Shown here piece by piece: positions 1 to 64,000 of a stretch of DNA of 64,000 bases. The stretch comes from Blastobasis lacticolella (lineage: Eukaryota; Arthropoda; Insecta; Lepidoptera; Blastobasidae). Made by a program: the position numbers and the translations under genes. Positions within the stretch are counted from its first letter, which is position 1, and each line of letters starts with the position of its first letter. Below the pieces are notes generated by a model. It made no database searches. It had not been told where the DNA came from and worked only from the letters and a program-made list of their open reading frames with translations. The DNA is taken from the NCBI GenBank assembly GCA_905147135.1, contig LR990053.1, forward strand, positions 5,654,501 to 5,718,500, read 5' to 3'.

Positions 1-150
1 GCAAGAGGTCCCGGGTTCGATTCCCGGCCGGGCAGAAATTGAAAAAAAAGTATATTAGTAGTTTATCAGTTATCTAGTACCCATAACACAAGCTTACTTT
101 GGGGCTAGATGGCGGTGTGTGAATTTGTCCACGATTATTTATTTATCTTC
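1..150 (+). repeat. tRNA-derived SINE, 3' part (family A)
   Basis: The window opens inside a SINE. A B-box-like GGTTCGATTCC follows 'cccg', then the 'gggcagaaattg' junction, and the body ends with 'ttggggctagatggcg' and an AT-rich tail near 150. The same unit recurs at 45738-46003 and 54461-54745 (plus) and at 62795-63035 (minus), which fixes its limits. The tRNA-like A-box half lies outside the window. Such tRNA-headed SINEs are typical of lepidopteran genomes; the exact family name is not known to me. Confidence 0.8.
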
Positions 151-371
151 GTCTTGCTAAAGTCTGTAGGCAGTGGTAACGACTTTCCAGGGGCCGTACC
201 GCTGATCTCTGATATCAATCGAGTAATCCCAACTCAATTGGATCAAGATATCGGCATACTATCAGAGAACGCCGGTACGGCCGCTGGCAGCCAGTTTACC
301 TGTTCACCTACATTACGACACAAAAACTAAAAAAAAGCACCCAACCGCTAACCCCCCCATCCAACCCACAG

Positions 372-2008
372 AGATAATCCCGCGCACGCTAGCCCAGAAC
401 TGCGGGGCGAACACCATCCGCACGCTCACCGCTCTCCGGGCGAGACACACCACCGCCGGCTCCCCGGCCGGCATCGACGGCGAGACCGGCGAGATCGTCG
501 ACATGGCTGTCAAGGGGATCTGGGAGCCGCTCGCTGTTAAATTGCAGGTGGGTTTGATGGTTAGCCGAGTGGTGTCCGGCAGAGTATAATAGCACCAACC
601 CCTTACACTCGTGGGTGTCGTACAAGGCGACTAATGTTTTCGAGGCAAAAGATCTTGAAAGTCTCCGTAGACTGAAAAATGGGCAGCAGCGTTTTCCATT
701 GTTATATTTACAACACTGCGATCTCCAACCCGCCTGCCAAGCGTGGAGATTATGGCAATAACCTTCCCTTTCGTGGGAGAGGCCTTAAGTCCTGCAGTGG
801 ACTGTTATGGGTTGTGATGATTGATGGGTTAAACAAATCAAAATTTCCTTGAGGTCTTCAAATCAAGAGTGGAAAGGTATCTTATAAACACGCACGCATT
901 CTACATCTTCGACCTCATCGTCGCTTTCCATCAGGCGAGTTGAGGTCGGCAAATCTATTAACGATAAAAAAATAATTCTCCATTGAGTAGGACATTAAAT
1001 ATCTCTTTCAATCGTCAAAGAGGAGGGTAGGAAGGAAACACACAGTGATATGGTCTAAATCGCAGGTCGTAAGCGAAAGGTACCGAGTTCGATCCTCAGT
1101 CACGGAGAAAGTACAAACCCCTAAGCACAACCATTCGCACCTTAAACGTCACACTCCTGTTATATTAAATAATGTCCCTGCCACCTCTCCCCTATATCGT
1201 GGATGTCCACGACAATATCATCACGTTACAAATTATAAAAACGCCCATTGGCTGAACCCGTATTGCGCAGATGTTGCGATGGGACACACACGAATAGTAA
1301 CAAATTCTAAATGGGAAAGACTACGCAATTTTTTATACAACATCGTGGTTTCGTAGTACCCCATTTCCCTCCCCGGATTTTAACACTAGAGTCATGATTT
1401 TCGTACACGTACATGCCTGTACTTTTAGTTTTTTTTATAAGTCATCTTGAATAGAAGTTAATAATCCTCCAAATACTAAAAAAAATTACCGAGTTTGAAC
1501 GCCACTTTTACACCTTCATTATACAAAATTTATAACGTTATTCCAAAAAAGCAACATACAGGCGTAGACAATTTTATTCTTATATTATCTGTTTAATAAA
1601 TCTCTATAATCGGTTGAAAGTTGACGAAAAATGGGGACTACGAAACCTCGATTTTCCCTATTTTACATAGTTATAATGCGTTCGAGGTGCAGTTGTCGCA
1701 TGCAGGTTTTCCGATGCAGCCTTTCCTCTTAAAAAATAACTTACTAGGCAGGCATTTGATCCCTATCTCACTTGATGAGAAGCGACGCATACGAATGCCA
1801 GTCGTTCCCACAATTACTCGCAAAGGAATACAAGTAACAATCCCCCAAACCGAAAGTCAACAACTAACATTCCGAACTCGCATTCCAGGTGTACAAAACG
1901 GCAGTGGAGACCGCGATCCTGCTTCTCCGGATCGACGACATCGTCTCTGGCTCCAAGAAGAAGGACAAGGAAGGCGCCACACCGGGACAGATGGCCATGC
2001 CGGAGTAG
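372..2008 (+). CDS. CCT3: T-complex chaperonin subunit gamma (CCT3), last two exons
   Basis: Two exons encode the C-terminal end of CCT-gamma, one of eight subunits of the cytosolic TRiC/CCT ring that folds actin, tubulin and other proteins using ATP. Exon at 372-547: acceptor 'cccacag', open frame with IIPRTLAQNCG, the loop HTTAGSPAGIDGETGEIVDM and IWEPLAVKLQ, then donor GTGGGT. Last exon at 1889-2008: acceptor 'cattccag', then YKTAVETAILLLRIDDIVSG, a lysine-rich tail and TAG at 2006-2008. The phases join (LQ to VYKT), and these motifs are diagnostic of CCT3 within the CCT family. Upstream exons lie left of the window. The 1.34-kb intron holds a LINE-derived insertion at about 560-835. The first AATAAA noticed after the stop is at 3434-3439, so the 3' UTR may be about 1.4 kb. 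The gene appears intact. Confidence 0.93.
560..835 (+). repeat. Internally deleted RTE-type LINE copy in CCT3 intron
   Basis: The first part, with 'gtgggtgtcgta.aaggcgacta', 'gggcagcagc' and 'caacccgcctgccaagcgtgg', matches the 5' region of the RTE element at 31.58-31.77 kb. It then jumps to 'cctgcagtggactgttatggg..tgatgattgatgg', a 3'-end-like sequence ending in a TGA-type short repeat. This looks like a LINE copy that lost its interior, or a SINE built from LINE ends. Confidence 0.6.
985..1105 (+). repeat. Interspersed repeat with tRNA-like half
   Basis: Bases 985-1052 ('taggacattaaatatctctt' onward) recur almost unchanged at about 51335-51405. Just downstream, 1056-1105 resembles a tRNA-related SINE segment, with 'gtaagcgaaaggtacc' followed by a B-box-like 'gagttcgatcctc' similar to 54.39-54.44 kb. 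It lies in the last CCT3 intron. Confidence 0.5.
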
Positions 2009-3890
2009 ACTCTCAGGCCGTCTCAGTACAAGGCGGTGAATAATGTAGGTCGGCTAGTTTTCACTTAGTATTTACCAATGACGATAGAAACTCCTTTTTG
2101 GAAGGACAGGGTATCCTATCAAGTCAACTAATGCGTATATACCTTTTGCGATGTGCCTAAAAAGAACTAGCATAGCTAGAATTTCCTAGATTTCATAATA
2201 CACAAATTACGGGGGTGGGTAATACGTGGCAAATCGGCACGCTCATAGCCTGTCATCGCCATAATGCCATAGGGTATGTCTTACTTACGGAGTAAGGGTT
2301 TTTTTTCGTCATTGGTATTACTCACACGTTCGTTGCACTAGCCGATGTGCATTATTTTCTGCCGCCATCTCATGGGGTGGCCAACACACCGGGCAGTTTG
2401 GGACGTTCGAAAACCATGATCGATGCTGTTTTGGACTAGATTCAAAGTTATTTGCAACAGTGTCACGACTAAGTATTTCATACAAATCTGTTGACAAGAC
2501 CGGTTAGGTTTTCTATTCGAGATTCGGCGGCCCGGCGTGTTGTGCCTTCATCATGTCGCCTAGTTTAGCGTATTCATGGACAAAATTTAGCACCGCTAGA
2601 GTATGTGTGTTCACCAGAAGTAGCTAAGCGGAATAGCAGTCCAGAAAGGTCTGAACAACGAAGATAATTAATTTCCACATCATAATGTATCTGTATGGGC
2701 ACAGATCACGACAAATTGTAGGATAAAGCTTAATTATCTCTGATTGGTCAGATCGTTCTGATAATCCTGGTTTCTGATGCAGACTATGTACAGAGGGGTG
2801 ATATTTCATGTTATATATTGCGGTTTTTACTCAACATTAATCTTTACCGTATTACCTAGATGTTTGTTAGGGATGTCAGGGTAAAACTAATGTTTAGAAG
2901 AATTTGTACATCATAAACTATTGTCTCTCCCATCAAAAATGTAAGCTGGACTTGCTTGTTATTTTATTTTACATTATGTATTTCTTTTCGTTTACGATTC
3001 ACGACACGCATTCCTAAACTGTTATGGTATTTGGAAGAGAATTTTGTCCCTGGATATGTAAAATATAATAATTCGATTAGGGTTTTATAATATTAATATG
3101 ATGTTCTGTCGAAGTGTATGTCCCGTTTGCGTGCAACTTGTAAGATGGTGCTTGTAACATCACAGTAAATTCATGAATTGTTCATCTTAAGTTTGTTTGT
3201 TCGTTTTATCTTTGTATTGCAATATTTTAAAATGCATTTTTCGGAAATTTGGCACGTTTGTAGCGCGGCTCGTATTGTCACAAAATATTGCTGGACATTT
3301 GTTGAAGATGTGATAAATAAGTTGTAACGTAAATGGACTTGACGCTGTCAGATCAGAATTAGCTTCTCAATATTAGCGCTAACAATATGATGCCTCACTC
3401 GTCCGTTCAGGAAGAACACTCTTATTTCAATGTAATAAAGATTAGTTTAATTTATTATATTGTACGTTATTTTGTGGTCACGATCGTGTCGTCTAACATT
3501 ACGCATTTAAGTTTTCAATGCTGATTTTCAAATGGAACAATAATAGTATTAAAGTTTTATTTTAATATGTCTACTACTTGTTTGTTTCATTTTTGATAAA
3601 AGTTGCAAGTTGTCAATGGTAAAGCTTTACCAGAGACAGAGGTGACCTGTCAATGGTGGCGCTAGTTCTGCGTTTTATGTAGCAACACCGGAATGATGTA
3701 GTATTCTGTGACAGAATTCGAATGTCGCCAACAATGGGTAAACCTGAACGTGACGGAAAAAGAAACTAACATGTCCCGATTATGAAATTAGATTATGACG
3801 TTTCGGAAAAAGACCTAGCGCCCTCCTTCATGGAATTATGATTCTTGTCAGATGTTTCAACATTTGATGTAGTAGACGTTGACACCTATG
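2009..3890. other. CCT3 3' UTR/intergenic, no gene seen
   Basis: AT-rich sequence with no open frame I can defend on either strand. The first part is probably the 3' UTR of CCT3, with a poly(A) signal candidate at 3434-3439. Nothing else recognised. Confidence 0.5.
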
Positions 3891-3896
3891 CATGGA

Positions 3897-5125
3897 CCAT
3901 GGACTTACTACCCAAAGGGACTGCGCACTGCTTTGACTAAAACCGGGCAAAGCGAGAGTCACCATCGATAGTCCTGTGTCCCTTTCTAGTGTTGCCACCA
4001 TTGTTGATGCAAATTCCGAATTACTTTTATTATTTGGCGTGGACACCAGGGCCAGGCAGAGCCGGACTGGGTGCAATCTGAAGGTCATGTTTTCACCAGG
4101 GTCCAGCCCAAGCTTACCCTGCTACTCGGAAACTATTGGCCCTTGAACACTAGTTCCTAGAGTGAAATGATAGCACTCCTCGAGATCATCATTGCGTATG
4201 ACAGCTGTTAAAGTTAACCCATTGGTCCTAAAACACTAGTTTCTAGAGAGAAATGATAGTATTTGTAGAGATCTACATTTCGAATGACAGCTGTCAAACT
4301 TTGAACTGAAATAACTCCTAAACTATTGGTGCTATAACACTCGTTCATAAAGAAAAATGATAGTGTTCGTCGAGATCTACATTTCGCATGACAGCTGTCA
4401 ACTTAGAACTGTTGTAACTCGAAAACGATTGGTTTTAGAACACTAGTTGCTAGAGCAATACGATAGTACTCATCGAGATCTACATTTCGGATGACAGTTC
4501 TAAGTTTGACAGTTGTCATACTAAATGTAGATCTCGACAAGTACTATCATTTCTCTACAGAAACTAGTGTTTTAGGACCAATGGGTTCCGAGTTATAAAA
4601 GATTTAACTTTGACAGCTGTCATAGGAAATGTAGATTTCGACGAGTACTATCATATCTCTTTAGAAACTAGTGTTCTAGAACCAATGGGTTCCGAGTTAT
4701 AACACATTTAAGTTTGACAGCTGTCACCCGAAATGTAGATATCGACGAGTACTATCACTTCTTTTTAGAAACTAGTGTTGTAGGATAAATCGTTACCGAA
4801 CTCTTATATCTGTTTTGTGGAACAAAAAGTCGTAGGTTAATAATAATGTCGACTCGACGTTTGTCGGAGAAACGTAAAGGTATTTTGACAACTACTTTTC
4901 GGATTGTACGGATTACCTCATAATAATACTAAATTCACGGTAAATATATTTCTCCAATATTGGCAACACCAAACATGACACTTGTCAATTTAGAATGACG
5001 GTGATTATGCCAATAACATTGTGTTTACACTGTTAGAAAGGGACAAAGGACTATAGATGGTGACTCTTGCTCTGCCCGGTTTTAGTCAAAGCAGTGCGCA
5101 GTCCCTTTGGGTAGTAAGTCCATGG
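3897..5125. mobile_element. Fold-back DNA element with inverted arms and tandem subunits
   Basis: The ends are long inverted repeats: 'ccatggacttactaccc' onward at 3897-4030 matches the reverse complement of about 5010-5125 over at least 85 bases with few differences. Inside, a unit of about 105 bases ('aaactattgg..cactagtt.ctagag..atgatag..gagatctacatttcg.atgacagctgtca') occurs four times forward (4122-4490) and about three times reversed (4500-4790), meeting near 4495. No transposase frame is present, so it is a non-autonomous fold-back element; its transcript could form a very long hairpin. A second, partial copy follows directly. Confidence 0.8.
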
Positions 5126-5460
5126 CATGGACTTACTACCCAAAAGGGACTGCGCGCTGCTAAGACAAAAACCGAGCCGAGCGAGAGTCACTATCGATAC
5201 TACTGTGCCCCTTTCTAGTGTTGCCACCATTGTTTATGCAAATCCTGAATTACTTTTATTACATAGCGCGGACTCCGACCTACCGATCAGGGCCAGGCAG
5301 AGGCGAACTAAGTGCAACCTGAAGGTCATATTTTCACCAGGGTCCAGCCCAAGGTTACCCTGCTACTCGGAAACTATTGGTTCTAGAACATTAGTTGCTA
5401 AATAGAATCGGTTGCGCTCGTCGAGATATACATTTTGAATGATAGCTGTCAAACTTAAAA
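5126..5460 (+). mobile_element. Partial second copy of the fold-back element
   Basis: This begins exactly at the end of the previous element with 'catggacttactacccaaaa', repeats its left arm and runs through the first internal unit with the 'atagctgtca' motif before losing similarity near 5460. It is a head-to-tail truncated duplicate. The apparent open frame here is repeat sequence and not a gene. Confidence 0.7.
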
Positions 5461-5960
5461 TTGAAATAACTGAAAATTTGGCCGACGAATATATGACCAA
5501 TTACGTTGAGCGATATGTCATTGGAAAGGATTTTTTATTTTGTACGATTTTACTATGACGACATCTCTTGAATCTATGTGGGAAAAAAATTATAGCCTAT
5601 TAAAATAGAAATTCATTTGATCGGCTCTGATATCAGGTCCCATATTTGTATTTCCAGTTAGAGGCAGGTTTAGGCACCTATTGCCCACGAATCCCAGGGG
5701 CGTACGCAATACTTGACCAAACCAGCATAGCAGTGCCTCTTGGATCTTATTCAAGGTATCACTCATTCCAAGGCTGAGACTTGATCCAATCTGCAAAGAT
5801 ATGGGACTTGACATCAGAGCTGATCAAATGAAGGGTTATTTCAATTGACTATAACCTTTTCCCACAGCTATTCGAGAGTTCTCGCCATAGTAAAAGTTGT
5901 AGAAAATTTAAAATCCTTTCCAATGAAATATCGTTCAATTTAAATTAGGTTGTTGGATTA
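5461..5960. mobile_element. Palindromic MITE-like element
   Basis: Imperfect inverted repeat around about 5720. 'ttcatttgatcggctctgat' at 5611 pairs with 'atcagagctgatcaaatga' near 5812-5830, and 'cgatatgtcattggaaagga' near 5511 pairs with 'tcctttccaatgaaatatcg' near 5913. No coding capacity. Confidence 0.65.
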
Positions 5961-6365
5961 AGCAAAAGTGTAATCGATCCCTATTACACTTCTTCATTTC
6001 CGTCTTTTAATTCTTTAATTTTAGTTAGCAAGTGGTATGATGTGGTCTCTGCCTATCCTTACGGGAAAAAGGCGTTTAGTAATTCTTTATTTTAAATCTC
6101 TTATGTAATGAATATTTTATTTTGCTCGCGTCAGTAGGTATAAAAATTTTACTAAATTCCAGGACGCCCTAGAATGAAAACCCGTTTTGCAACGATAGAT
6201 CAAAGTGGAATGTGTATCTCGTAGAAGAAGGGTTATTTTCGTATCACCCCTTTTGGAATGCAGCGCGATAAGTAAAGCCTGCCACTCACCTTCATGCCCT
6301 TTGATATTTGGCATGACAATAATATGCTTGACCCCGCCACCCCCGCCGAGACATGATCACGCCCA
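5961..6365. other. No gene recognised
   Basis: AT-rich spacer between the palindromic element and the decayed nuclease-like element. Only short frames, on opposing strands, with no recognisable motif. Confidence 0.4.
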
Positions 6366-7177
6366 TTGGCAGTACGTCCATCCAAACTCTCCATACCGAC
6401 CGTCAGTTTTGACTATATTCCGGATTCGGATTCCAAATTTATACGTTCGACCCTGTTTAGTAACTACACCGACTCTACCCACGCCAGGTTGGAAGCTGTG
6501 TCCAGGTGGGAGTCTGGCCAGTGGCTCCAGGCCTACCTATCAGCCAATACCGGCACTTTTTTAGATAACTCCACTTTTCGTCTGGCCGTGGCTCTCCGTC
6601 TCGGTGCTGAGGTCTGCACTTCACATAAATGCCCGTGTAAAGTGAATGTGGACCACCTGGGACACCACGGTCTATCCTGCCAAAAAAGCGCAGGCCGCTT
6701 TGAACGACATTTTGCGCCGCTCTCTCGCTACCGTCTACGTACCGGCTATTCTAGAGCCGAACGGTATCGCACGTGACGATAGTGAGAGACCGGACGGAAT
6801 GTCGCTCATCCCTTGGAAGATGGGTCGGGCCTTAGTGTAGGATGCAACGTGTGTCGACACTCGGGCACGCCATTTACTTCAAAAAGGTTGCTGCTACGGC
6901 TGAGACAGCTGAAAGGCAAAAAATTGTGAAATACCGGGGTATCGGCACCCAATACAATTTTGTTGCATTTGGTGTCGAGACCCTGGGTCCGTGGGGCCCC
7001 GGGGCGCTCTCTTTGTACAGAGAACTTGCGAAAAAATTGGTCGACACCACGGGTGACCGAAGAGCTGGCAGCTACCTCGCACAAAGAATAAGCATTGCTA
7101 TTCAGAGAGGTAATGCTGCCAGCATCTTGGGTGCCTACGCTTCCACACGGCCCAAATTTTTTACATATTTAAGTTAG
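6366..7177 (+). pseudogene. Decayed retroelement-like protein with PD-(D/E)xK-type motif
   Basis: Three plus-strand frames carry consecutive pieces of one protein. 6366-6730 has FDYIPDSDSKFIRS, HHGLSCQ and a Cys/His cluster. 6680-6840 has VPAILEPNGIARDDSERPDG then IPWKMGRALV followed by TAG. 6842-7177 has VETLGPWGPGALSLYRELA and SYLAQRISIAIQRGNAAS. The RPDG...LV-stop-DATCVDT arrangement resembles a restriction-like endonuclease core in which a Trp codon became TAG. I recall similar C-terminal blocks in retroelement-like proteins of invertebrates but cannot name the family. At least one nonsense change and two frameshifts make it inactive. Confidence 0.55.
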
Positions 7178-7269
7178 GTAATTTATTTTTCTTATGATAT
7201 AAATACACAATAAATACTCACTTTATAGGAAAGATAATGAAATGCCATTTAATACTAACTTAATATCTA

Positions 7270-8671
7270 AGTAGGGTAGACCGGGGACAATTGTACCTCG
7301 GGTCAATAATACCATTGGCGATATTTTCACACTTAAAACATGTTTGCCTGTGTGAGAGCATCAGGACACGCGCTCCTTACGTCCCTATCCGCTCATCAGT
7401 CGGCGGCGCTCGATCTGTGAAACGGAAGAGTGCACAGAGGGTTTTTGATGTTTGCCTTGTTGCGGTCAGTATTCTTGTCAAGTGTATTAGCCTATTACTT
7501 GTATAAAATGAGATTTTCTACCAAACTATTGTTTTTACTAGTTTATTAAGGCCCTAGACTTTACGACAGTGATGAGTTTAAGAATATTTGCTGGAAATAT
7601 TTCGTGATTCTCGAATGAGTTCTCAGAACTACCTACTGGGAGCAATTGTACCAGCGTCGGTGGGGCCAATTGTAGCGGTACAATTAACCCCGTGGTAGAA
7701 TTAACCCCGATATTTACTATTACCTAAACAATAGAATAAACTAAACCTAGTTAAATTAATATTGTGTTTACTATTAAGGAAAATATACGGAAAGAAGCGG
7801 AAGAAGCTGATATGAGAAAGAGAGCCAAAGAAGTTAAAAAGGATCTCGGGAGCATAGTAAAGGATAAAGGCAAAGGAAAACGGAAAGGGAAAAAAAGCAA
7901 ACCAAATACGCCAATAAAGAAAACCAAAGAGAATGACCCTGGGAGCTGTGAAGATGAAAAAGAAGAGTGGTATTGTATTATGTGTATGGTATCATATAGT
8001 ACCAGCCGGCCCAACGAAATTTGGGTTCGGTGCTCACAATGCGTAATGTGGGCACACGAAGAATGTACACCACAAGAAGCTGATTATATTTGCCATAGCT
8101 GCAAATCTGAATAGTTTTTTTCAATGATAATTTTTTAGGGTTAATTGTACCAGGGGTCAATTGTACCTTCATACAAATAAACAATTCTTGATTTTAAGTA
8201 TAAATATCATTACTATTAAGCTAATTATTTACTCAGAAGAAACGTTTAAGCCAAAGAGATGACTACATTATGTAGAAGTTGATTAGTTTTTGTTCTAAGT
8301 TTAAATGTTGTTTTTGTTAGCTGATTTATTGAAATTTTGGTTTCTAATATTAAAGACCGATTGTAACGGGGTAATACTGCAAACAGTTATTAAATTATGA
8401 TTAATGATACATATTAAATGAGTTTTATTATCCAATATGTTATTGGTACAATTGACCCATGTATGGGGTTAATTGTAGCAGGGAGTATCTTACGGTTTAA
8501 ATTAGATTTTCATTGAGATTTCTGAAGAATACATTAACTTTAAATATATAGATATGTAGCATATGAGAGTGGGTTTTTAAGTTTAGATACGAGGTTAACT
8601 ACATTTTAGCAGATTGCTCACTATCGACCGATGTTTAAAAAATGGTACGATTGTCCCCGGTCTACCCTACT
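7270..8671 (+). mobile_element. DNA transposon, probably pogo-like, internally deleted
   Basis: Terminal inverted repeats of 28 bases with one mismatch lie at 7270-7297 and 8644-8671; they begin agtagggtagaccgggg. Both ends also carry many copies of a 'caattgtacc' motif (for example near 7290, 7645, 7670, 8140, 8160, 8455), probably transposase-binding repeats. The 1.4-kb size and lone PHD-finger remnant show that most of the transposase is lost. A clear target duplication is not visible. Confidence 0.75.
7764..8114 (+). pseudogene. PHD-finger C-terminal remnant of a transposase
   Basis: A 116-residue frame inside the inverted-repeat element. Residues 1-70 are Lys/Glu-rich and low complexity; residues about 74-113 form a C4HC3 PHD-type finger, with CIMC, then CSQC, WAHEEC and CHSC in order. 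Such a C-terminal PHD finger is known from pogo/jerky-type DDE transposases of insects. The N-terminal helix-turn-helix and DDE regions are absent, so this is a fragment and not a host chromatin gene. It may still be translatable. Confidence 0.65.
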
Positions 8672-8947
8672 TCATGTATGGTGGTGGTAGAAATCCAGGC
8701 GAAGTCCACAGGTTTGAGAATCCTGCCACTGCTACTTTAGGTATTTAAAGGGTTTTCTTGCTCTAGAGTCCAAAGAGTGTCGCGACTATATCCCTGATTT
8801 TCTTTTGCTGTAATCTGTTTTAAACCTTTGCATTGGTAAGTATGGGTGTGGAGGCGGCGCAGCGCAGACATCGAAGCCATCATCGCCATCCGCACCTGGC
8901 ACCACACCTCTGATTCGCCCTTAGTTGTAGATCTGTTTTAACAGTCG
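8672..8947. other. Spacer downstream of zinc-finger gene
   Basis: The likely 3' flank of the minus-strand zinc-finger gene. 'gcgcagcgcagacatcgaag' near 8860 looks like a short repeat fragment. No gene seen. Confidence 0.35.
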
Positions 8948-11434
8948 TTAGTTTTCGATACTAGTTGCATTGTTTCCCGTTTTCAACGGAGCCATAGAAA
9001 AAACGTCCTTTATCTTTAAAAAAACATCATTATTATCCGCTGTAGAAGAACGGGAATAGAATGTATCTTGGGAATTCGGCACAACTGATAGTAGCACTGA
9101 ATCTGAACGGTCTACTTTAAATTTTTCTACTTCAGGCACATTGTTATCTGACATATCAATTTCATATTTATTGCTTACGTCTAAGTCGTCTACTTCGTCT
9201 TTTATGTCATATATTCCGTCTTTGTCTACTACATCTATCTTCACGTTATATCTGCCGTTATGTTTCATTTCATTTTCAGAACCATTGTCAATTCTATTTA
9301 GAGCGATGTCTTTATCATCCAATTCGGTTTTGATAGACAGCCCTCCATATTCATACCCAACAGTTAGACTATCGCTAACGTTATGCGGGATCATTCGATT
9401 ACCGTTTTCGAGGGATAGGTAAACAGGTTCTGATGTCTTGTTTACATTTGAGTGTACAGTTCTTCTTTTAATGAAGCGGTCTACATTGTTTAGCATTTCA
9501 CTTTCGATTACTACACGACATCTCATATGTTTACGAACACAGATATCATTAAGAGCTGTATCGTGATACTTAATATCTAATATTGAAGCTTCCACATTAT
9601 GGAAAGTGGAAAGTGGATTGGTGTCTTTAGACTGAACACAAGAATTTTCAAGGTGCTCAATCCCTTCATTTATTGAAACTTGTTCTCTATTACTGTCTTT
9701 GTATGACACTTCAGTACTTCTTTGAGCTAGCTCAGGTGTCACAATTGGAGTTTTTTGTATTTGTTTGTTTTGATTTCTTGTTGTTTTTGTTTTGTTTTCT
9801 ATCTGGTTGTGTTGTACTTTTTCATCTAGATATTTTCTCTTGCCACATGTGACAATCATGAAATCTTTACGGGCAAGTTTTTGTACCTCATGATGTCTAC
9901 GAAAGTGTTTACTCAAGGAATGACGAAAGAAGCTTAATTTGCACACAGAACAAACTGCAGCAGTGCCAGGTAGATGATTGCATGTCTCCATATGTTTGTA
10001 TACTTTACAAGTATTAAGAAAATGCATGTCACAGTGTTTGCATTTGTACAACTTGACTTTTTTTAACACGGACCGGCATTTTGATGTCGTATTCGGTTGT
10101 CTAGTCCCTACGTTTTCTAAAGAAATCTCGTCAGAAGAGTCCATGCTAGTCGCACTCATGTGGTCCCGCTCCTTCGTCCTAATTGGAACAGGGACGGAAG
10201 AGTTCAATCCAACAAAAATATCAATGTCTTCAGCGCGCAATCCCAGCCGATCGTGGTGCACATCTACATGCTTTTCTAAAGACGCGAAAGAGAATTTTAT
10301 TATGCAAATTTTACACTCAAACAAATCATTGTTGTCGTGTTTAGGGTTCTTCTTCCGGTGTCTCACCAGAGAAACCCGTTGCATAAAATGCATTTCACAG
10401 TGTTCACATTTAAACAGTTGAGCTCGTGAAATTTTTACAATGTGAAATTTTGCTTCGAAGTTTTCGTGGTCTCTTATTCTGTGTCGTATCAGCTCATTTT
10501 GATAAAATATCCGGCCGCAATCTCGGCAAGGCAGTCCACAGATTTCGTCACGAGGCGAGCATACGTTTTGGTGGACGGTGGCTGTCTTTTCCGAGACAAA
10601 GTGATTTCGGCAACCACGACACTGGTACAGCTTGCCAGAAGCCTTTTGGTTAATGCGACGCTTTGGAATGCGTGAAATCTTTCCTATGATGTGTTTGGTC
10701 GTATTAAATGTCTTATTGTTACCGATAGTGATAATCTTTAAATCTTTTAGGGCTAGCTTATGTTTCTTATGCTGTAAGACAATGTGTCTAGTTAAGTTAC
10801 TAAAGATTAATTTGCACATCGGACACCGTTTAGCCTTAGCGCCATGAGGTTTAATGCCGCATTTTCGCCTAATGTGTTCATATAGAGACTTTTCTTCAAG
10901 AAAATGTAAATCACAAACAACGCATTTATACACTACGTTATCTTTTGATAAGTACTTTTTTGGACATCTTGTGGTCAAGTGGTTTCGGTCCACAGCTGTG
11001 GCTTTACTTTGTACGTTTTCTAAGTCTATTTGGCTTGAGTCGCTATCGCCTTCACTCGTGTTATCTAGGTGTTTCTCCATTAAATTGTTAGCCTTAGCAC
11101 CAGGGTGCAATCCGACAACTATCTCAAAGTTTTCGCGACGCAAACCCAGGCTGTGGTGGTGAATCTCCATATGCCTGTTAAGAGTAATAATGGAGAATTT
11201 AATGTTGCATATATCACACGGAAGCAATTCATTGTCGTGGCGTTTTCTTCGCACATGAGCCTGGAGGGCGCATTGCGATAAATAATGTGTATCACAGTCT
11301 TCACATTTGAACAAGTACGCTCGTGAGATCGCTTCTTTATTCTGTTCTATTATCATTGATGCATTTTTATTCTCTCTACGATTGTTATCTGAATAGTCAC
11401 AAGGAAAGATTTCGAAGTAGCGACTTACGGACTC
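8948..11434 (-). CDS. Multi-C2H2 zinc-finger protein, terminal exon
   Basis: The minus-strand frame encodes 802 residues from the ATG at 11354-11356. It stays open upstream to a strong 3' splice site (polypyrimidine then ttcttcag), so the exon probably starts at 11434 and earlier exons exist. Residues about 18-500 hold around a dozen Cys2-His2 fingers in a repeating two-finger module: a F/YKCxxC finger, a second CxxC finger ending HxxxxH, then a spacer of the type LGLRRENFEIVVGL. The last 300 residues are acidic and finger-free. Such fingers bind DNA or RNA in the nucleus, and the target is unknown. A decayed relative of one module lies at 31376-31572 on the same strand, across the foreign block. 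The gene shows no internal stop. Host origin is inferred from its place beside moth-type sequence. Confidence 0.8.
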   Translation of the reverse strand, partial: ESVSRYFEIFPCDYSDNNRRENKNASMIIEQNKEAISRAYLFKCEDCDTHYLSQCALQAHVRRKRHDNELLPCDICNIKFSIITLNRHMEIHHHSLGLRRENFEIVVGLHPGAKANNLMEKHLDNTSEGDSDSSQIDLENVQSKATAVDRNHLTTRCPKKYLSKDNVVYKCVVCDLHFLEEKSLYEHIRRKCGIKPHGAKAKRCPMCKLIFSNLTRHIVLQHKKHKLALKDLKIITIGNNKTFNTTKHIIGKISRIPKRRINQKASGKLYQCRGCRNHFVSEKTATVHQNVCSPRDEICGLPCRDCGRIFYQNELIRHRIRDHENFEAKFHIVKISRAQLFKCEHCEMHFMQRVSLVRHRKKNPKHDNNDLFECKICIIKFSFASLEKHVDVHHDRLGLRAEDIDIFVGLNSSVPVPIRTKERDHMSATSMDSSDEISLENVGTRQPNTTSKCRSVLKKVKLYKCKHCDMHFLNTCKVYKHMETCNHLPGTAAVCSVCKLSFFRHSLSKHFRRHHEVQKLARKDFMIVTCGKRKYLDEKVQHNQIENKTKTTRNQNKQIQKTPIVTPELAQRSTEVSYKDSNREQVSINEGIEHLENSCVQSKDTNPLSTFHNVEASILDIKYHDTALNDICVRKHMRCRVVIESEMLNNVDRFIKRRTVHSNVNKTSEPVYLSLENGNRMIPHNVSDSLTVGYEYGGLSIKTELDDKDIALNRIDNGSENEMKHNGRYNVKIDVVDKDGIYDIKDEVDDLDVSNKYEIDMSDNNVPEVEKFKVDRSDSVLLSVVPNSQDTFYSRSSTADNNDVFLKIKDVFSMAPLKTGNNATSIEN

Positions 11435-11638
11435 TGAAGAACGAACAAGAAATCAAAAACAAAATTAAATATTTATTAGTTATCACAAATTCAAACTAGT
11501 ATAAAAAACTTAATTATAACTTCATCTAGAATTAACAGTTTATTTTTCTTTTATGCGCATCAATAAAAATCAAGTAAATAATACTGTTAATTCTATAGTA
11601 TGACTACAATTAAACACAACACTTAAAAATCACTTTTC
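11435..11638. other. Intron or spacer between the two minus-strand genes
   Basis: Starts with the polypyrimidine tract of the zinc-finger acceptor. It also contains a minus-strand AATAAA near 11470-11476 that could serve the small gene on the right. Confidence 0.35.
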
Positions 11639-11896
11639 TCAATAAAAACATTCGATATAAAGAAAAGTATACTGATCGTCAGGCACAAAATTAGTATCTT
11701 CAATTTTACGCAGCCACAAAAACGGGTTAAAAGCTTTGGGAGTCGCTGTAACATCTCCTATTGTAATTACAGCTTTATCAAGTCTCTGGTATTTTCTCCA
11801 CTCCTGGCAGAGCTCGTCGTATAATATAATCTCCAGCGCAGAGTAAGAGTACACTTCCCAGCTCCGCGGCACAATACATCCGTATTTCAAACCCAT
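11639..11896 (-). CDS. Small protein of unknown family (85 aa)
   Basis: An 85-residue frame reads on the minus strand from ATG at 11896. It is rich in aromatic residues, with no signal peptide, membrane segment or low complexity. The pattern, with YDELCQEW near residues 27-34 and VITIGDVTA near 43-51, could suit a small beta-rich fold, but I do not recognise the family. A minus-strand AATAAA lies about 160 bases past the stop. It sits beside the left edge of the bracovirus-like block, so host or viral origin is undecided. It could be chance, though its composition is protein-like. Confidence 0.4.
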   Translation of the reverse strand: MGLKYGCIVPRSWEVYSYSALEIILYDELCQEWRKYQRLDKAVITIGDVTATPKAFNPFLWLRKIEDTNFVPDDQYTFLYIECFY

Positions 11897-13134
11897 TTGA
11901 ATAAAAATTAATGGTGCTTGGACGCGACTGTTCCGTACAATGCGTTTTACTTCAATGTTTACGTTACGAGACGCATGCGCTTCTTTTATTGAAGAAGGCT
12001 AATAACCTGGTGCGCAGTAGTTTTTTTTAGGAATCTCTAATCTTGGAGTAACCCAACATTGACATTGTCCACACCTCGTCTTGTGTATCTTAAGCTTCAT
12101 CTAGAACTGTATTGAATTTAAATCTTGTACAAACACGGATCAATCAGTCATCAAAAGATGATTTGTTGCTGCGTTGGTGATGTAATCTACTAGCTTTCAA
12201 AATATTGAATAAAAATACTGATCAAATAAGTTTAAATTACTAATTGTCGTTAACATATCCCTTACTACAATAAAAAAAAACAAGTCAACGTCCTTAAATT
12301 CCTAGACACTAAATATAGACTTGATGCAACTGCGTACAATTTATGAGCTCATGAGTCAAATCATTCCTGGAAAATAGTAACTTGCTAATTTAATTATCAT
12401 ACTGTCAACACCACAATAATGTTTTTGTTGCATCAAGACTATAGCTTAGGTGTTTAGTGATCTGCTGAGGAAAATATTGTTATAATGTAAAAAACATCCT
12501 TAGTAAGACCATATGTTATACCACAAATTGCGCCATTAGATTTTCATTGAGCCATTAAATTAAAGTTCAAAAGAAACTGTTTATTTTAACAAATTAGTTT
12601 CTAGTATTAAATCTGGATTACTTTTGTGACTACGCCAAGAAAACATCTGCAGTTTGAATAAAAATCTTTTATTTGAGTGTCAATAGATCTATACACTTTA
12701 CGAGTCCCCAATGGTTTAGCGACAGTTTATATAAACATGTTTCACGAATACCTGAATTCTTTCCAAATAGTTGATCAGCTATTTTGGGACCAGATTGGAC
12801 TCAATTACAAGTCGCATTAACTGCAAATGTTGCTTATATCTATTAATGCAGTTTAATGGTAACCTAAAAATTAGTTCGTCAGACAAAAAATTGACAGTTT
12901 TATTAATTTGTATAAATACATCAGTAGATCGACGTCAGTCTTTTGCAGAGTTGCGGTAGGTTAGTGATACATTCAATATTGTAAACGATCGACTTTATTA
13001 AGCGAAAAATGATTCTATATAAAACAAGTAATTCAAATTTAAATATTTTTACATAATAAATTCAATCATTGACCTTAGATATGTTTATAAATAAAATACG
13101 ACTTGAGTAGTGAGTATCAAAAATAATCGTCGAA
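11897..13134. other. AT-rich stretch likely to contain the left junction
   Basis: No convincing gene. An imperfect inverted repeat of about 24 bases lies at 12307-12330 and 12427-12457 (sharing 'gacttgatgcaac'). Somewhere between about 11.9 and 13.4 kb, moth-type DNA should give way to bracovirus-type DNA, but no sharp change can be seen by eye. Confidence 0.4.
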
Positions 13135-13260
13135 ATGGGACCGGATGCATTTAAAGATGTTCTCAGAAACATGGATACTGCCCATCAACGACGTCATAAG
13201 CTTACATTACTATCAATTTGTCAAATCCTACTAAATTACCACAGTATTAATACAACTTGA
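13135..13260 (+). CDS. Small open frame of 41 codons, uncertain
   Basis: ATG at 13135 begins 41 codons ending TGA. A TATAAATA-like box lies about 50 bases upstream (about 13085-13092), a spacing that suits a short-leader transcript. The product is basic and unrecognised. It could be a truncated first exon of a segment gene or a chance frame. Confidence 0.2.
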   Translation: MGPDAFKDVLRNMDTAHQRRHKLTLLSICQILLNYHSINTT

Positions 13261-13437
13261 ACACACATTACAGGAAATTATCCAACTGGATACCCACAAT
13301 GTTTCCAATCTATTAACGCTCGACGGGTTGTCACTTATTGTACATCCATTAAGTGAAGACGCTTCGTGTTTTTAAGGCGATTAATTGAAGGTCGGTTGAT
13401 GATATATGAGGCGAAATCAAAGAATGTTTTCAGTCTC

Positions 13438-13935
13438 TTAGAAATCAACAGAAGAGTCACTATCGATTGGGTCATCACAAACGGCTCCGTTGGTCCTAAA
13501 AATGTCCATCATTCTTTGATCACGAGAAAGGTAGGCCAGGTGGTATGGCGTCAGATGTGCGAAGTTGATAGCATCCTTATTGGCTCTGGTCTCTCGGCAC
13601 AGCCACTCGGCGAGCTGGTAGTTTTTCTTGATCGCAGCGATATGGAGCAGTGTGTTGCCGGTATCAGCTTCTCTAGCATTGAGGTCTGTGCCCAAATTGA
13701 AAAGGATCTCAATTTTCATAAGTGCGTTTTTTTGGTCATACCTCGCCACGATGTGGGTGCACATTCTTCCTCGATGGTCGTACTCGCGTAGCAGGTTTCC
13801 ATCACTGCCAATGAAAGGCGCGAACTCCATCAGTTCAAACACATTCCCAGAGCGGCAAATAGAGAAAAAATATTTTTTATTATCTTCATAAGTCCTTTCT
13901 GGCACATCACTTGTAGAGTCGTAATTTCGCGCCAT
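13438..13935 (-). CDS. ank: Viral ankyrin (bracovirus IkB-like) protein
   Basis: An intact intronless 165-residue frame. Residues 1-50 form a leader with FFSICRSGNVFELMEF; residues about 54-152 hold three ankyrin repeats, recognisable by DHRGRMCTHIVA, DTGNTLLHIAAIKKN and NFAHLTPYHLAYLS. The length and the absence of both an N-terminal phosphorylation region and a C-terminal PEST tail match the viral-ankyrin family of braconid-wasp polydnaviruses. By family knowledge these proteins bind NF-kB factors in parasitised caterpillars and cannot be degraded by host signalling, so immune gene induction is blocked; that is family knowledge and is not shown here. A minus-strand TATAAAAA box at 14071-14078 fits a leader of about 100 bases. 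The frame has no stop or frameshift, which suggests recent arrival or selection. Confidence 0.85.
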   Translation of the reverse strand: MARNYDSTSDVPERTYEDNKKYFFSICRSGNVFELMEFAPFIGSDGNLLREYDHRGRMCTHIVARYDQKNALMKIEILFNLGTDLNAREADTGNTLLHIAAIKKNYQLAEWLCRETRANKDAINFAHLTPYHLAYLSRDQRMMDIFRTNGAVCDDPIDSDSSVDF

Positions 13936-14070
13936 TATGAGCTCGTAATACTCGAGACGTCCTTGCTTCGATAAAAGCGCACAGTAACTGACTAACCGAC
14001 AGCTCCGCTATCAAGGTATGAAATTGATTCAAAAAATCTACTGTCCGATTCAAAAATAGCAGGCACTCAA

Positions 14071-14078
14071 TTTTTATA
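14071..14078 (-). promoter_or_regulatory. TATA box candidate for ank gene
   Basis: On the minus strand the sequence reads TATAAAAA about 140 bases before the ank ATG. Bracovirus ank genes are transcribed by host RNA polymerase II. The assignment rests on position and motif only. Confidence 0.35.
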
Positions 14079-14099
14079 AATATTTATTGTAAATAAACA

Positions 14100-15170
14100 T
14101 ACATTAATCATGCAGTTGGTGTGTAGATACACTTGAGGTTAAAAATACGAATGCCGGACATTCTGTAAATAGCTTTGGCTCATCTATCATCACATAACGC
14201 TAATTGGCAGGCTATTCAAAACGAACATTAAGATATGAATTTCGCTGATAACGATTGAGTCACTGTTGTTATTTTAATTGAATAGAATTGCAACGCGGTA
14301 GACTATATCTTCATTTTTACGATATACCATAGGAAATTTTATTAAGTTAATTTAACAATTTTACAATAGTTAATCATTTAATTTCTTTTGCAAACAGTAA
14401 ACTTTCGTCAAAAATAGCAAACACGAGGCTGAAGTACGATAATTCAGGGCAAGACCTCCATGGTCAGGAACAAATTCAGTCGACATTTAAGCACCATAAT
14501 ACGCATAGCAATTACGTCATAAGGTCGCAACCAAAATAGCATAGAAAAAAGGTCATCGTCTTCTTTGATAAAACAGTTAACTTTTCTTAATAGTTTTGTT
14601 TGCGGGAAGAAACATAAACTATTGAGCTAGGCAATGTCTGCTTTCGATCGCATTGAACCATGCAATCATTAGTATAAAAATAGAGAACAACGCAGATCAG
14701 AGTTAATAAAAACCTGGTAATTGCCTTATAATTCAAGCTTATTTATCTGAGCATCTGTAAGATGCATTTGCATTCAATCCGCTGCCAAAACACATTATTG
14801 GCAACATAATGTTGAGCTGTTCGGTCATTACACTTCTCAACACAGTTCAATGTCAAGTTCACTTGGCATCGTTAGTACGCGTGATCGGGTATCGTAAGAA
14901 TTCCATTTGATTTGTTGTTTAATTACATTAGAATAATACCAATTTGAACCTAGACGTGATGAGTGTTTTTATTCGTAGTATCAAAATCACATAAGATCAT
15001 GCGAAAGTGGTCAATTGGTTCAATCCCACACAACTTTACATCGTAAATAGTTTGCTAATGCCTTGTTGAAGCCAAGAAATCAGTAAATGACCCAAAGTAC
15101 TTTGTTTTTATTTCTTCGCTTCAGTAAATTGAATCTATAAATATCGGTATAGATTTGTCACAGTCCTTTG
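14100..15170. other. Non-coding AT-rich spacer of the segment
   Basis: About 1 kb between the ank gene and the next segment gene, read on opposite strands (divergent promoters). No frame, repeat or RNA gene recognised. Large non-coding spacers are usual in bracovirus circles. Confidence 0.4.
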
Positions 15171-15176
15171 AGGCCA

Positions 15177-15183
15177 TATAAAA
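15177..15183 (+). promoter_or_regulatory. TATA box of the four-exon gene
   Basis: TATAAAA about 61 bases before the ATG at 15244. A start site near 15205-15210 would leave a leader of about 35-40 bases. The pairing with a clean open frame makes this a convincing core promoter. Confidence 0.55.
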
Positions 15184-15243
15184 GCAGACACCTGTCAGAT
15201 AGAACACACTTTTTTCAACCGCGGTCGAGGACGTATCATTAAA

Positions 15244-15963
15244 ATGGACGTTGATTACCTTGCCATTCAACTTCGAACCGTAGAAACCTACATATTGGTT
15301 CCAAAAGAGTGGCCCGCGCGTGCTCATAGCCTTCTCTTGACACTAGCAGAGCAAACAGTTACTCAATTTAATTATGTTAGTCCAGTTGTACAAATATATA
15401 ATATACCAACTAGGTTAATTTGTCACGTTAATGATTGTGGATTTTACTACGTTTTCAACAAAGTGTCTAAAGAGTGAGTATTAAAACCGGATCTTGTAAG
15501 GCCGTTGATTTCAGGAATTGATATTATTTGTTTTCTATTTCAGAGAAATGATTGGCGCTTTTGTATATAACATATTAGTTCCCAACAACAATGGACCCAT
15601 TCAAGTTGAAATTATTAGCGGAAATCATCTCAACCATCGTCCGTTGTTACATGAAGCTACGAGTGTCATACCTTATTTTCAACGGTAGTAAGCATCATGG
15701 CCTGTTGAATAAGTGCTTTGCTTAAATGATCCTTCAGTAAATCTCCTGATTTCAGTGGAAGAGTATTACCTGATTTTATTGGCGCTAAATTCATGTATCG
15801 TCGATTCATCTGGCGGAAGCGGTAATGAAACACGAAATACTGCATGACAAAAATTATAAAAAGAGAAAGTTGTCTTTAAATGATTGTGTTAATTTGCAGG
15901 TCACAGCGAAAAAACATATGCAAAGTTTGCGGTAGAGTTGTGGATAAAACCACGAATCAGTAG
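15244..15963 (+). CDS. Four-exon gene of unknown family in the bracovirus block (166 aa)
   Basis: Exons are 15244-15473, 15544-15684, 15756-15821 and 15900-15963. Every junction has GT-AG ends (donors GTGAGT, GTAGTA and GTAATG; acceptors tttcag, tttcag and ttgcag) and all phases agree, giving 501 coding bases ending in TAG. Introns are very short (70-78 bases). The product begins MDVDYLAIQLRTVETYILV and ends with a basic region containing a CKVCG pair of cysteines; there is no signal peptide or membrane segment, so it is probably intracellular. I do not recognise the family. A TATA box lies at 15177-15183 and AATAAA at 16383-16388. Small spliced genes with short introns are common on bracovirus circles. 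It looks fully functional. Confidence 0.7.
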
Positions 15964-16382
15964 CCTCTTGGAATAGGTGAGTCATCAACGAATTAGTGGT
16001 CTATGACTGTAGAATGTATAGTCTAAGATTTGACAGAGTTAAAAATGAGATTCTAGTCTTTATATGCGTATTTCAACTAATGTCTTGTTTGTTGTAGGTA
16101 CAATCCAAAATTGTGATAATTGGTGCCATTTTTGTGATGCAACATATGATGCAACGTTGACTACGATTCATTTTGAGTGGACTATTGACAAAATTTTTGT
16201 GTTCCTGCAATATGAGTGATATTTTGTTTAAAATTTTCTGATGTTAATGTTATCGTGCTTGTTCTACGCAACACTTTGAGACAGTGAGTAAACATACGTA
16301 TATTAGATTGCTCGTAATTTGTTTATTTTGCAATCAGTAATAATTGTAAATCACTGTTTTAAATGCAAGATAATAATCTGTA

Positions 16383-16388
16383 AATAAA
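16383..16388 (+). terminator. Poly(A) signal candidate
   Basis: AATAAA about 420 bases after the stop of the four-exon gene, in AT-rich sequence. Confidence 0.3.
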
Positions 16389-17638
16389 ATACTGTAAACA
16401 ATAGAGCTTGTTTACTTCTTACCTGAATGAACATAATTTATACAAGTATTATAAACGTCTAGTCCATTCCAACAATAGCAGAGTAATGAACTTTTGTCAT
16501 AGAAAATCGATGGTTATCGTACTCATAAAATTAGTTTTGCTCATAAAAATAAACGATTGACCATCCAAATATTCTTCTAAGGATATCAATATATTGATAT
16601 GAACATTACTATTCAATTTTTACGATATTGCTCATAAACTATGATGTTTATGACTCCACCGTGTAATGAATTCCATCCTAATACAAAATTTATGATAAGA
16701 CGTGAGATTGAAGAAAAACAGGTCTTCTGTTTACAATGCATTTTTCGTCAAAAGTAGTTATGATAACGATTATGGCTGTTACATCATCCGGAATTACAAT
16801 ATGATTCGATTCCTCACTTTAGAATGCGAATCATATTTATTTCAAGACGACATTCGTTGAATGAAGTAATAAAAAAATCATAAAACGTCAAGTGCCCGCT
16901 TCGTTAATAATCAGCCAATTCCAAGAATTATGACAAGTGAAGTTTATGATGAGAAATGAGAGAATGAGTCCATCATAAAAAATTGAGTGTAGAAATAGAC
17001 TCTAAGGCGTTTGTGCTACACCGGGTTCAATAAATTTCTTGCAGCGTCACAATTTTCCTGTTTTTTTATGAATAATAAGAGAATAATAAGAGAATGGACT
17101 TTATCAAACCTGCCTTATCGACAGATACCAAGTAAACAACGCTGCTGTACAAGTGACGCCACCTTCGTTATCTCAAACAGCCATTTCCTCGAGAATTTGA
17201 CCAATCACTAGTCATTTATATGACAGCAAGTTTTTTATAGTTAATTATAGCCTATAGCGAATCTCATATAGTTCATAAAGGCACGTAACGTTTTTTGAAA
17301 TTTACACTGTGAAATGCTGCAAATATTTTGATGCGCGGGTTTGAATCCCGAGCCAGGTTTTCTTTAAATAATAATAGTTTTGAATACAATTATAGTTCAG
17401 ACTTATTTAGAGTTAGAACACTCATAAAAATTTTTTGTTGTCGCAACTAATTTTTTGGATAAACAAAACTAGAGATATGTCGTCGAAATGGAAGGACAAC
17501 GATTCATCTTCAATAATCATTATAATATAAGACACATAGCATTAATATGAAAAATAATTTTACTTTTGATAGTTTTATATGTTAGTACTTAACAGGAGGA
17601 GTTTATATTTATATATGTATATAATAAAGAAGTGATAC
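16389..17638. other. Non-coding segment DNA with one tRNA-like scrap
   Basis: No gene recognised. 'gggtttgaatcccgagcc' near 17338-17356 resembles a tRNA T-arm or B box, but no acceptor or anticodon arms can be built around it. The stretch ends at the left LTR of the BEL/Pao element. Confidence 0.4.
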
Positions 17639-18114
17639 TGTTCAAATCTCCCTCGCCTTCAACCCTCTGCTACATTATCGACCGCCAGGGCTAGCTCATC
17701 GATCTAGGTGGCAGGTCAGCTGCTGAGAAAAAAATCCTCATGCTCGCTCTCACTCCACGATCTCCCTCTTACGCTCTACACACGCTAACCTACACAGTGC
17801 TACGCTTTCTGCTAATTACTACATCTGATTAATGCTAATTAATCACGCTTAATTCAAACGCTATTTTAGTACTATTTAATTCAGTGAATTTTTTAATACA
17901 TCTTTTTTGTTCACAGAGTTAAAATCAGTGCTTGCTTTATTTATTTTCAAGGCTTCGAAACCATGTGCATTCTGACCGCATGGCATACGCATGTTTAACC
18001 TGCATCTACCACATCTCTGCTTGCTATTAATTCAACAACTCACAAATTAACGCAAATTTAAGCCTGACTGTGATTTAATTTAATATTGTTATAATTGAAA
18101 TAGTGCTTTGTTCA
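17639..18114 (+). repeat. 5' LTR of BEL/Pao element (39-base deletion)
   Basis: Begins TGTTCAAATC and ends TTCA. By eye it matches the 3' LTR throughout, except that 39 bases present at about 24145-24183 are missing here. The gap is bounded by the direct repeat GTT, which suggests slippage or recombination after or during the last replication cycle. Confidence 0.88.
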
Positions 18115-18283
18115 CCGCCACTGTCATCTTACATCACTTCCTGCACATACATCACTTCCAGCGACTGCTACGCCTAAAAGGATCCACAAATTGTCAGTTT
18201 GTTCCTTTCAAATCACCATCTTACTGCTAATTACCGTCATTTTCTCGCATTGATTCTGTTTCAATATATTTCAGATACTTTAC

Positions 18284-19683
18284 GATGTCTGCCAAGTACT
18301 TGCTACAGTTCGAGTCTCACAACGCTGCACTGGTCAACATGTCCATTGAACTAGCTGACGGTCTGTACGACCAAATTCACCTGACGGATTGCGAGGTCAA
18401 CCTCCAGGTCCACGTGGAATAAGCTTGCTGATGCGCATGACAAGCTGACTGGCTGCAAGGACATCGACTTCTCCCACGACTATTTCAAAAACGGCCAATA
18501 CGCCAAGGCGCTAGGTCGCTACGCCTCTGTTAAAGCTGCGCTGAAGCGTCGTCAAGTTGAGCTCGAACCTCGTGTAGCGCCTCTATCGCCTCACAACGCT
18601 ACCTTACACGCTGCACAACAGCTAGCTCGTCCGCAACTGCCTATGATCCAGCCTCCAACCTTCAGCGGAGATCTACTTGAATGGCAATCATTCAAGAATA
18701 AGTTTTTATCTGTCGTGAACAAGGAAGGTGTAAGTCAGGTCGACAAAATGCACTATCTGATCCAGAGTCTACAAGGCAGCGCTTACTCTCTCATTGCTAA
18801 TGTGGAAATTTCTGAGGAGGCATTCGCTACCGCCTGGCAAGCTTTAACCACTAGATATGAGAATAAACGCGTGCAGATTACTGCGCAGCTGAACAAGCTA
18901 TTCAGTCTTCCTAAGATGACGTCGCGAGCAGCTAAGGAAGTCAACAACGTGATCAACACAGTGAGAGAGGTTTTGAACGCTCTTACTACCCTCGGATCGC
19001 CAGTTGCTGATTGGGATCACCTCATAGTACATTTCATCACTCATAAGCTTGATCCTATGACACGAGAAGACTGGGAAGTTACTCTCGGTGCTGCAACCGA
19101 ATACCCAACATACGACCGCATCAAGACCTTCCTTCTCTCACGCGCACGAGCCTTGGAAGCTCTGGAAGGTCGTCTCCCAGGCAAGCAACGTGATCCAAAG
19201 GCTAGCAAAAGGACCTTCAGCAGTAACAAACCTACGCATGCGCCTAAATCTCCTTCTGCACACGTCCACGTAGCCAATTCATCATCTCAAAACGCTACTA
19301 CGCCGATTACACCACCTGCTACAGTGCACTCACCTCCTGGAAACGGTCCTGGAGCTTCAACGAGACATCATAACCCGTGTTCATGTTGCGGTGAAGCGCA
19401 TTTCATCGTCACTTGCCCATCATTTCGCAATCTCACAGCAAACGAGCGTCATCTTCAAGCTATCTCCAAGTCACTGTGCCTCAACTGCCTTGGAACTCAT
19501 GCTATTTCGAACTGCCGTAGCAGGAATAGATGCCGTCACTGCAACGCCGCGCATCACACGATGCTGCACGATTCTACGCAGCTCAACGCTTCACCTGCTA
19601 GATCTAACCCAACCACGCTAGCAAGCTTGTTCCAAGGACCTAAAGCTTCTACATCACCGGAAAACAAGAGTTCGTCATCATGA
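18284..19683 (+). pseudogene. gag: BEL/Pao gag, one frameshift
   Basis: The frame starts at ATG 18284 (MSAKYLLQFESHNAALVNM). After about 43 codons it meets TAA near 18419, while the adjacent frame continues from about 18412 with WNKLADAHDKL, so a single-base indel separates two parts. The main part (from 18415; first Met 18643) contains the Pao gag core (PPTFSGDLLEWQSFKNKFLS near 18653) and a C-terminal Cys/His zinc-knuckle zone at 19378-19570 (CSCCGEAHFIVTC, CLNCLGTHAISNC, CRHCNAAHHTMLH). The protein packages element RNA. It ends in TGA, in the same frame as pol. Confidence 0.82.
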
Positions 19684-19806
19684 CTATTCAGCAACGCATC
19701 TACACGCTATCAACCTACGCTATCAACAACGCATATCGCCGCATCACTACTCTCTACGCAACAATCACGCTCATCTTATCACGCAGCCTCATCACCTAGA
19801 CCTCTA

Positions 19807-22800
19807 GTGTTGCTGGCTACTGCTCAAGCTCTCATCATCACGCCTACGCAACGCACGCACGCAGTACGCCTTCTGATTGATCCAGGATCAGAACTATCAC
19901 TAATTTCTCAGCAGCTTGCTCGTCTGCTGAAATTATCAGCCTCTGATTCCCGGATTCCAATAATGGGAGTCGGAAGCGTACCTTCAGGATCTACAAAGGG
20001 TGCCGTTGACCTACTACTACGCTCAACGCACTCCAACGATCAAATTCAACTACGCACGCACATACTACCATCACTTACTGTTGAATTACCTCCAGCTGAC
20101 ATATCACATCAATCATGGCCTCACATCACTGATTTGGAACTAGCAGATCCAAACTACTTGTCACCTGGTCGAATTGATGTCCTCGTCGGAGCTGATTCAT
20201 ACGGCTTAATCATAAAGCCAGGAATCAGAGCTGGAAAACCCGGTCAGCCGATTGCTATCCAGACAATCTTTGGATGGGCTGTTCTGGGACCGGTCAATTC
20301 ATCAACGCTCAACGCACCTGCTCATCAAGGTCTTCTAGTCACCAACTCTCAACTTTACGACCTCATCTCGAGATTTTGGGAACTGGAAGAAGTACCAACT
20401 ACAGTTAATGAAGCTCTTAGTGCTGAAGAAGCAGAGTGTGAAGCTCACTACGTGGCTACTCACTCTCGAGACAGCTCTGGTCGCTACATTGTGCGTTTGC
20501 CGTTCAAATCCAACGCTCCACAACTTGGACACTCGAAAGGCATCGCACAACGCTCACTCTCACGCTTACTCAAACGCATCTCTCAGCAACCTGAACTCCA
20601 GCATCTCTACAAGGAGTTTCTCTCGGAGTACGAGTCCCTGGGTCACATGCAGAAAAGCCAATCATCAAACACGTCATCTGTTGAATACTATTTACCACAT
20701 CACGGTGTCATGCGCAATAACAAGATCCGAGTAGTATTCAATGGTTCCTACAAAACGACTTCAGGCAACTCCCTCAATGATCTGCTTCATGTTGGTCCAA
20801 AGACTCAAAACGACATCTTCGACGTGCTCTTATACGTTCGGCGCTACGAGTTCATCTTTACGACTGATGTGGAGAAGATGTTTCGCCAGATTCTGGTTCA
20901 CCCAGATGACCGCAAATTCCAACTCATCTTGTGGATCGACGAGGACAATCAAATTCAAGAGTACGATCTCTGCACGGTCACTTACGGCACCACTTCAGCT
21001 CCTTACTTGTCAGGCCGCACTCTACAACAGCTACTGCTCGACGAAGAGCACGACTTTCCCCTAGCTGCGGAGCCTTTTCAAAAGGGTAGTTATGTCGATG
21101 ATATAACAGGCGGTGCTGACAATATTGATACGCTCAACGCTATTGCCACACAAGTTGAACAAATGTGCCTACGCGGATGCTTCCCGTTGGCCAAATGGAA
21201 AAGCAACCACCCAGCTTTCTGCAAGCTTCACTCATCTCAACCAGCAAGTTCTCAGACACATGAATTCGGCGAGTCCTCGTCCAAAATTTTGGGTCTTGCT
21301 TGGCAGTGCGCTCCAGATCTGCTGATGTTCACTGGTCAACCAATACAACGCGCAGCTATCACCAAACGCACCATACTCTCCGAAACTGCTCAACTCTTCG
21401 ACCCACTGGGTTTAATTTCACCAGTCATCGTCCGTGCCAAAATCTTGATGCAAGACTTGTGGCAGGAAAAGATTGGATGGGATGACACGCTTACGCCGCA
21501 GATCATACATCGCTGGATGACATTCCGCGATGAACTAGCACAACTCTCACAACTTACAATACCTCGCTGGCTTCATCTACGCTCTGACAACGCACAGGTT
21601 GAGATACACGGCTTCTCGGACGCATCTCTAGCTGCAATGGCTGCTGCAGTCTACCTGCGAGTATCCACACCAACAGAATCATCAACAGTAACTCTCGTCT
21701 GCTCCAAGACAAGAGTCGCTCCACTCAATCGCCTCACAATACCACGCCTAGAACTATCAGCTGCACTATTACTCGCCAAACTTGTCACTCGAGTTCAATC
21801 AACGCTCCAACTTCAACACGCTCCTGTTACCTTGTGGACAGACTCTTCAGTATCTCTCGCTTGGATTAACAGTGATGCGATGCGTTGGAAGGAGTTCGTG
21901 AAGAACCGAGTGCAACAAATCCAACAGACTGCGCCGGATGCGACCTGGAAATTTGTCTCTGGCAAACACAATCCTGCAGATTGTGCTTCTCGAGGTCTGA
22001 CTCCAGCTCAACTCATCAATCACACGATCTGGTGGTCTGGACCAGACTGGTTAGCTGAACCAACGCATCTCTGGCCTTCATTTACTGCACCTGATGATCA
22101 GCCAGATGACATTGAGATTCGCCCTAGCTCTGTGCACATTTCTTCAAGCCAGCAGTTGCCATTCAGCACGCTTTTTTATCAAGACACTACGCTTACCAAA
22201 CTGCTGCGCGTAACAGCTACCATTCAGCGAGTAGCAGCGTGCTTTAAAGGAGTTCCTGATTCAAGTCTCAGCGCATCACCACTCAATCCTGCTGATTTTC
22301 AATTTGCTTTGACCTTCTGGATCAAGTCCACACTCGCCAAGTCACATCCTGTTACTCGCTTGACTGCTTGGATTGATCAGACCGGATTACTTCGAGTTGG
22401 CGGTCGCTTACAAAACGCTCAGCTTGATGAAGATGCTAAGCATCCTCCAATTCTGCCCAAGGACACCATCATCTCCAATCTCATCATCTCCAACGCTCAC
22501 ACTCGCACTCTGCATGGAGGTACTCAACTGACGCTGAACTACATACGCAAATATTGCTGGATTCTTGGTGGTCGCGCTCCTGTCAAGTCTCACATTCACA
22601 GATGCGTCACTTGCACAAGAATACGCGGCGCTAGAGCTCAACAACGCATGGGACAACTTCCAGTCTCACGCGTTACTCCATCTTTAGTATTTGAGCACTC
22701 TGGAGTCGACTACGCTGGTCCTGTGTCTCTCAAATTCTTCAATGGACGTGGTTCGCGCTCTTACAAGGCGTGGATTGCGGTATTTGTGTGCTTTTCAACA

Positions 22801-23739
22801 TCTGCTATTCATCTCGAGTTAGTGACTGACTACAGTACTGGAGGATTTCTCAAGGCCTTCAGACGCTTCACGGCTCGGCGCGGAATCTGCAAAACACTCT
22901 CAAGTGACTGCGGAACCAACTTCCAAGGCGCTCAAAGCGCACTGAAACGCCTCATGCACGGATTCACCAAGGAGTCTCATCACCTGCAGCAACTGATAGC
23001 TAATGATGGTACGCGCTGGAAATTCAATCCTCCTGGAGCTCCTCACATGGGCGGCAAATGGGAAGCTGCTGTTAAATCAGTAAAACAACATCTCGCTAAG
23101 GTCAACTCGGACAAATTACTGACCTACGAAGATTACTCCACGCTGCTGATCCAGATTGAAGCTGTGCTGAATTCTCGTCCACTCTGCGCTCTCTCTGAAG
23201 ACCCTGACGACCTCATAGCACTCACTCCAGGTCACTTTATTAGAGGAGCCCCTCTCACTACAATACCTGAACCATCTCTACTACATCTACCAATCAATCG
23301 TCTCTCTTTACTCCAGTACATCCAGCAACGCCTCCAGCTGTTCTGGGCTCATTGGTCTGAATCCTGCCTCAAGACGCATCAAACCATCTCCAAGTGGAAC
23401 ACATCATTCCATGACATTGGAGTTGGTTCAATGGTGCTGCTGACTGACGAACAATTGCCACCATCAAAATGGCCGCTGGGTCGCGTCACGCATATCCATC
23501 CAGGCCAAGATGAACTCACACGCGTCGTCACCATCGAGACCACCTCAACATATCTCAGACCAATCCACAAGCTGATACTACTGCCAATTCCACGTCACGA
23601 GGAAGATTCTCAAGATGCCGCTCCAGCTGCATCTCAAATACTTCTCCACCGAGCGGAGAAGGGGGGAGAATGTTCAAATCTCCCTCGCCTTCAACCCTCT
23701 GCTACATTATCGACCGCCAGGGCTAGCTCATCGATCTAG
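19807..23739 (+). CDS. pol: BEL/Pao pol polyprotein (protease, RT, RNase H, integrase)
   Basis: A 1310-codon frame. Aspartic protease: LLIDPGSELSLI, active site near residue 25. Reverse transcriptase: RVVFNGSYKT, TTDVEKMFRQILVHPDDR and YVDD at about 429-432. RNase H: GFSDAS near 602 and WTDSSVSLAWI. Integrase: H2C2 zinc module from about 903 (HGGTQLTLNYIRKYCW..CVTC), then the DDE core with VDYAGP near 967, SDCGTNF near 1033 and the glutamate in GGKWEAAVK near 1084. A Pao-type C-terminal domain follows. No internal stop. From the gag TGA at 19681 the frame is open and in phase to pol, so only one stop codon separates them: either read-through or a recent nonsense change. The last 69 bases of the frame lie in the 3' LTR. 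Confidence 0.93.
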   Translation: MLLATAQALIITPTQRTHAVRLLIDPGSELSLISQQLARLLKLSASDSRIPIMGVGSVPSGSTKGAVDLLLRSTHSNDQIQLRTHILPSLTVELPPADISHQSWPHITDLELADPNYLSPGRIDVLVGADSYGLIIKPGIRAGKPGQPIAIQTIFGWAVLGPVNSSTLNAPAHQGLLVTNSQLYDLISRFWELEEVPTTVNEALSAEEAECEAHYVATHSRDSSGRYIVRLPFKSNAPQLGHSKGIAQRSLSRLLKRISQQPELQHLYKEFLSEYESLGHMQKSQSSNTSSVEYYLPHHGVMRNNKIRVVFNGSYKTTSGNSLNDLLHVGPKTQNDIFDVLLYVRRYEFIFTTDVEKMFRQILVHPDDRKFQLILWIDEDNQIQEYDLCTVTYGTTSAPYLSGRTLQQLLLDEEHDFPLAAEPFQKGSYVDDITGGADNIDTLNAIATQVEQMCLRGCFPLAKWKSNHPAFCKLHSSQPASSQTHEFGESSSKILGLAWQCAPDLLMFTGQPIQRAAITKRTILSETAQLFDPLGLISPVIVRAKILMQDLWQEKIGWDDTLTPQIIHRWMTFRDELAQLSQLTIPRWLHLRSDNAQVEIHGFSDASLAAMAAAVYLRVSTPTESSTVTLVCSKTRVAPLNRLTIPRLELSAALLLAKLVTRVQSTLQLQHAPVTLWTDSSVSLAWINSDAMRWKEFVKNRVQQIQQTAPDATWKFVSGKHNPADCASRGLTPAQLINHTIWWSGPDWLAEPTHLWPSFTAPDDQPDDIEIRPSSVHISSSQQLPFSTLFYQDTTLTKLLRVTATIQRVAACFKGVPDSSLSASPLNPADFQFALTFWIKSTLAKSHPVTRLTAWIDQTGLLRVGGRLQNAQLDEDAKHPPILPKDTIISNLIISNAHTRTLHGGTQLTLNYIRKYCWILGGRAPVKSHIHRCVTCTRIRGARAQQRMGQLPVSRVTPSLVFEHSGVDYAGPVSLKFFNGRGSRSYKAWIAVFVCFSTSAIHLELVTDYSTGGFLKAFRRFTARRGICKTLSSDCGTNFQGAQSALKRLMHGFTKESHHLQQLIANDGTRWKFNPPGAPHMGGKWEAAVKSVKQHLAKVNSDKLLTYEDYSTLLIQIEAVLNSRPLCALSEDPDDLIALTPGHFIRGAPLTTIPEPSLLHLPINRLSLLQYIQQRLQLFWAHWSESCLKTHQTISKWNTSFHDIGVGSMVLLTDEQLPPSKWPLGRVTHIHPGQDELTRVVTIETTSTYLRPIHKLILLPIPRHEEDSQDAAPAASQILLHRAEKGGECSNLPRLQPSATLSTARASSSI

Positions 23740-24185
23740 GTGGCAGGTCAGCTGCTGAGAAAAAAATCCTCATGCTCGCTCTCACTCCACGATCTCCCTC
23801 TTACGCTCTACACACGCTAACCTACACAGTGCTACGCTTTCTGCTAATTACTACATCTGATTAATGCTAATTAATCACGCTTAATTCAAACGCTATTTTA
23901 GTACTATTTAATTCAGTGAATTTTTTAATACATCTTTTTTGTTCACAGAGTTAAAATCAGTGCTTGCTTTATTTATTTTCAAGGCTTCGAAACCATGTGC
24001 ATTCTGACCGCATGGCATACGCATGTTTAACCTGCATCTACCACATCTCTGCTTGCTATTAATTCAACAACTCACAAATTAACGCAAATTTAAGCCTGAC
24101 TGTGATTTAATTTAATATTGTTATAATTGAAATAGTGCTTTGTTATTGTTTAATAAATTTTCGCATTATAAAACGAAAGAGTTCA
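23671..24185 (+). repeat. 3' LTR of BEL/Pao element
   Basis: Starts TGTTCAAATC after the purine tract and ends at TTCA before GTGAT. It is 515 bases, the full-length form that retains the 39 bases missing from the left LTR, including an AATAAA at about 24151. Confidence 0.88.
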
Positions 24186-24190
24186 GTGAT

Positions 24191-25640
24191 CAATAAATTA
24201 AACCTTATAAGCTATCCAAGTCCCAGTATTTACTTCTACTTTACTTGTACTTTTTACAGATACAATTTCGCAAGATAAACAATGACTGAAAATATAGACT
24301 GTGACTCATTTTTTGCGATAGTTTACATGACACTAATTAAAGTAGATGAGCTTTAAAAAATTTTGAAGTCAATCCTCGACGAATCCGCTGCAATAAAACT
24401 CACAAATATTTTTATAAATTGTAATGTTTCTACTTGTTGGATTTGAAAACTGCAATTAAAAGTTTGAAGTCGAACAATTATACTATAAAAATAAATTTAA
24501 GAGTCTGATTCACTTGACCAGTCCTATACTAATATACGGGATCAGTAGTCAGTGATCCTTTATCGAGAAGAAATGATTATACAGATATGCAAAAATGCCT
24601 TTGAAAAAAATTCATTACCATTAGCTGTAGAAAAACATGTAGTTCTCGATTAGAAAAAATATTTTTTAAAAATATTTTTATTCATTAGTTAACAAAGGGG
24701 GAGTTAATATATATATATAATATATAATAATATTCTGATTCTCACAGGAACTATACTTCCATACTGATAAAACTATACAGTTTTATTTTCATTTTCTTCC
24801 CATGCGTCATCCACGCATTCGTAGTTAGTGACGCTACTGTCTAGGTGGCGCTTCTCTAGATGCATTTCAAACGAAATGTTGGCAGTAATTTGTACTATTA
24901 TAATTTATTTAATGCCGTAAGATGGACGGCGGAGAATGAGGTTCATCTAATAAGATTGCAAGTTCAATGATTTTCATGCTTGCAATCTTTGATTACTTGG
25001 TTTGGAGCCTAGGCAACTGCGGGAGTAAGCGGGAAGGACTTATTAAGCCTTCTCGGCCTCATGGCTAAGATCAAAGTGTATATAGACTTTGATCTTACAA
25101 ACTTCAATCAATTAATTAAATTTCGTAAATAATTAAATATAATTTTTTTTGGGCCTAGTTGGGCTAAGAGACAAATTTATTTGTTCAGTTATAAACGATA
25201 AATTTCTAAAAACTCTGATAGTATGACCGCATGTTATGCTTATATGGGGAAACATATTAATTACCAATAGCTTAGTCATTAGTTTTTCCGTTCGTTTACA
25301 GAGTAATTTAATAAATTCCAGTTGAATAAACTTATTTATTTCAGTGTGTAATTGATCGCTGGTCATTACGGGAGTCTCCTGTTCTGTGAATAATTAATTT
25401 TTAAGTGCGAACATAGTTTTTGGAAAAGTTGTTTCTTCTCGATATTTAACTGCAAATCGGTGAGGCTTGTTCTAAATTTTCTAAATTTTAGTTTTTCTAT
25501 ACAATAAGTTTTGCTGCAAGTATCTTTTTGGAACTCTTTATTGGTTTTGATTACTCTTCATACCCATTTTGAGTTTCAAGAAGAAATTTGGAAGTTTATC
25601 ATCAAGCTTATAGATAACATGTTTTGAGGTCCTAGGAAGC
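24191..25640. other. AT-rich segment DNA; possible site of missing BEN 5' exons
   Basis: No defended gene. Dinucleotide AT runs lie near 24707-24730. A short U2-snRNA-like block at 25049-25095 is listed separately. Any upstream exons of the BEN gene should be here or were lost. Confidence 0.4.
25049..25095 (+). ncRNA. U2 snRNA 5'-end-like fragment with hairpin
   Basis: Bases 25049-25080 (cttctcggcct.atggctaag, then atcaaagtgta) match the 5' region of insect U2 snRNA as I remember it, with about one difference, but the following branch-point-pairing and Sm regions are absent. Instead, 'aagatcaaagt' is followed after 8 bases by its inverse 'actttgatctt', forming an 11-base-pair hairpin. It is a retro-copied U2 fragment or a U2-headed small repeat and not a functional U2 gene. 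Confidence 0.55.
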
Positions 25641-25675
25641 TATTCTGATGGTTCCCGCGAGGGTGTCACCCTGTC

Positions 25676-25710
<35 letters not shown>

Positions 25711-26330
25711 GTATGTGACCCGCTTATAACTTTTGAACGGCTCAACCGATTGAATCCTACTAAACGGCATTCCAAAGAGTTTCACTGAACTTAAATTTTC
25801 TGAAAATTTGGACCGATTCGGACCGGTAGATTCTGAGAAATCTCAAAAAAACTAGGAAAAAATTTTTTTTCAAAAGTGGTTTTTTTGAAATAACTTTTAA
25901 ACGGCTTTACCGATCAATTCCAAAAACTAATCAGCTCTTAACATCAAAAAACGACGTCGATTGCCGCAAACCGGGTCAAAATCGTTCGATTTGTTCGTGA
26001 GATATCGTGAACGAAAAAAACTAAAAAATTGATTTTTTTTTAAACACTTCAAAATTTTTTATCCGTCAATTTCTATCAATTTTTTATCTCAAATTCTTTA
26101 TAGTGCTCGAAAAACTGCATCGATTGCTCATAACCGCATGAAAATCGGTTGAGTCATTCAAAAGTTATGGCAGATTGAAAATTAAAAAAATACTCTTTTA
26201 TCAAACTTTTGAGCTCGCAGAGCTCAAAAACATCGCAACCAGCGGCTATATTACAAACGCTCAATGACTGTAATGAGCGGGAAGTTGTAGGGATGGCCTT
26301 GGGGTCAACCGTTTTCCAAATTTTTTTTAC
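25641..26330 (+). repeat. Wasp-type interspersed repeat with GT microsatellite
   Basis: Begins 'ggttcccgcgagggtgtcac', has a (TG)n run at about 25680-25708, then 'cttttgaacggctcaaccga' and repeated weak versions of 'taacttttaaacggctttac'. This sentence-like pattern is familiar to me from braconid and other hymenopteran genomes and not from moths, which supports a wasp origin of the block. It lies just upstream of the BEN exons, perhaps in an intron. Confidence 0.5.
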
Positions 26331-26406
26331 TCACTTTGTTTGACATAATTTTCGTCTTACTTCAAAATATTTCTGGTTTTCATTAATATTTTCTTCATGA
26401 TTCAAG

Positions 26407-26502
26407 TACACACAGAAAGAAAAAAAATTCGATAGGAAAAAAGTTTTTATTTCGCTCCAAAATAATTTTATCGGTTAGAGTGAATTTTTTTTCTGTGTGT
26501 AT
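26407..26502. mobile_element. Tiny MITE with ACACACAG ends
   Basis: About 96 bases with inverted ends 'tacacacagaaagaaaaaaa' and 'ttttttttctgtgtgta', flanked by TA. No coding capacity. Similar short ACACACAG-ended repeats occur in parasitoid wasps, from memory. Confidence 0.6.
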
Positions 26503-26575
26503 ATTTTATGCATGTCTAAATATCTGCTTACATAAAAGTATCAAATTATTCATTAAATTCATAAATTATTTTCAG

Positions 26576-27240
26576 ATGATCGATCATTTAAGGAGATATT
26601 GCTGAACTTATCCGAAGACATAAAATTTGTTAAAAGAGTCCAACTTAACATGATGAGAGCTCAAGAAGCCAATCCAGCTAGGCAACCCAATGGACAAGTA
26701 TGAACAATATCTGCTCCAATTATCACAATAAGAAATGAAATTATTAATTTCTATAAAATTTGACGTTTTTAAAAATTTTGAATACTTTTGTTTTTTGATA
26801 TTAATTACTTTTTCTTTTTGAAGGTTGAAATTGGTCACAGAGGCTCAAACGTGTTTGTCACCCAGGAGCAATGGAATACAGCAAATTCTAGGGATACTTA
26901 CTGGTCGATGGGTGTTTCACTAGTTAATGCACTATTTGATACAGAAGTTTTGCTGGAAAGTAACCTGAGAGGTGGTCTTAGTAGAATAAAAAAAGACGCT
27001 CCTAAAAGACCTGCACTGAATCCCTATATAGTAGCGACTATTACTGGTAAATTGTGATTGAGTTTGAGCTCAAAAAGCTCAAAATTTCTCGAATGGGTTT
27101 ATTTTTTACGACGAAAAGCTCCAAAATTCAATAGGCAGTCCAATTTGTGTATTTAATATTTAATTGCAGAAGCTGTCCGAGCAAAATTTCCTGATTTTAG
27201 AAAATCTCAGTTTGGATCAGCAATTAACAACTTCTTGTAG
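26576..27240 (+). CDS. BEN-domain protein, 3' exons (5' end not found)
   Basis: Three exons with GT-AG ends and matching phases: 26576-26697, 26824-27046 and 27170-27240 (TAG). The middle exon carries the BEN signature SLVNALFDTEVLLESNLRGG, followed in the last exon by KFPDFRKSQFGSAINNFL, the usual BEN C-terminal helix pattern. BEN domains bind DNA or chromatin proteins, and BEN genes are a known family of bracovirus circles whose role in the caterpillar is unclear. The first exon shown begins in mid-codon, so at least one 5' exon is missing. None was found upstream, where wasp repeats and the BEL/Pao element lie. It is either intact with a distant first exon or a 5'-broken copy. Confidence 0.75.
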
Positions 27241-30200
27241 GGTCTTCGGAGAAAAAATAAAGCTCCTGCTCGGAAATGGTTTATATTATTATTATTATTA
27301 TCATTTCGATTTCTATTTTTCTTTGTATTTTTATGTAGCTAAAATAAAACAATATAGGTTAATTATGATTATTAATTTTACAGGATCCAGCTGAAGATGA
27401 GTGAACGAAGAACCGTACAAATGTTGCTCTGCTGTCAGAAAATTTTGATTTAATTTGCATATTGTTTAATGATCACATCTATTTTTCGATTTGTGCAAGT
27501 GATGTTTACTTGTGATGTTAATTTATGATATTTACTTTCAATAAAGATAAAGAATTTCGTTCTAATTACTATATATTTTCATCATTCCTTTAGCAAATAT
27601 GAATCTACTATGGAAGCGTTGAATAAACTCGTAATGAGCTCAGTGTTCGTACAAACTTGGGTAAGGCTTTAGAGATATTTTGAAAAACTGATTTCCTTAA
27701 TTGAAAAAAATATTTTGAAATAAAAGTTACTTTGAATGCCCCAAGAAAAGTTTTTCTTTCTCAGAGATAACTCAAATCTTCCTAAAAATGTTTTACGGTT
27801 CCCTTGACCTTTTTTTAATTGAAAAAAATTTTAGTAACTAGTTTCTGGAAATTTTCAGTAAACTTAAAATAAGATTGCAGGTGATTTTGAATTAATTCCA
27901 TAAAACATGCCCTCTAATGTAAATTATTTATATTGTGCCGTATAATTTGTAATATATATGTTACCATATATTTAATTGAATATAATATTGATATATTTTG
28001 TGAAATATATTGTAACTATATATTATAAATTATGTAATAAAAATATAATTTATCTATAAAGAATCAATATATTTCTATCAATTATATAATTTTATAAAAA
28101 AACGTCCAAAATCACTATATGGTATCATATATCATAAATATATTTTTTTTTATATTTTTATCTTGCAAAACTATAAGGAATAATATATTTTTGACTTATA
28201 TTTTATTTTCATACGGGCAATGTAATTTTCATTTGATAACTTTGTTATTTATCTAAAAACAATATATCTCTGGATTGAAGAAATGGTATTTTGAGGCTCT
28301 GATTCTGAAGCACTTGATATGTAATGCGTTTCTGTAAGCATACATAACTTGAGCCTTAGAATGAGATTGACTCAAGCCTTGGAACTAAGCAAGAGTCCTT
28401 CAAAATCAAGACAGAAGACAAAAGTCTAATTTACCGCATAGAAGAAATAGAAAATCTCAAGCTGTACTAACTAGCTTATGGTCTTATGGTTTTATATTCA
28501 TGAGATCATTTGGAAAGTTGGTATAGACTAAGTTTATCAACGACCCTATTGCAAGACTTCTATCATTCATCGCATGAAGGACATCCTCATTTTCATGATC
28601 TATTTTAGCTGGCTTCATTAATCAGTGAGTTTCTTTGCTTCACTGGTATTGGAGACTGCTAAGATTGATCGAAATACACACATTTCACTTCATTGAAGAA
28701 ACTGCAGAAGTATGATAATTACTTCCATTGCATCTGCACAAGATTTTCATTGATATTTTGCATGATAATCATTTTTCATGAAAACAGGAAGACTTGTAAT
28801 TAAAAACACGTTTATGAGCTTAGTCATTGACTATATCATTATTCCACAAAAATATTTTGTTGTGCTTATAGAAAATATGCGATAACGATGTATGAATTTG
28901 AACGGATGGACTGTGAACTTTGCTACCAGATGAATAGGTTTGGGTTTGAACATTCTTAATAGCAAGTCCATTTCTATACTGTATTGCAATTTAGAATATT
29001 TCATTCTAGCCAATATTCTTCATATCGATGCTTCAAGATAAAGTTTGTAGCATGATCTAGGTCTCAACAAAGCTGGACCAAGTTTGAATTTATGGTACTA
29101 TTATGACATTTACTATGACAAGTACGTTCTAGTTCCATTCAGTCATGTTATGGGTTAAAATAGTCCAGGATTTACGTCATCTCATACTATATTGTTTTAA
29201 TTTTGCAGGAAAACCAAAAATAAATTCCGGATTTATAATTATAACTTCATTTTAAATTATTTTTTCCAGCTTGGAAGCTTTTGGACAAAACAAATGGACT
29301 TTTCAGGAATAATTTCAACACAAATGATTCAAGATAAGGGAAAAATCATAAGATCTTGTTTAGTCTTCTTGAGGAACCTTATCCTGTCCATATGTTCCTT
29401 ATATTATGGACGGAGAACGTACCTGAGAAAGATTAGATGACTTTCATCGTTAGATTCTGGACAAAACTGAAAAAGCATAATGTTTCTGTTTAAAGGACTA
29501 TCCCACCCTCAGAGGCCTCTGTCCTTGATCTCATTTAACAAGAAAATAATACATACAACTGTAGTTTTGTGCTCATATAAGCTGAATACTGCCTTCCCTG
29601 AATTTTGCACTAATTAAAATGCTTATTAATCGATGTTTTTTTCATAAGCTTCAAGATTTGCAAGTGATCGAAGACCGTTCATCTTCAAGATTAACTTCGA
29701 AAGCAGTCTTGGACCGAAAAATAAATAATCTAGTCTCTGTTAAGTAGCTCAGGATGCCTATGTATTTCTTCATTCCATAGCACCTTCAGATACTTAAGAG
29801 AGCTTAGACGAATCTCCATTACATTCTTACGAAAATTTATATAATTTTAGGCTGCTCGTGAGTATTTATAGATCAATGAGATCCTTCAACTTTCTAAGTA
29901 GATTTGAGCTTTCTGTGACACTAGATTCCAGATTCCGGATCATTCACAACTTCAGCAGTAATTTGTGATCTGTTTGAGCTTATTTTAATCAGCCGTGTAT
30001 TTATAACCTCATGGCTCGTTAAATTAGCTTTACTAGATCAAAATTATCTTCATCAGCAAAGAAGAAACAACACTTATGGTCTTTTTCGGTTGATTCACTT
30101 TGCGCATGTGTTGCCTTCATGGCAGTGTGACCCGACTGAATTAGTTTAGAGGCAGACATCTTATTCCAGAAGAAATCTGACCATTAGGGAAATCTTTGAT

Positions 30201-31375
30201 CTTTCGAGGTCATGCAAATTTTATATTTTCTATCATTTATGACTTGCATTACTCAGACAGTTCGATATAACTTCAAGGAAGAAATGGTTCTTAGTGCTGT
30301 CAGCTAACTCTAATAGACTTTTGCGTTTCTTCTAACAAATACTTTCAGAGTCAGTATAGATTGCATTAAGAAACGACTACAGGGTTTGAAGTTTGGTGAT
30401 CAAGACCCGAAGAAATGTCTTGGGTTCCGTATCTTTGTATCTTTTTAATTAATCATTAATCACAAACACTAGATACCAAAGTATAGCGAAGACTCATCAC
30501 AAGAAGAGATTGAATCTTGACTGTTTTAGCTTCTTTTGTAATTGCTTACGTTTTCTATTCGTAATCAGTTCAGAAGAAGTTAAAATAGAGCAAGGTATTC
30601 TGCCAGCGAACGAGAATGATTTACATAAGGAGCCGATGTCAACGTTCTATGTCTTCATTGTTTGATTGACGTCAAACGAACCCAAACAAATAATAGAACT
30701 AGGCAAAATTACAGGAAAACTATAAATATTTATCAGTGTGGTCTTGTTACTTATTAAACGTTTGTTTCTGTTCCAATTATTAAATACAAATAAGGAAAAT
30801 TATTTGCATATTTTAATCTTTTTGTAGGCTTTTTCGATGTCCTATAACTGTTACTCTAAAACTTTTAATAAACGACTGCTGGAAAAAATGAGTTTTTTAT
30901 TTGAAAATTAATTTTAAATTTCGACTACGAAATTTTTCCTGTGCATTCAATCCTTGATTTCGTTTGGTTCTTCATACAATTGCTCATAAACCGTAAGATT
31001 TATGGCCAATGAAACATTCTGTTTCGGTGATGCGACGCACGTTTGTATGATATCCGAATCAAATTTAGCTAATACACGCATTTATATTGAATAAAAATGA
31101 CGTCATTTCGAAGATTCAAGTGGATATCAGTCGCGGTTGGAGGTTATGTCAATATACGCTATGGAACATTAAAAGGCTGTTAATTAGCTCTTATCAAATG
31201 CTTTCCACGCTGACGTCAATGTTTAGATACCAACACATGTTGCGTGGTCAAAACAATATTTTTAGGCTTCAACATTGAGATAATTGCTCGCTAAATGTCG
31301 TCACGAACTTTGAGGGCTAGCCTAACTCCTTTCAGACTTTGCTAATTTTTTTTGCGAAATTTAGAGAGTAAAAAT
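27241..31375. other. Long non-coding AT-rich DNA reaching the right junction
   Basis: About 4 kb with no open frame above 65 codons that I trust. 27595-27665 has a short exon-like patch (MEALNKLVMSSVFVQT before a GTAAGG) without partners. 27930-28230 is extremely AT-rich. The right edge of the foreign block must lie before 31376, where zinc-finger-like moth sequence begins. Extended non-coding DNA is normal for bracovirus segments. Confidence 0.45.
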
Positions 31376-31572
31376 TTAAATTTTGACATGGGAAGGAGTC
31401 CTAGTCAATATCGGTTTGGTCCGAGTGGTCATTATTGCCGCCACTCGTGTTTTCTTGGCCTTTCCTCGTAAAGTAACTATATATGCAAGGAGAACGCAAT
31501 CCGACGATCTCGAAGTCTTCGCGGTGCAACCCCATGCGGTCGTGGTGAACCTGTTTATGCTTGGCCTTACCT
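31376..31572 (-). pseudogene. Decayed C2H2 zinc-finger module, same family as 8948-11434 gene
   Basis: On the minus strand, KHKQVHHDRMGLHREDFEIV then GL matches the finger-end-plus-spacer module of the zinc-finger gene at 8.9-11.4 kb (HMEIHHHSLGLRRENFEIV). The spacer continues with similarity (HSDQTDID against DSSQIDLENV) but contains a TAG, and upstream the frame is closed. It is either a relic exon of the same gene or of a tandem paralogue. The RTE element cuts it at about 31580. Confidence 0.6.
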
Positions 31573-31580
31573 GTTTATAA

Positions 31581-34500
31581 TGAGGTGTGTGGTGCCGCCA
31601 CTTAAAAGAATAGCACCACCCCATCTCTTCCCGTGGGTGTCGTAAGAGGCGACTAAGGGAATAACCCGGAAGATGGGCAGCAGCATCTTTCGGGTACATT
31701 TACATCTACTGCACTGCGATCGCCAACCCGCCTGCCAAGCGTGGCGATTATGGCAACCCCCCCCCCCGATGACAAGCACACACAGGCCACGGCCCCCAGT
31801 ACCCGGCGGCCCCGCTATTCCGGACTATGGTAGCGGTCACGGTAACGGCGGGGCAGGGGGTGCGAAGAATCACCGGATGCGACCAGGCTACCACAAAGCA
31901 CGACCACTGGCCCTGGCAACATACAATGTCCAGACACTGCGGACCGACGAAAAGCTCGTGGAACTGGAGGAAGTGGTAAGCAGATTAAATTGGGATATTA
32001 TAGGGTTATCTGAAGTCCGAAGAAAGGGGGAGGACTCGATAATCTTAAAGTCCGGAAATCTGCTTTACTTCCGGGAGGGCGACCAACTGTCCCTAGGTGG
32101 TGTCGGGTTCCTCGTCCACAAATCCCTCGTGAACAACATCGTCAAAATCGAGAGTGTGTCGTCTAGGGTAGCGTACCTTATACTCAGAATTACCAAGCGG
32201 TATTCGTTGAAGGTCATACAGGTCTACGCACCGACTTCGACTCACTCCAACGATGAAGTGGAGGCTATGTATGAGGATATTTCTACAGCCATGCATACCT
32301 CCAAGACACATTATACCGTTGTCATGGGGGATTTCAACGCGAAACTGGGCAAACGAGGCGGAGACGAGTTGAGAGTGGGGCAATTTGGAGTTGGAAGTCG
32401 GAACGCCCGTGGCCAGATGCTGGCCGGCTTTATGGAGAAGGAGGGACTCTTTATGATGAACTCATTTTTCAGGAAGCCGGATCATCGCAGATGGACGTGG
32501 GTTAGTCCCGATGGTGTCACAAAAAATGAGATTGACTTCATCCTATCTACGAAACGGCATATATTCAATGATGTCTCGGTGATCAATAGCGTTAAAATTG
32601 GCAGTGATCACCGCTTGGTAAGAGGCACATTGAATATTAATCCCCAGCTGGAAAGATCGAGATTGATGAGGTCCACGCTCCGGCCTGTACCCATCCAAAT
32701 CCAAAACCCCGAGAGCTTTCAACTCGAATTACAAAATCGCTTCGAGTGCCTAGGAGAGTGCGTCGACGTGGACGACTATAATAACAGGTTCGTGAAAACT
32801 GTCTATACGGTTGGGTCAAAGTTTTATAAGGCCTGCCGTACAAACAGAACAAACAAAATCTCTGACGATACCCTCAAACTCATCGAAGAAAGACGCGGAA
32901 TGACTCTGCAATCCCCTGATGATGTCTCTCAATTTAGGCGACTTAATCGACAGATCTCCAAGTCTCTGACTCGCGACATACGCCGCTTTAATACTACCAA
33001 TATTGAGGCGGCGATCGAGCGGAACAAAGGCTCTAAAGTCTTTGCGAGAGATCTGTCGATTGGACAGAGCCAGTTGACGAGACTGAAAACGGATGACGGC
33101 AGAGTTGTTTCGACCAAGTCCGAGGTTTTGAGGGAAGTCGAGAGGTTCTATGGACAGTTATACACGACAACACGGGCACCTGTTACCAGTATGGCAAAAG
33201 ACCCCAGAGCCAAGTTGACCCGACACTACACCGAAGATATCCCGGACATCAGCCTGTACGAGATTAGTATGGCTCTCAAACAGCTTAAGAACAACAAGGC
33301 GCCGGGTGATGATGGAATTACGGCTGAGCTTCTGAAAGCTGGTGGCAAACCTGTGCTTAAGACCCTTCAGAAGCTGTTTAATTCCGTCATCCTCGAGGGC
33401 AAAACGCCGGAAGCATGGCACAGAAGCATAGTGATATTGTTCTTCAAGAAAGGTGATAAGGCTCTCTTGAAGAACTTCAGACCAATATCGCTACTGACCC
33501 ATGTCTATAAGCTGTTTTCGAGAGTCATTACGAATCGTCTCGCACGCAGGTTTGATGACTTCCAGCCTCCCGAACAAGCCGGATTCCGAAAAGGTTTTAG
33601 TACCATAGACCACATACATACGCTGCGGCAGGTTGTACAGAAGACCGAAGAGTATAACCGGCCATTATGCTTGGCGTTTGTGGACTATGAGAAAGCCTTC
33701 GATTCGATCGAAACTTGGGCGGTGCTCCAGTCTCTACAGCGGTGCCAAATTGACTATCGATATATCGAAGCATTGAAGTGTTTGTACAGAAACGCCACTA
33801 TGTTAGTTCGTCTCCAGGACAAGACCACAGAACCTATTCAGCTGCAGCGAGGTGTTAGACAAGGTGATGTCATATCTCCGAAGTTGTTTACCGCTGCACT
33901 GGAGGATATCTTTAGGCTTCTGGACTGGGACGGACTTGGCATCAATATTAACGGCGAGTACCTCACGCACCTCAGATTTGCTGACGATATCGTAGTCATG
34001 GCTGAAACCCTGGAAGACTTGGGCAAAATGCTCGATGACCTCTGTAGTGCCTCTCAACAAGTAGGTCTTAAAATGAACATGGACAAGACGAAAATTATGT
34101 CGAATGTCCATGTTGTGCCTACTCCAGTGACAGTTGGAGGCACTCCACTTGAAGTTGTTGACGACTATACATACCTAGGACAAATAGTCCGGCTAGGTAG
34201 GTCCAATTTCGAGAAAGAGGTCAATCGACGAATCCAACTCGGTTGGGCAGCGTTCGGGAAGCTACGCCACATATTTTCGTCCCAATTACCGCAGTGTCTC
34301 AAGACGAAGGTCTTTGACCAATGTGTGTTGCCAGTGATGACTTACGGAGCTGAAACGTGGCCACTCACTATGGGCCTTATAAGAAAGCTCACTGTTACCC
34401 AAAGGGCAATGGAAAGAGCTATGCTCGGAGTTTCTTTGCGCGATCGAGTCAGAAATGAGGAGATCCGCAAGCGAACCAAGGTCACCGACATAGCTCTAAG

Positions 34501-34760
34501 GATTGCCAGACTGAAGTGGCAGTGGGCAGGGCACATAGCTAGAAGAACAGATGGCCGATGGGGCAGTAAAGTTCTCGAGTGGCGACCACGTACCGGTAGA
34601 CGCAGCGTGGGTAGGCCTCCTACAAGGTGGACCGACGACCTGGTAAGGATCGCAGGTACCAGCTGGATGCGGAAAGCACAGGACCGGTCTTTGTGGAGAT
34701 CTCTGGGGGAGGCCTATGCCCAGCAGTGGGCGTCTTCTGGCTGATGATGATGAAGAGGGA
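31581..34760 (+). mobile_element. RTE-clade LINE, near full length
   Basis: 5' region 31581-31760 holds the repeated block 'gtgggtgtcgtaagaggcga', also seen near 600 and 63605. A 1023-codon frame follows, and the element ends in a (TGA)n run at about 34741-34752. A single ORF with endonuclease then reverse transcriptase and a short tandem tail is typical of RTE elements of Lepidoptera. A poly(C) run lies at 31757-31768. Confidence 0.85.
31673..34744 (+). CDS. RTE retrotransposon endonuclease/reverse transcriptase
   Basis: 1023 residues, uninterrupted. Residues about 1-75 are low-complexity and the true start is uncertain. The apurinic-type endonuclease runs from about 80 (ATYNVQTLRT, IIGLSEVRRKGE, VVMGDFNAKLG, and SDHRLV near 311). 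The reverse transcriptase spans about 540-800 (NNKAPGDDGI, FRPISLL, FVDYEKAFDSIETW, GVRQGDVISPKLF and catalytic FADD near 769-772). The C terminus has the RTE-typical KWQWAGHIAR and GRPPTRWTDDL. The enzyme nicks target DNA and reverse-transcribes its own mRNA. With all catalytic motifs present and no stop, this copy may be active or very young. Confidence 0.9.
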   Translation: MGSSIFRVHLHLLHCDRQPACQAWRLWQPPPPMTSTHRPRPPVPGGPAIPDYGSGHGNGGAGGAKNHRMRPGYHKARPLALATYNVQTLRTDEKLVELEEVVSRLNWDIIGLSEVRRKGEDSIILKSGNLLYFREGDQLSLGGVGFLVHKSLVNNIVKIESVSSRVAYLILRITKRYSLKVIQVYAPTSTHSNDEVEAMYEDISTAMHTSKTHYTVVMGDFNAKLGKRGGDELRVGQFGVGSRNARGQMLAGFMEKEGLFMMNSFFRKPDHRRWTWVSPDGVTKNEIDFILSTKRHIFNDVSVINSVKIGSDHRLVRGTLNINPQLERSRLMRSTLRPVPIQIQNPESFQLELQNRFECLGECVDVDDYNNRFVKTVYTVGSKFYKACRTNRTNKISDDTLKLIEERRGMTLQSPDDVSQFRRLNRQISKSLTRDIRRFNTTNIEAAIERNKGSKVFARDLSIGQSQLTRLKTDDGRVVSTKSEVLREVERFYGQLYTTTRAPVTSMAKDPRAKLTRHYTEDIPDISLYEISMALKQLKNNKAPGDDGITAELLKAGGKPVLKTLQKLFNSVILEGKTPEAWHRSIVILFFKKGDKALLKNFRPISLLTHVYKLFSRVITNRLARRFDDFQPPEQAGFRKGFSTIDHIHTLRQVVQKTEEYNRPLCLAFVDYEKAFDSIETWAVLQSLQRCQIDYRYIEALKCLYRNATMLVRLQDKTTEPIQLQRGVRQGDVISPKLFTAALEDIFRLLDWDGLGININGEYLTHLRFADDIVVMAETLEDLGKMLDDLCSASQQVGLKMNMDKTKIMSNVHVVPTPVTVGGTPLEVVDDYTYLGQIVRLGRSNFEKEVNRRIQLGWAAFGKLRHIFSSQLPQCLKTKVFDQCVLPVMTYGAETWPLTMGLIRKLTVTQRAMERAMLGVSLRDRVRNEEIRKRTKVTDIALRIARLKWQWAGHIARRTDGRWGSKVLEWRPRTGRRSVGRPPTRWTDDLVRIAGTSWMRKAQDRSLWRSLGEAYAQQWASSG

Positions 34761-35160
34761 CGTTCTGCATTGCTGGAAATCATATTTCGAATATATTTTT
34801 GAGTGCGGCGATGATAGTATAGCCGGTTAAGATGCGGCCTTACCAGACAATAATTTATGGGAGATAAATGCGATGAAAGTGATATAGTCGCAAGATTACA
34901 GCGGCTTCAATAAGAAAAGGATGTTACTTACGTGGAGTAATTGAAAGAGTTTGTGTATCTGGGTAAGGGAAGGCATTTAATTCTACGGTGCTTTACACGC
35001 TAGCCTAGAGGTGCCACAAAAAGCACGAATGCTACTCGCAATGGGGTGTTGGTGCCAGCGCTGAAAAGTATTGATGTGAATGTTGGATATGGCAGTGGAA
35101 TCATGATAAAATAAGTGCGGTGGTAGTGCGCTCCCTATGAACTACATGTGTGGTCAACCT
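34761..35160. other. No gene recognised
   Basis: Spacer between the RTE 3' end and a SINE. No frame or repeat recognised. Confidence 0.35.
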
Positions 35161-35169
35161 AGGTGATAG

Positions 35170-35462
35170 AATGAAGAATAGTGTTCGTTGTAATTCAGGT
35201 AATTATAGGGGAGCGACTGCCATCTCACCTCCGTGACCACCACAACCTGACCTGATTGAATCATGGTTACACATCCAGCCACCTCAATGTGCTGGTTTCA
35301 TCATGATGTTTTCCCTCACCGTATGAGCATCAGTTAGTATTCAACTAATGTACATAGCTCAGAAAAGAGTAATTGAAACATGGCCAAAGTAGGATTCGAA
35401 CCCGGTACCTCTCGCTTGCGAGTCGGATACCTTAACTACTCGGCCGCTGACGCTTTCTCGAG
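35170..35462 (-). repeat. tRNA-derived SINE (family B), minus strand
   Basis: Read on the minus strand: a tRNA-like head at 35390-35455 ('gcggccgagtagttaagg' as A box, 'ggttcgaatcc' as B box), then a body with 'cggtgagggaaaacatcatg' and 'taaccatgattcaatcagg'. The same family occurs at 62650-63175 (interrupted) and in part at 39015-39160. Confidence 0.7.
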
Positions 35463-36714
35463 TTAAAAAACAGTATTCGCCGTAACTCTAAATATAACAC
35501 AGAAAATAGGATCAATATTAAATCAACCACCATACCTGTCTTCAGCTACAATCCCAATTGGATAAATCGCAGAATTTCCACACACTGACTCTAATCTCAA
35601 GTATAATATTACTAACAATCGAATTCAACACAAGAGTAGAAGCAGAAGCACGTCCACACCGTATCATGTATCAAGAGCGACTGTCTCGAACCAAACTGAT
35701 TCGCCGCCCTGTCATTTTACCTGATATCTAACACCCTTTCAACACAAACACTTTCCCTGCCCCTTCAAACAACAGCCACCATTAGCTAGGGTTTCTTTGA
35801 TAATATAAAATTGTTAAAATTTGTAAATGATATTACAAAACCCAAAATAGCACAAGCATGTGGTATTTTTGTGTCAAATAAACAAATTATTTTTCTGCAA
35901 ATTTTCTAAAAACGAATTCAGTCCTGCAGCTGCAGGGCCAACGAAAGCTACCACGTAAACTATTGGTACTTACCTATTTAAATATATTTTAGGGAACTAG
36001 AGACCGAATTTGGGTGATCATTCCTGTACTTCTTTATTATGCAATAAATAATTTGTATACAAACTTTAAAAACCATATTTTTTTCAAAACCATGAAACCA
36101 TACCTCTTTATGTCTAAGGTATGAGATCAAAGATCAAAAGAGAGAGAGAATTAAATATAAAAAATGTAAACTAATGGGTTGCCACTATAAAAAAATAACC
36201 CAGATGGTGGATTACTTAAAAATCATTGAAATATTGATTAAAATTATTACATTCATAATGAAATAAAATCATATGAATATTTTAAAATATTTTAACTTAA
36301 TTAAATAGAGTACAATGTTTTTTGTTACATTTTTGCGCTGTTTCAATAAAATATGGATACTTTTCATATATGCCACTGGTAATGGTGAGAAATTCTAAAC
36401 ATTTGGTTCTTTGTTACAGTACCTACATTATTGCAAAGGCTTGGAAAATAAGGGATTGACCGAAGCCGAGACATATTTAATTAATTTCTCAAATAATAAT
36501 ACATAAAATAATGTGATATTCATAATGGCGGCCACTTCTTTCTAATATTGAAGTTTTCTAACTAGTGTAGTTGGACGAATAGTACACTAGTTAGGAATCT
36601 GAGTTACATATTTCTTTTTTTATAAATTGAATAAATGGGGGTTAATCGATTTGTTACGTTTTCGAAAGTTAACAGCCATTGTAAAGTACGCTGAAAAGTG
36701 TGCATTATGTATAA

Positions 36715-36820
36715 CCATTTAGTTATGTAAACCAAAGGTTTTATACCTCTGGATAGTCGCTTTGACATTGACAACTGTCAAACTGTCAACTGTCAGGGGT
36801 ATAAAACCTACAACTGTTTA
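36715..36820. repeat. Small hairpin with TATAAAACC ends
   Basis: 'aggttttatacc' near 36737 pairs with 'ggtataaaacct' near 36799. Between them are serial 'gacaactgtca' and 'actgtcaactgtca' motifs. A short palindromic repeat, perhaps a MITE remnant, lying inside the composite element. Confidence 0.4.
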
Positions 36821-37439
36821 TATTTTTTATCTTTAATTTCATCTCCAAGTATACATAACCCTTTCAAATTTTAATGGATGCGTGACAGCTTGATTCCAAT
36901 TTATATTTTCGTAATTATTAAAAATGGTGAAAAAGTGTTGTGTGCGCTCTTGTCGAAATGAATCGTATGGTGGTTAAACTTAAAATGAAATTAAACACGA
37001 GAAAACTAACTAACTTACTTCTAAAGGTGCGACCAAACCACAGTTCAAAATATACTGTAATATACTGTACTGTACGAGTATAACATATGTACGTAAATTT
37101 TATTAGACAGATAAATATTTATCAAAGGATATTACATGAAATAAAAATACGTGGTCACCTTATTTGAAAGAGATATTCGGCTCTGTTCTACACCACTTGC
37201 TCGGCTCGTTTTTACCCGAAGAGTGCGCGTTAAATATGTGATAAGTCCATGGTTTTCTACGTTTCCGACGCTCAACAACAAACAAATCCGTCACTACGTG
37301 GTAAAGTGTTCTTAAACGCGTCAGAGTTAGAGTTTGAAATCGTCTGCTGCTTATTGACAATACTGTCTCGATATGAAGGTACGGTTAACATACTATCATA
37401 TTTGCCGGTACGCGCCCCGGTGGTGGGAGGACGTAGGTG

Positions 37440-37725
37440 TTGTTGATTGAGTGATAAGGAACCCTCTGTTGGTCACCACGCGAAGGTTCGAAAGAACGTT
37501 TCTCGCTCGTACGATTCGGATGTGGAATGAGCTCCCAGCCACAGTGTTTCCTTTGGACTATGACATGGGATCGTTCAAGAGGTATATTAGAGGTATCTTT
37601 AGAGGCGGGCAACGCATTGGTGACTCCCCTGGTGTTGCTGATGTCCATAGGCGGCGGTGACCACTTTCCATTAGGTGGCCCGCTTGCCTGTTTGTCTGCT
37701 AAGTAACATAAAAAAAAAAAAAAAA
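37440..37725 (+). repeat. 3' end of a Jockey/CR1-type LINE (same family as 61.2-62.6 kb)
   Basis: Nearly identical to 62320-62575: it encodes the C-terminal TTRRFERTFLAR and NELPATVFPLDYDMGSFKRY of the LINE protein, then 'tggcccgcttgcctgtttgt' and an A-rich tail. 5'-truncated. Confidence 0.85.
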
Positions 37726-38068
37726 CGCTCACTTGCGGGAATGCTGTTTCACGTGTTAGATATAAAGTAATTAAATTTATTTTTAATTGTTATTTAAAGT
37801 TAGATATATTTTAAAACTATCGATATAATAATAAATAATATTGTTAAATAATTTTAAAAACTATTTACCAGTTTCTGAACGACATGTTAGAATGAACAAA
37901 TTTTGCAAATAGCAGGCGCGTATTAACGTTTGTATATATTTAAGTAGGTACTATTTCATTTATTTCAAAAGTTAGGCAATTACCCAAATTCGGTCAATAG
38001 TTCCCTGAAAATTATTTAAATAAGTACCCACAGTTTATTTTTGGCAGCTTTCGTTGACTAGCCCTGCA

Positions 38069-38281
38069 AGCGCGGATCCGGCGTTGTGGGCACGATGGGC
38101 TTGCCCACAATCCTAATTGAGGTCCAACGCTAACGTTGTATAGAAAAGTTAAAACCGGTAGCAGTATCCGTGAAAGTATAGAAAAACCCCAAACACTTTG
38201 CTGCAAAATCCGACTCGCAATTTGTCGATTTTATAATGATCGTGCCCACAACCTTTTTTAGGAGCTGGATCCGCGCCTATG
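38069..38281. mobile_element. hAT-type MITE nested in the right arm
   Basis: 213 bases flanked by the 8-base duplication GCCCTGCA (38061-38068 and 38282-38289). Inverted ends carry 'gcgcggatccggc' against 'cataggcgcggatccagc', and inner copies of 'gtgggcacgat' are inverted. An 8-base duplication points to the hAT superfamily. The corresponding site in the left arm is uninterrupted. Confidence 0.8.
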
Positions 38282-38519
38282 GCCCTGCAGCTGCAGTACT
38301 AAACTCGTTTTTAGAAAGTTTTGCAAAGTAAACCAACTTTGATAGTTTATTTAACAGAAAAATACCACAGGCTTCTGGTATTTTGCATTTTGCAATTTAA
38401 TTTACAGATTACAACAATGTTATCTTATCAAAGAAACCCTAGCTAATGGTAGCTATTGTTTAAGGGGATAGGGAAAGATTTTGTGTTGAAAGGGTGCTAG
38501 ATATCAGTTAAAATGACAT

Positions 38520-39612
38520 CTGTTTAGCCTATCACCTATTGTAACACACTTTACGCTACTACAACCATAAAGAGGTTACCAATGACTAACAATGGTAACA
38601 GAGGTGAACAGCATAATCGTAATCGCATGTAGGCCTAAACATAATGTTCAAATCGGTAATTAGGTGGTAGCTACCACAAGTGATATTGACACGCGGCGGG
38701 CGGTGCCAGTTGAGTCCTCCCATCATCTCATTCGCAGAGGGAGTGCGATAAAACTTTATCGCTCTCTTGCTTTCATTTTGAATGTTGTTGTTTCCTCCAA
38801 GTGTTGTCAGTGGGTAGCAGAACGATTAAGTTTCATTTCTATAGATATCAGTAGAGACTACCTTGGAAGAAAGAGATGTTAGGAAGGGCAAGGGGAGTAA
38901 GGAGTTTCTATCATTCCCGAGTCGCGGCACTCCTGAGGGCAGTGATGGTCATTGACCATGAGGAACGTTAGTATAGATAATCTATGCCATCAGGTAGCCC
39001 GCTTGCCCATTTACACCATGATCCAATCTGTCAACAGTGTCACGGAGGTCAGACGGCAATCGTTCTACAGTATAAATCACCTGATCTACCAAATCCTGAA
39101 TTATCGTCAAGGGGGACACCGGGGGCTCGCGCGCGACATCACAACCATGATATTGACGCCAAGATGACCCGTGTGCTCATTTGCACACACGTACTAGAAA
39201 ACAGTAACATCTAACGGTGGAAAGAAATCCTTTGTCATTGCCCTCGGCTCATTCATCCACAACCCGTGCTCGCGTCTAAAACGACCGCTTCACATTATTG
39301 GTGAGATGTACCATGATCTTTGGAGGGTTTGAAGATAGGTAGCAGTTCAAGCACAACAAAAATGTTGCAGGTTTGTTAATAAGTTCTTTGTTATCCCAAA
39401 ACAAAAATACATAGTTGTTTCTCATCTCTTATCTTACACTTCTGTTGGTTGTGATGTCAAGCGGAGAACAGTATTTTGTGAGATAGACCAGAATATTGCA
39501 TCCTCAGCGGCATAATATAGCTCCCTACGTACGACTCGTCTCAAATACCAGATATTCATTGACAGTTAATCATCATCCTAAAATATAAAGACTGAGGCCG
39601 AGGGAATTTGAT
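38520..39612. other. Intergenic with SINE and LINE scraps
   Basis: 38930-39010 has a LINE 3' remnant ('catcaggtagcccgcttgcc'). 39015-39160 is a family-B SINE fragment on the plus strand ('accatgatccaatctgtcaa', 'cctgatctaccaaat'). No gene seen. Confidence 0.45.
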
Positions 39613-39760
39613 GAGCGATATAGCACCAAGTTAGCTGAGCGATAAGCGGTTTAGCATCGAGTTAGTTGAGCGACAAGCGATATAGCACCAAATTAGCTGA
39701 GCGATAAGAGATATAGCACCAAATCAGCTAACCGATAAGCGGTATAGCACCGAGTTAGCT
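39613..39760 (+). repeat. 31-base tandem repeat, five units
   Basis: Units start at 39613 (short, 24 bases), 39637, 39668, 39699 and 39730, an exact 31-base step, with consensus near 'gagcgataagcg.tatagca' plus 'ccaagttagct'. Units differ by a few bases, so it is a moderately old minisatellite. Confidence 0.85.
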
Positions 39761-40150
39761 GGGGCTGCGCAGGCGGCGATTAGCGACAGGAGACACGCGG
39801 CGCGCGCATCGCGACCGGGTGTATAAATGCTTACCGTTATTTAGGTGCGTTTCCATTGCGCTGATTCATGATACGTGAGCCACCGTATTCTGCATTGCAG
39901 CTTGATTTTTTGGGAAAGATCGAAGGGAGGGTGTTGTAGTGACACCGTTTAAAGAATGTGGTGGTGGACTTGGAAGAAGAATCATAATCCCTTCTACGAA
40001 TGAGCTAAGTATCATATTACCTCACTCTACAGTAGGTATAGATAGGAATACCACGTCAAACTGTCTAAATAATGTAAAGCGCGTATTGTGTTAGTATTAT
40101 GCTTTCATAAAATTTTGTTTTAAACTTTTTAATATTTGTCTACTTTTTTA
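39761..40150. other. No gene recognised
   Basis: A GC-richer patch ('gcgattagcgacaggagaca', 'cacgcggcgcgcgcatcgcg') sits next to the minisatellite. It could be a promoter or CpG-rich remnant, but no gene start is visible. Confidence 0.3.
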
Positions 40151-41855
40151 TAATCATAATCATAATCATAATCATTTATTCAGTCATCACTGGTACATAA
40201 AGGTGTTAATAGTAATAGTAGCGGCTCCATGATGCGCCTTAAAGCATACTAAATATTACAAGTTTCACATGAACTTGATTGTTTATAATACAATTAAAAA
40301 GTAAATTAAATAAATGTCAAATCACTAAACATTATTATGTCAAATAATTAAAATTGAATGTCTTAAGTTAAAACAATTAAATTATAATGACAAATAATAA
40401 TAATTCAAATGTACTAATTATTTCATAAAATGTCAATAAAATATAAAATGTCAAGTAATAATAATTCAAATTTAATAGTTATTCCATAAAGTGTCACTAA
40501 AAAAATGTCAATCTGAATTATTAAAATAATGTCATCGCCCTTAAAAAAATAAAAATAAAATAATAAAAATAAAATGTATTCCTACCAAATAGAATGCTAA
40601 AATATCCAAATGTCAAAGTTTTCTTAAATTGATGTCACTAAGGTAATCATTAATATTATAATAGCATTTATCAATTAATAAATTAGTTAAAAATAATTTG
40701 AAATTTTTAACATCTAGAGATTTTGCACATTCTGGTAGTTTGTTATATAGTTTGGGACCCATTTCAGTAATATTTTTACTCATCATTGCTGTTTTGCAGC
40801 AATGTGTCTCTATTGTAATGTTTCTGGGTCTAAGCTTAATGGAGTCAACTACAGGCTTCTTTTTAAATATGTTTGGGTTGCAATGCACGAATACGCAACA
40901 CTCCAAAATGTACAGACACGGAAATGTTAATAATTTCATTGATTTAAAATGGGGCTGGCAGGAGTCCACAGGTTTGATGCCACACATTGCCCTAATACAC
41001 CTTTTTTGAGCCCTAAACACAGTTTCCCTCTCTGAAGAGTTGCCCCAAAAAATTATGCCATATCGCAAAGTTGCAATCACAAATCCATGATATGACGTTA
41101 GGACTGTTTGCCGGTCTGCTACTTTGGATAATTTATATAAGGCAAATGAGAACTTAAATATTTTTTTACAAACGTCCTGTGAATGTGTTACCCATGTCAT
41201 ATTGTTGTCTACATAGAGCCCTAGAAATTTAACTGTTTGTGTTTCGGCTATTGTTTGATTTTTATGTATAATTTTTAGCGTGTCGGTCTTTTTTCTCTGT
41301 GTAAATTGCATTATATTAGTTTTTTCAATATTAATTTTTAGATTGTTCATGTCAAGCCAGTTTATTACATTATTTAAAGTATTATTTATTTCTAATTGAT
41401 AATCAGTGTCATTATTGTGGTCAAAAAATATTGTATTGTCATCGGCAAAAAGTGTCATTTGATATTTACTTGATTTTACAATGTCATTAATAAATATTAA
41501 AAATAATAAAGGTCCAAGAACACTACCTTGAGGAACTCCATATTTAATGGTCTGGCTGTCAGAAATATAAGTTTCTTCCTCTTTGGAATCTATTGATACT
41601 TGTGTCAGTTTAGTATACTGTTTTCGACCTTCTAGATAGGATGCTATTAAATTTAAAGAGTTGCCACGGAATCCATAACGCTCCAATTTCCATAGCAGCA
41701 GCTTGTGATCAACGCGATCAAATGCCTTTGACATGTCCATGAATATGGCACATGATGGAGACCTCTTATCCATGTGTGTAACAGCATGTTTCACTAAATC
41801 ATTTTGATTTTGATCTCTATACCTATTCCACATAATACACCAAAAATACATCTTT
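40150..41855 (-). mobile_element. 5'-truncated LINE (CR1/Jockey group), minus strand
   Basis: Coding part at 40613-41851 on the minus strand, a 3' UTR rich in 'aataataattcaaat' and 'aaatgtcaa' repeats, and a terminal (TGATTA)n-type run at 40153-40180. Short tandem repeats as the 3' end suit CR1-like LINEs. The endonuclease domain is missing. Confidence 0.8.
40613..41851 (-). pseudogene. LINE reverse transcriptase, 5'-truncated
   Basis: 412 codons with no stop. It starts in the middle of the reverse transcriptase: FMDMSKAFDRVDHKLLLWKL, YGVPQGSVLGPLLFLIFIND and the catalytic box FADDNTIFF. After these come the thumb (INIEKTNIMQF, VKFLGLYVDN) and a C-terminal region ending LRKL. The N-terminal endonuclease and first RT motifs are missing, so the copy cannot move by itself. 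The frame is well kept, so the insertion is fairly young. Confidence 0.85.
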
Positions 41856-42570
41856 TTACCCTCCTAATACGGGCCGTACTCACGTCAGCTTTCCTCGGTC
41901 AATGGAAACGGTGAATAATTACGCCCAAACAAAATGTCCACAAGCGTGACGGGTGTCCACTGTCCAGCGAGGGTCCAGCCTCCATTGTGGTGCTGGGATC
42001 CGCGCTGCTCGGTGCTGGGACATGCGAGGTGAGTGGCTCTATCTATTTACTAGTCAGTGATCACTATACTAATGTTAGTTAACCTTTTAGTATATTGGCT
42101 TCGACTAATATCGCGGGAGACAAGAAAACTTAGCTAAGAGACACTGATGAAAATCTATTGGTATGGTATACTTTTATATTTGTTGAAAGTTATGGACGGT
42201 GACAAACATTTGTTATGTTAATTATTAATGTTATGGATGGGCAACTATGTGGGCAGTACCTACCTACCTAGTGGTTGCCTATTGTTACAAATTATGTCGA
42301 ATTAATAGGTAGAGTTTTGTATTTTCTGTGTCGTGGAGATTCGGGATGAAATTTTGAGTAGAACCTCGCGTTAGATTCTCTCTCGATTCTAGAGTTTATG
42401 GTGTAATGTGACCATGGAATGGGACAGTGTAAATGGTTTCAAATTTTAATTAAGTGTCGCTCAGTTTTTAGAAAGGTACTTAATTGAACTCTTTAAATAT
42501 TCACGGACCACAGTGCTTTACTTACCTACAAAATTATAGTAGTTACCATATCAATTATCATAATAAGACA
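41856..42570. other. No gene recognised
   Basis: Intergenic. The stretch near 41950-42020 is GC-richer ('gtgtccactgtccagcgagg') and unlike its surroundings, perhaps a repeat edge. Confidence 0.3.
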
Positions 42571-42576
42571 CCTACT

Positions 42577-43305
42577 ATTATTATGAATTAAATCACTTTT
42601 TTTACACTATTTTCACTTAATTATACAAATTTTATGAAATTGCAACCGTTTTCGAATTACTAATCTTCAGGCAATGATTTTATATTTTGTTTACAATCTA
42701 TATGTAGGTACCGACAGTATACAATAATGTTAGGATGTTACAGTGCAGAGAAATGTACAGTATGTCAACATGATACAAATTACAAGTAGTCATAGTTATT
42801 TAATGTCAATTGTTATACATTTAAATAAATGGAAAAAAATATAAATGATACCGAAGGTATGTCATTTAAAATAATTTAAAAGAGGTGATGTAAATAAGGA
42901 AATTTTGTCAATTATTATATTATTCTTCTTTAGTCTGTTCACTTCTATAGCTTCTAGTCCATCCAGTCTACGTCCTTTCCCAGCTATATGAAGGTATTTT
43001 ATGCGATTATCTGGGTTAAAACTTTACCTGAGCTAAAATGACATACCTTCGGTATAATTTGTATTTTTTGCCATTTATTTAAATGTATAACAATTGACAT
43101 ACTTTAAAAACTTTGACTACTTGCAATTTGTTTTATGTTGACATACTGTACATTTCTCTGTCGGTACCTACATATAGATTGTAAACAAAATATAAAATAA
43201 TTGCCTGAAGATGAGTATTCGAATCAGGTTGCAATTTAATAAAATTTGTATAATAAAGTGGAACTAGTGTACAAAAAGTGATTTAATTCATAATAATGGA
43301 GTTCC
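42577..43305. mobile_element. Fold-back element with 290-base arms
   Basis: The left arm (42577-42870: 'attattatgaattaaatcac', 'gcaatgattttatattttgt', 'taccgaaggtatgtcattt') is the reverse complement of the right arm (about 43030-43305), with a 160-base centre. No coding frame. The two arms would form one long hairpin. Confidence 0.8.
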
Positions 43306-44650
43306 ATCATGAAGTGACAACACAAAGTGTTAAGTATTCCTTCCATTACTTACCACATTAATTATCACTGTAACCATGTAGCCCATGTCAAATGGTGGCA
43401 GAGAAGACTATTGATAACATCAACCAACCACATTTTACTTCTGAGTAGGTTCTACATATCCGTCAAGACAGACTTGTCTTATTTGGTGAACAAACAATAT
43501 CCAGAATTACGACTTGCCGTATCAATAATGCTACGTACACGGTATATATAACTGTGTACGGTTATTATAGATGTTTTGAATTATTATATAAGATAGGTAC
43601 TCATAGAATGTGAACTACAAAGAATGCTGCTGCAAAAAATCCATTTTAATACATACTTTCCATAACTAAGAGAAGTCAGTTTTGACAGATTATAGTAGAT
43701 TCTTGCAATAGTTGAGTACGATAGTAATTGTTCAAAGTTATCAACACAGCGATCTCCAACCCGCCTGATACACCTCGCCCCAATAATGTGGAGTAGGTTA
43801 ATTAAGTCCAACAGGGCACTGTTGATTACTGAGGAAATGAATAGCATAACACTAAAATAGTTACTTATTGCCAGTTACAACGATAGATGGTTGAATGGTT
43901 GCAGAGTTTTCCCAAATGAACATGGAGTTCTTCAAGAAGGTTCTAAAGAGGTTTTTACGGGATTTGTATAAATACGCTAATGCTATACCTGATATTGCAA
44001 ACATCGTTAAGCAACGTTAACTGCTTACTAGGTGGGCCGTACGCTTGCTTGCCACTTTAGTGCTACACGTAGGTGTAAAAGAATTGTACCCTATTACATA
44101 CTAGTCAATCTCGGCTTCGCCAGGTCTCGCTTTCCTACTCTTCCTTCTACTTCGCCTGGTTTTCGGCACCCTCGGTCTGTTGGACTCGAATCCGACTCAG
44201 TGAAGTCAATATCGATGTCGATGTCTGTTCTGTCGGAATCTGTTTCCCCTAAAAAGTTTTATGAAGTGAGTGGAGTGGAGACAACACAAGGGAATAATCA
44301 TTACTGATGACCAGTCGATGGGTGTGGAACAGTGAAGGGTGTGATGTGCAAGGCCTACGAGTACCTATATTGGCTAAGATAGTGAAGACGAACCAGTTAA
44401 ATTTCGGTATGTTTTTATTATCGCTGGTAGCAAACAAAGTGGTAAGCGGTACTGTAATAGCCTATGGACATTTGCAATGTAGCGAATATGTAGGTGTCGC
44501 TACAGCAATACCAGGGATATCAAAGTATGTTCGTTTTTGGTTCCGCAAAAACCTTTACAGACGCTTTTGTTAAGGTGTCGTTTTGTGTGTACGTCATGGA
44601 TTTTGATAAATAAGTCCATAATCACCGTCATCTTGGTGTCGTGTCCTGGT
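43306..44650. other. Intergenic, LINE remnants
   Basis: 43740-43790 contains 'cagcgatctccaacccgcct', a scrap of the RTE 5' region. 43900-44055 has a decayed LINE 3' end ('actaggtgggccgtacgctt'). 44080-44310 has a weak frame with Ser/Pro-rich composition, not recognised. No gene defended. Confidence 0.4.
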
Positions 44651-44653
44651 TGC

Positions 44654-44687
44654 GGCCCAGGGCCCAGGGGACCCTGGGCCCTGGGCC
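44654..44687. repeat. Perfect GC palindrome, 16-base arms
   Basis: 'ggcccagggcccaggg', two bases, then its exact inverse. Inner GGCCC/GGGCC units repeat within each arm, so several registers could pair. It is isolated in AT-rich DNA. Confidence 0.85.
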
Positions 44688-45737
44688 CCAGGATGTACAT
44701 AATAATTTGGGAAAACCTCAGCATGGAGCTCATGCCACAACTCAATTTTACAACGGAATAAAGTACCCCTGAAACCTACGCTACCATTTTGGTTCTACAA
44801 GGATAAACTCTGCACAGAACAAAGGAATTTGTTAACCTCTGACCTTACTAAGTAATTTTATCTATTTAGTCATTTGAACTAGTCATAATTAACTTATTTA
44901 GTCAAACTAAACCAGACAATGGGTTTCAAACACAAGGTCATCTGAAGTTTGATTGTTTTGACCAGACAGGATCAGTGCACTTCCTGACAAGTACATTAAA
45001 TTTATTTTGAGTTGTAGCATTGAAAATACTATGTAGGTACATACTTCTGAAGGCTGCTGGCTCTTTCCTATCTACGGAGCTAGCTAGATATATGTCATGA
45101 TACTCGTCTTATAAGAAGTACCATCGCCACAATATATGTGGTATCTACGGATTGTACCTTGTACTGCTTACCATCAGGTGGGCTGTCTGCTTGTTTGTCA
45201 CTGAGTATATAAAAAGAAACATATACAACAATATTTCACACTTTCTCCAACAGCCATATCAACGTCCACACGTCATGATCACAAGCCTCCTTCAAAACTG
45301 AAGGTTGCCGTAGTGTCTTATCTATCCTTAGGTAGGTTAGTAGGTAAGTAGGTTTGGCGAGCGGGTTGAAGATCACTCGTAAAGTTTACAATTTTAGTTC
45401 TAAATTTTTTTAGCTATGTATGCATATTTGGATCTACGGACATCTCAGACGTCCTGCGTCTAGACTAACTACCGACCTTTGAAATTACAGAGCAAATGCT
45501 TTCTTTATCGGTCAAAATCCATGGAATCCCCAAAATTGGGTCACTGTAACGGGTTAACTACATGGCTATCAATGACCATTGTGCTAGGATAACGGTGATC
45601 GATGCTAGGGAGCATTGTCAATAAATGGTCAATGGTAATGGTCATTATGTGGAGCGGAACGGTGTCTGGCGATGGTCACAGGTTGGCGCGAAAACGTGGG
45701 AATTGGACGTTATTCGGCTGGCCATTGTCATATTAGT
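44688..45737. other. Intergenic; LINE 3' scrap at 45165-45220
   Basis: 'ttaccatcaggtgggctgtc' followed by 'tgcttgtttgtcactgag' is a decayed LINE 3' end of the 61-62.6 kb family. Otherwise nothing recognised. Confidence 0.4.
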
Positions 45738-46003
45738 GACGACCTGAGTGGTTCAGTTGGTCAACATGCCGGGTCTGCCACGCAGAGGTCCCGGGTTCGA
45801 TTCCCGGCCAGGCAGAAATTTAAATGATGAATTTTAATTTCTGTTACGGGTCTGGGTGTTATATGTATAATAAGTGTGTATTTAAAAGTATACATGTAGT
45901 TTATCAGTAGTGTAGTACCCATTACACAAGCTTTGCTTACTTTGGGGCTAGATGGCACTGTGTGAGTGGTCCAAGAATAATTTATTTATTTATTTATTTT
46001 TAG
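45738..46003 (+). repeat. tRNA-derived SINE (family A), complete
   Basis: Head with A-box-like 'gacctgagtggttcagttgg' and B box 'gggttcgattcccgg', body 'tgttacgggtctgggtgtt', 3' block 'ttggggctagatggcac' and a (TTTA)n tail. Complete in structure. Confidence 0.85.
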
Positions 46004-46299
46004 GCACCAATGACTCATTTAGCTAAGATTATTGTTATATGGAGGAGCGACCTATACTAACACAGACAAGAAATATTGGTCTACTGGGTGGGATTAACCC
46101 ATGGTACCTATCCATTACTAAAGTGGATCTATGAAATTTATTATTTATTTTAAAGTTAAGGAGTCTGCTTTGATGGGTACCACGGAAATTTGCCTTATCT
46201 ATTTCTGCTGCCGATTACAATGCCCAGTTAGTTAGTGGGTGGGGGGGTTTGGGGAACCGTGGCTTTGACTATGGTGGGGCATTTGCCTTTTTGCTGCCA

Positions 46300-46432
46300 G
46301 AGCAATGTGTGATAGAGGTGGGCAACGCATTGGCGATACTATTGGTGTTGCTAATGTCTATAGGCAGTGGTGACCACTTTCCATCAGGTGGCCCACTTGC
46401 CTTTTTGCCTACAGTATGACATAAAAAAAAAG
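46300..46432 (+). repeat. LINE 3' end fragment
   Basis: 'gggcaacgcattggcgatac', 'gtgaccactttccatcaggt' and an A-tail match the terminal 120 bases of the 61.2-62.6 kb LINE. 5'-truncated. Confidence 0.8.
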
Positions 46433-47278
46433 ATAGTAAATGCTAAAGTGCTTGAAGGAGTAGTAGGTATTGTGGGCTACTATTTTACCGCTTTCTATCC
46501 AAGTGGGTTGAAAGACTGTCTCGCCGTGTACAGATGAGATATTGAATAGGTATGCGTAGTTGAGTTTGGTGCGAAGTTCATAATTACTGTAGGCACTAGG
46601 TACCTGGTTTCTTTACTTTATTGTTTCAATCAAACATCTCATAGCCGGAATGAAATTCGTCTTATAGGTGTTGCCGATGTTAATCGAAAGTAGTTTATGC
46701 GCCACACGGGATGTGGAATCGTTGTACTAAGAATTATTTTTCCCCTACGTTTGCGCACGGCCATTTTTCTTTTTCCGTGACTGCCTACGAAATAAGAAAT
46801 TTATTAAAAATGGTTCCATAAAAAGACGCCATAAAATAGTTTACAGTATTTCATGACAATAAGGTATTAGAATTGTAAAAAGACGACGTTTAAGTACCTA
46901 TACATATGTTCAATATGTTAATACTACATGTTTTACTTCTGTTTCTTACCGACCTATTTCTTTATTGTTTTTTATAGGTACTTTGCTCCTCACAAATGTC
47001 CGTTCTGTTCAACAATGTTGTAAATTATAATCTATGTCACGCTGTCAATTCAGTGAAACAAGTGAACAACATTAAAGTTTGAATATTGAAACAGCACTCT
47101 TTTCAAAGCAGTAAACTATGATGATCTGTGATAAAGCGGTAAGCTAGTGGCAGCGTGTTTGCGAGACCGATAACCAACTGGATGGGTCACCGCTTCATGC
47201 TTTGAGGCTAGTTGAACTTTAGCACCGCAACGAGTTCGCCACTGATTAGGCGTCCTTCGCGTTAGCGAGGTTAAACAA
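46433..47278. other. No gene recognised
   Basis: AT-rich intergenic DNA. No frame or repeat identified. Confidence 0.35.
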
Positions 47279-47529
47279 GTAGCCGTATTCACAATGGCTC
47301 GGAAATCGGATTCGGAGACAGAATCGACAAAGGACCCCGCAAAAATTCTTAGGAAAATGTGGTTTCAGTTAATTTTGATGAAATTTTCATGTTATAGAGA
47401 GTACAGTTTCCGTGGAAGCTATCTGGATTCTGAATAACAGTTTTCGAGTCGATCGACACGGATTAGCCGCTCACGAATTTCGTGTCGAATCGTTCGGAAA
47501 CGGTTCCGAATGATTGTGAATACGGCTAC
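47279..47529. mobile_element. MITE with 17-base perfect inverted ends
   Basis: Ends gtagccgtattcacaat at 47279-47295 and the exact inverse at 47513-47529; 251 bases, with further weak pairing near the ends ('ctcggaa' against 'ttccgaa'). No coding frame. Confidence 0.75.
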
Positions 47530-48215
47530 AGGTCTTCCGTTGTTGACCCTGAGACTGATTGAACAGTCTCGGGAGCCGCTTGGCACCCTGTTACGACAGT
47601 ATGTTATTATTATTATTTTATGATTATGAAGCAAACCAGACTGTACCCGTCATTTTACAACCAGCATCCAACCCAACAGCGATGACAATTACGATTTCCA
47701 TATTTCATAAACATTACACAATTACTCTAACACAACACGGGTACGAGGTGCGTCCGAATTTGTCACGAGGCCATCGCGGATCGAATTCACGGTCCACGGC
47801 TTACGGCCGGACGCTTCCGCTAGATTTCATCACGTTTCCGACATGGGGGGAGGTCGTGGACCTGCAAAAATGTAACATACAAATGTTTTATTAAGAATAG
47901 ATGAGTAGGTATTTGCAATTCAGGGAAATTCGTCAGAATTGGCCTGTGTTAGAGTTGTAGGAACGATGTTAGTAGCTGGGTACATTATCTTTGTATGTTA
48001 ATACTAAAATCCTGTTACATAATACTTTTGTGTTTGTCTGTTGTTGCCACGTACATACCTACATAAAAATCCGTGGAGTATATTAGTTTAGCGTTAAATA
48101 GTAATAAACATTCAAACTTCCAAACTAATTATCTTCTGAGTTTTAAGAGTAGAATTTTCGTAGGCTCTTTACGTAATTGGTCCAGAAATCTACATTATTT
48201 GCTTTTCTGTTTCAG
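47530..48215. other. Upstream region of the secreted-protein gene
   Basis: It contains 'ttgtcacgaggccatcgcgg', a tRNA-SINE-like scrap near 47760. The 5' UTR intron of the downstream gene ends at 48215 with 'tttctgtttcag'. Confidence 0.35.
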
Positions 48216-48231
48216 AATAACATCAACCAAA

Positions 48232-49617
48232 ATGAAGCACCTGGAGATATTGCTGCTGTGGTGCAGCATACACCGAGCCTTTTCTGCTGATATGCCGCAA
48301 CACTTCGAGCAGCACAGCAGCGTGCAGGTAATGATAAATTATACATTTTACCTCACGTTTAACTGTCTTGAAACTATGGTAAAAGATAGTGTTATTAAAC
48401 TTCGTAATTGATGTGCTTTACAGCTCTCAGAAGATACAGAAGCAAGAGGAAGACGAGACGTCATCGAGGAGGAAAAGTTCTACAACACCCACTCTGAAAA
48501 CAGAAAAGATAATCTTAGTCCTACACCGTGGATGCCACATGGGTTACTCCCAGAAGATCCCACAACCAAGATATCAATAACCAACGACGAAATCAAGGTT
48601 TTACCCTTGTATCAGACTACAGAACGAGTAACAGACAAACCGACAGGCCGAGGAGCCAGGGCGTCGAACGAAAACTGGATAAAGCTGCCGTATCCCGGAC
48701 GAGATGATAGCCAAGATGACATCCTCACTCCTCCTCAACCGTCAGGCGATTTGATAAACTCGAGGATGCCACGAGTCAACTTCGTTACACAGAGCAAACA
48801 GCTCGAGACTTCGGAATCCAGGAACGATAAGGAATCTATACAGAGGCCTGGTAGGAACAATGAGATAAGGACCGATTTCGTCCGGCCCGGGGAAGAAGAC
48901 CGAAGTAAGCTATACAAGCCAGTGCATCCAAGGCAAGCTATGTATTACCCTGAGGAGTCCCAAAGGTATCCTGAAAGGTATATGTATGATGATCTGTATC
49001 GTAGAGATCCTATGTACGACCTGTATGATCGCCGTCGCGTTTACCCCGCTTACGGTCCGAGGATAGACAGATTAGATGACGGATACGACGTCATTCCTAG
49101 AAAACCAAAAAGGATAATCTACTACGCCCACTTGCCGGAAGTTGTGCGAACACCACCAAGTGTCGATTTGAGGAACAGATACCAACCGGAACCGTATCAG
49201 AGGGTAGATGACGACTACTACGCAAGGACAGGGCGGTACGATTACAGATTCAGGAATAGATACCCGGGTCCCTACCCTTACGCGCCGTTGAGGAAGGAAG
49301 AACGAAATTACCGAGACTTGACCGGCGCTGGCACTCAGATTAAAGATAAAAAGCCCGATGAAAAAATTACGCCAACGCCCATTTTACCGAAAAAACAAGA
49401 GAATACCGACTATAAAAACAATATTAATTCGAATAGGAATGTTAATAGGAATGTGATCAATAGTCATCAGTACCACGATGGTCCTGAACTGCTTTACACG
49501 GATCCAATGACCCACAAGGCGTATCAAGATGTAGTCAGACATGACGACGGTTACCTACGTTATGACGAACCACTATTCCAAAGTGCTGTAGAAGATCCAT
49601 ACCTGAGGAAATACTAG
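48232..49617 (+). CDS. Secreted Tyr/Arg/Pro-rich protein, two coding exons (429 aa)
   Basis: Exon 1 is 48232-48327 (preceded by a 3' splice site at 48211-48215, so a 5' UTR exon lies upstream); donor GTAATG; exon 2 is 48424-49617 after acceptor 'tttacag', ending TAG. The phases agree. Residues 1-19 form a signal peptide (MKHLEILLLWCSIHRAFSA). A furin-type RGRR site at residues 40-43 suggests a short propeptide. The rest is hydrophilic, disordered and rich in Tyr, Arg, Asp and Pro (many YxxR, RRDPMYDLYDRRR, PGPYPYAP), with no cysteine-rich module or known domain. It may be an extracellular-matrix, cuticle or silk-associated protein; I do not recognise the family. AATAAA at 49878-49883. Frame and splice sites look functional. 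Confidence 0.8.
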
Positions 49618-49877
49618 TAATATCCAGATTTGAGCTACGTCATTTGTGGCTCGTTTTTCATATTCAGATTGAAAAATAGCCTCAAATGAACCCGTGACTT
49701 TGGTTTCTAATAATTAATATCGGTGTTAAGATAAAGTGGTAATTAATGTAGTATTTATTCGTAGTCGCGTTCAATCTTATTTAGAATAGGTACCTAATAA
49801 TGCAGATTGTATATTTTTAAGAACAGATTTTATGCAAAAATATGCAGATTTGACAAACTATTTGTGTAAGTGTCGCT

Positions 49878-49883
49878 AATAAA
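49878..49883 (+). terminator. Poly(A) signal of secreted-protein gene
   Basis: AATAAA 260 bases after the stop. A second AATAAA lies near 49951. Confidence 0.5.
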
Positions 49884-49899
49884 TGTAATTACTGAACAG

Positions 49900-50450
49900 T
49901 TGCTTTAATTGGGGGCGGCGTGTCGGGGCGGCCGACAAATTGTACAAGTAATAAATCGAGCGTTTAAATTAAAACACGGGAGGGTGAAGACGAATTTCAT
50001 TAAGAATTAATTAATGTCATTCTTAAACCGTTTTGTTTTTCGGCGCGAATAAAAAACATCTGTCGGAGATGCTCGTCCGCGTCGCGTTTTCTTGAGGTAA
50101 TTAAGCAATAAATTTCTCCGCTGGCAACACAAGGTGGGGGCCAATTACAGAGCGCATTTAGGAAAATGGATGTTCACTCGAGACCGTGTCCAAAACCAAC
50201 GTGACTAATTAGAATTGAGGGCTTAGAAAGAATCCTACGACGTGACAGCTTGTAATCAAGGGGATAGATTCCGTTTTTACTTTTTATTCTTTAATGTTGC
50301 CAGAAGCGGTCGCAGATTAATGGGCGGGAGATAAATTACGCGGTAATTAAATGTGTTGTCTGGGGTTGGCGCGAGGGCTCGAGGCTTTGAAAACTAGATT
50401 TGCATCAGCTGTAAATCATTCTGGTAACATTCGACACTGCGAATTATAAT
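49900..50450. promoter_or_regulatory. Possible conserved regulatory block with homeodomain-type sites
   Basis: A repeat-free patch with many TAAT/ATTA cores: 'gaattaattaatgtcat', 'ggtaattaagcaataaat', 'ccaattacag', 'gactaattagaatt', 'gcggtaattaaatg'. These alternate with GC-rich stretches. The pattern resembles insect enhancers bound by homeodomain factors. This is inference from motif density only. Confidence 0.3.
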
Positions 50451-50529
50451 TGGCTGAATATTGCATTATTTATGGGACAGTTGAAAGGGTTTCACAAAAT
50501 ATAACGTGCTTTGGGTAGCAATATATAAA

Positions 50530-50765
50530 ATAGTAGCCGTTCACAACAGCTTTCACCCGCGCGTAGTTTGGATCGTAGTACACAATCGACTTTCATGGGA
50601 GACTATAATTTTCCTGGGATTAAAAGTAGCCTATGTTACTCGGGAATAATGTGACCAACAGTGAAAAAAATTTAAAATCTGTCCAAAAGTTCTTGAGTTT
50701 ATTTATTACAAACAAAAATACAAATATTTTCTTTATATAATATTATTAGTATAGATATAAAGAAA
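50530..50765 (+). repeat. Interspersed repeat ending '..ttagtatagat'
   Basis: 'cacccgcgcgtagtttggat', 'ttcctgggattaaaagtagc' followed by 'ctatgttactc', and the terminal 'attattagtatagat' form a repeat type I know as widespread in Lepidoptera. No coding part. Confidence 0.55.
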
Positions 50766-50854
50766 GTACCTAGTTGATAAACTGATTGAGTATGAAGGAT
50801 ATACTTACAAAGACAATGTACCAAACAAATAATCGTGGTTGGTAACAATCTCAA

Positions 50855-51060
50855 TCATTATCATCATCTTAGCAGCAGGACACCTGCTGTTGGGCTTAGG
50901 CATCCCTCCAGGCCATCCTCCGATCCACCTGTGGCATGTGCGGCATCCATGTCGGTTTCCTACCTCCTCAAGGTCACCGTCCATCTTGCGGGGCCCGTCC
51001 TATCCTGCCTTGCTCGTCAGACTGGCCTGGTCTGGCCTGGTTATCTGGTAATGCCAACCG
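50855..51060 (-). repeat. LINE (RTE-type) 3' fragment, minus strand
   Basis: 'atcattatcatcatcttagc' then 'agcaggacacctgctgttgg' and 'gcttaggcatccctccaggc' read, on the minus strand, as a LINE 3' end with a (TGA)n-like tail. The open frames here are chance. Confidence 0.55.
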
Positions 51061-51089
51061 TCGTAGAGTTGTAGGTATTCCAAAATCTA

Positions 51090-51480
51090 TTAATTTATTT
51101 ATTTATTTTCCAGTTTATTGTACACATAGAACATTAATGAAAAATACAGAGTTATAGATGACACAACAGGCGCTACTTATTTCTTAGAAGAAATCTCTTC
51201 CAGCAGGCCTATCAAAGAGATATGTGATAAGTAGTCGCAGATTAGACATGCACAATATCTAACTAAATATACATACACATATAAAATTCAAATTTTTTTT
51301 TTCAAAATTCAAAATTCAAATTTCTTTATTGATTAGGACATTAAATATCTCTTTCAATCGTCAAAAAGGAGGGGGTAGGAAAGTAGGATGGAAACACACA
51401 GTGACACGCTGACCGCCCTATGGCCGTAGATAAACGTATCCCTCGCCAACCACGACCGAACCGTGCTCGACAATGCCAGG
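51090..51480 (-). repeat. LINE 3' UTR fragments and shared repeat
   Basis: 51092-51295: a (TTTA)n run then 'ccagtttattgtacacatag', 'gagttatagatgacacaaca' and 'aaatctcttccagcagg', a LINE 3' UTR type common in Lepidoptera. 51285-51335: an 'aaaattcaaa' array. 51335-51405: the repeat also found at 985-1052. Confidence 0.5.
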
Positions 51481-53130
51481 CAGAGCCGGAACGCTATATA
51501 CTATTATATAGGTATGTCTAGTATAATTAAGAAAAACCACCTAAAACTACAGCAAGAGTAAGCCAGTCCACCAAGGCAGCACCCGTTCACGAGTATAACG
51601 CTATATACAAATTATCTATAGGCATTGTACCCCGCATTTTCAAGAACTAAGAGAGAGATAGTGCTCTTTCACACGTATAATGATATCTTTGAGATAAAAG
51701 ATCATATCAACTTCTGGACGAGTACATTGTAGAATAAACGACCTTCCTGAAGATTCCCATCGCGTTTAAATCTGATTTTAATGCACACACAGTCACATTT
51801 TATGTTTCCCATCGTTCCCTTAATAAATACTGCAGTTCCCACTATTTACTGGCAACGCATGCAACGGCGCGAGCAGCCGTGCAGTCGCCGCTAGGTGTGG
51901 ATATGAATGCCAAGCGTGTAATATAGCTAGAACTACGAAAGTATCTCTGGCAATTTTGATTTGGTTCGGTTTTCGTGTCATATTCGTCCGATTTCGTGTA
52001 TCCTTTTTTGTTTTAGTTAAGGACTTCAAACGACAGTGTTTAGGTTGACATGGTCTACTGTGTCAAAATGTCCATTACATGAAAATGTCCATTCACATTA
52101 AAATATCCGTTCTACCGATACATCCATTGTACAAACATGTCCACCCTACTGAAAAGCCTCTCTATCGAAATTACACTACCGCTATGTCTACAATCCTGCC
52201 ATATTGTTCACTGTACCGATCCAGCAAAATCTTTAGCCATCCATAAATTACTCTCTAAAGACTGAAGGCCCGCGCACTTTTTAGCATAGCCCAGCGTCGT
52301 CAGTTATTAAGATAGAAATGAAAATGGCATCAAAAGACGCGTCATTATTCAATATATCACGTAATTCAAAACGCTACTCCAATATTTATTGCTTTGGATG
52401 GCAGCTGCCAATCTGACAACCACATGATTATTGTCATAAATGTAATTCAAGAAAATGTTGACTTTTTATACTTTTGTATGTTTGTATACTTACATGCGTT
52501 GAACTCTTTTGAGTTCTTTAACTTTAAAAGACATTACAGGGGGTGCCCCCGTTAATGTCTTTTAAAGTTATGAAAATAAATAAAATTTGCATTTATGTGC
52601 CATTTTTTTATTACTTTAATTCAGAGCGAGGTTATAGGGTTAAATATTAGTGTTATTGTTGTACACACACATAAATACATAATATACGTTATTTTTGTGA
52701 AAACTAAACTAAACGAAAACGATCACAGAATCGCACCACAACTATGACGTATGGCACGGGAGGGAGACTGGTAACCCTGACACAAGCCTGAACTTTTTCG
52801 CCCCGCATCGGACCCACCTGCGTAACTTCCACATCCGGAGTTTCTCGACTTTTCCCAACATATTCCTCTATCTCTTCCTGCAAAGTTCCACGCCCGGAAC
52901 GCTGCGGCGGCGAAACTCGGAAGTTTAATGCTCTTTGATTTATGTATTTGTTGCGAATGTAGGGCGGTTTGAAGTTTAAAATGTTTCTATTCGATGTTTC
53001 AGGTTAAATGCATGTTTGCTAGAAAAATACGTGTAACTGACGTATTCGCTATATAATGCTATTCATCTTTGTCAACAGGGGGTTAATTTATGTCACACAA
53101 GGTTGATTCGCGTATCCATGTTACGCACTC
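51481..53130. other. No gene recognised
   Basis: 52065-52240 is a string of 'tgtcca' motifs ('gtccattaca', 'gtccattcac', 'gtccaccc') that looks like a decayed short tandem repeat. 52495-52570 has an inverted repeat: 'ctttaactttaaaagacatt', a short GC loop, then 'aatgtcttttaaagtta'. No coding region defended. Confidence 0.4.
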
Positions 53131-53138
53131 ACGCCAAG

Positions 53139-53200
53139 GTTTTTTTTATGTTATACGGCAGACAAACAGGCAAGCGGGCCACCTGATGGTAGCGAGGTAG
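53139..53200 (-). repeat. LINE 3' tail, minus strand
   Basis: 'ttttttttatgttatacggc' then 'agacaaacaggcaagcgggc' and 'cacctgatgg' is the inverse of the 3' end of the 61.2-62.6 kb LINE. Only about 60 bases remain. Confidence 0.75.
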
Positions 53201-53214
53201 TGGCTGGCATTCGT

Positions 53215-54370
53215 AAAAAGGTTTCTTTTTGTATAAAAATGATATTGACAGATCATTTTTCTTCAAATGGATTATGGACGGTCGTAGAAAAGTAGTTCCC
53301 CAGAAGTTAACATACTCAAATATGTAGTTTTTTGAATCTCGGTCTGTGTCTCACCAGTAGGTTTTGTCACGTATCCTGGAATCAAACTAGCGGCAGAAGA
53401 GCTTTCGATCTTCTTCCGACAAGGCTACCGCAAATGTTCTCGTAATATTCTCCTTACATACTGCACAATTGCACATACACACCATAGCATTCAATCCTTA
53501 GTCCTCACAGTGACAACGCAGCTGCGGTTCTGCATTGTCGCATGTTATGTGTTATGGCGACAGTTACAGCTTTTTACCAGTGAGCTATTTGCTTCTTTTA
53601 TAAAATTATATAAGCACAGAGTATACATGTATCTTTGGTCCAACAACACATCCAAAAAACTATAAACTAACAATAACTAACTAACTTTGGTTGACTGATA
53701 GAAAAAGCTACGTAGCTTTAAGTCCACCATTGTACTGTAATGTGCATGAAGGTTTAAATAAATAAATATTAATAGTAAGGAAGTACGGCGATGCGTCGTC
53801 GGACCAAACAGGACCAGCCTCAGCATAATGTATGAATGGCAGCAACCAATACTGAGTACGATGTGAGTTCGAAATTCATTTCGTTTGTTGGAGTTCTGTA
53901 CGGTCTCCGCCAAATTTCGAGCTCTCCAAAATAAAGGCTTGAGCTAAGATCAGAGGTCAATACATCGTTTATTATATTTCCTCGATTTAAAAATACGAGT
54001 ACAGTCATCACCCCAAAAACAACGACTACATCGCGCCTCGCGATCGTATCTACGCCGTTTTCGCCGCGAAACCGCCACGGTACATGTCGATAAAATCGCT
54101 TGACATGGTAATATAGGCGATAAATATTAAAAATATCGTCCATAAACACAATTGATACGTTATGACTGAGTCGCGGCACGCGTATTTATGGTTAGTAGGG
54201 GTTTGACACCGACAGCGTGCAGTGAGTAGTATGTTCGTTGGCCGGCGCGGCCGCGGACGGAGCCGCGGTAATGCGTTCGCCGCGAAATACTGCGCGCGCG
54301 CATCGCGGCGGGAACGGTGCTCTACCAGGAATAATGCCGTCTTTCGTTATATTTTCTACTATTGCGACTT
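53215..54370. other. Intergenic with a GC/CpG-rich patch
   Basis: A 119-codon minus-strand frame at 53820-54179 has no recognisable motif and is probably chance. 54235-54315 is very CpG-rich ('ggccggcgcggccgcggacg') and could be a promoter or first exon of a gene reading out of it, but none was identified. Confidence 0.35.
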
Positions 54371-54371
54371 G

Positions 54372-54745
54372 TGATAAGGGCGGCGCTGGCCTAATGCAAC
54401 ACGTAAGCGAGAGGTATGAGTTCGATCCTCAGTGCCGCCATGTCGCCATGTATGGTACAGACGACCTGAGTGGTTCAATGGTCAACATGCCGATCTGCCA
54501 CGCAAGAGGTCCCGGGTTCGATTCCTGGCCGGGCAGAAATTGAAATGATGAATTTTATTTCTGTTACGGGTCTGCACCTTGACCCGTAACAGATTCTATG
54601 TATAATAAGTATGTATTTAAAAAGTATTTAAGTAGTATATCAGTTATCTAGCACCCATAGTACAAGCTTTGTTTAGTTTGGGGCTAGATGGCGCTGTGTG
54701 AATTTGTCCACGAATATTTATTTGTCCACGAATATTTATTTATAC
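54372..54745 (+). repeat. tRNA-like scrap followed by SINE (family A)
   Basis: 54372-54445 resembles the tRNA-like head of family B ('gtaagcgagaggtatgagtt', 'cgatcctcagtgccgcc'). 54461-54745 is a family-A SINE: 'gacctgagtggttcaatggt', 'gggttcgattcctgg', 'ttggggctagatggcgc', and a duplicated tail 'tttgtccacgaatatttatt'. Confidence 0.8.
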
Positions 54746-56340
54746 ATGGTCTACCGCCTAGGCGGTTATGTGCATGGCGTATATCGGTTACCGGTGTCTC
54801 GCCGAGTAAGCACTTGTTAGATAGGGTGTATAGAGTGTACAGATCTCGGGTGTGAATTTAAGTATTTAGAAGATATTAATGATGGTGGTCTAGTATTTTA
54901 TCGAAAACTAAGGATAGAAAGCTTAATGAAATAAAAATAGGGCACATTAGTTAAATATAAATAGCTATTTATTCAGGAAAGGAATAGCATATTTAAACAC
55001 ACATATTAGATCAAATTAGATAAGTTATTATATTATAGGATAGGCAATCATAGCAAACAAAGTTACATGGGAAATATAACAATATATTCTGAACATAATA
55101 AAACATAGCAACATACATATTTATCCCTAAAAATGGGACAATAGTATTACGTATGATTCAATCAATAACCGATTATATAGATAAATAAAACTAATACAAA
55201 ATATAAAGCAACAATAAAACAATGCAAGTTTGTACTTAACTCTGTGCCGGGTCTGGAGCAAAAAGCCCCTCCCAGTCTCTCGACTGTGTTTATATAGCCA
55301 ACATTTGAACGGAAATCGACTACATTTCAACCAATGACAGCACGTTAAATAATTCTAATTAACTATGAAATATTGTGCAAAGATACAAACCAAAAACATA
55401 AAAATAGCTCTTAAAACTATTTTTAATAATTATAAGATAAATTACATGTTAAGAAACCTAAATTTTAGTTAATTAGTATTGAATGTACTTCAAGATTTAA
55501 CATCGTTTAGGAATATCTTACGTTCGTTCAGAAATGTTTATATCTTTATTTGGCAATGTTATTTATTATTAATTACGATAGTTTTACATACAAATAACAA
55601 ATTAAAATACTCTATAATACCATATAATATAACACGGCCATACTGACATGTACTTCGTTCTCGAAGTACTTAAACATTAAGATGGCACGTCAAGCTTAAA
55701 AAATTATGGTATAAATTGTAAAAATAAATAATTACGTATATATATTATATTATTTTAGTACAATTACCATATTTCTTTGCAAAGCAGCTTAGAATAACAT
55801 TTACATATATCCTTATCAATACGCTAAACTACTTAAGCAGTGTTCGGTGCGTTGTATCGAACACGTGACTTAGCTAATTTTCCCTGTACTACCTTAGTAC
55901 TGCATTTTTGGGATTTAACATTCATTTAAATTACAATTATTAACAAGTATTGTAGGACTCTTAATAAACATTTTATATAATTTTAACATTATCTTTTACA
56001 TTCAACATACTGCAATCCCTGCATAAGCACCCTTTCAAGTAATAATATCGCTATGTACCATAGCGATATTATCTAACAAACAAAATCTATATTCCATGGA
56101 CTTGAAGTTATTAGCTGGAGAATGTTATTAGCTTCATAATAATTAATCAAATGAAACATCTTAATATGTTCATAGATGACCATCAAATTAAAAATATAAG
56201 TTGTGCATGTTGTGTCGTTAATGCTGCGTTATTTCTACAATAGTTTATTATAAGTATTGTGAATCTTTCATATTCGTCACATACTTTACTTTTTATTTAA
56301 ACCATACACTATATAAATAAATAATAACCATTTACTTAGC
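54746..56340. other. AT-rich intergenic, no gene recognised
   Basis: 56034-56075 contains an inverted repeat 'taatatcgctatg.taccatagcgatatta' (13-base arms). Otherwise only AT-rich sequence with no defended frame. Confidence 0.35.
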
Positions 56341-56620
56341 ATTTCCGCTTTTTTTTTATTGCATTTCAGCTTTTTACTTTTTTAACATTGTAAAATTTCC
56401 AATAGTCAAAGAAGTCATTAGTAATGCATTTTCGCTTTTTCCCATTACCGGCATCACCTTTACCGGTTACTTACTTAACATTGTAAGATTTCCAATAATC
56501 AATTAAGTCATCAGTAATGCTTTCCGCTTTTTTTTTTACCATTACCGGCATCACCTTTACCGGTGACCGTGATAAAAATACTTTTCTTTTCACCGGCATC
56601 ACCTTTACCGGTGATCCTGA
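56335..56620 (+). repeat. Tandem repeat with 'ccggcatcacctttaccggt' block
   Basis: The block 'ccggcatcacctttaccggt' appears three times (near 56447, 56547 and 56593). The flanking 'taacattgtaa.atttccaat' segment repeats near 56383 and 56477, so a unit of about 95-100 bases is duplicated. Each block has self-complementary ends (accgg/ccggt). Confidence 0.75.
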
Positions 56621-56639
56621 AATGTGTTTATTATATGCC

Positions 56640-57640
56640 TTTACATGCCGGGCCCAACACTCACTGCCTATGAGGCTGTCCGACATCGGGCAAGAAAGTC
56701 AACCATGCATAATATACAAACATTGATATAATAAAATTGAATAGGTACGTGTAGTAAATAGATAATGTTAGTGTTTAGTATAAAATATCTTTTGTAAACA
56801 TTTGGAAGAACAGTAAATCGTGTAGTATTGTTTCTTATGTGTGTGTGAATAAAGTATTTGATTTTACTTCTGGACAGTATCACAATATAATAATAATATA
56901 TAAATGGTACTTATCAGCCAAATTAACCATCATGATCCGTTCGGTCAATTCTGACGTTTGACTTTTCAACCAATAACGGTAGCTAGCAAAATTTTTAATT
57001 TTAATCATCTGTAAGTTTGGACAGAAATTTATAAAGTACGGCATATTACCAGTGACGTCATTGTACATTCTAGGGTCATATAAATTCGTAAGAATTCACG
57101 AGTATATGTATTCACCTTTAACTTCCGTTAGGCGAAACGATTGCAATGTTAATAAACTAAAACATATTTTTCTAAATTAAGTACTTACTTATATGTACAA
57201 GTGGTCCTCACGCTATGATGGATAAAATGTACAATCAAAATTTTAATTATTTACACAGAACTGAAATCCTTGTGCAAAACTGCTATTGTAATATTGATCC
57301 AGCTAGTATGTAAATTATTTAATATTATATTTAGGGAATTAAATTGTACTATTTATTAGATGCTCTCACTTGTTTGCAATGCACTAAGAGGGTACCACAT
57401 AATATTGTAAAATCTGTTTGAAAACTGTGATACGTAATGAAACATGAAATGAAATTAACAATCTTTCGAAACCAAAATATTCGTAACCGTTGTATTGTTT
57501 TTGAAAATTCATAAAAATATCCGAATGTAGTTTATGGAAACAGGTAAAGGTATAGCTTATGATAAAGGTTGTTTTTGTTGAAATTGTAAGGGTTAATCGA
57601 CTGTTCATACTTGTTAAATATGGTGTCTTGCTCGGTCCCA
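56640..57640. other. No gene recognised
   Basis: AT-rich. Short frames on both strands overlap and lack motifs. Confidence 0.35.
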
Positions 57641-57679
57641 AGACGCAGTGCACGGTACTTACTTTTAAGGCCTTGCCAC

Positions 57680-57862
57680 ACACAAAGCTCGGCGCGAGCG
57701 CGGCTCGGGCGCGGCGCGATGCTGGCGCGTTGCCTAGGCAACGATCGCACCGCGCTCGCGCCGCGCTGTCGTTGCCTAGCAACTATCGCGCCGCGCTGTC
57801 GTTGCCTAGCAAATATCGCACCGCGCTCGCGCCGAGCTCACGCCACGCCGGCACCGCGCCGC
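57680..57862. repeat. GC-rich block with three X-box-like palindromes
   Basis: 'gttgcctaggcaac' at 57729-57742 and 'gttgcctagcaa' at 57771 and 57801 sit in a repeated CpG-rich context ('cgcgccgcgctgtc' twice, 'cgcaccgcgctcgcgccg' twice). The motif fits the RFX-factor site GTNRCC-N(0-3)-RGYAAC. It is either a regulatory block or part of a GC-rich transposon end. Confidence 0.55.
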
Positions 57863-58239
57863 CAGGGGTGGACTAACGAACAAAGCGGGAAAGGCGGCTT
57901 GCCCCGGGCCTCTGGTCCAGGGGGGCCTCCAAACGTCTCCAAGTTGCCTTGATCAAATCCTATACAAGGCTTTAAAATATGCTTAGAACATATCGAAGAG
58001 GTGGTTCGGAGTTGTGACAGGGGCGTAGCTATCGCCGTATCACTATTCAAACAGAATTAAGATCAGGGTCGAGGACCCCCTCCGCCAAAGAAGTAATTTT
58101 AACTAAATAAATAAAAACACTTAAACATACAAATGTGAACTGAATAAAAAGCTTGTAAAATTACATCAAACTTCTTAAACTGGGGGCCTTATAAAGGTGG
58201 TCCGCCCCGGGCCTCTGATGGACTTAGTCCGGTACTGCC
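57863..58239. mobile_element. Possible MITE with CAGGGGTGGACTAA-type ends
   Basis: The left end 'caggggtggactaacg' and the inverse of the right end 'cagtaccggactaagtcc' are alike. 'ccccgggcctctg' occurs near both ends (57901 and 58206). A hAT-like origin is possible; no clean 8-base duplication is visible. Confidence 0.45.
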
Positions 58240-59600
58240 GGCGTCGCGCCAACAAAGTGTTGCCAATGTACGCTATTTATCGCCATCTGGGGTATTCGAG
58301 ATTAAAATTAGCGACGAAAAAATTGTAATGGTGAATTGTTTAGGCTATCTCAGGCTTTGGGCCAAGGTACATAAATAAACATAATCTAAACCCGACGGTT
58401 TCGCGGATGATTGTGGGTTCCAAGTACATTTACCTACTATAATAGGACCACGATTAGTCCGAATCAACTGACAGTGGTAGAAAATATAAAATGTGGATAT
58501 GGCAATATCTATTGGATAATCTGTCCTTGTCAGTCATTGTCCATTATTATTTAGGCGATCCGCACACTGGAACGCAACACCGTACAGTTGTGCGTGAGGT
58601 GCGTTAGTGCGTGACATAAAGTTATTTGAGCTGTCATCGGTTTCTATGGAAATTACTCATAGACGAACACACTGACAACACATCCACGCGCGTTCGTGCG
58701 GATCCGTAGTTATTTTTCTTTGCAACATTTGACACGGGCTGCGGGTCAGATAAGTTTTTGGCGCTGTACTTTCCACATAAAAAGGCGTCAAATAGGCCGC
58801 TGCTGTGAAGTGAGGTCTCCAGGATTGTCAAATAGGTATTCCGTTACTCAGTTCTCAAATTATTTTTCGCCTAAATAATATAAATTTATGAAAAGATTAT
58901 AACAATTTGGAGAATTCCTAAATTTTTTATTGTATATAAAACAATATAAAAATTATACATATTTCCAAATTTCGCCAGAATGAACGCTGCGCTCCAATGT
59001 GCCAATCGCCTCAACAATATTTTTCAAGTCTGTCAAATTATTTGTTATGACTTTTATGAATGACGTTCTATGACGGATAAAAGACATAGCATTAGTTGCC
59101 ATACAGAAATTTTCTTTTTTTTAAAGCGATTCGGTCTTAGCGTGGTCCTACTATACTGCTCTTGCTGACACTAGCATACATCAGCTATACATCTTGATGC
59201 GGTTGAACGAACAAATAACTCTGACGGTTACCGTAGTCAATAAAACAGCGCCGTCTACAGTGCCACAAAAATGTCTGACCGGGTAACAGCATCGCTGTTG
59301 TTGGCATTGACATAACATTTCAAAACGGCAACACTTAGTTCCGGTTTTGGCCACCGGATCGAATAGGTTTGTCAACAATCTTGTCTAGCCGCCAGATATA
59401 ACATTGTTAACGCGTACAAGAATTTGTATGGACAGTGGTAACCATTCCAATAGCTATGTTTATTTATTTATTTATTTATTAATCCTTACAATATTTCGTA
59501 CATTCTGTCTTACTTATAGTTACCCTGCCAAACTGCATAACAGTTTGTTGGCAATGGTGTTTCTCTCGTAATACAATCCGGATAACGCTTACAACTGGTT
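58240..59600. other. Intergenic, no gene recognised
   Basis: 59459-59590 has a (TTTA)n start and 'accctgccaaactgcataac', probably a LINE 3' UTR on the minus strand. No frame with motifs. Confidence 0.35.
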
Positions 59601-59629
59601 AACAAATTCATCACTTAGTTTTACTTACA

Positions 59630-60235
59630 CAACCAACTTGTAATCCTGTGCATACACAATAAGTGGAGCCATACAGATAGTTCATTACATACTCATAAAC
59701 TACACCACTATACACCCCGGGACGGGTCCCAAGGTATACAACGGTGCAACACATGATCATGAATACCGTGCGACGGTTGCTCATTGGGTGGACCCAACGA
59801 GCAACCGGCACACAGCACTGCATAGGTACAAATCTGTGAATGTCTTTAACTCACACAAGCAACCCATATGAGCTAGTCTTGAACATATATAATAATAAAT
59901 AGAGCCATACAGATAGATCATTACATACCCATATATTACACCACTATACACCCCGGGACGGGTCCCAAGGTATACAACGGTGCAACACACAAGCATGAAT
60001 ACCGTGCTCATTGGGTGGGCCCAACGAGCAACCGCCACACAGCACCACGCAGATACACCTCTGTACATGTCTTTTACTTACACAACCAACCCACATGAGC
60101 TAATCTTGTGCATATACAATAAGTGGAGCCTATAAAATAATAAATGCAGAATGCATACATAAAAATGGAGCCATACAGATAGTTCATAACATGTCCATAT
60201 ATTACACCACTATACACCCCGAGATGGGTCCCAAG
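59630..60235. repeat. Tandem repeat, about 236-base unit, two and a half copies
   Basis: 'agccatacagatag' occurs at 59667, 59903 and near 60169. Each copy then has 'acaccactatacaccccggg', 'acgggtcccaaggtatacaa' and 'attgggtgg.cccaacgagc'. The third copy carries a short insertion and ends near 60235. On the minus strand both full copies keep the same reading frame (TVVYLGTRPGVYSGV), but no start or partner supports a gene. Confidence 0.8.
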
Positions 60236-61020
60236 AGATGTGTAATACGTCGTTGGATAGCTATTTTCAAGCTGAACAAAAGTAACTATGGCGCTTGTTC
60301 CAAATATTAGTCCGTTCCGGTTTATGCTGTACTATACATACTACAGTAATAAGTATTTTTTTCTGTTCTACCCACATTTAATAGTCAGAACTAAATCCAC
60401 GGTGTTATACCGCCAGTGCAAAGTTACATCGTGCGCATGCATGTAAGACGGCCAAATCAAAAACAATCAGATGGAGTGCATTGAATTTGATTGAAGATAC
60501 CAACTAATTATGGCCATTTTTTTTTGCAATAAACACTGAAATATTTATTGCAAATGCTAAAAACATAAGTTTTACAAATAATACATGATGTTTATTATAC
60601 TTTACATAAAAAAGATACTCCATTGCTGTTTTTGGTTGCTGCTTATCGGAATTGCGTACGAATTAGAGGCAGCCTCAGGTTGAGGCACGCACTAAAATAT
60701 AAATACATAAATTACAAAAAAATTCTACCATAAATATTTAAAAAACTCCAAAAAAATTCTACCGTAAATATTTAATAATTTCACCTGGCAAGTGCGTTTT
60801 GACAAATGTCAAAGACACAAATACGTAAGAGTGGGTTACTTAAGCCCGCGGGGACTATTCTAGCGACAAATCCCGGTTCAGCCGCTAGCGATAAATCTGT
60901 TAGAAAAAAGTCGAATTTGATTCTGTACGGCGGTAAGTCAATTGTACACGAACAAGAAGAACTACGATCCATGGCCATGAAGTAAGCTTTGGGCAATTGT
61001 TCGTCTATTTTATACTGAAC
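60236..61020. other. No gene recognised
   Basis: AT-rich. A duplicated 'aaaaaaattctacc.taaata' segment occurs at 60718 and 60752. No coding region defended. Confidence 0.35.
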
Positions 61021-61235
61021 TAGCGGACCCGACAGACGTTGTCCTGTCTACACGTCTTTAATTTGAAAATTTCAAACTTTTTTTAATAAGCTAAAACATT
61101 CTGACAAAATTGTGAATCTAAACCATTCCCAGATCCCCTTGAACACACACAAAAAATTTCATCAAAATCGGTCCAGTCGTTTGAGAGAAGTTCAGTGACA
61201 TACACACTCACAGAAGAATTATATATATAAAGATA
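61021..61235 (+). repeat. Widespread arthropod interspersed repeat
   Basis: 'actagcggacccgacagacg', 'tttcatcaaaatcggtccag' and terminal 'atatatataaagat' form a repeat tail I know from many arthropod genomes. The LINE frame starts directly after it. Confidence 0.6.
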
Positions 61236-62578
61236 TTACTCGAGGATCGCCAGCTGATCAGTGACCGTCAATATGGCTTTCGTCATGGTCGCTCAGCTGG
61301 TGACCTTCTTGTGTACCTAACACACCGGTGGGCTGAGGCTGTCGAGAGCAAGGGGGAGGCTCTGGCTGTCGGTCTTGATATAGCCAAGGCATTTGATCGG
61401 GTCTGGCACAGGGCACTGCTAACAAAACTCCCGAAGTACGGTATCCCCGAGGGGCTCTGCAATTGGGTATCCAGCTTTCTGTCTGGACGGAGCATCCAAG
61501 TCGTTGTCGACGGATGCTGCTCCGATACCAAGACCATTAATTCTGGAGTACCCCAAGGTTCAGTGCTATCTCCCACGCTGTTTCTTCTGCATATCAATGA
61601 TATGCTAAATATTCCCAGTATTCATTGCTATGCAGATGACAGTACTGGAGATGCTTGTTATACTGGCCGTGCGAATATCCCTCGTTCCGTGGTGTCGGAA
61701 AGCCGAATAAGACTTGTGTCAGAGATTGAACACTCCTTGGAGCAAGTTGCTCACTGGGGCAGACTGAACCTAGTGGAATTCAACCCTTCAAAGACACAGG
61801 TCTGCGCATTTTCCGCCAAAAAGGATCCCTTTGTCAATGTGCCGAAGTTCCAAGGGACACCCCTTTCCGTCTCAAAAAGTATCGGGATCCTTGGTGTCGA
61901 CATATCGGATAACGTGCGCTTCCGGAGTCACCTAGAAGGTAAGGCCAAACTGGCTTCGAAAAAGCTTGGCGTGCTTAACCGGTCCAGGCGATACTTCACC
62001 CCAGGGCAGCGCCTGCTGCTGTACAAGGCACAGGTGCGGCCTCATATGGAGTATTGTTCCCATCTTTGGGCCGGCGAAACTGCCGACCTGCTTAATCCTT
62101 TGGACTCCGTACAGAGACGCGCCGTACGAATTGTCGACGATCCCATACAAACAAGCAAGTTAGAACCACTGGCTAACCGAAGGGACTTTGGCTCCCTGTG
62201 TGTGTTCTATCGGCTGTACAATGGGGAGTGTTCCGAGGAACTTTTCGATCTGGTGCCCACAGCACAATTCCGCCATCGCACCACCCGCCGTGGGCTGGGT
62301 ACTCATCCCCACTACGTAGACCCTCTGTTGGTCACCACGCGAAGGTTCGAAAGAACGTTTCTCGCTCGTTCGATTCGGATGTGGAATGAGCTCCCAGCCA
62401 CAGTGTTTCCTTTGGACTATGACATGGGATCGTTCAAGAGGTATATTAGAGGTCTCTTTAGAGGCGGGCAACGCATTGGTGACTCCCCTGGTGTTGCTGA
62501 TGTCCATAGGCGGCGGTGACCACTTTCCATCAGGTGGCCCGCTTGCCTGTTTGTCTGCTAAGTAACATAAAAAAAAAA
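61236..62578 (+). mobile_element. 5'-truncated LINE (Jockey/CR1 group)
   Basis: Coding part to 62519, a short 3' UTR 'ccactttccatcaggtggcc' then 'cgcttgcctgtttgt', and a poly(A) tail at 62570-62578. Its 3' end is the source family for fragments at 37440, 45165, 46300 and 53139 (inverse). Confidence 0.85.
61240..62519 (+). pseudogene. LINE reverse transcriptase, 5'-truncated
   Basis: An open frame of over 400 codons (first Met 61311). It contains VGLDIAKAFDRVWHRALLTK, SGVPQGSVLSPTLFLLHIND and YADDS as the catalytic box, then the thumb and a C-terminal domain (YKAQVRPHMEYCSHLW, RTFLARSIRMWNELPATVF). The endonuclease and early RT motifs are missing, so it cannot move alone. No stop codons, so insertion is recent. 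Confidence 0.85.
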
Positions 62579-62649
62579 GCGAAATTGAAATCTTAATAAA
62601 AAAATCATAATCACCTTGGCGTTAATGTCCCGATTGTGCTTTTGCGCCC

Positions 62650-63175
62650 GAAGGCCTGGGATCCGCCTTGACCATGATCCATGTTTTCGCAGATCAGGTA
62701 ATTACAGTGGAGCTACTGCCATCTGACCTTCGTGACCCTGCTACAAGGGGACTCTGACCAGATTGGATCATGGTTACACATTCAGTCGCCTGTATAAATT
62801 AAATAAATAAATATTCGTGGACAAATTCACACAGCGCCATCTAGCCCCAAAGTAAAGCTTGTGTTATGGGTGCTAGATAAGTGATAAACTACTTAAATAC
62901 TTTTTAAATACATATTTATTATATATAGAACACCCAGACCCGTAACAGAAATTAAAATTCATTATTTCAATTTCTGCCCGGCCGGGAATCGAACCCGGGA
63001 CCTCTTGACCGGCATGTTAACCATTGAACCACTCAGGTGTATGTGCAGGTTTCATCACGATGTTTTCCCTCACCGTAAGAGCATCATTGGTACATGGCCG
63101 CAGCGGGATTCGAACCTGGTACCTCTCGCTTATTAGTCAAATACCCTAACCGCTCGGCCACTGAGGCTCTCCAGA
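62650..63175 (-). repeat. Family-B SINE split by another SINE
   Basis: 62650-62794 ('gatccatgttttcgcagatc', 'attggatcatggttacacat') and 63036-63175 ('tttcatcacgatgttttccc', tRNA-like head with 'gggattcgaacctggtacct') are the two halves of one family-B SINE on the minus strand. The uninterrupted copy at 35.17-35.46 kb shows they were adjacent. Confidence 0.75.
62795..63035 (-). repeat. tRNA-derived SINE (family A), inserted in family-B SINE
   Basis: The inverse of the unit at 54461-54745: 'gccatctagccccaaagtaa', 'ctgcccggccgggaatcgaa' and 'ggcatgttaaccattgaacc' in order. Complete, with a (AAAT)n side facing left. Confidence 0.85.
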
Positions 63176-64000
63176 AATTGAAATGTAAATATTATGGCAA
63201 TACTTGCATACCATAAACCATTTCTTATTATATTACCATCTATTACTACTTATCATCTGGCAGGCCGAAAGATTGTCGAAAGAAATGTAATTTGATATCA
63301 ATGAGCTTTGTACCATTGTGGTGGATAAGATTGAGCGCAATTTTCTGTGTACTGTAGCGGGTACTTAAACAAAACATCTATATCAGCGTTAGACTCTAGC
63401 CACCGAATTTTTGCACTGTAGAATTTGTGCTCTATGTTACGGTATCATTAAAAGTTTGTCTAACTCGACAAATGAGTCGGACTGAAATGTTTTGATTCTG
63501 ATGTAGGAGAGCTGTGCCCCCTCATCCTACCTACCTTAGGGGGCCTACCTAGGGAGCAAAATTTGCAGTGTGGTGTCCAACAGAGTAAAATAGCATCGCC
63601 GTCCACACTAAGAGGTGTCGTAAAAGGCGACTTATTTCAGAGGTAGGGCTTACTTTTCCAAGCTTCAGGTTTTTACCTACCTTATATATACTCTTGCAAG
63701 CTAGCGAGTAGAGGGGAATAAAAAGTAAGCCTAAATTCGTCCTCAGGTTCTAAATTATCTGCGTAATGCACCAGTCAAATTAGGAGGAAAGATTCGGACT
63801 GTTGGTAAAAAGAAACGAGTAATTAACCCGCTATTACGACATGTGGGAGTATTACCATCCTAAAAATTCAATTCCCCGAATAATGGAGCAGCCACTCTAT
63901 GTGTGCCGATTGTCATAGAAACGCGGTGGCCAAAACTGGAACTGCGGAAAAATATCGACACTTACTTTTGAAATGTATTTGAACTGACATGTCAATCCTA
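63176..64000. other. Intergenic; RTE 5' scrap at 63570-63645
   Basis: 'aacagagtaaaatagcatcg' and 'gtcgtaaaaggcgactt' match the RTE 5' block of 31.6 kb. No gene recognised up to the window end. Confidence 0.4.

Follow-up and report, generated by a model that had tools for sequence, protein, structure and literature searches.

A block of bracovirus DNA occupies positions 11,399 to 31,405 of the window, the 64,000-nucleotide stretch of a Blastobasis lacticolella chromosome analysed here, and consists of two nested circles, circle B lying within circle A (Table 1). The integration of bracovirus DNA into a lepidopteran chromosome, which the sequence-only reading had proposed, is strongly supported by ends of the host-integration-motif (HIM) type, a recombined circle junction (DRJ), a bracovirus ankyrin gene and same-ended copies elsewhere in the genome. 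That reading had placed one segment at positions 11,900 to 31,375; the location held, and the limits were refined to edges that coincide within a few bases with the ends of other copies. A single segment was rejected, since the insert was absent from other copies of A and the right end of B was common to other B copies; a retrotransposon of wasp affinity lies inside B. We consider it very probable that circles A and B of a microgastrine-type braconid, the latter with the BEL/Pao element aboard, entered the germ cells of a moth ancestor and integrated through HIM, a process that recurred in this lineage.

Table 1. Features of the integrated block (positions within the window)
Feature	Position	Strand	Basis
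Circle A, left part	11,399-17,047		Starts at HIM J2-type end ACAAGGAAAGATTTCG; this end recurs in other copies, next to unrelated flanks
AGCTTT core of recombined circle junction (DRJ)	12,192-12,197	+	Comparison with DRJs on contig C8
Vankyrin (viral ankyrin) gene, open frame of 165 aa	13,438-13,935	-	Pfam Ank_2 E 2.6e-11; start codon checked
TATA box (~15,177) and predicted four-exon gene, ATG 15,244	15,177-15,963	+	Canonical GT/AG borders
Exons of four-exon gene	about 15,244-15,473; 15,544-15,687; 15,756-15,821; 15,900-15,963	+	Splice borders
Circle B within A, in place of ~330 bp of A	17,048-30,942		Comparison of copies; left limit (17,047/17,048) set from several copies
Target-site duplication GATAC	left 17,634-17,638; right 24,259-24,263	+	Lone GATAC at C8 site
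BEL/Pao LTR retrotransposon, wasp affinity	17,639-24,258	+	LTRs; DUF1759 E 4.9e-33; GATAC duplication
gag (18,385-19,680) and pol (19,684-23,739) frames	18,385-23,739	+	In-frame TGA between them
AT-rich repeat in B	25,640-26,320	+	Among 22 pieces compared, matches only L030 and L031
BEN-like exons in circle B	about 26,576-26,697; 26,824-27,046; 27,170-27,240 (span 26,576-27,240)	+	Borders
Circle A, right part	30,943-31,405		Finishes at HIM J1-type end ..GACATGGGAAGGAGTCCTAGT

Circle A measures about 6.5 kb, carries the ankyrin gene and the four-exon gene, and has HIM sequence at both ends, so that the J1/J2 ends sought at the edges were present on both sides. With a probe from its left end, 16 of 25 genome matches (window counted) began within 3 bases of the 11,399 end, and with a probe from its right end 12 of 17 (window counted) extended to the 31,405-type end. 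The block ends agree with the HIM as given in PMC8460044, TAAATTTC..CTGGT / ACCAG..GAAATTTA. The left half of the DRJ in the window resembled the 3' DRJ on contig C8 and the right half the 5' DRJ on the same contig; the recombined form, with AGCTTT, described as an excision motif (PMC1919376), could be read in the window copy and also in 6 of the 8 HIM-form copies compared elsewhere. HIM on both sides together with one recombined junction inside indicates that A came in as a circle opened at HIM. In the pieces compared, A differed from the copy on C1 at 35 of 6,099 sites and from that on C3 at 70 of 5,569.

The right end of circle B is likewise a HIM end (TAAATTTCGAC..TTTTTCCTGT), at which 14 of 17 genome matches to a right-end probe (window counted) stopped at the same base, 30,942. 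The left end of B in the window is not at HIM: the break lies about 457 bp inside the second HIM-type end, as seen on C8, where a copy of B has HIM-type sequence at both ends, fitting the published HIM as inverted repeats. On one side B is thus joined to A by its HIM end and on the other by a different break, the microhomology being about 1 bp. B and its C8 copy differed at 78 of 6,632 sites in the pieces compared, and the two pieces that alone matched the AT-rich repeat, which the sequence-only reading had called hymenopteran-type, carry B on C8.

The BEL/Pao element that had been read within the block was confirmed, with LTRs, a 5-bp target duplication, and gag and pol that are of BEL type by DUF1759 and by the domains of homologous proteins. 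It is without two complete LTRs, the match of the 5' LTR ending after the first 474 bases of about 588, and without uninterrupted coding, a TGA separating gag and pol; in the C8 copy of B its insertion site is uninterrupted and holds a single GATAC. The best proteins among the matches listed were those of Microplitis demolitor (84%) and Cotesia glomerata (79%). A second copy was sought with a 1-kb DNA probe in the 577-Mb moth genome and only the window copy matched, which spoke against a multicopy moth element; with the braconid-like proteins, this single match also left a moth element that jumped into B later unsupported. Arrival from the wasp is suggested by the wasp affinity, by the single copy found in the moth and by the identity of the LTRs at 474 of 474 aligned bases, and most likely the element had already joined the B segment while in the wasp, so that B brought it along. 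It is unlikely that it entered B in the moth through a separate later transfer and not within the circle: such an event would require an independent transfer to hit a rare viral target, and both the single probe match and the braconid proteins closest among the matches listed tell against it, even though the identical LTR bases might make the element younger than B, the C8 copy of B is without it at the same site, and the probe matched no other copy of B.

The window is one of many bracovirus sites in this genome. The 150 scored ankyrin matches fell into 128 loci on 28 contigs, and the HIM-end pattern had 39 genome matches versus 2 for the reversed control, 15 of the 39 having a scored ankyrin no more than 20 kb away, where about 0.4 would be expected. 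Thirteen of these 39 were sampled, and 11 were without a J2-like match beating shuffles; the match on C25 (L078) was followed by a partial J2-like match and that on C2 (L071) was borderline, and this pair may be something other than cut HIMs. On C8, two HIMs are intact and have a 49-bp spacer, which is absent from the HIM-cut copies, and fixed ends with unrelated flanks recur in other copies. Some of the near-identical copies may stem from duplication within the moth, as two copies of B have one common right flank.

Both ends were legible in 8 copies of A, and how the circles joined host DNA was read from these: none had a target duplication of at least 2 bp and all had a 1-bp match across the insert, which may be due to chance, to retained viral bases or to a tiny duplication. 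The lack of longer duplications, the fit of the ends to the published viral integration motif, the recombined DRJ inside A, the existence of an intact HIM with its spacer, and the fact that a transposase was not noticed among the listed ORFs make it very unlikely that A and B are moth transposons with captured viral genes, spread by transposition and having only those genes in common with bracoviruses, although many dispersed fixed-end copies (several 98-99% alike), the imperfect inverted ends, the 1-bp match in all 8 copies and the right flank common to two B copies would suit such elements.

Contig C8 carries DRJ-bounded copies with intact HIM, which is the wasp-type proviral form, and these do not fit an account by circles only. 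C8 was gene-poor in one test and may be the W chromosome or a B chromosome. Its sampled non-viral DNA was 0-6% covered by pieces of other contigs (versus 4-26%); tblastn of retrotransposon proteins against C8 pieces gave about 40% identity at best, too little to inform on where C8 came from. Tentatively, and with more doubt than conviction, wasp chromosomal bracovirus DNA itself, besides circles, might have crossed into the moth lineage and be what is seen in C8; if so, its DRJ-bounded segments could have freed further circles via direct-repeat recombination. An assembly chimera or wasp contamination, to which the DRJ-bounded forms and the low overlap of C8 with other contigs might point, is highly improbable given the recurrence of these ends at numerous sites across other contigs, repeats shared between the flanks of the block and other contigs (11.5% and 18.7% covered) and a lepidopteran chorion cluster (51 matches, all in C28:3.44-3.94 Mb), with nudivirus p74 also giving no match, a weak test in which the control likewise matched nowhere.

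Most of the gene content described earlier was borne out. The short viral-ankyrin gene is matched by wasp, bracovirus and one butterfly homologues named at 57-64% identity, with 60% to Cotesia sesamiae Kitale bracovirus ANK3 and 57% to Microplitis similis bracovirus ankyrin 5. The compact four-exon gene with its TATA box was also recovered, as a gene of no recognized family; its exon 1 had 56 genome matches and was identical in the C1 copy. Both genes look open, and expression in the moth could be possible. For the BEN-domain gene, exons with borders were found and the name held less well: the one exon tested gave Pfam BEN at E 0.043, under the curated cut-off, and the Pfam search at E 0.01 found no BEN domain, so that a BEN identity is weakly supported; these exons occur at 4 genome places, the three besides the window all on C8. 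An Rfam search of the sequence gave no match, an NCBIfam search gave weak matches only, far under the cut-offs, and pattern matches in viral contigs numbered 3 in one scan and 97 in another, with no relative among them. The flanks contain, as described, a zinc-finger ORF and an endonuclease-RT LINE in a genome that is lepidopteran by its chorion matches, which led a reading of the assembly as that of a wasp to be rejected; the zinc-finger protein search gave 4,065 candidates and 0 significant.

In the history that we favor, bracovirus circles of a microgastrine-type braconid wasp, presumably injected by the wasp, would have entered germ cells of the moth ancestor. Each circle would have opened at HIM, with loss of about 50 bp between J1 and J2, and in linear form would have joined host DNA, leaving no target duplication as long as 2 bp. 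Circle A would have inserted beside the zinc-finger reading frame, and circle B would have entered A through one HIM end plus one other break, either in the moth or earlier in the wasp. While still in the wasp, the BEL/Pao element would have entered the B segment, with which it traveled to the moth, and circle integration would have been repeated many times in the moth lineage.

Bracovirus DNA in lepidopteran germlines is already known, and germline polydnavirus integrations in many Lepidoptera were reportedly described by Heisserer et al. in 2023 (Mol Biol Evol). In the literature searched, the content of that article being outside its scope, neither a passenger retrotransposon nor nesting nor proviral forms came up. 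HIM-mediated bracovirus integration is reported in caterpillars parasitized by Cotesia typhae (PMC8549517) and C. vestalis (PMC8460044); as described there, those integrations resemble the window in the J1/J2 cut, the lost spacer of about 39-73 bp and the internal DRJ, whereas the moth copies are nested, numerous and located in an assembled genome, and are therefore presumably inherited. The inserts reported from monarch, silkworm and Spodoptera genomes (PMC4574769, PMC5704228) likewise hold bracovirus genes including Ben and one recombined DRJ; according to these accounts they are partial, the largest being 6.5 kb, unlike the present block with its course from HIM end to HIM end, its nesting and its retrotransposon inside. 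The 105 regions ascribed to wasp DNA in two lepidopteran genomes (PMC4190172) offer, as reported, a precedent for large numbers. In the HIM-mediated duplications described in Cotesia genomes (PMC8549517), circles re-enter the germline via HIM, but it is the wasp's own germline that receives them. Hel_c35, a Helitron linked to C. vestalis and proposed to pass to Lepidoptera, is described as a wasp-associated transposon whose viral-segment status was retracted in the later paper (PMC5714489, PMC9389653); unlike Hel_c35, the BEL/Pao element lies within an integrated circle.

A 2017 review (PMC5704228) advanced the proposal that circles ferry transposons from wasp to moth, with convincing evidence said to be absent. 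A braconid-like retrotransposon in an integrated circle, with its target duplication and with no second genome match to the probe, comes close to the evidence that the review found lacking, and allows the circle-borne route to be tested directly in the wasp that donated it. Having many integrations, and on C8 proviral forms as well, the genome is suited to gauging the rate at which wasp DNA enters the moth germline and to following the fate of the delivered genes, and nested circles with a wasp-like element bear on the exchange of genes and transposons between insects.

Copies of circle A, the bracovirus circle that carries the ankyrin and four-exon genes, occurred on contigs C1, C3, C7, C26, C17, C22 and C8, and in all of them similarity to the window started at about 11,399; on the right side, read for the first six of these contigs, it stopped at 31,404-31,405. 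DNA outside these ends was unrelated between copies. A probe of the left 902 bases had 16 of 25 genome matches starting no more than 3 bases from the end, and a probe of the right 464 bases had 12 of 17 reaching its end; both counts take in the window itself and two host-integration motifs (HIMs) that are intact on C8. The sequence-only reading proposed a search for HIM ends at the block edges, and the ends of A fit the 8+5 HIM described for C. vestalis bracovirus in PMC8460044. On C8, both A ends are joined through a 49-bp spacer, a length inside the 41 to 73 bp lost at integration according to PMC8549517. None of the eight A copies that were read at both ends (window, C1, C3, C7, two on C26, C17, and C22) had a target duplication of at least 2 bp at the fixed ends, and all eight had a 1-bp match across the insert. 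Right flanks of A copies frequently started with TA(C/T)G, and these flanks and the 1-bp match possibly reflect a target or repair preference. A zinc-finger frame at 8,951-11,398 (minus strand) is stop-free up to the A junction, and the insertion of A may have broken up a moth gene there.

The repeat at the circle junction (DRJ) contains AGCTTT, given as the excision motif of bracovirus segments in PMC1919376. A recombined junction, in which the 3' repeat supplies the left half and the 5' repeat the right half, was present in the window and in 6 of 8 further HIM-form copies, as expected for a circle opened at the HIM; among these eight, it was not recovered in the C17 and C22 copies.

Features of the viral block and of the C8 copies
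Feature	Position	Strand	Remark
AGCTTT	12,192-12,197		excision motif of bracovirus segments
Ankyrin frame	13,438-13,935	-	Ank_2 E 2.6e-11
BEL/Pao retrotransposon	17,639-24,258		GATAC on either side
L047-L050	C8:4,722,929-4,732,895; C8:4,852,240-4,853,550; C8:17,245,140-17,245,249		proviral form

All three genes named in the sequence-only reading were found in the window. The ankyrin gene was borne out by its Pfam score, and the four-exon gene by a TATA box and canonical splice borders; the exons of the third were present, and its BEN name is weak (E 0.043, one exon). Protein search with the ankyrin gave nine hits, including Cotesia glomerata (64%), Cotesia sesamiae Kitale bracovirus ANK3 (60%), Microplitis mediator (58%), and Microplitis similis bracovirus ankyrin 5 (57%), and the closest two (80% and 84%) stood above all named relatives. 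A Euphydryas editha relative (P0003, 62%) sits on a 12.7-Mb contig, perhaps a similar germline transfer into a butterfly. The two exons of the four-exon gene that were compared with Pfam had no match; its exon 1 had 56 genome matches, and BEN matches were confined to 4 places. Tandem repeats with units of 86 to 104 bp lie outside the viral block, at 4,135-4,783.

The assembly (577 Mb, 45 contigs), in which the window occupies C14:5,654,501-5,718,500, is lepidopteran, since 51 chorion matches form one single cluster on C28. With 150 of 416 candidates scored, a step that determines both the ankyrin and kinase counts, the ankyrin query had at least 150 matches, of which 115 of the 150 listed had no stop inside the match. 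These 150 were spread over 28 contigs (41 on C8 versus 5.7 expected) and, at a merging distance of 30 kb, comprised at least 128 loci, which makes the window one site among many. A comes in two kinds, about 15% apart; copies of the second kind differ by 0.4 to 4.2%, excluding C8_4731, in which an insertion inflates the values. In the pieces compared, A in the window differed by 0.57% from C1 and by 1.26% from C3. At 2.9e-9 per site and generation, 0.57% corresponds to about 1 million generations, provided that the copies arrived identical. Between the ankyrin genes of C1 and the window there are 3 amino-acid changes and 0 silent changes, too few to judge selection.

Inside A, the window holds a 13.9-kb insert between 17,047 and 30,943 versus about 330 bp in C1 and C3. 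The right end of this insert, circle B (30,942), is common to 14 of 17 genome matches of a right-end probe, and a B copy on C8 (3,511,212-3,519,077) has both HIM-type ends. On its left side, the window B ends about 457 bp before the HIM-type end of the C8 copy, from which it differs by 1.18% in the pieces compared; going by the positions of two probes, shorter B copies lie on C23, C14, C5, C3, and C24. The copies at C14:12,192,331 (L055) and C24:11,035,749 (L056) have one right flank in common, and therefore some copies spread by duplication with flanking DNA. In three copies (L051-L053; C23:14,314,541, C14:3,042,815, and C5:232,416) the right-end stretch is doubled, the second beginning about 126 bp past the first end, which suggests an internally duplicated variant of the circle.

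B also harbors the BEL/Pao retrotransposon, and the uninterrupted site in the C8 copy has a single GATAC. All 474 aligned LTR bases are identical, the final part of the 5' LTR being absent, and gag is divided from pol by an in-frame TGA. Among the matches listed, pol was nearest to Microplitis demolitor (84%), Cotesia glomerata (79%), and Neodiprion pinetum (76%); the best 120 of 2,539 pol hits (from 7,958 scored candidates), many of them nameless, included no Lepidoptera among the named entries, only Hymenoptera and one fly. The sole genome match of a 1-kb BEL/Pao probe was the window itself. A wasp element brought by B is the simplest account of these comparisons; PMC5704228 treats transposon transport via bracovirus circles as a hypothesis lacking convincing evidence.

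Exact matches to the HIM-end pattern TAAATTTCGAC-N13-CTNGT numbered 39 in the genome versus 2 for the reversed control, and 15 of the 39 had a scored ankyrin no more than 20 kb away (about 0.4 expected). The sequences following 13 of the 39 were mutually different and, compared with J2-type sequences (200 shuffles each), showed nothing unusual in 11. Likeness to J2 was borderline on C2 (L071; 3 of 200 shuffles equally good) and partial on C25 (L078; 0 of 200), where a score of 22 versus 42 for the intact C8 HIM may indicate an uncut or degraded HIM. Three matches on C21 (14.43, 14.50, and 14.59 Mb), each about 10 kb off an ankyrin and 76 to 90 kb apart, could represent local duplication or clustered integration.

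The HIM pattern was not enriched on C8 (3 of 39 versus 1.5 expected), and the C8 share of the scored ankyrin matches clusters at about 3.5-5.1, 9.5-10.6, 16.4-17.4, and 19.7-20.1 Mb. Only 1 of 137 kinase matches (125 of 524 candidates scored) fell on C8 versus 5.2 expected (P 0.03), and its non-viral DNA, sampled in pieces all picked near viral copies, was 0 to 6% covered by pieces of other contigs, versus 4 to 26% for the remaining contigs; C8 is perhaps the W chromosome. In the C8 pieces L047-L050, the 5' and 3' DRJs are separate, two of each, their outer flanks are shared (242 of 251 and 391 of 396 aligned bases alike), and the 49-bp spacer is kept in two intact HIMs. This is the proviral arrangement of the wasp type, here within a lepidopteran genome. 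The newness of these findings against the open-licence literature is provisional. Circle delivery leaves these DRJ-bounded C8 forms unexplained, and wasp chromosomal DNA or DRJ-mediated integration are the candidates for their origin.
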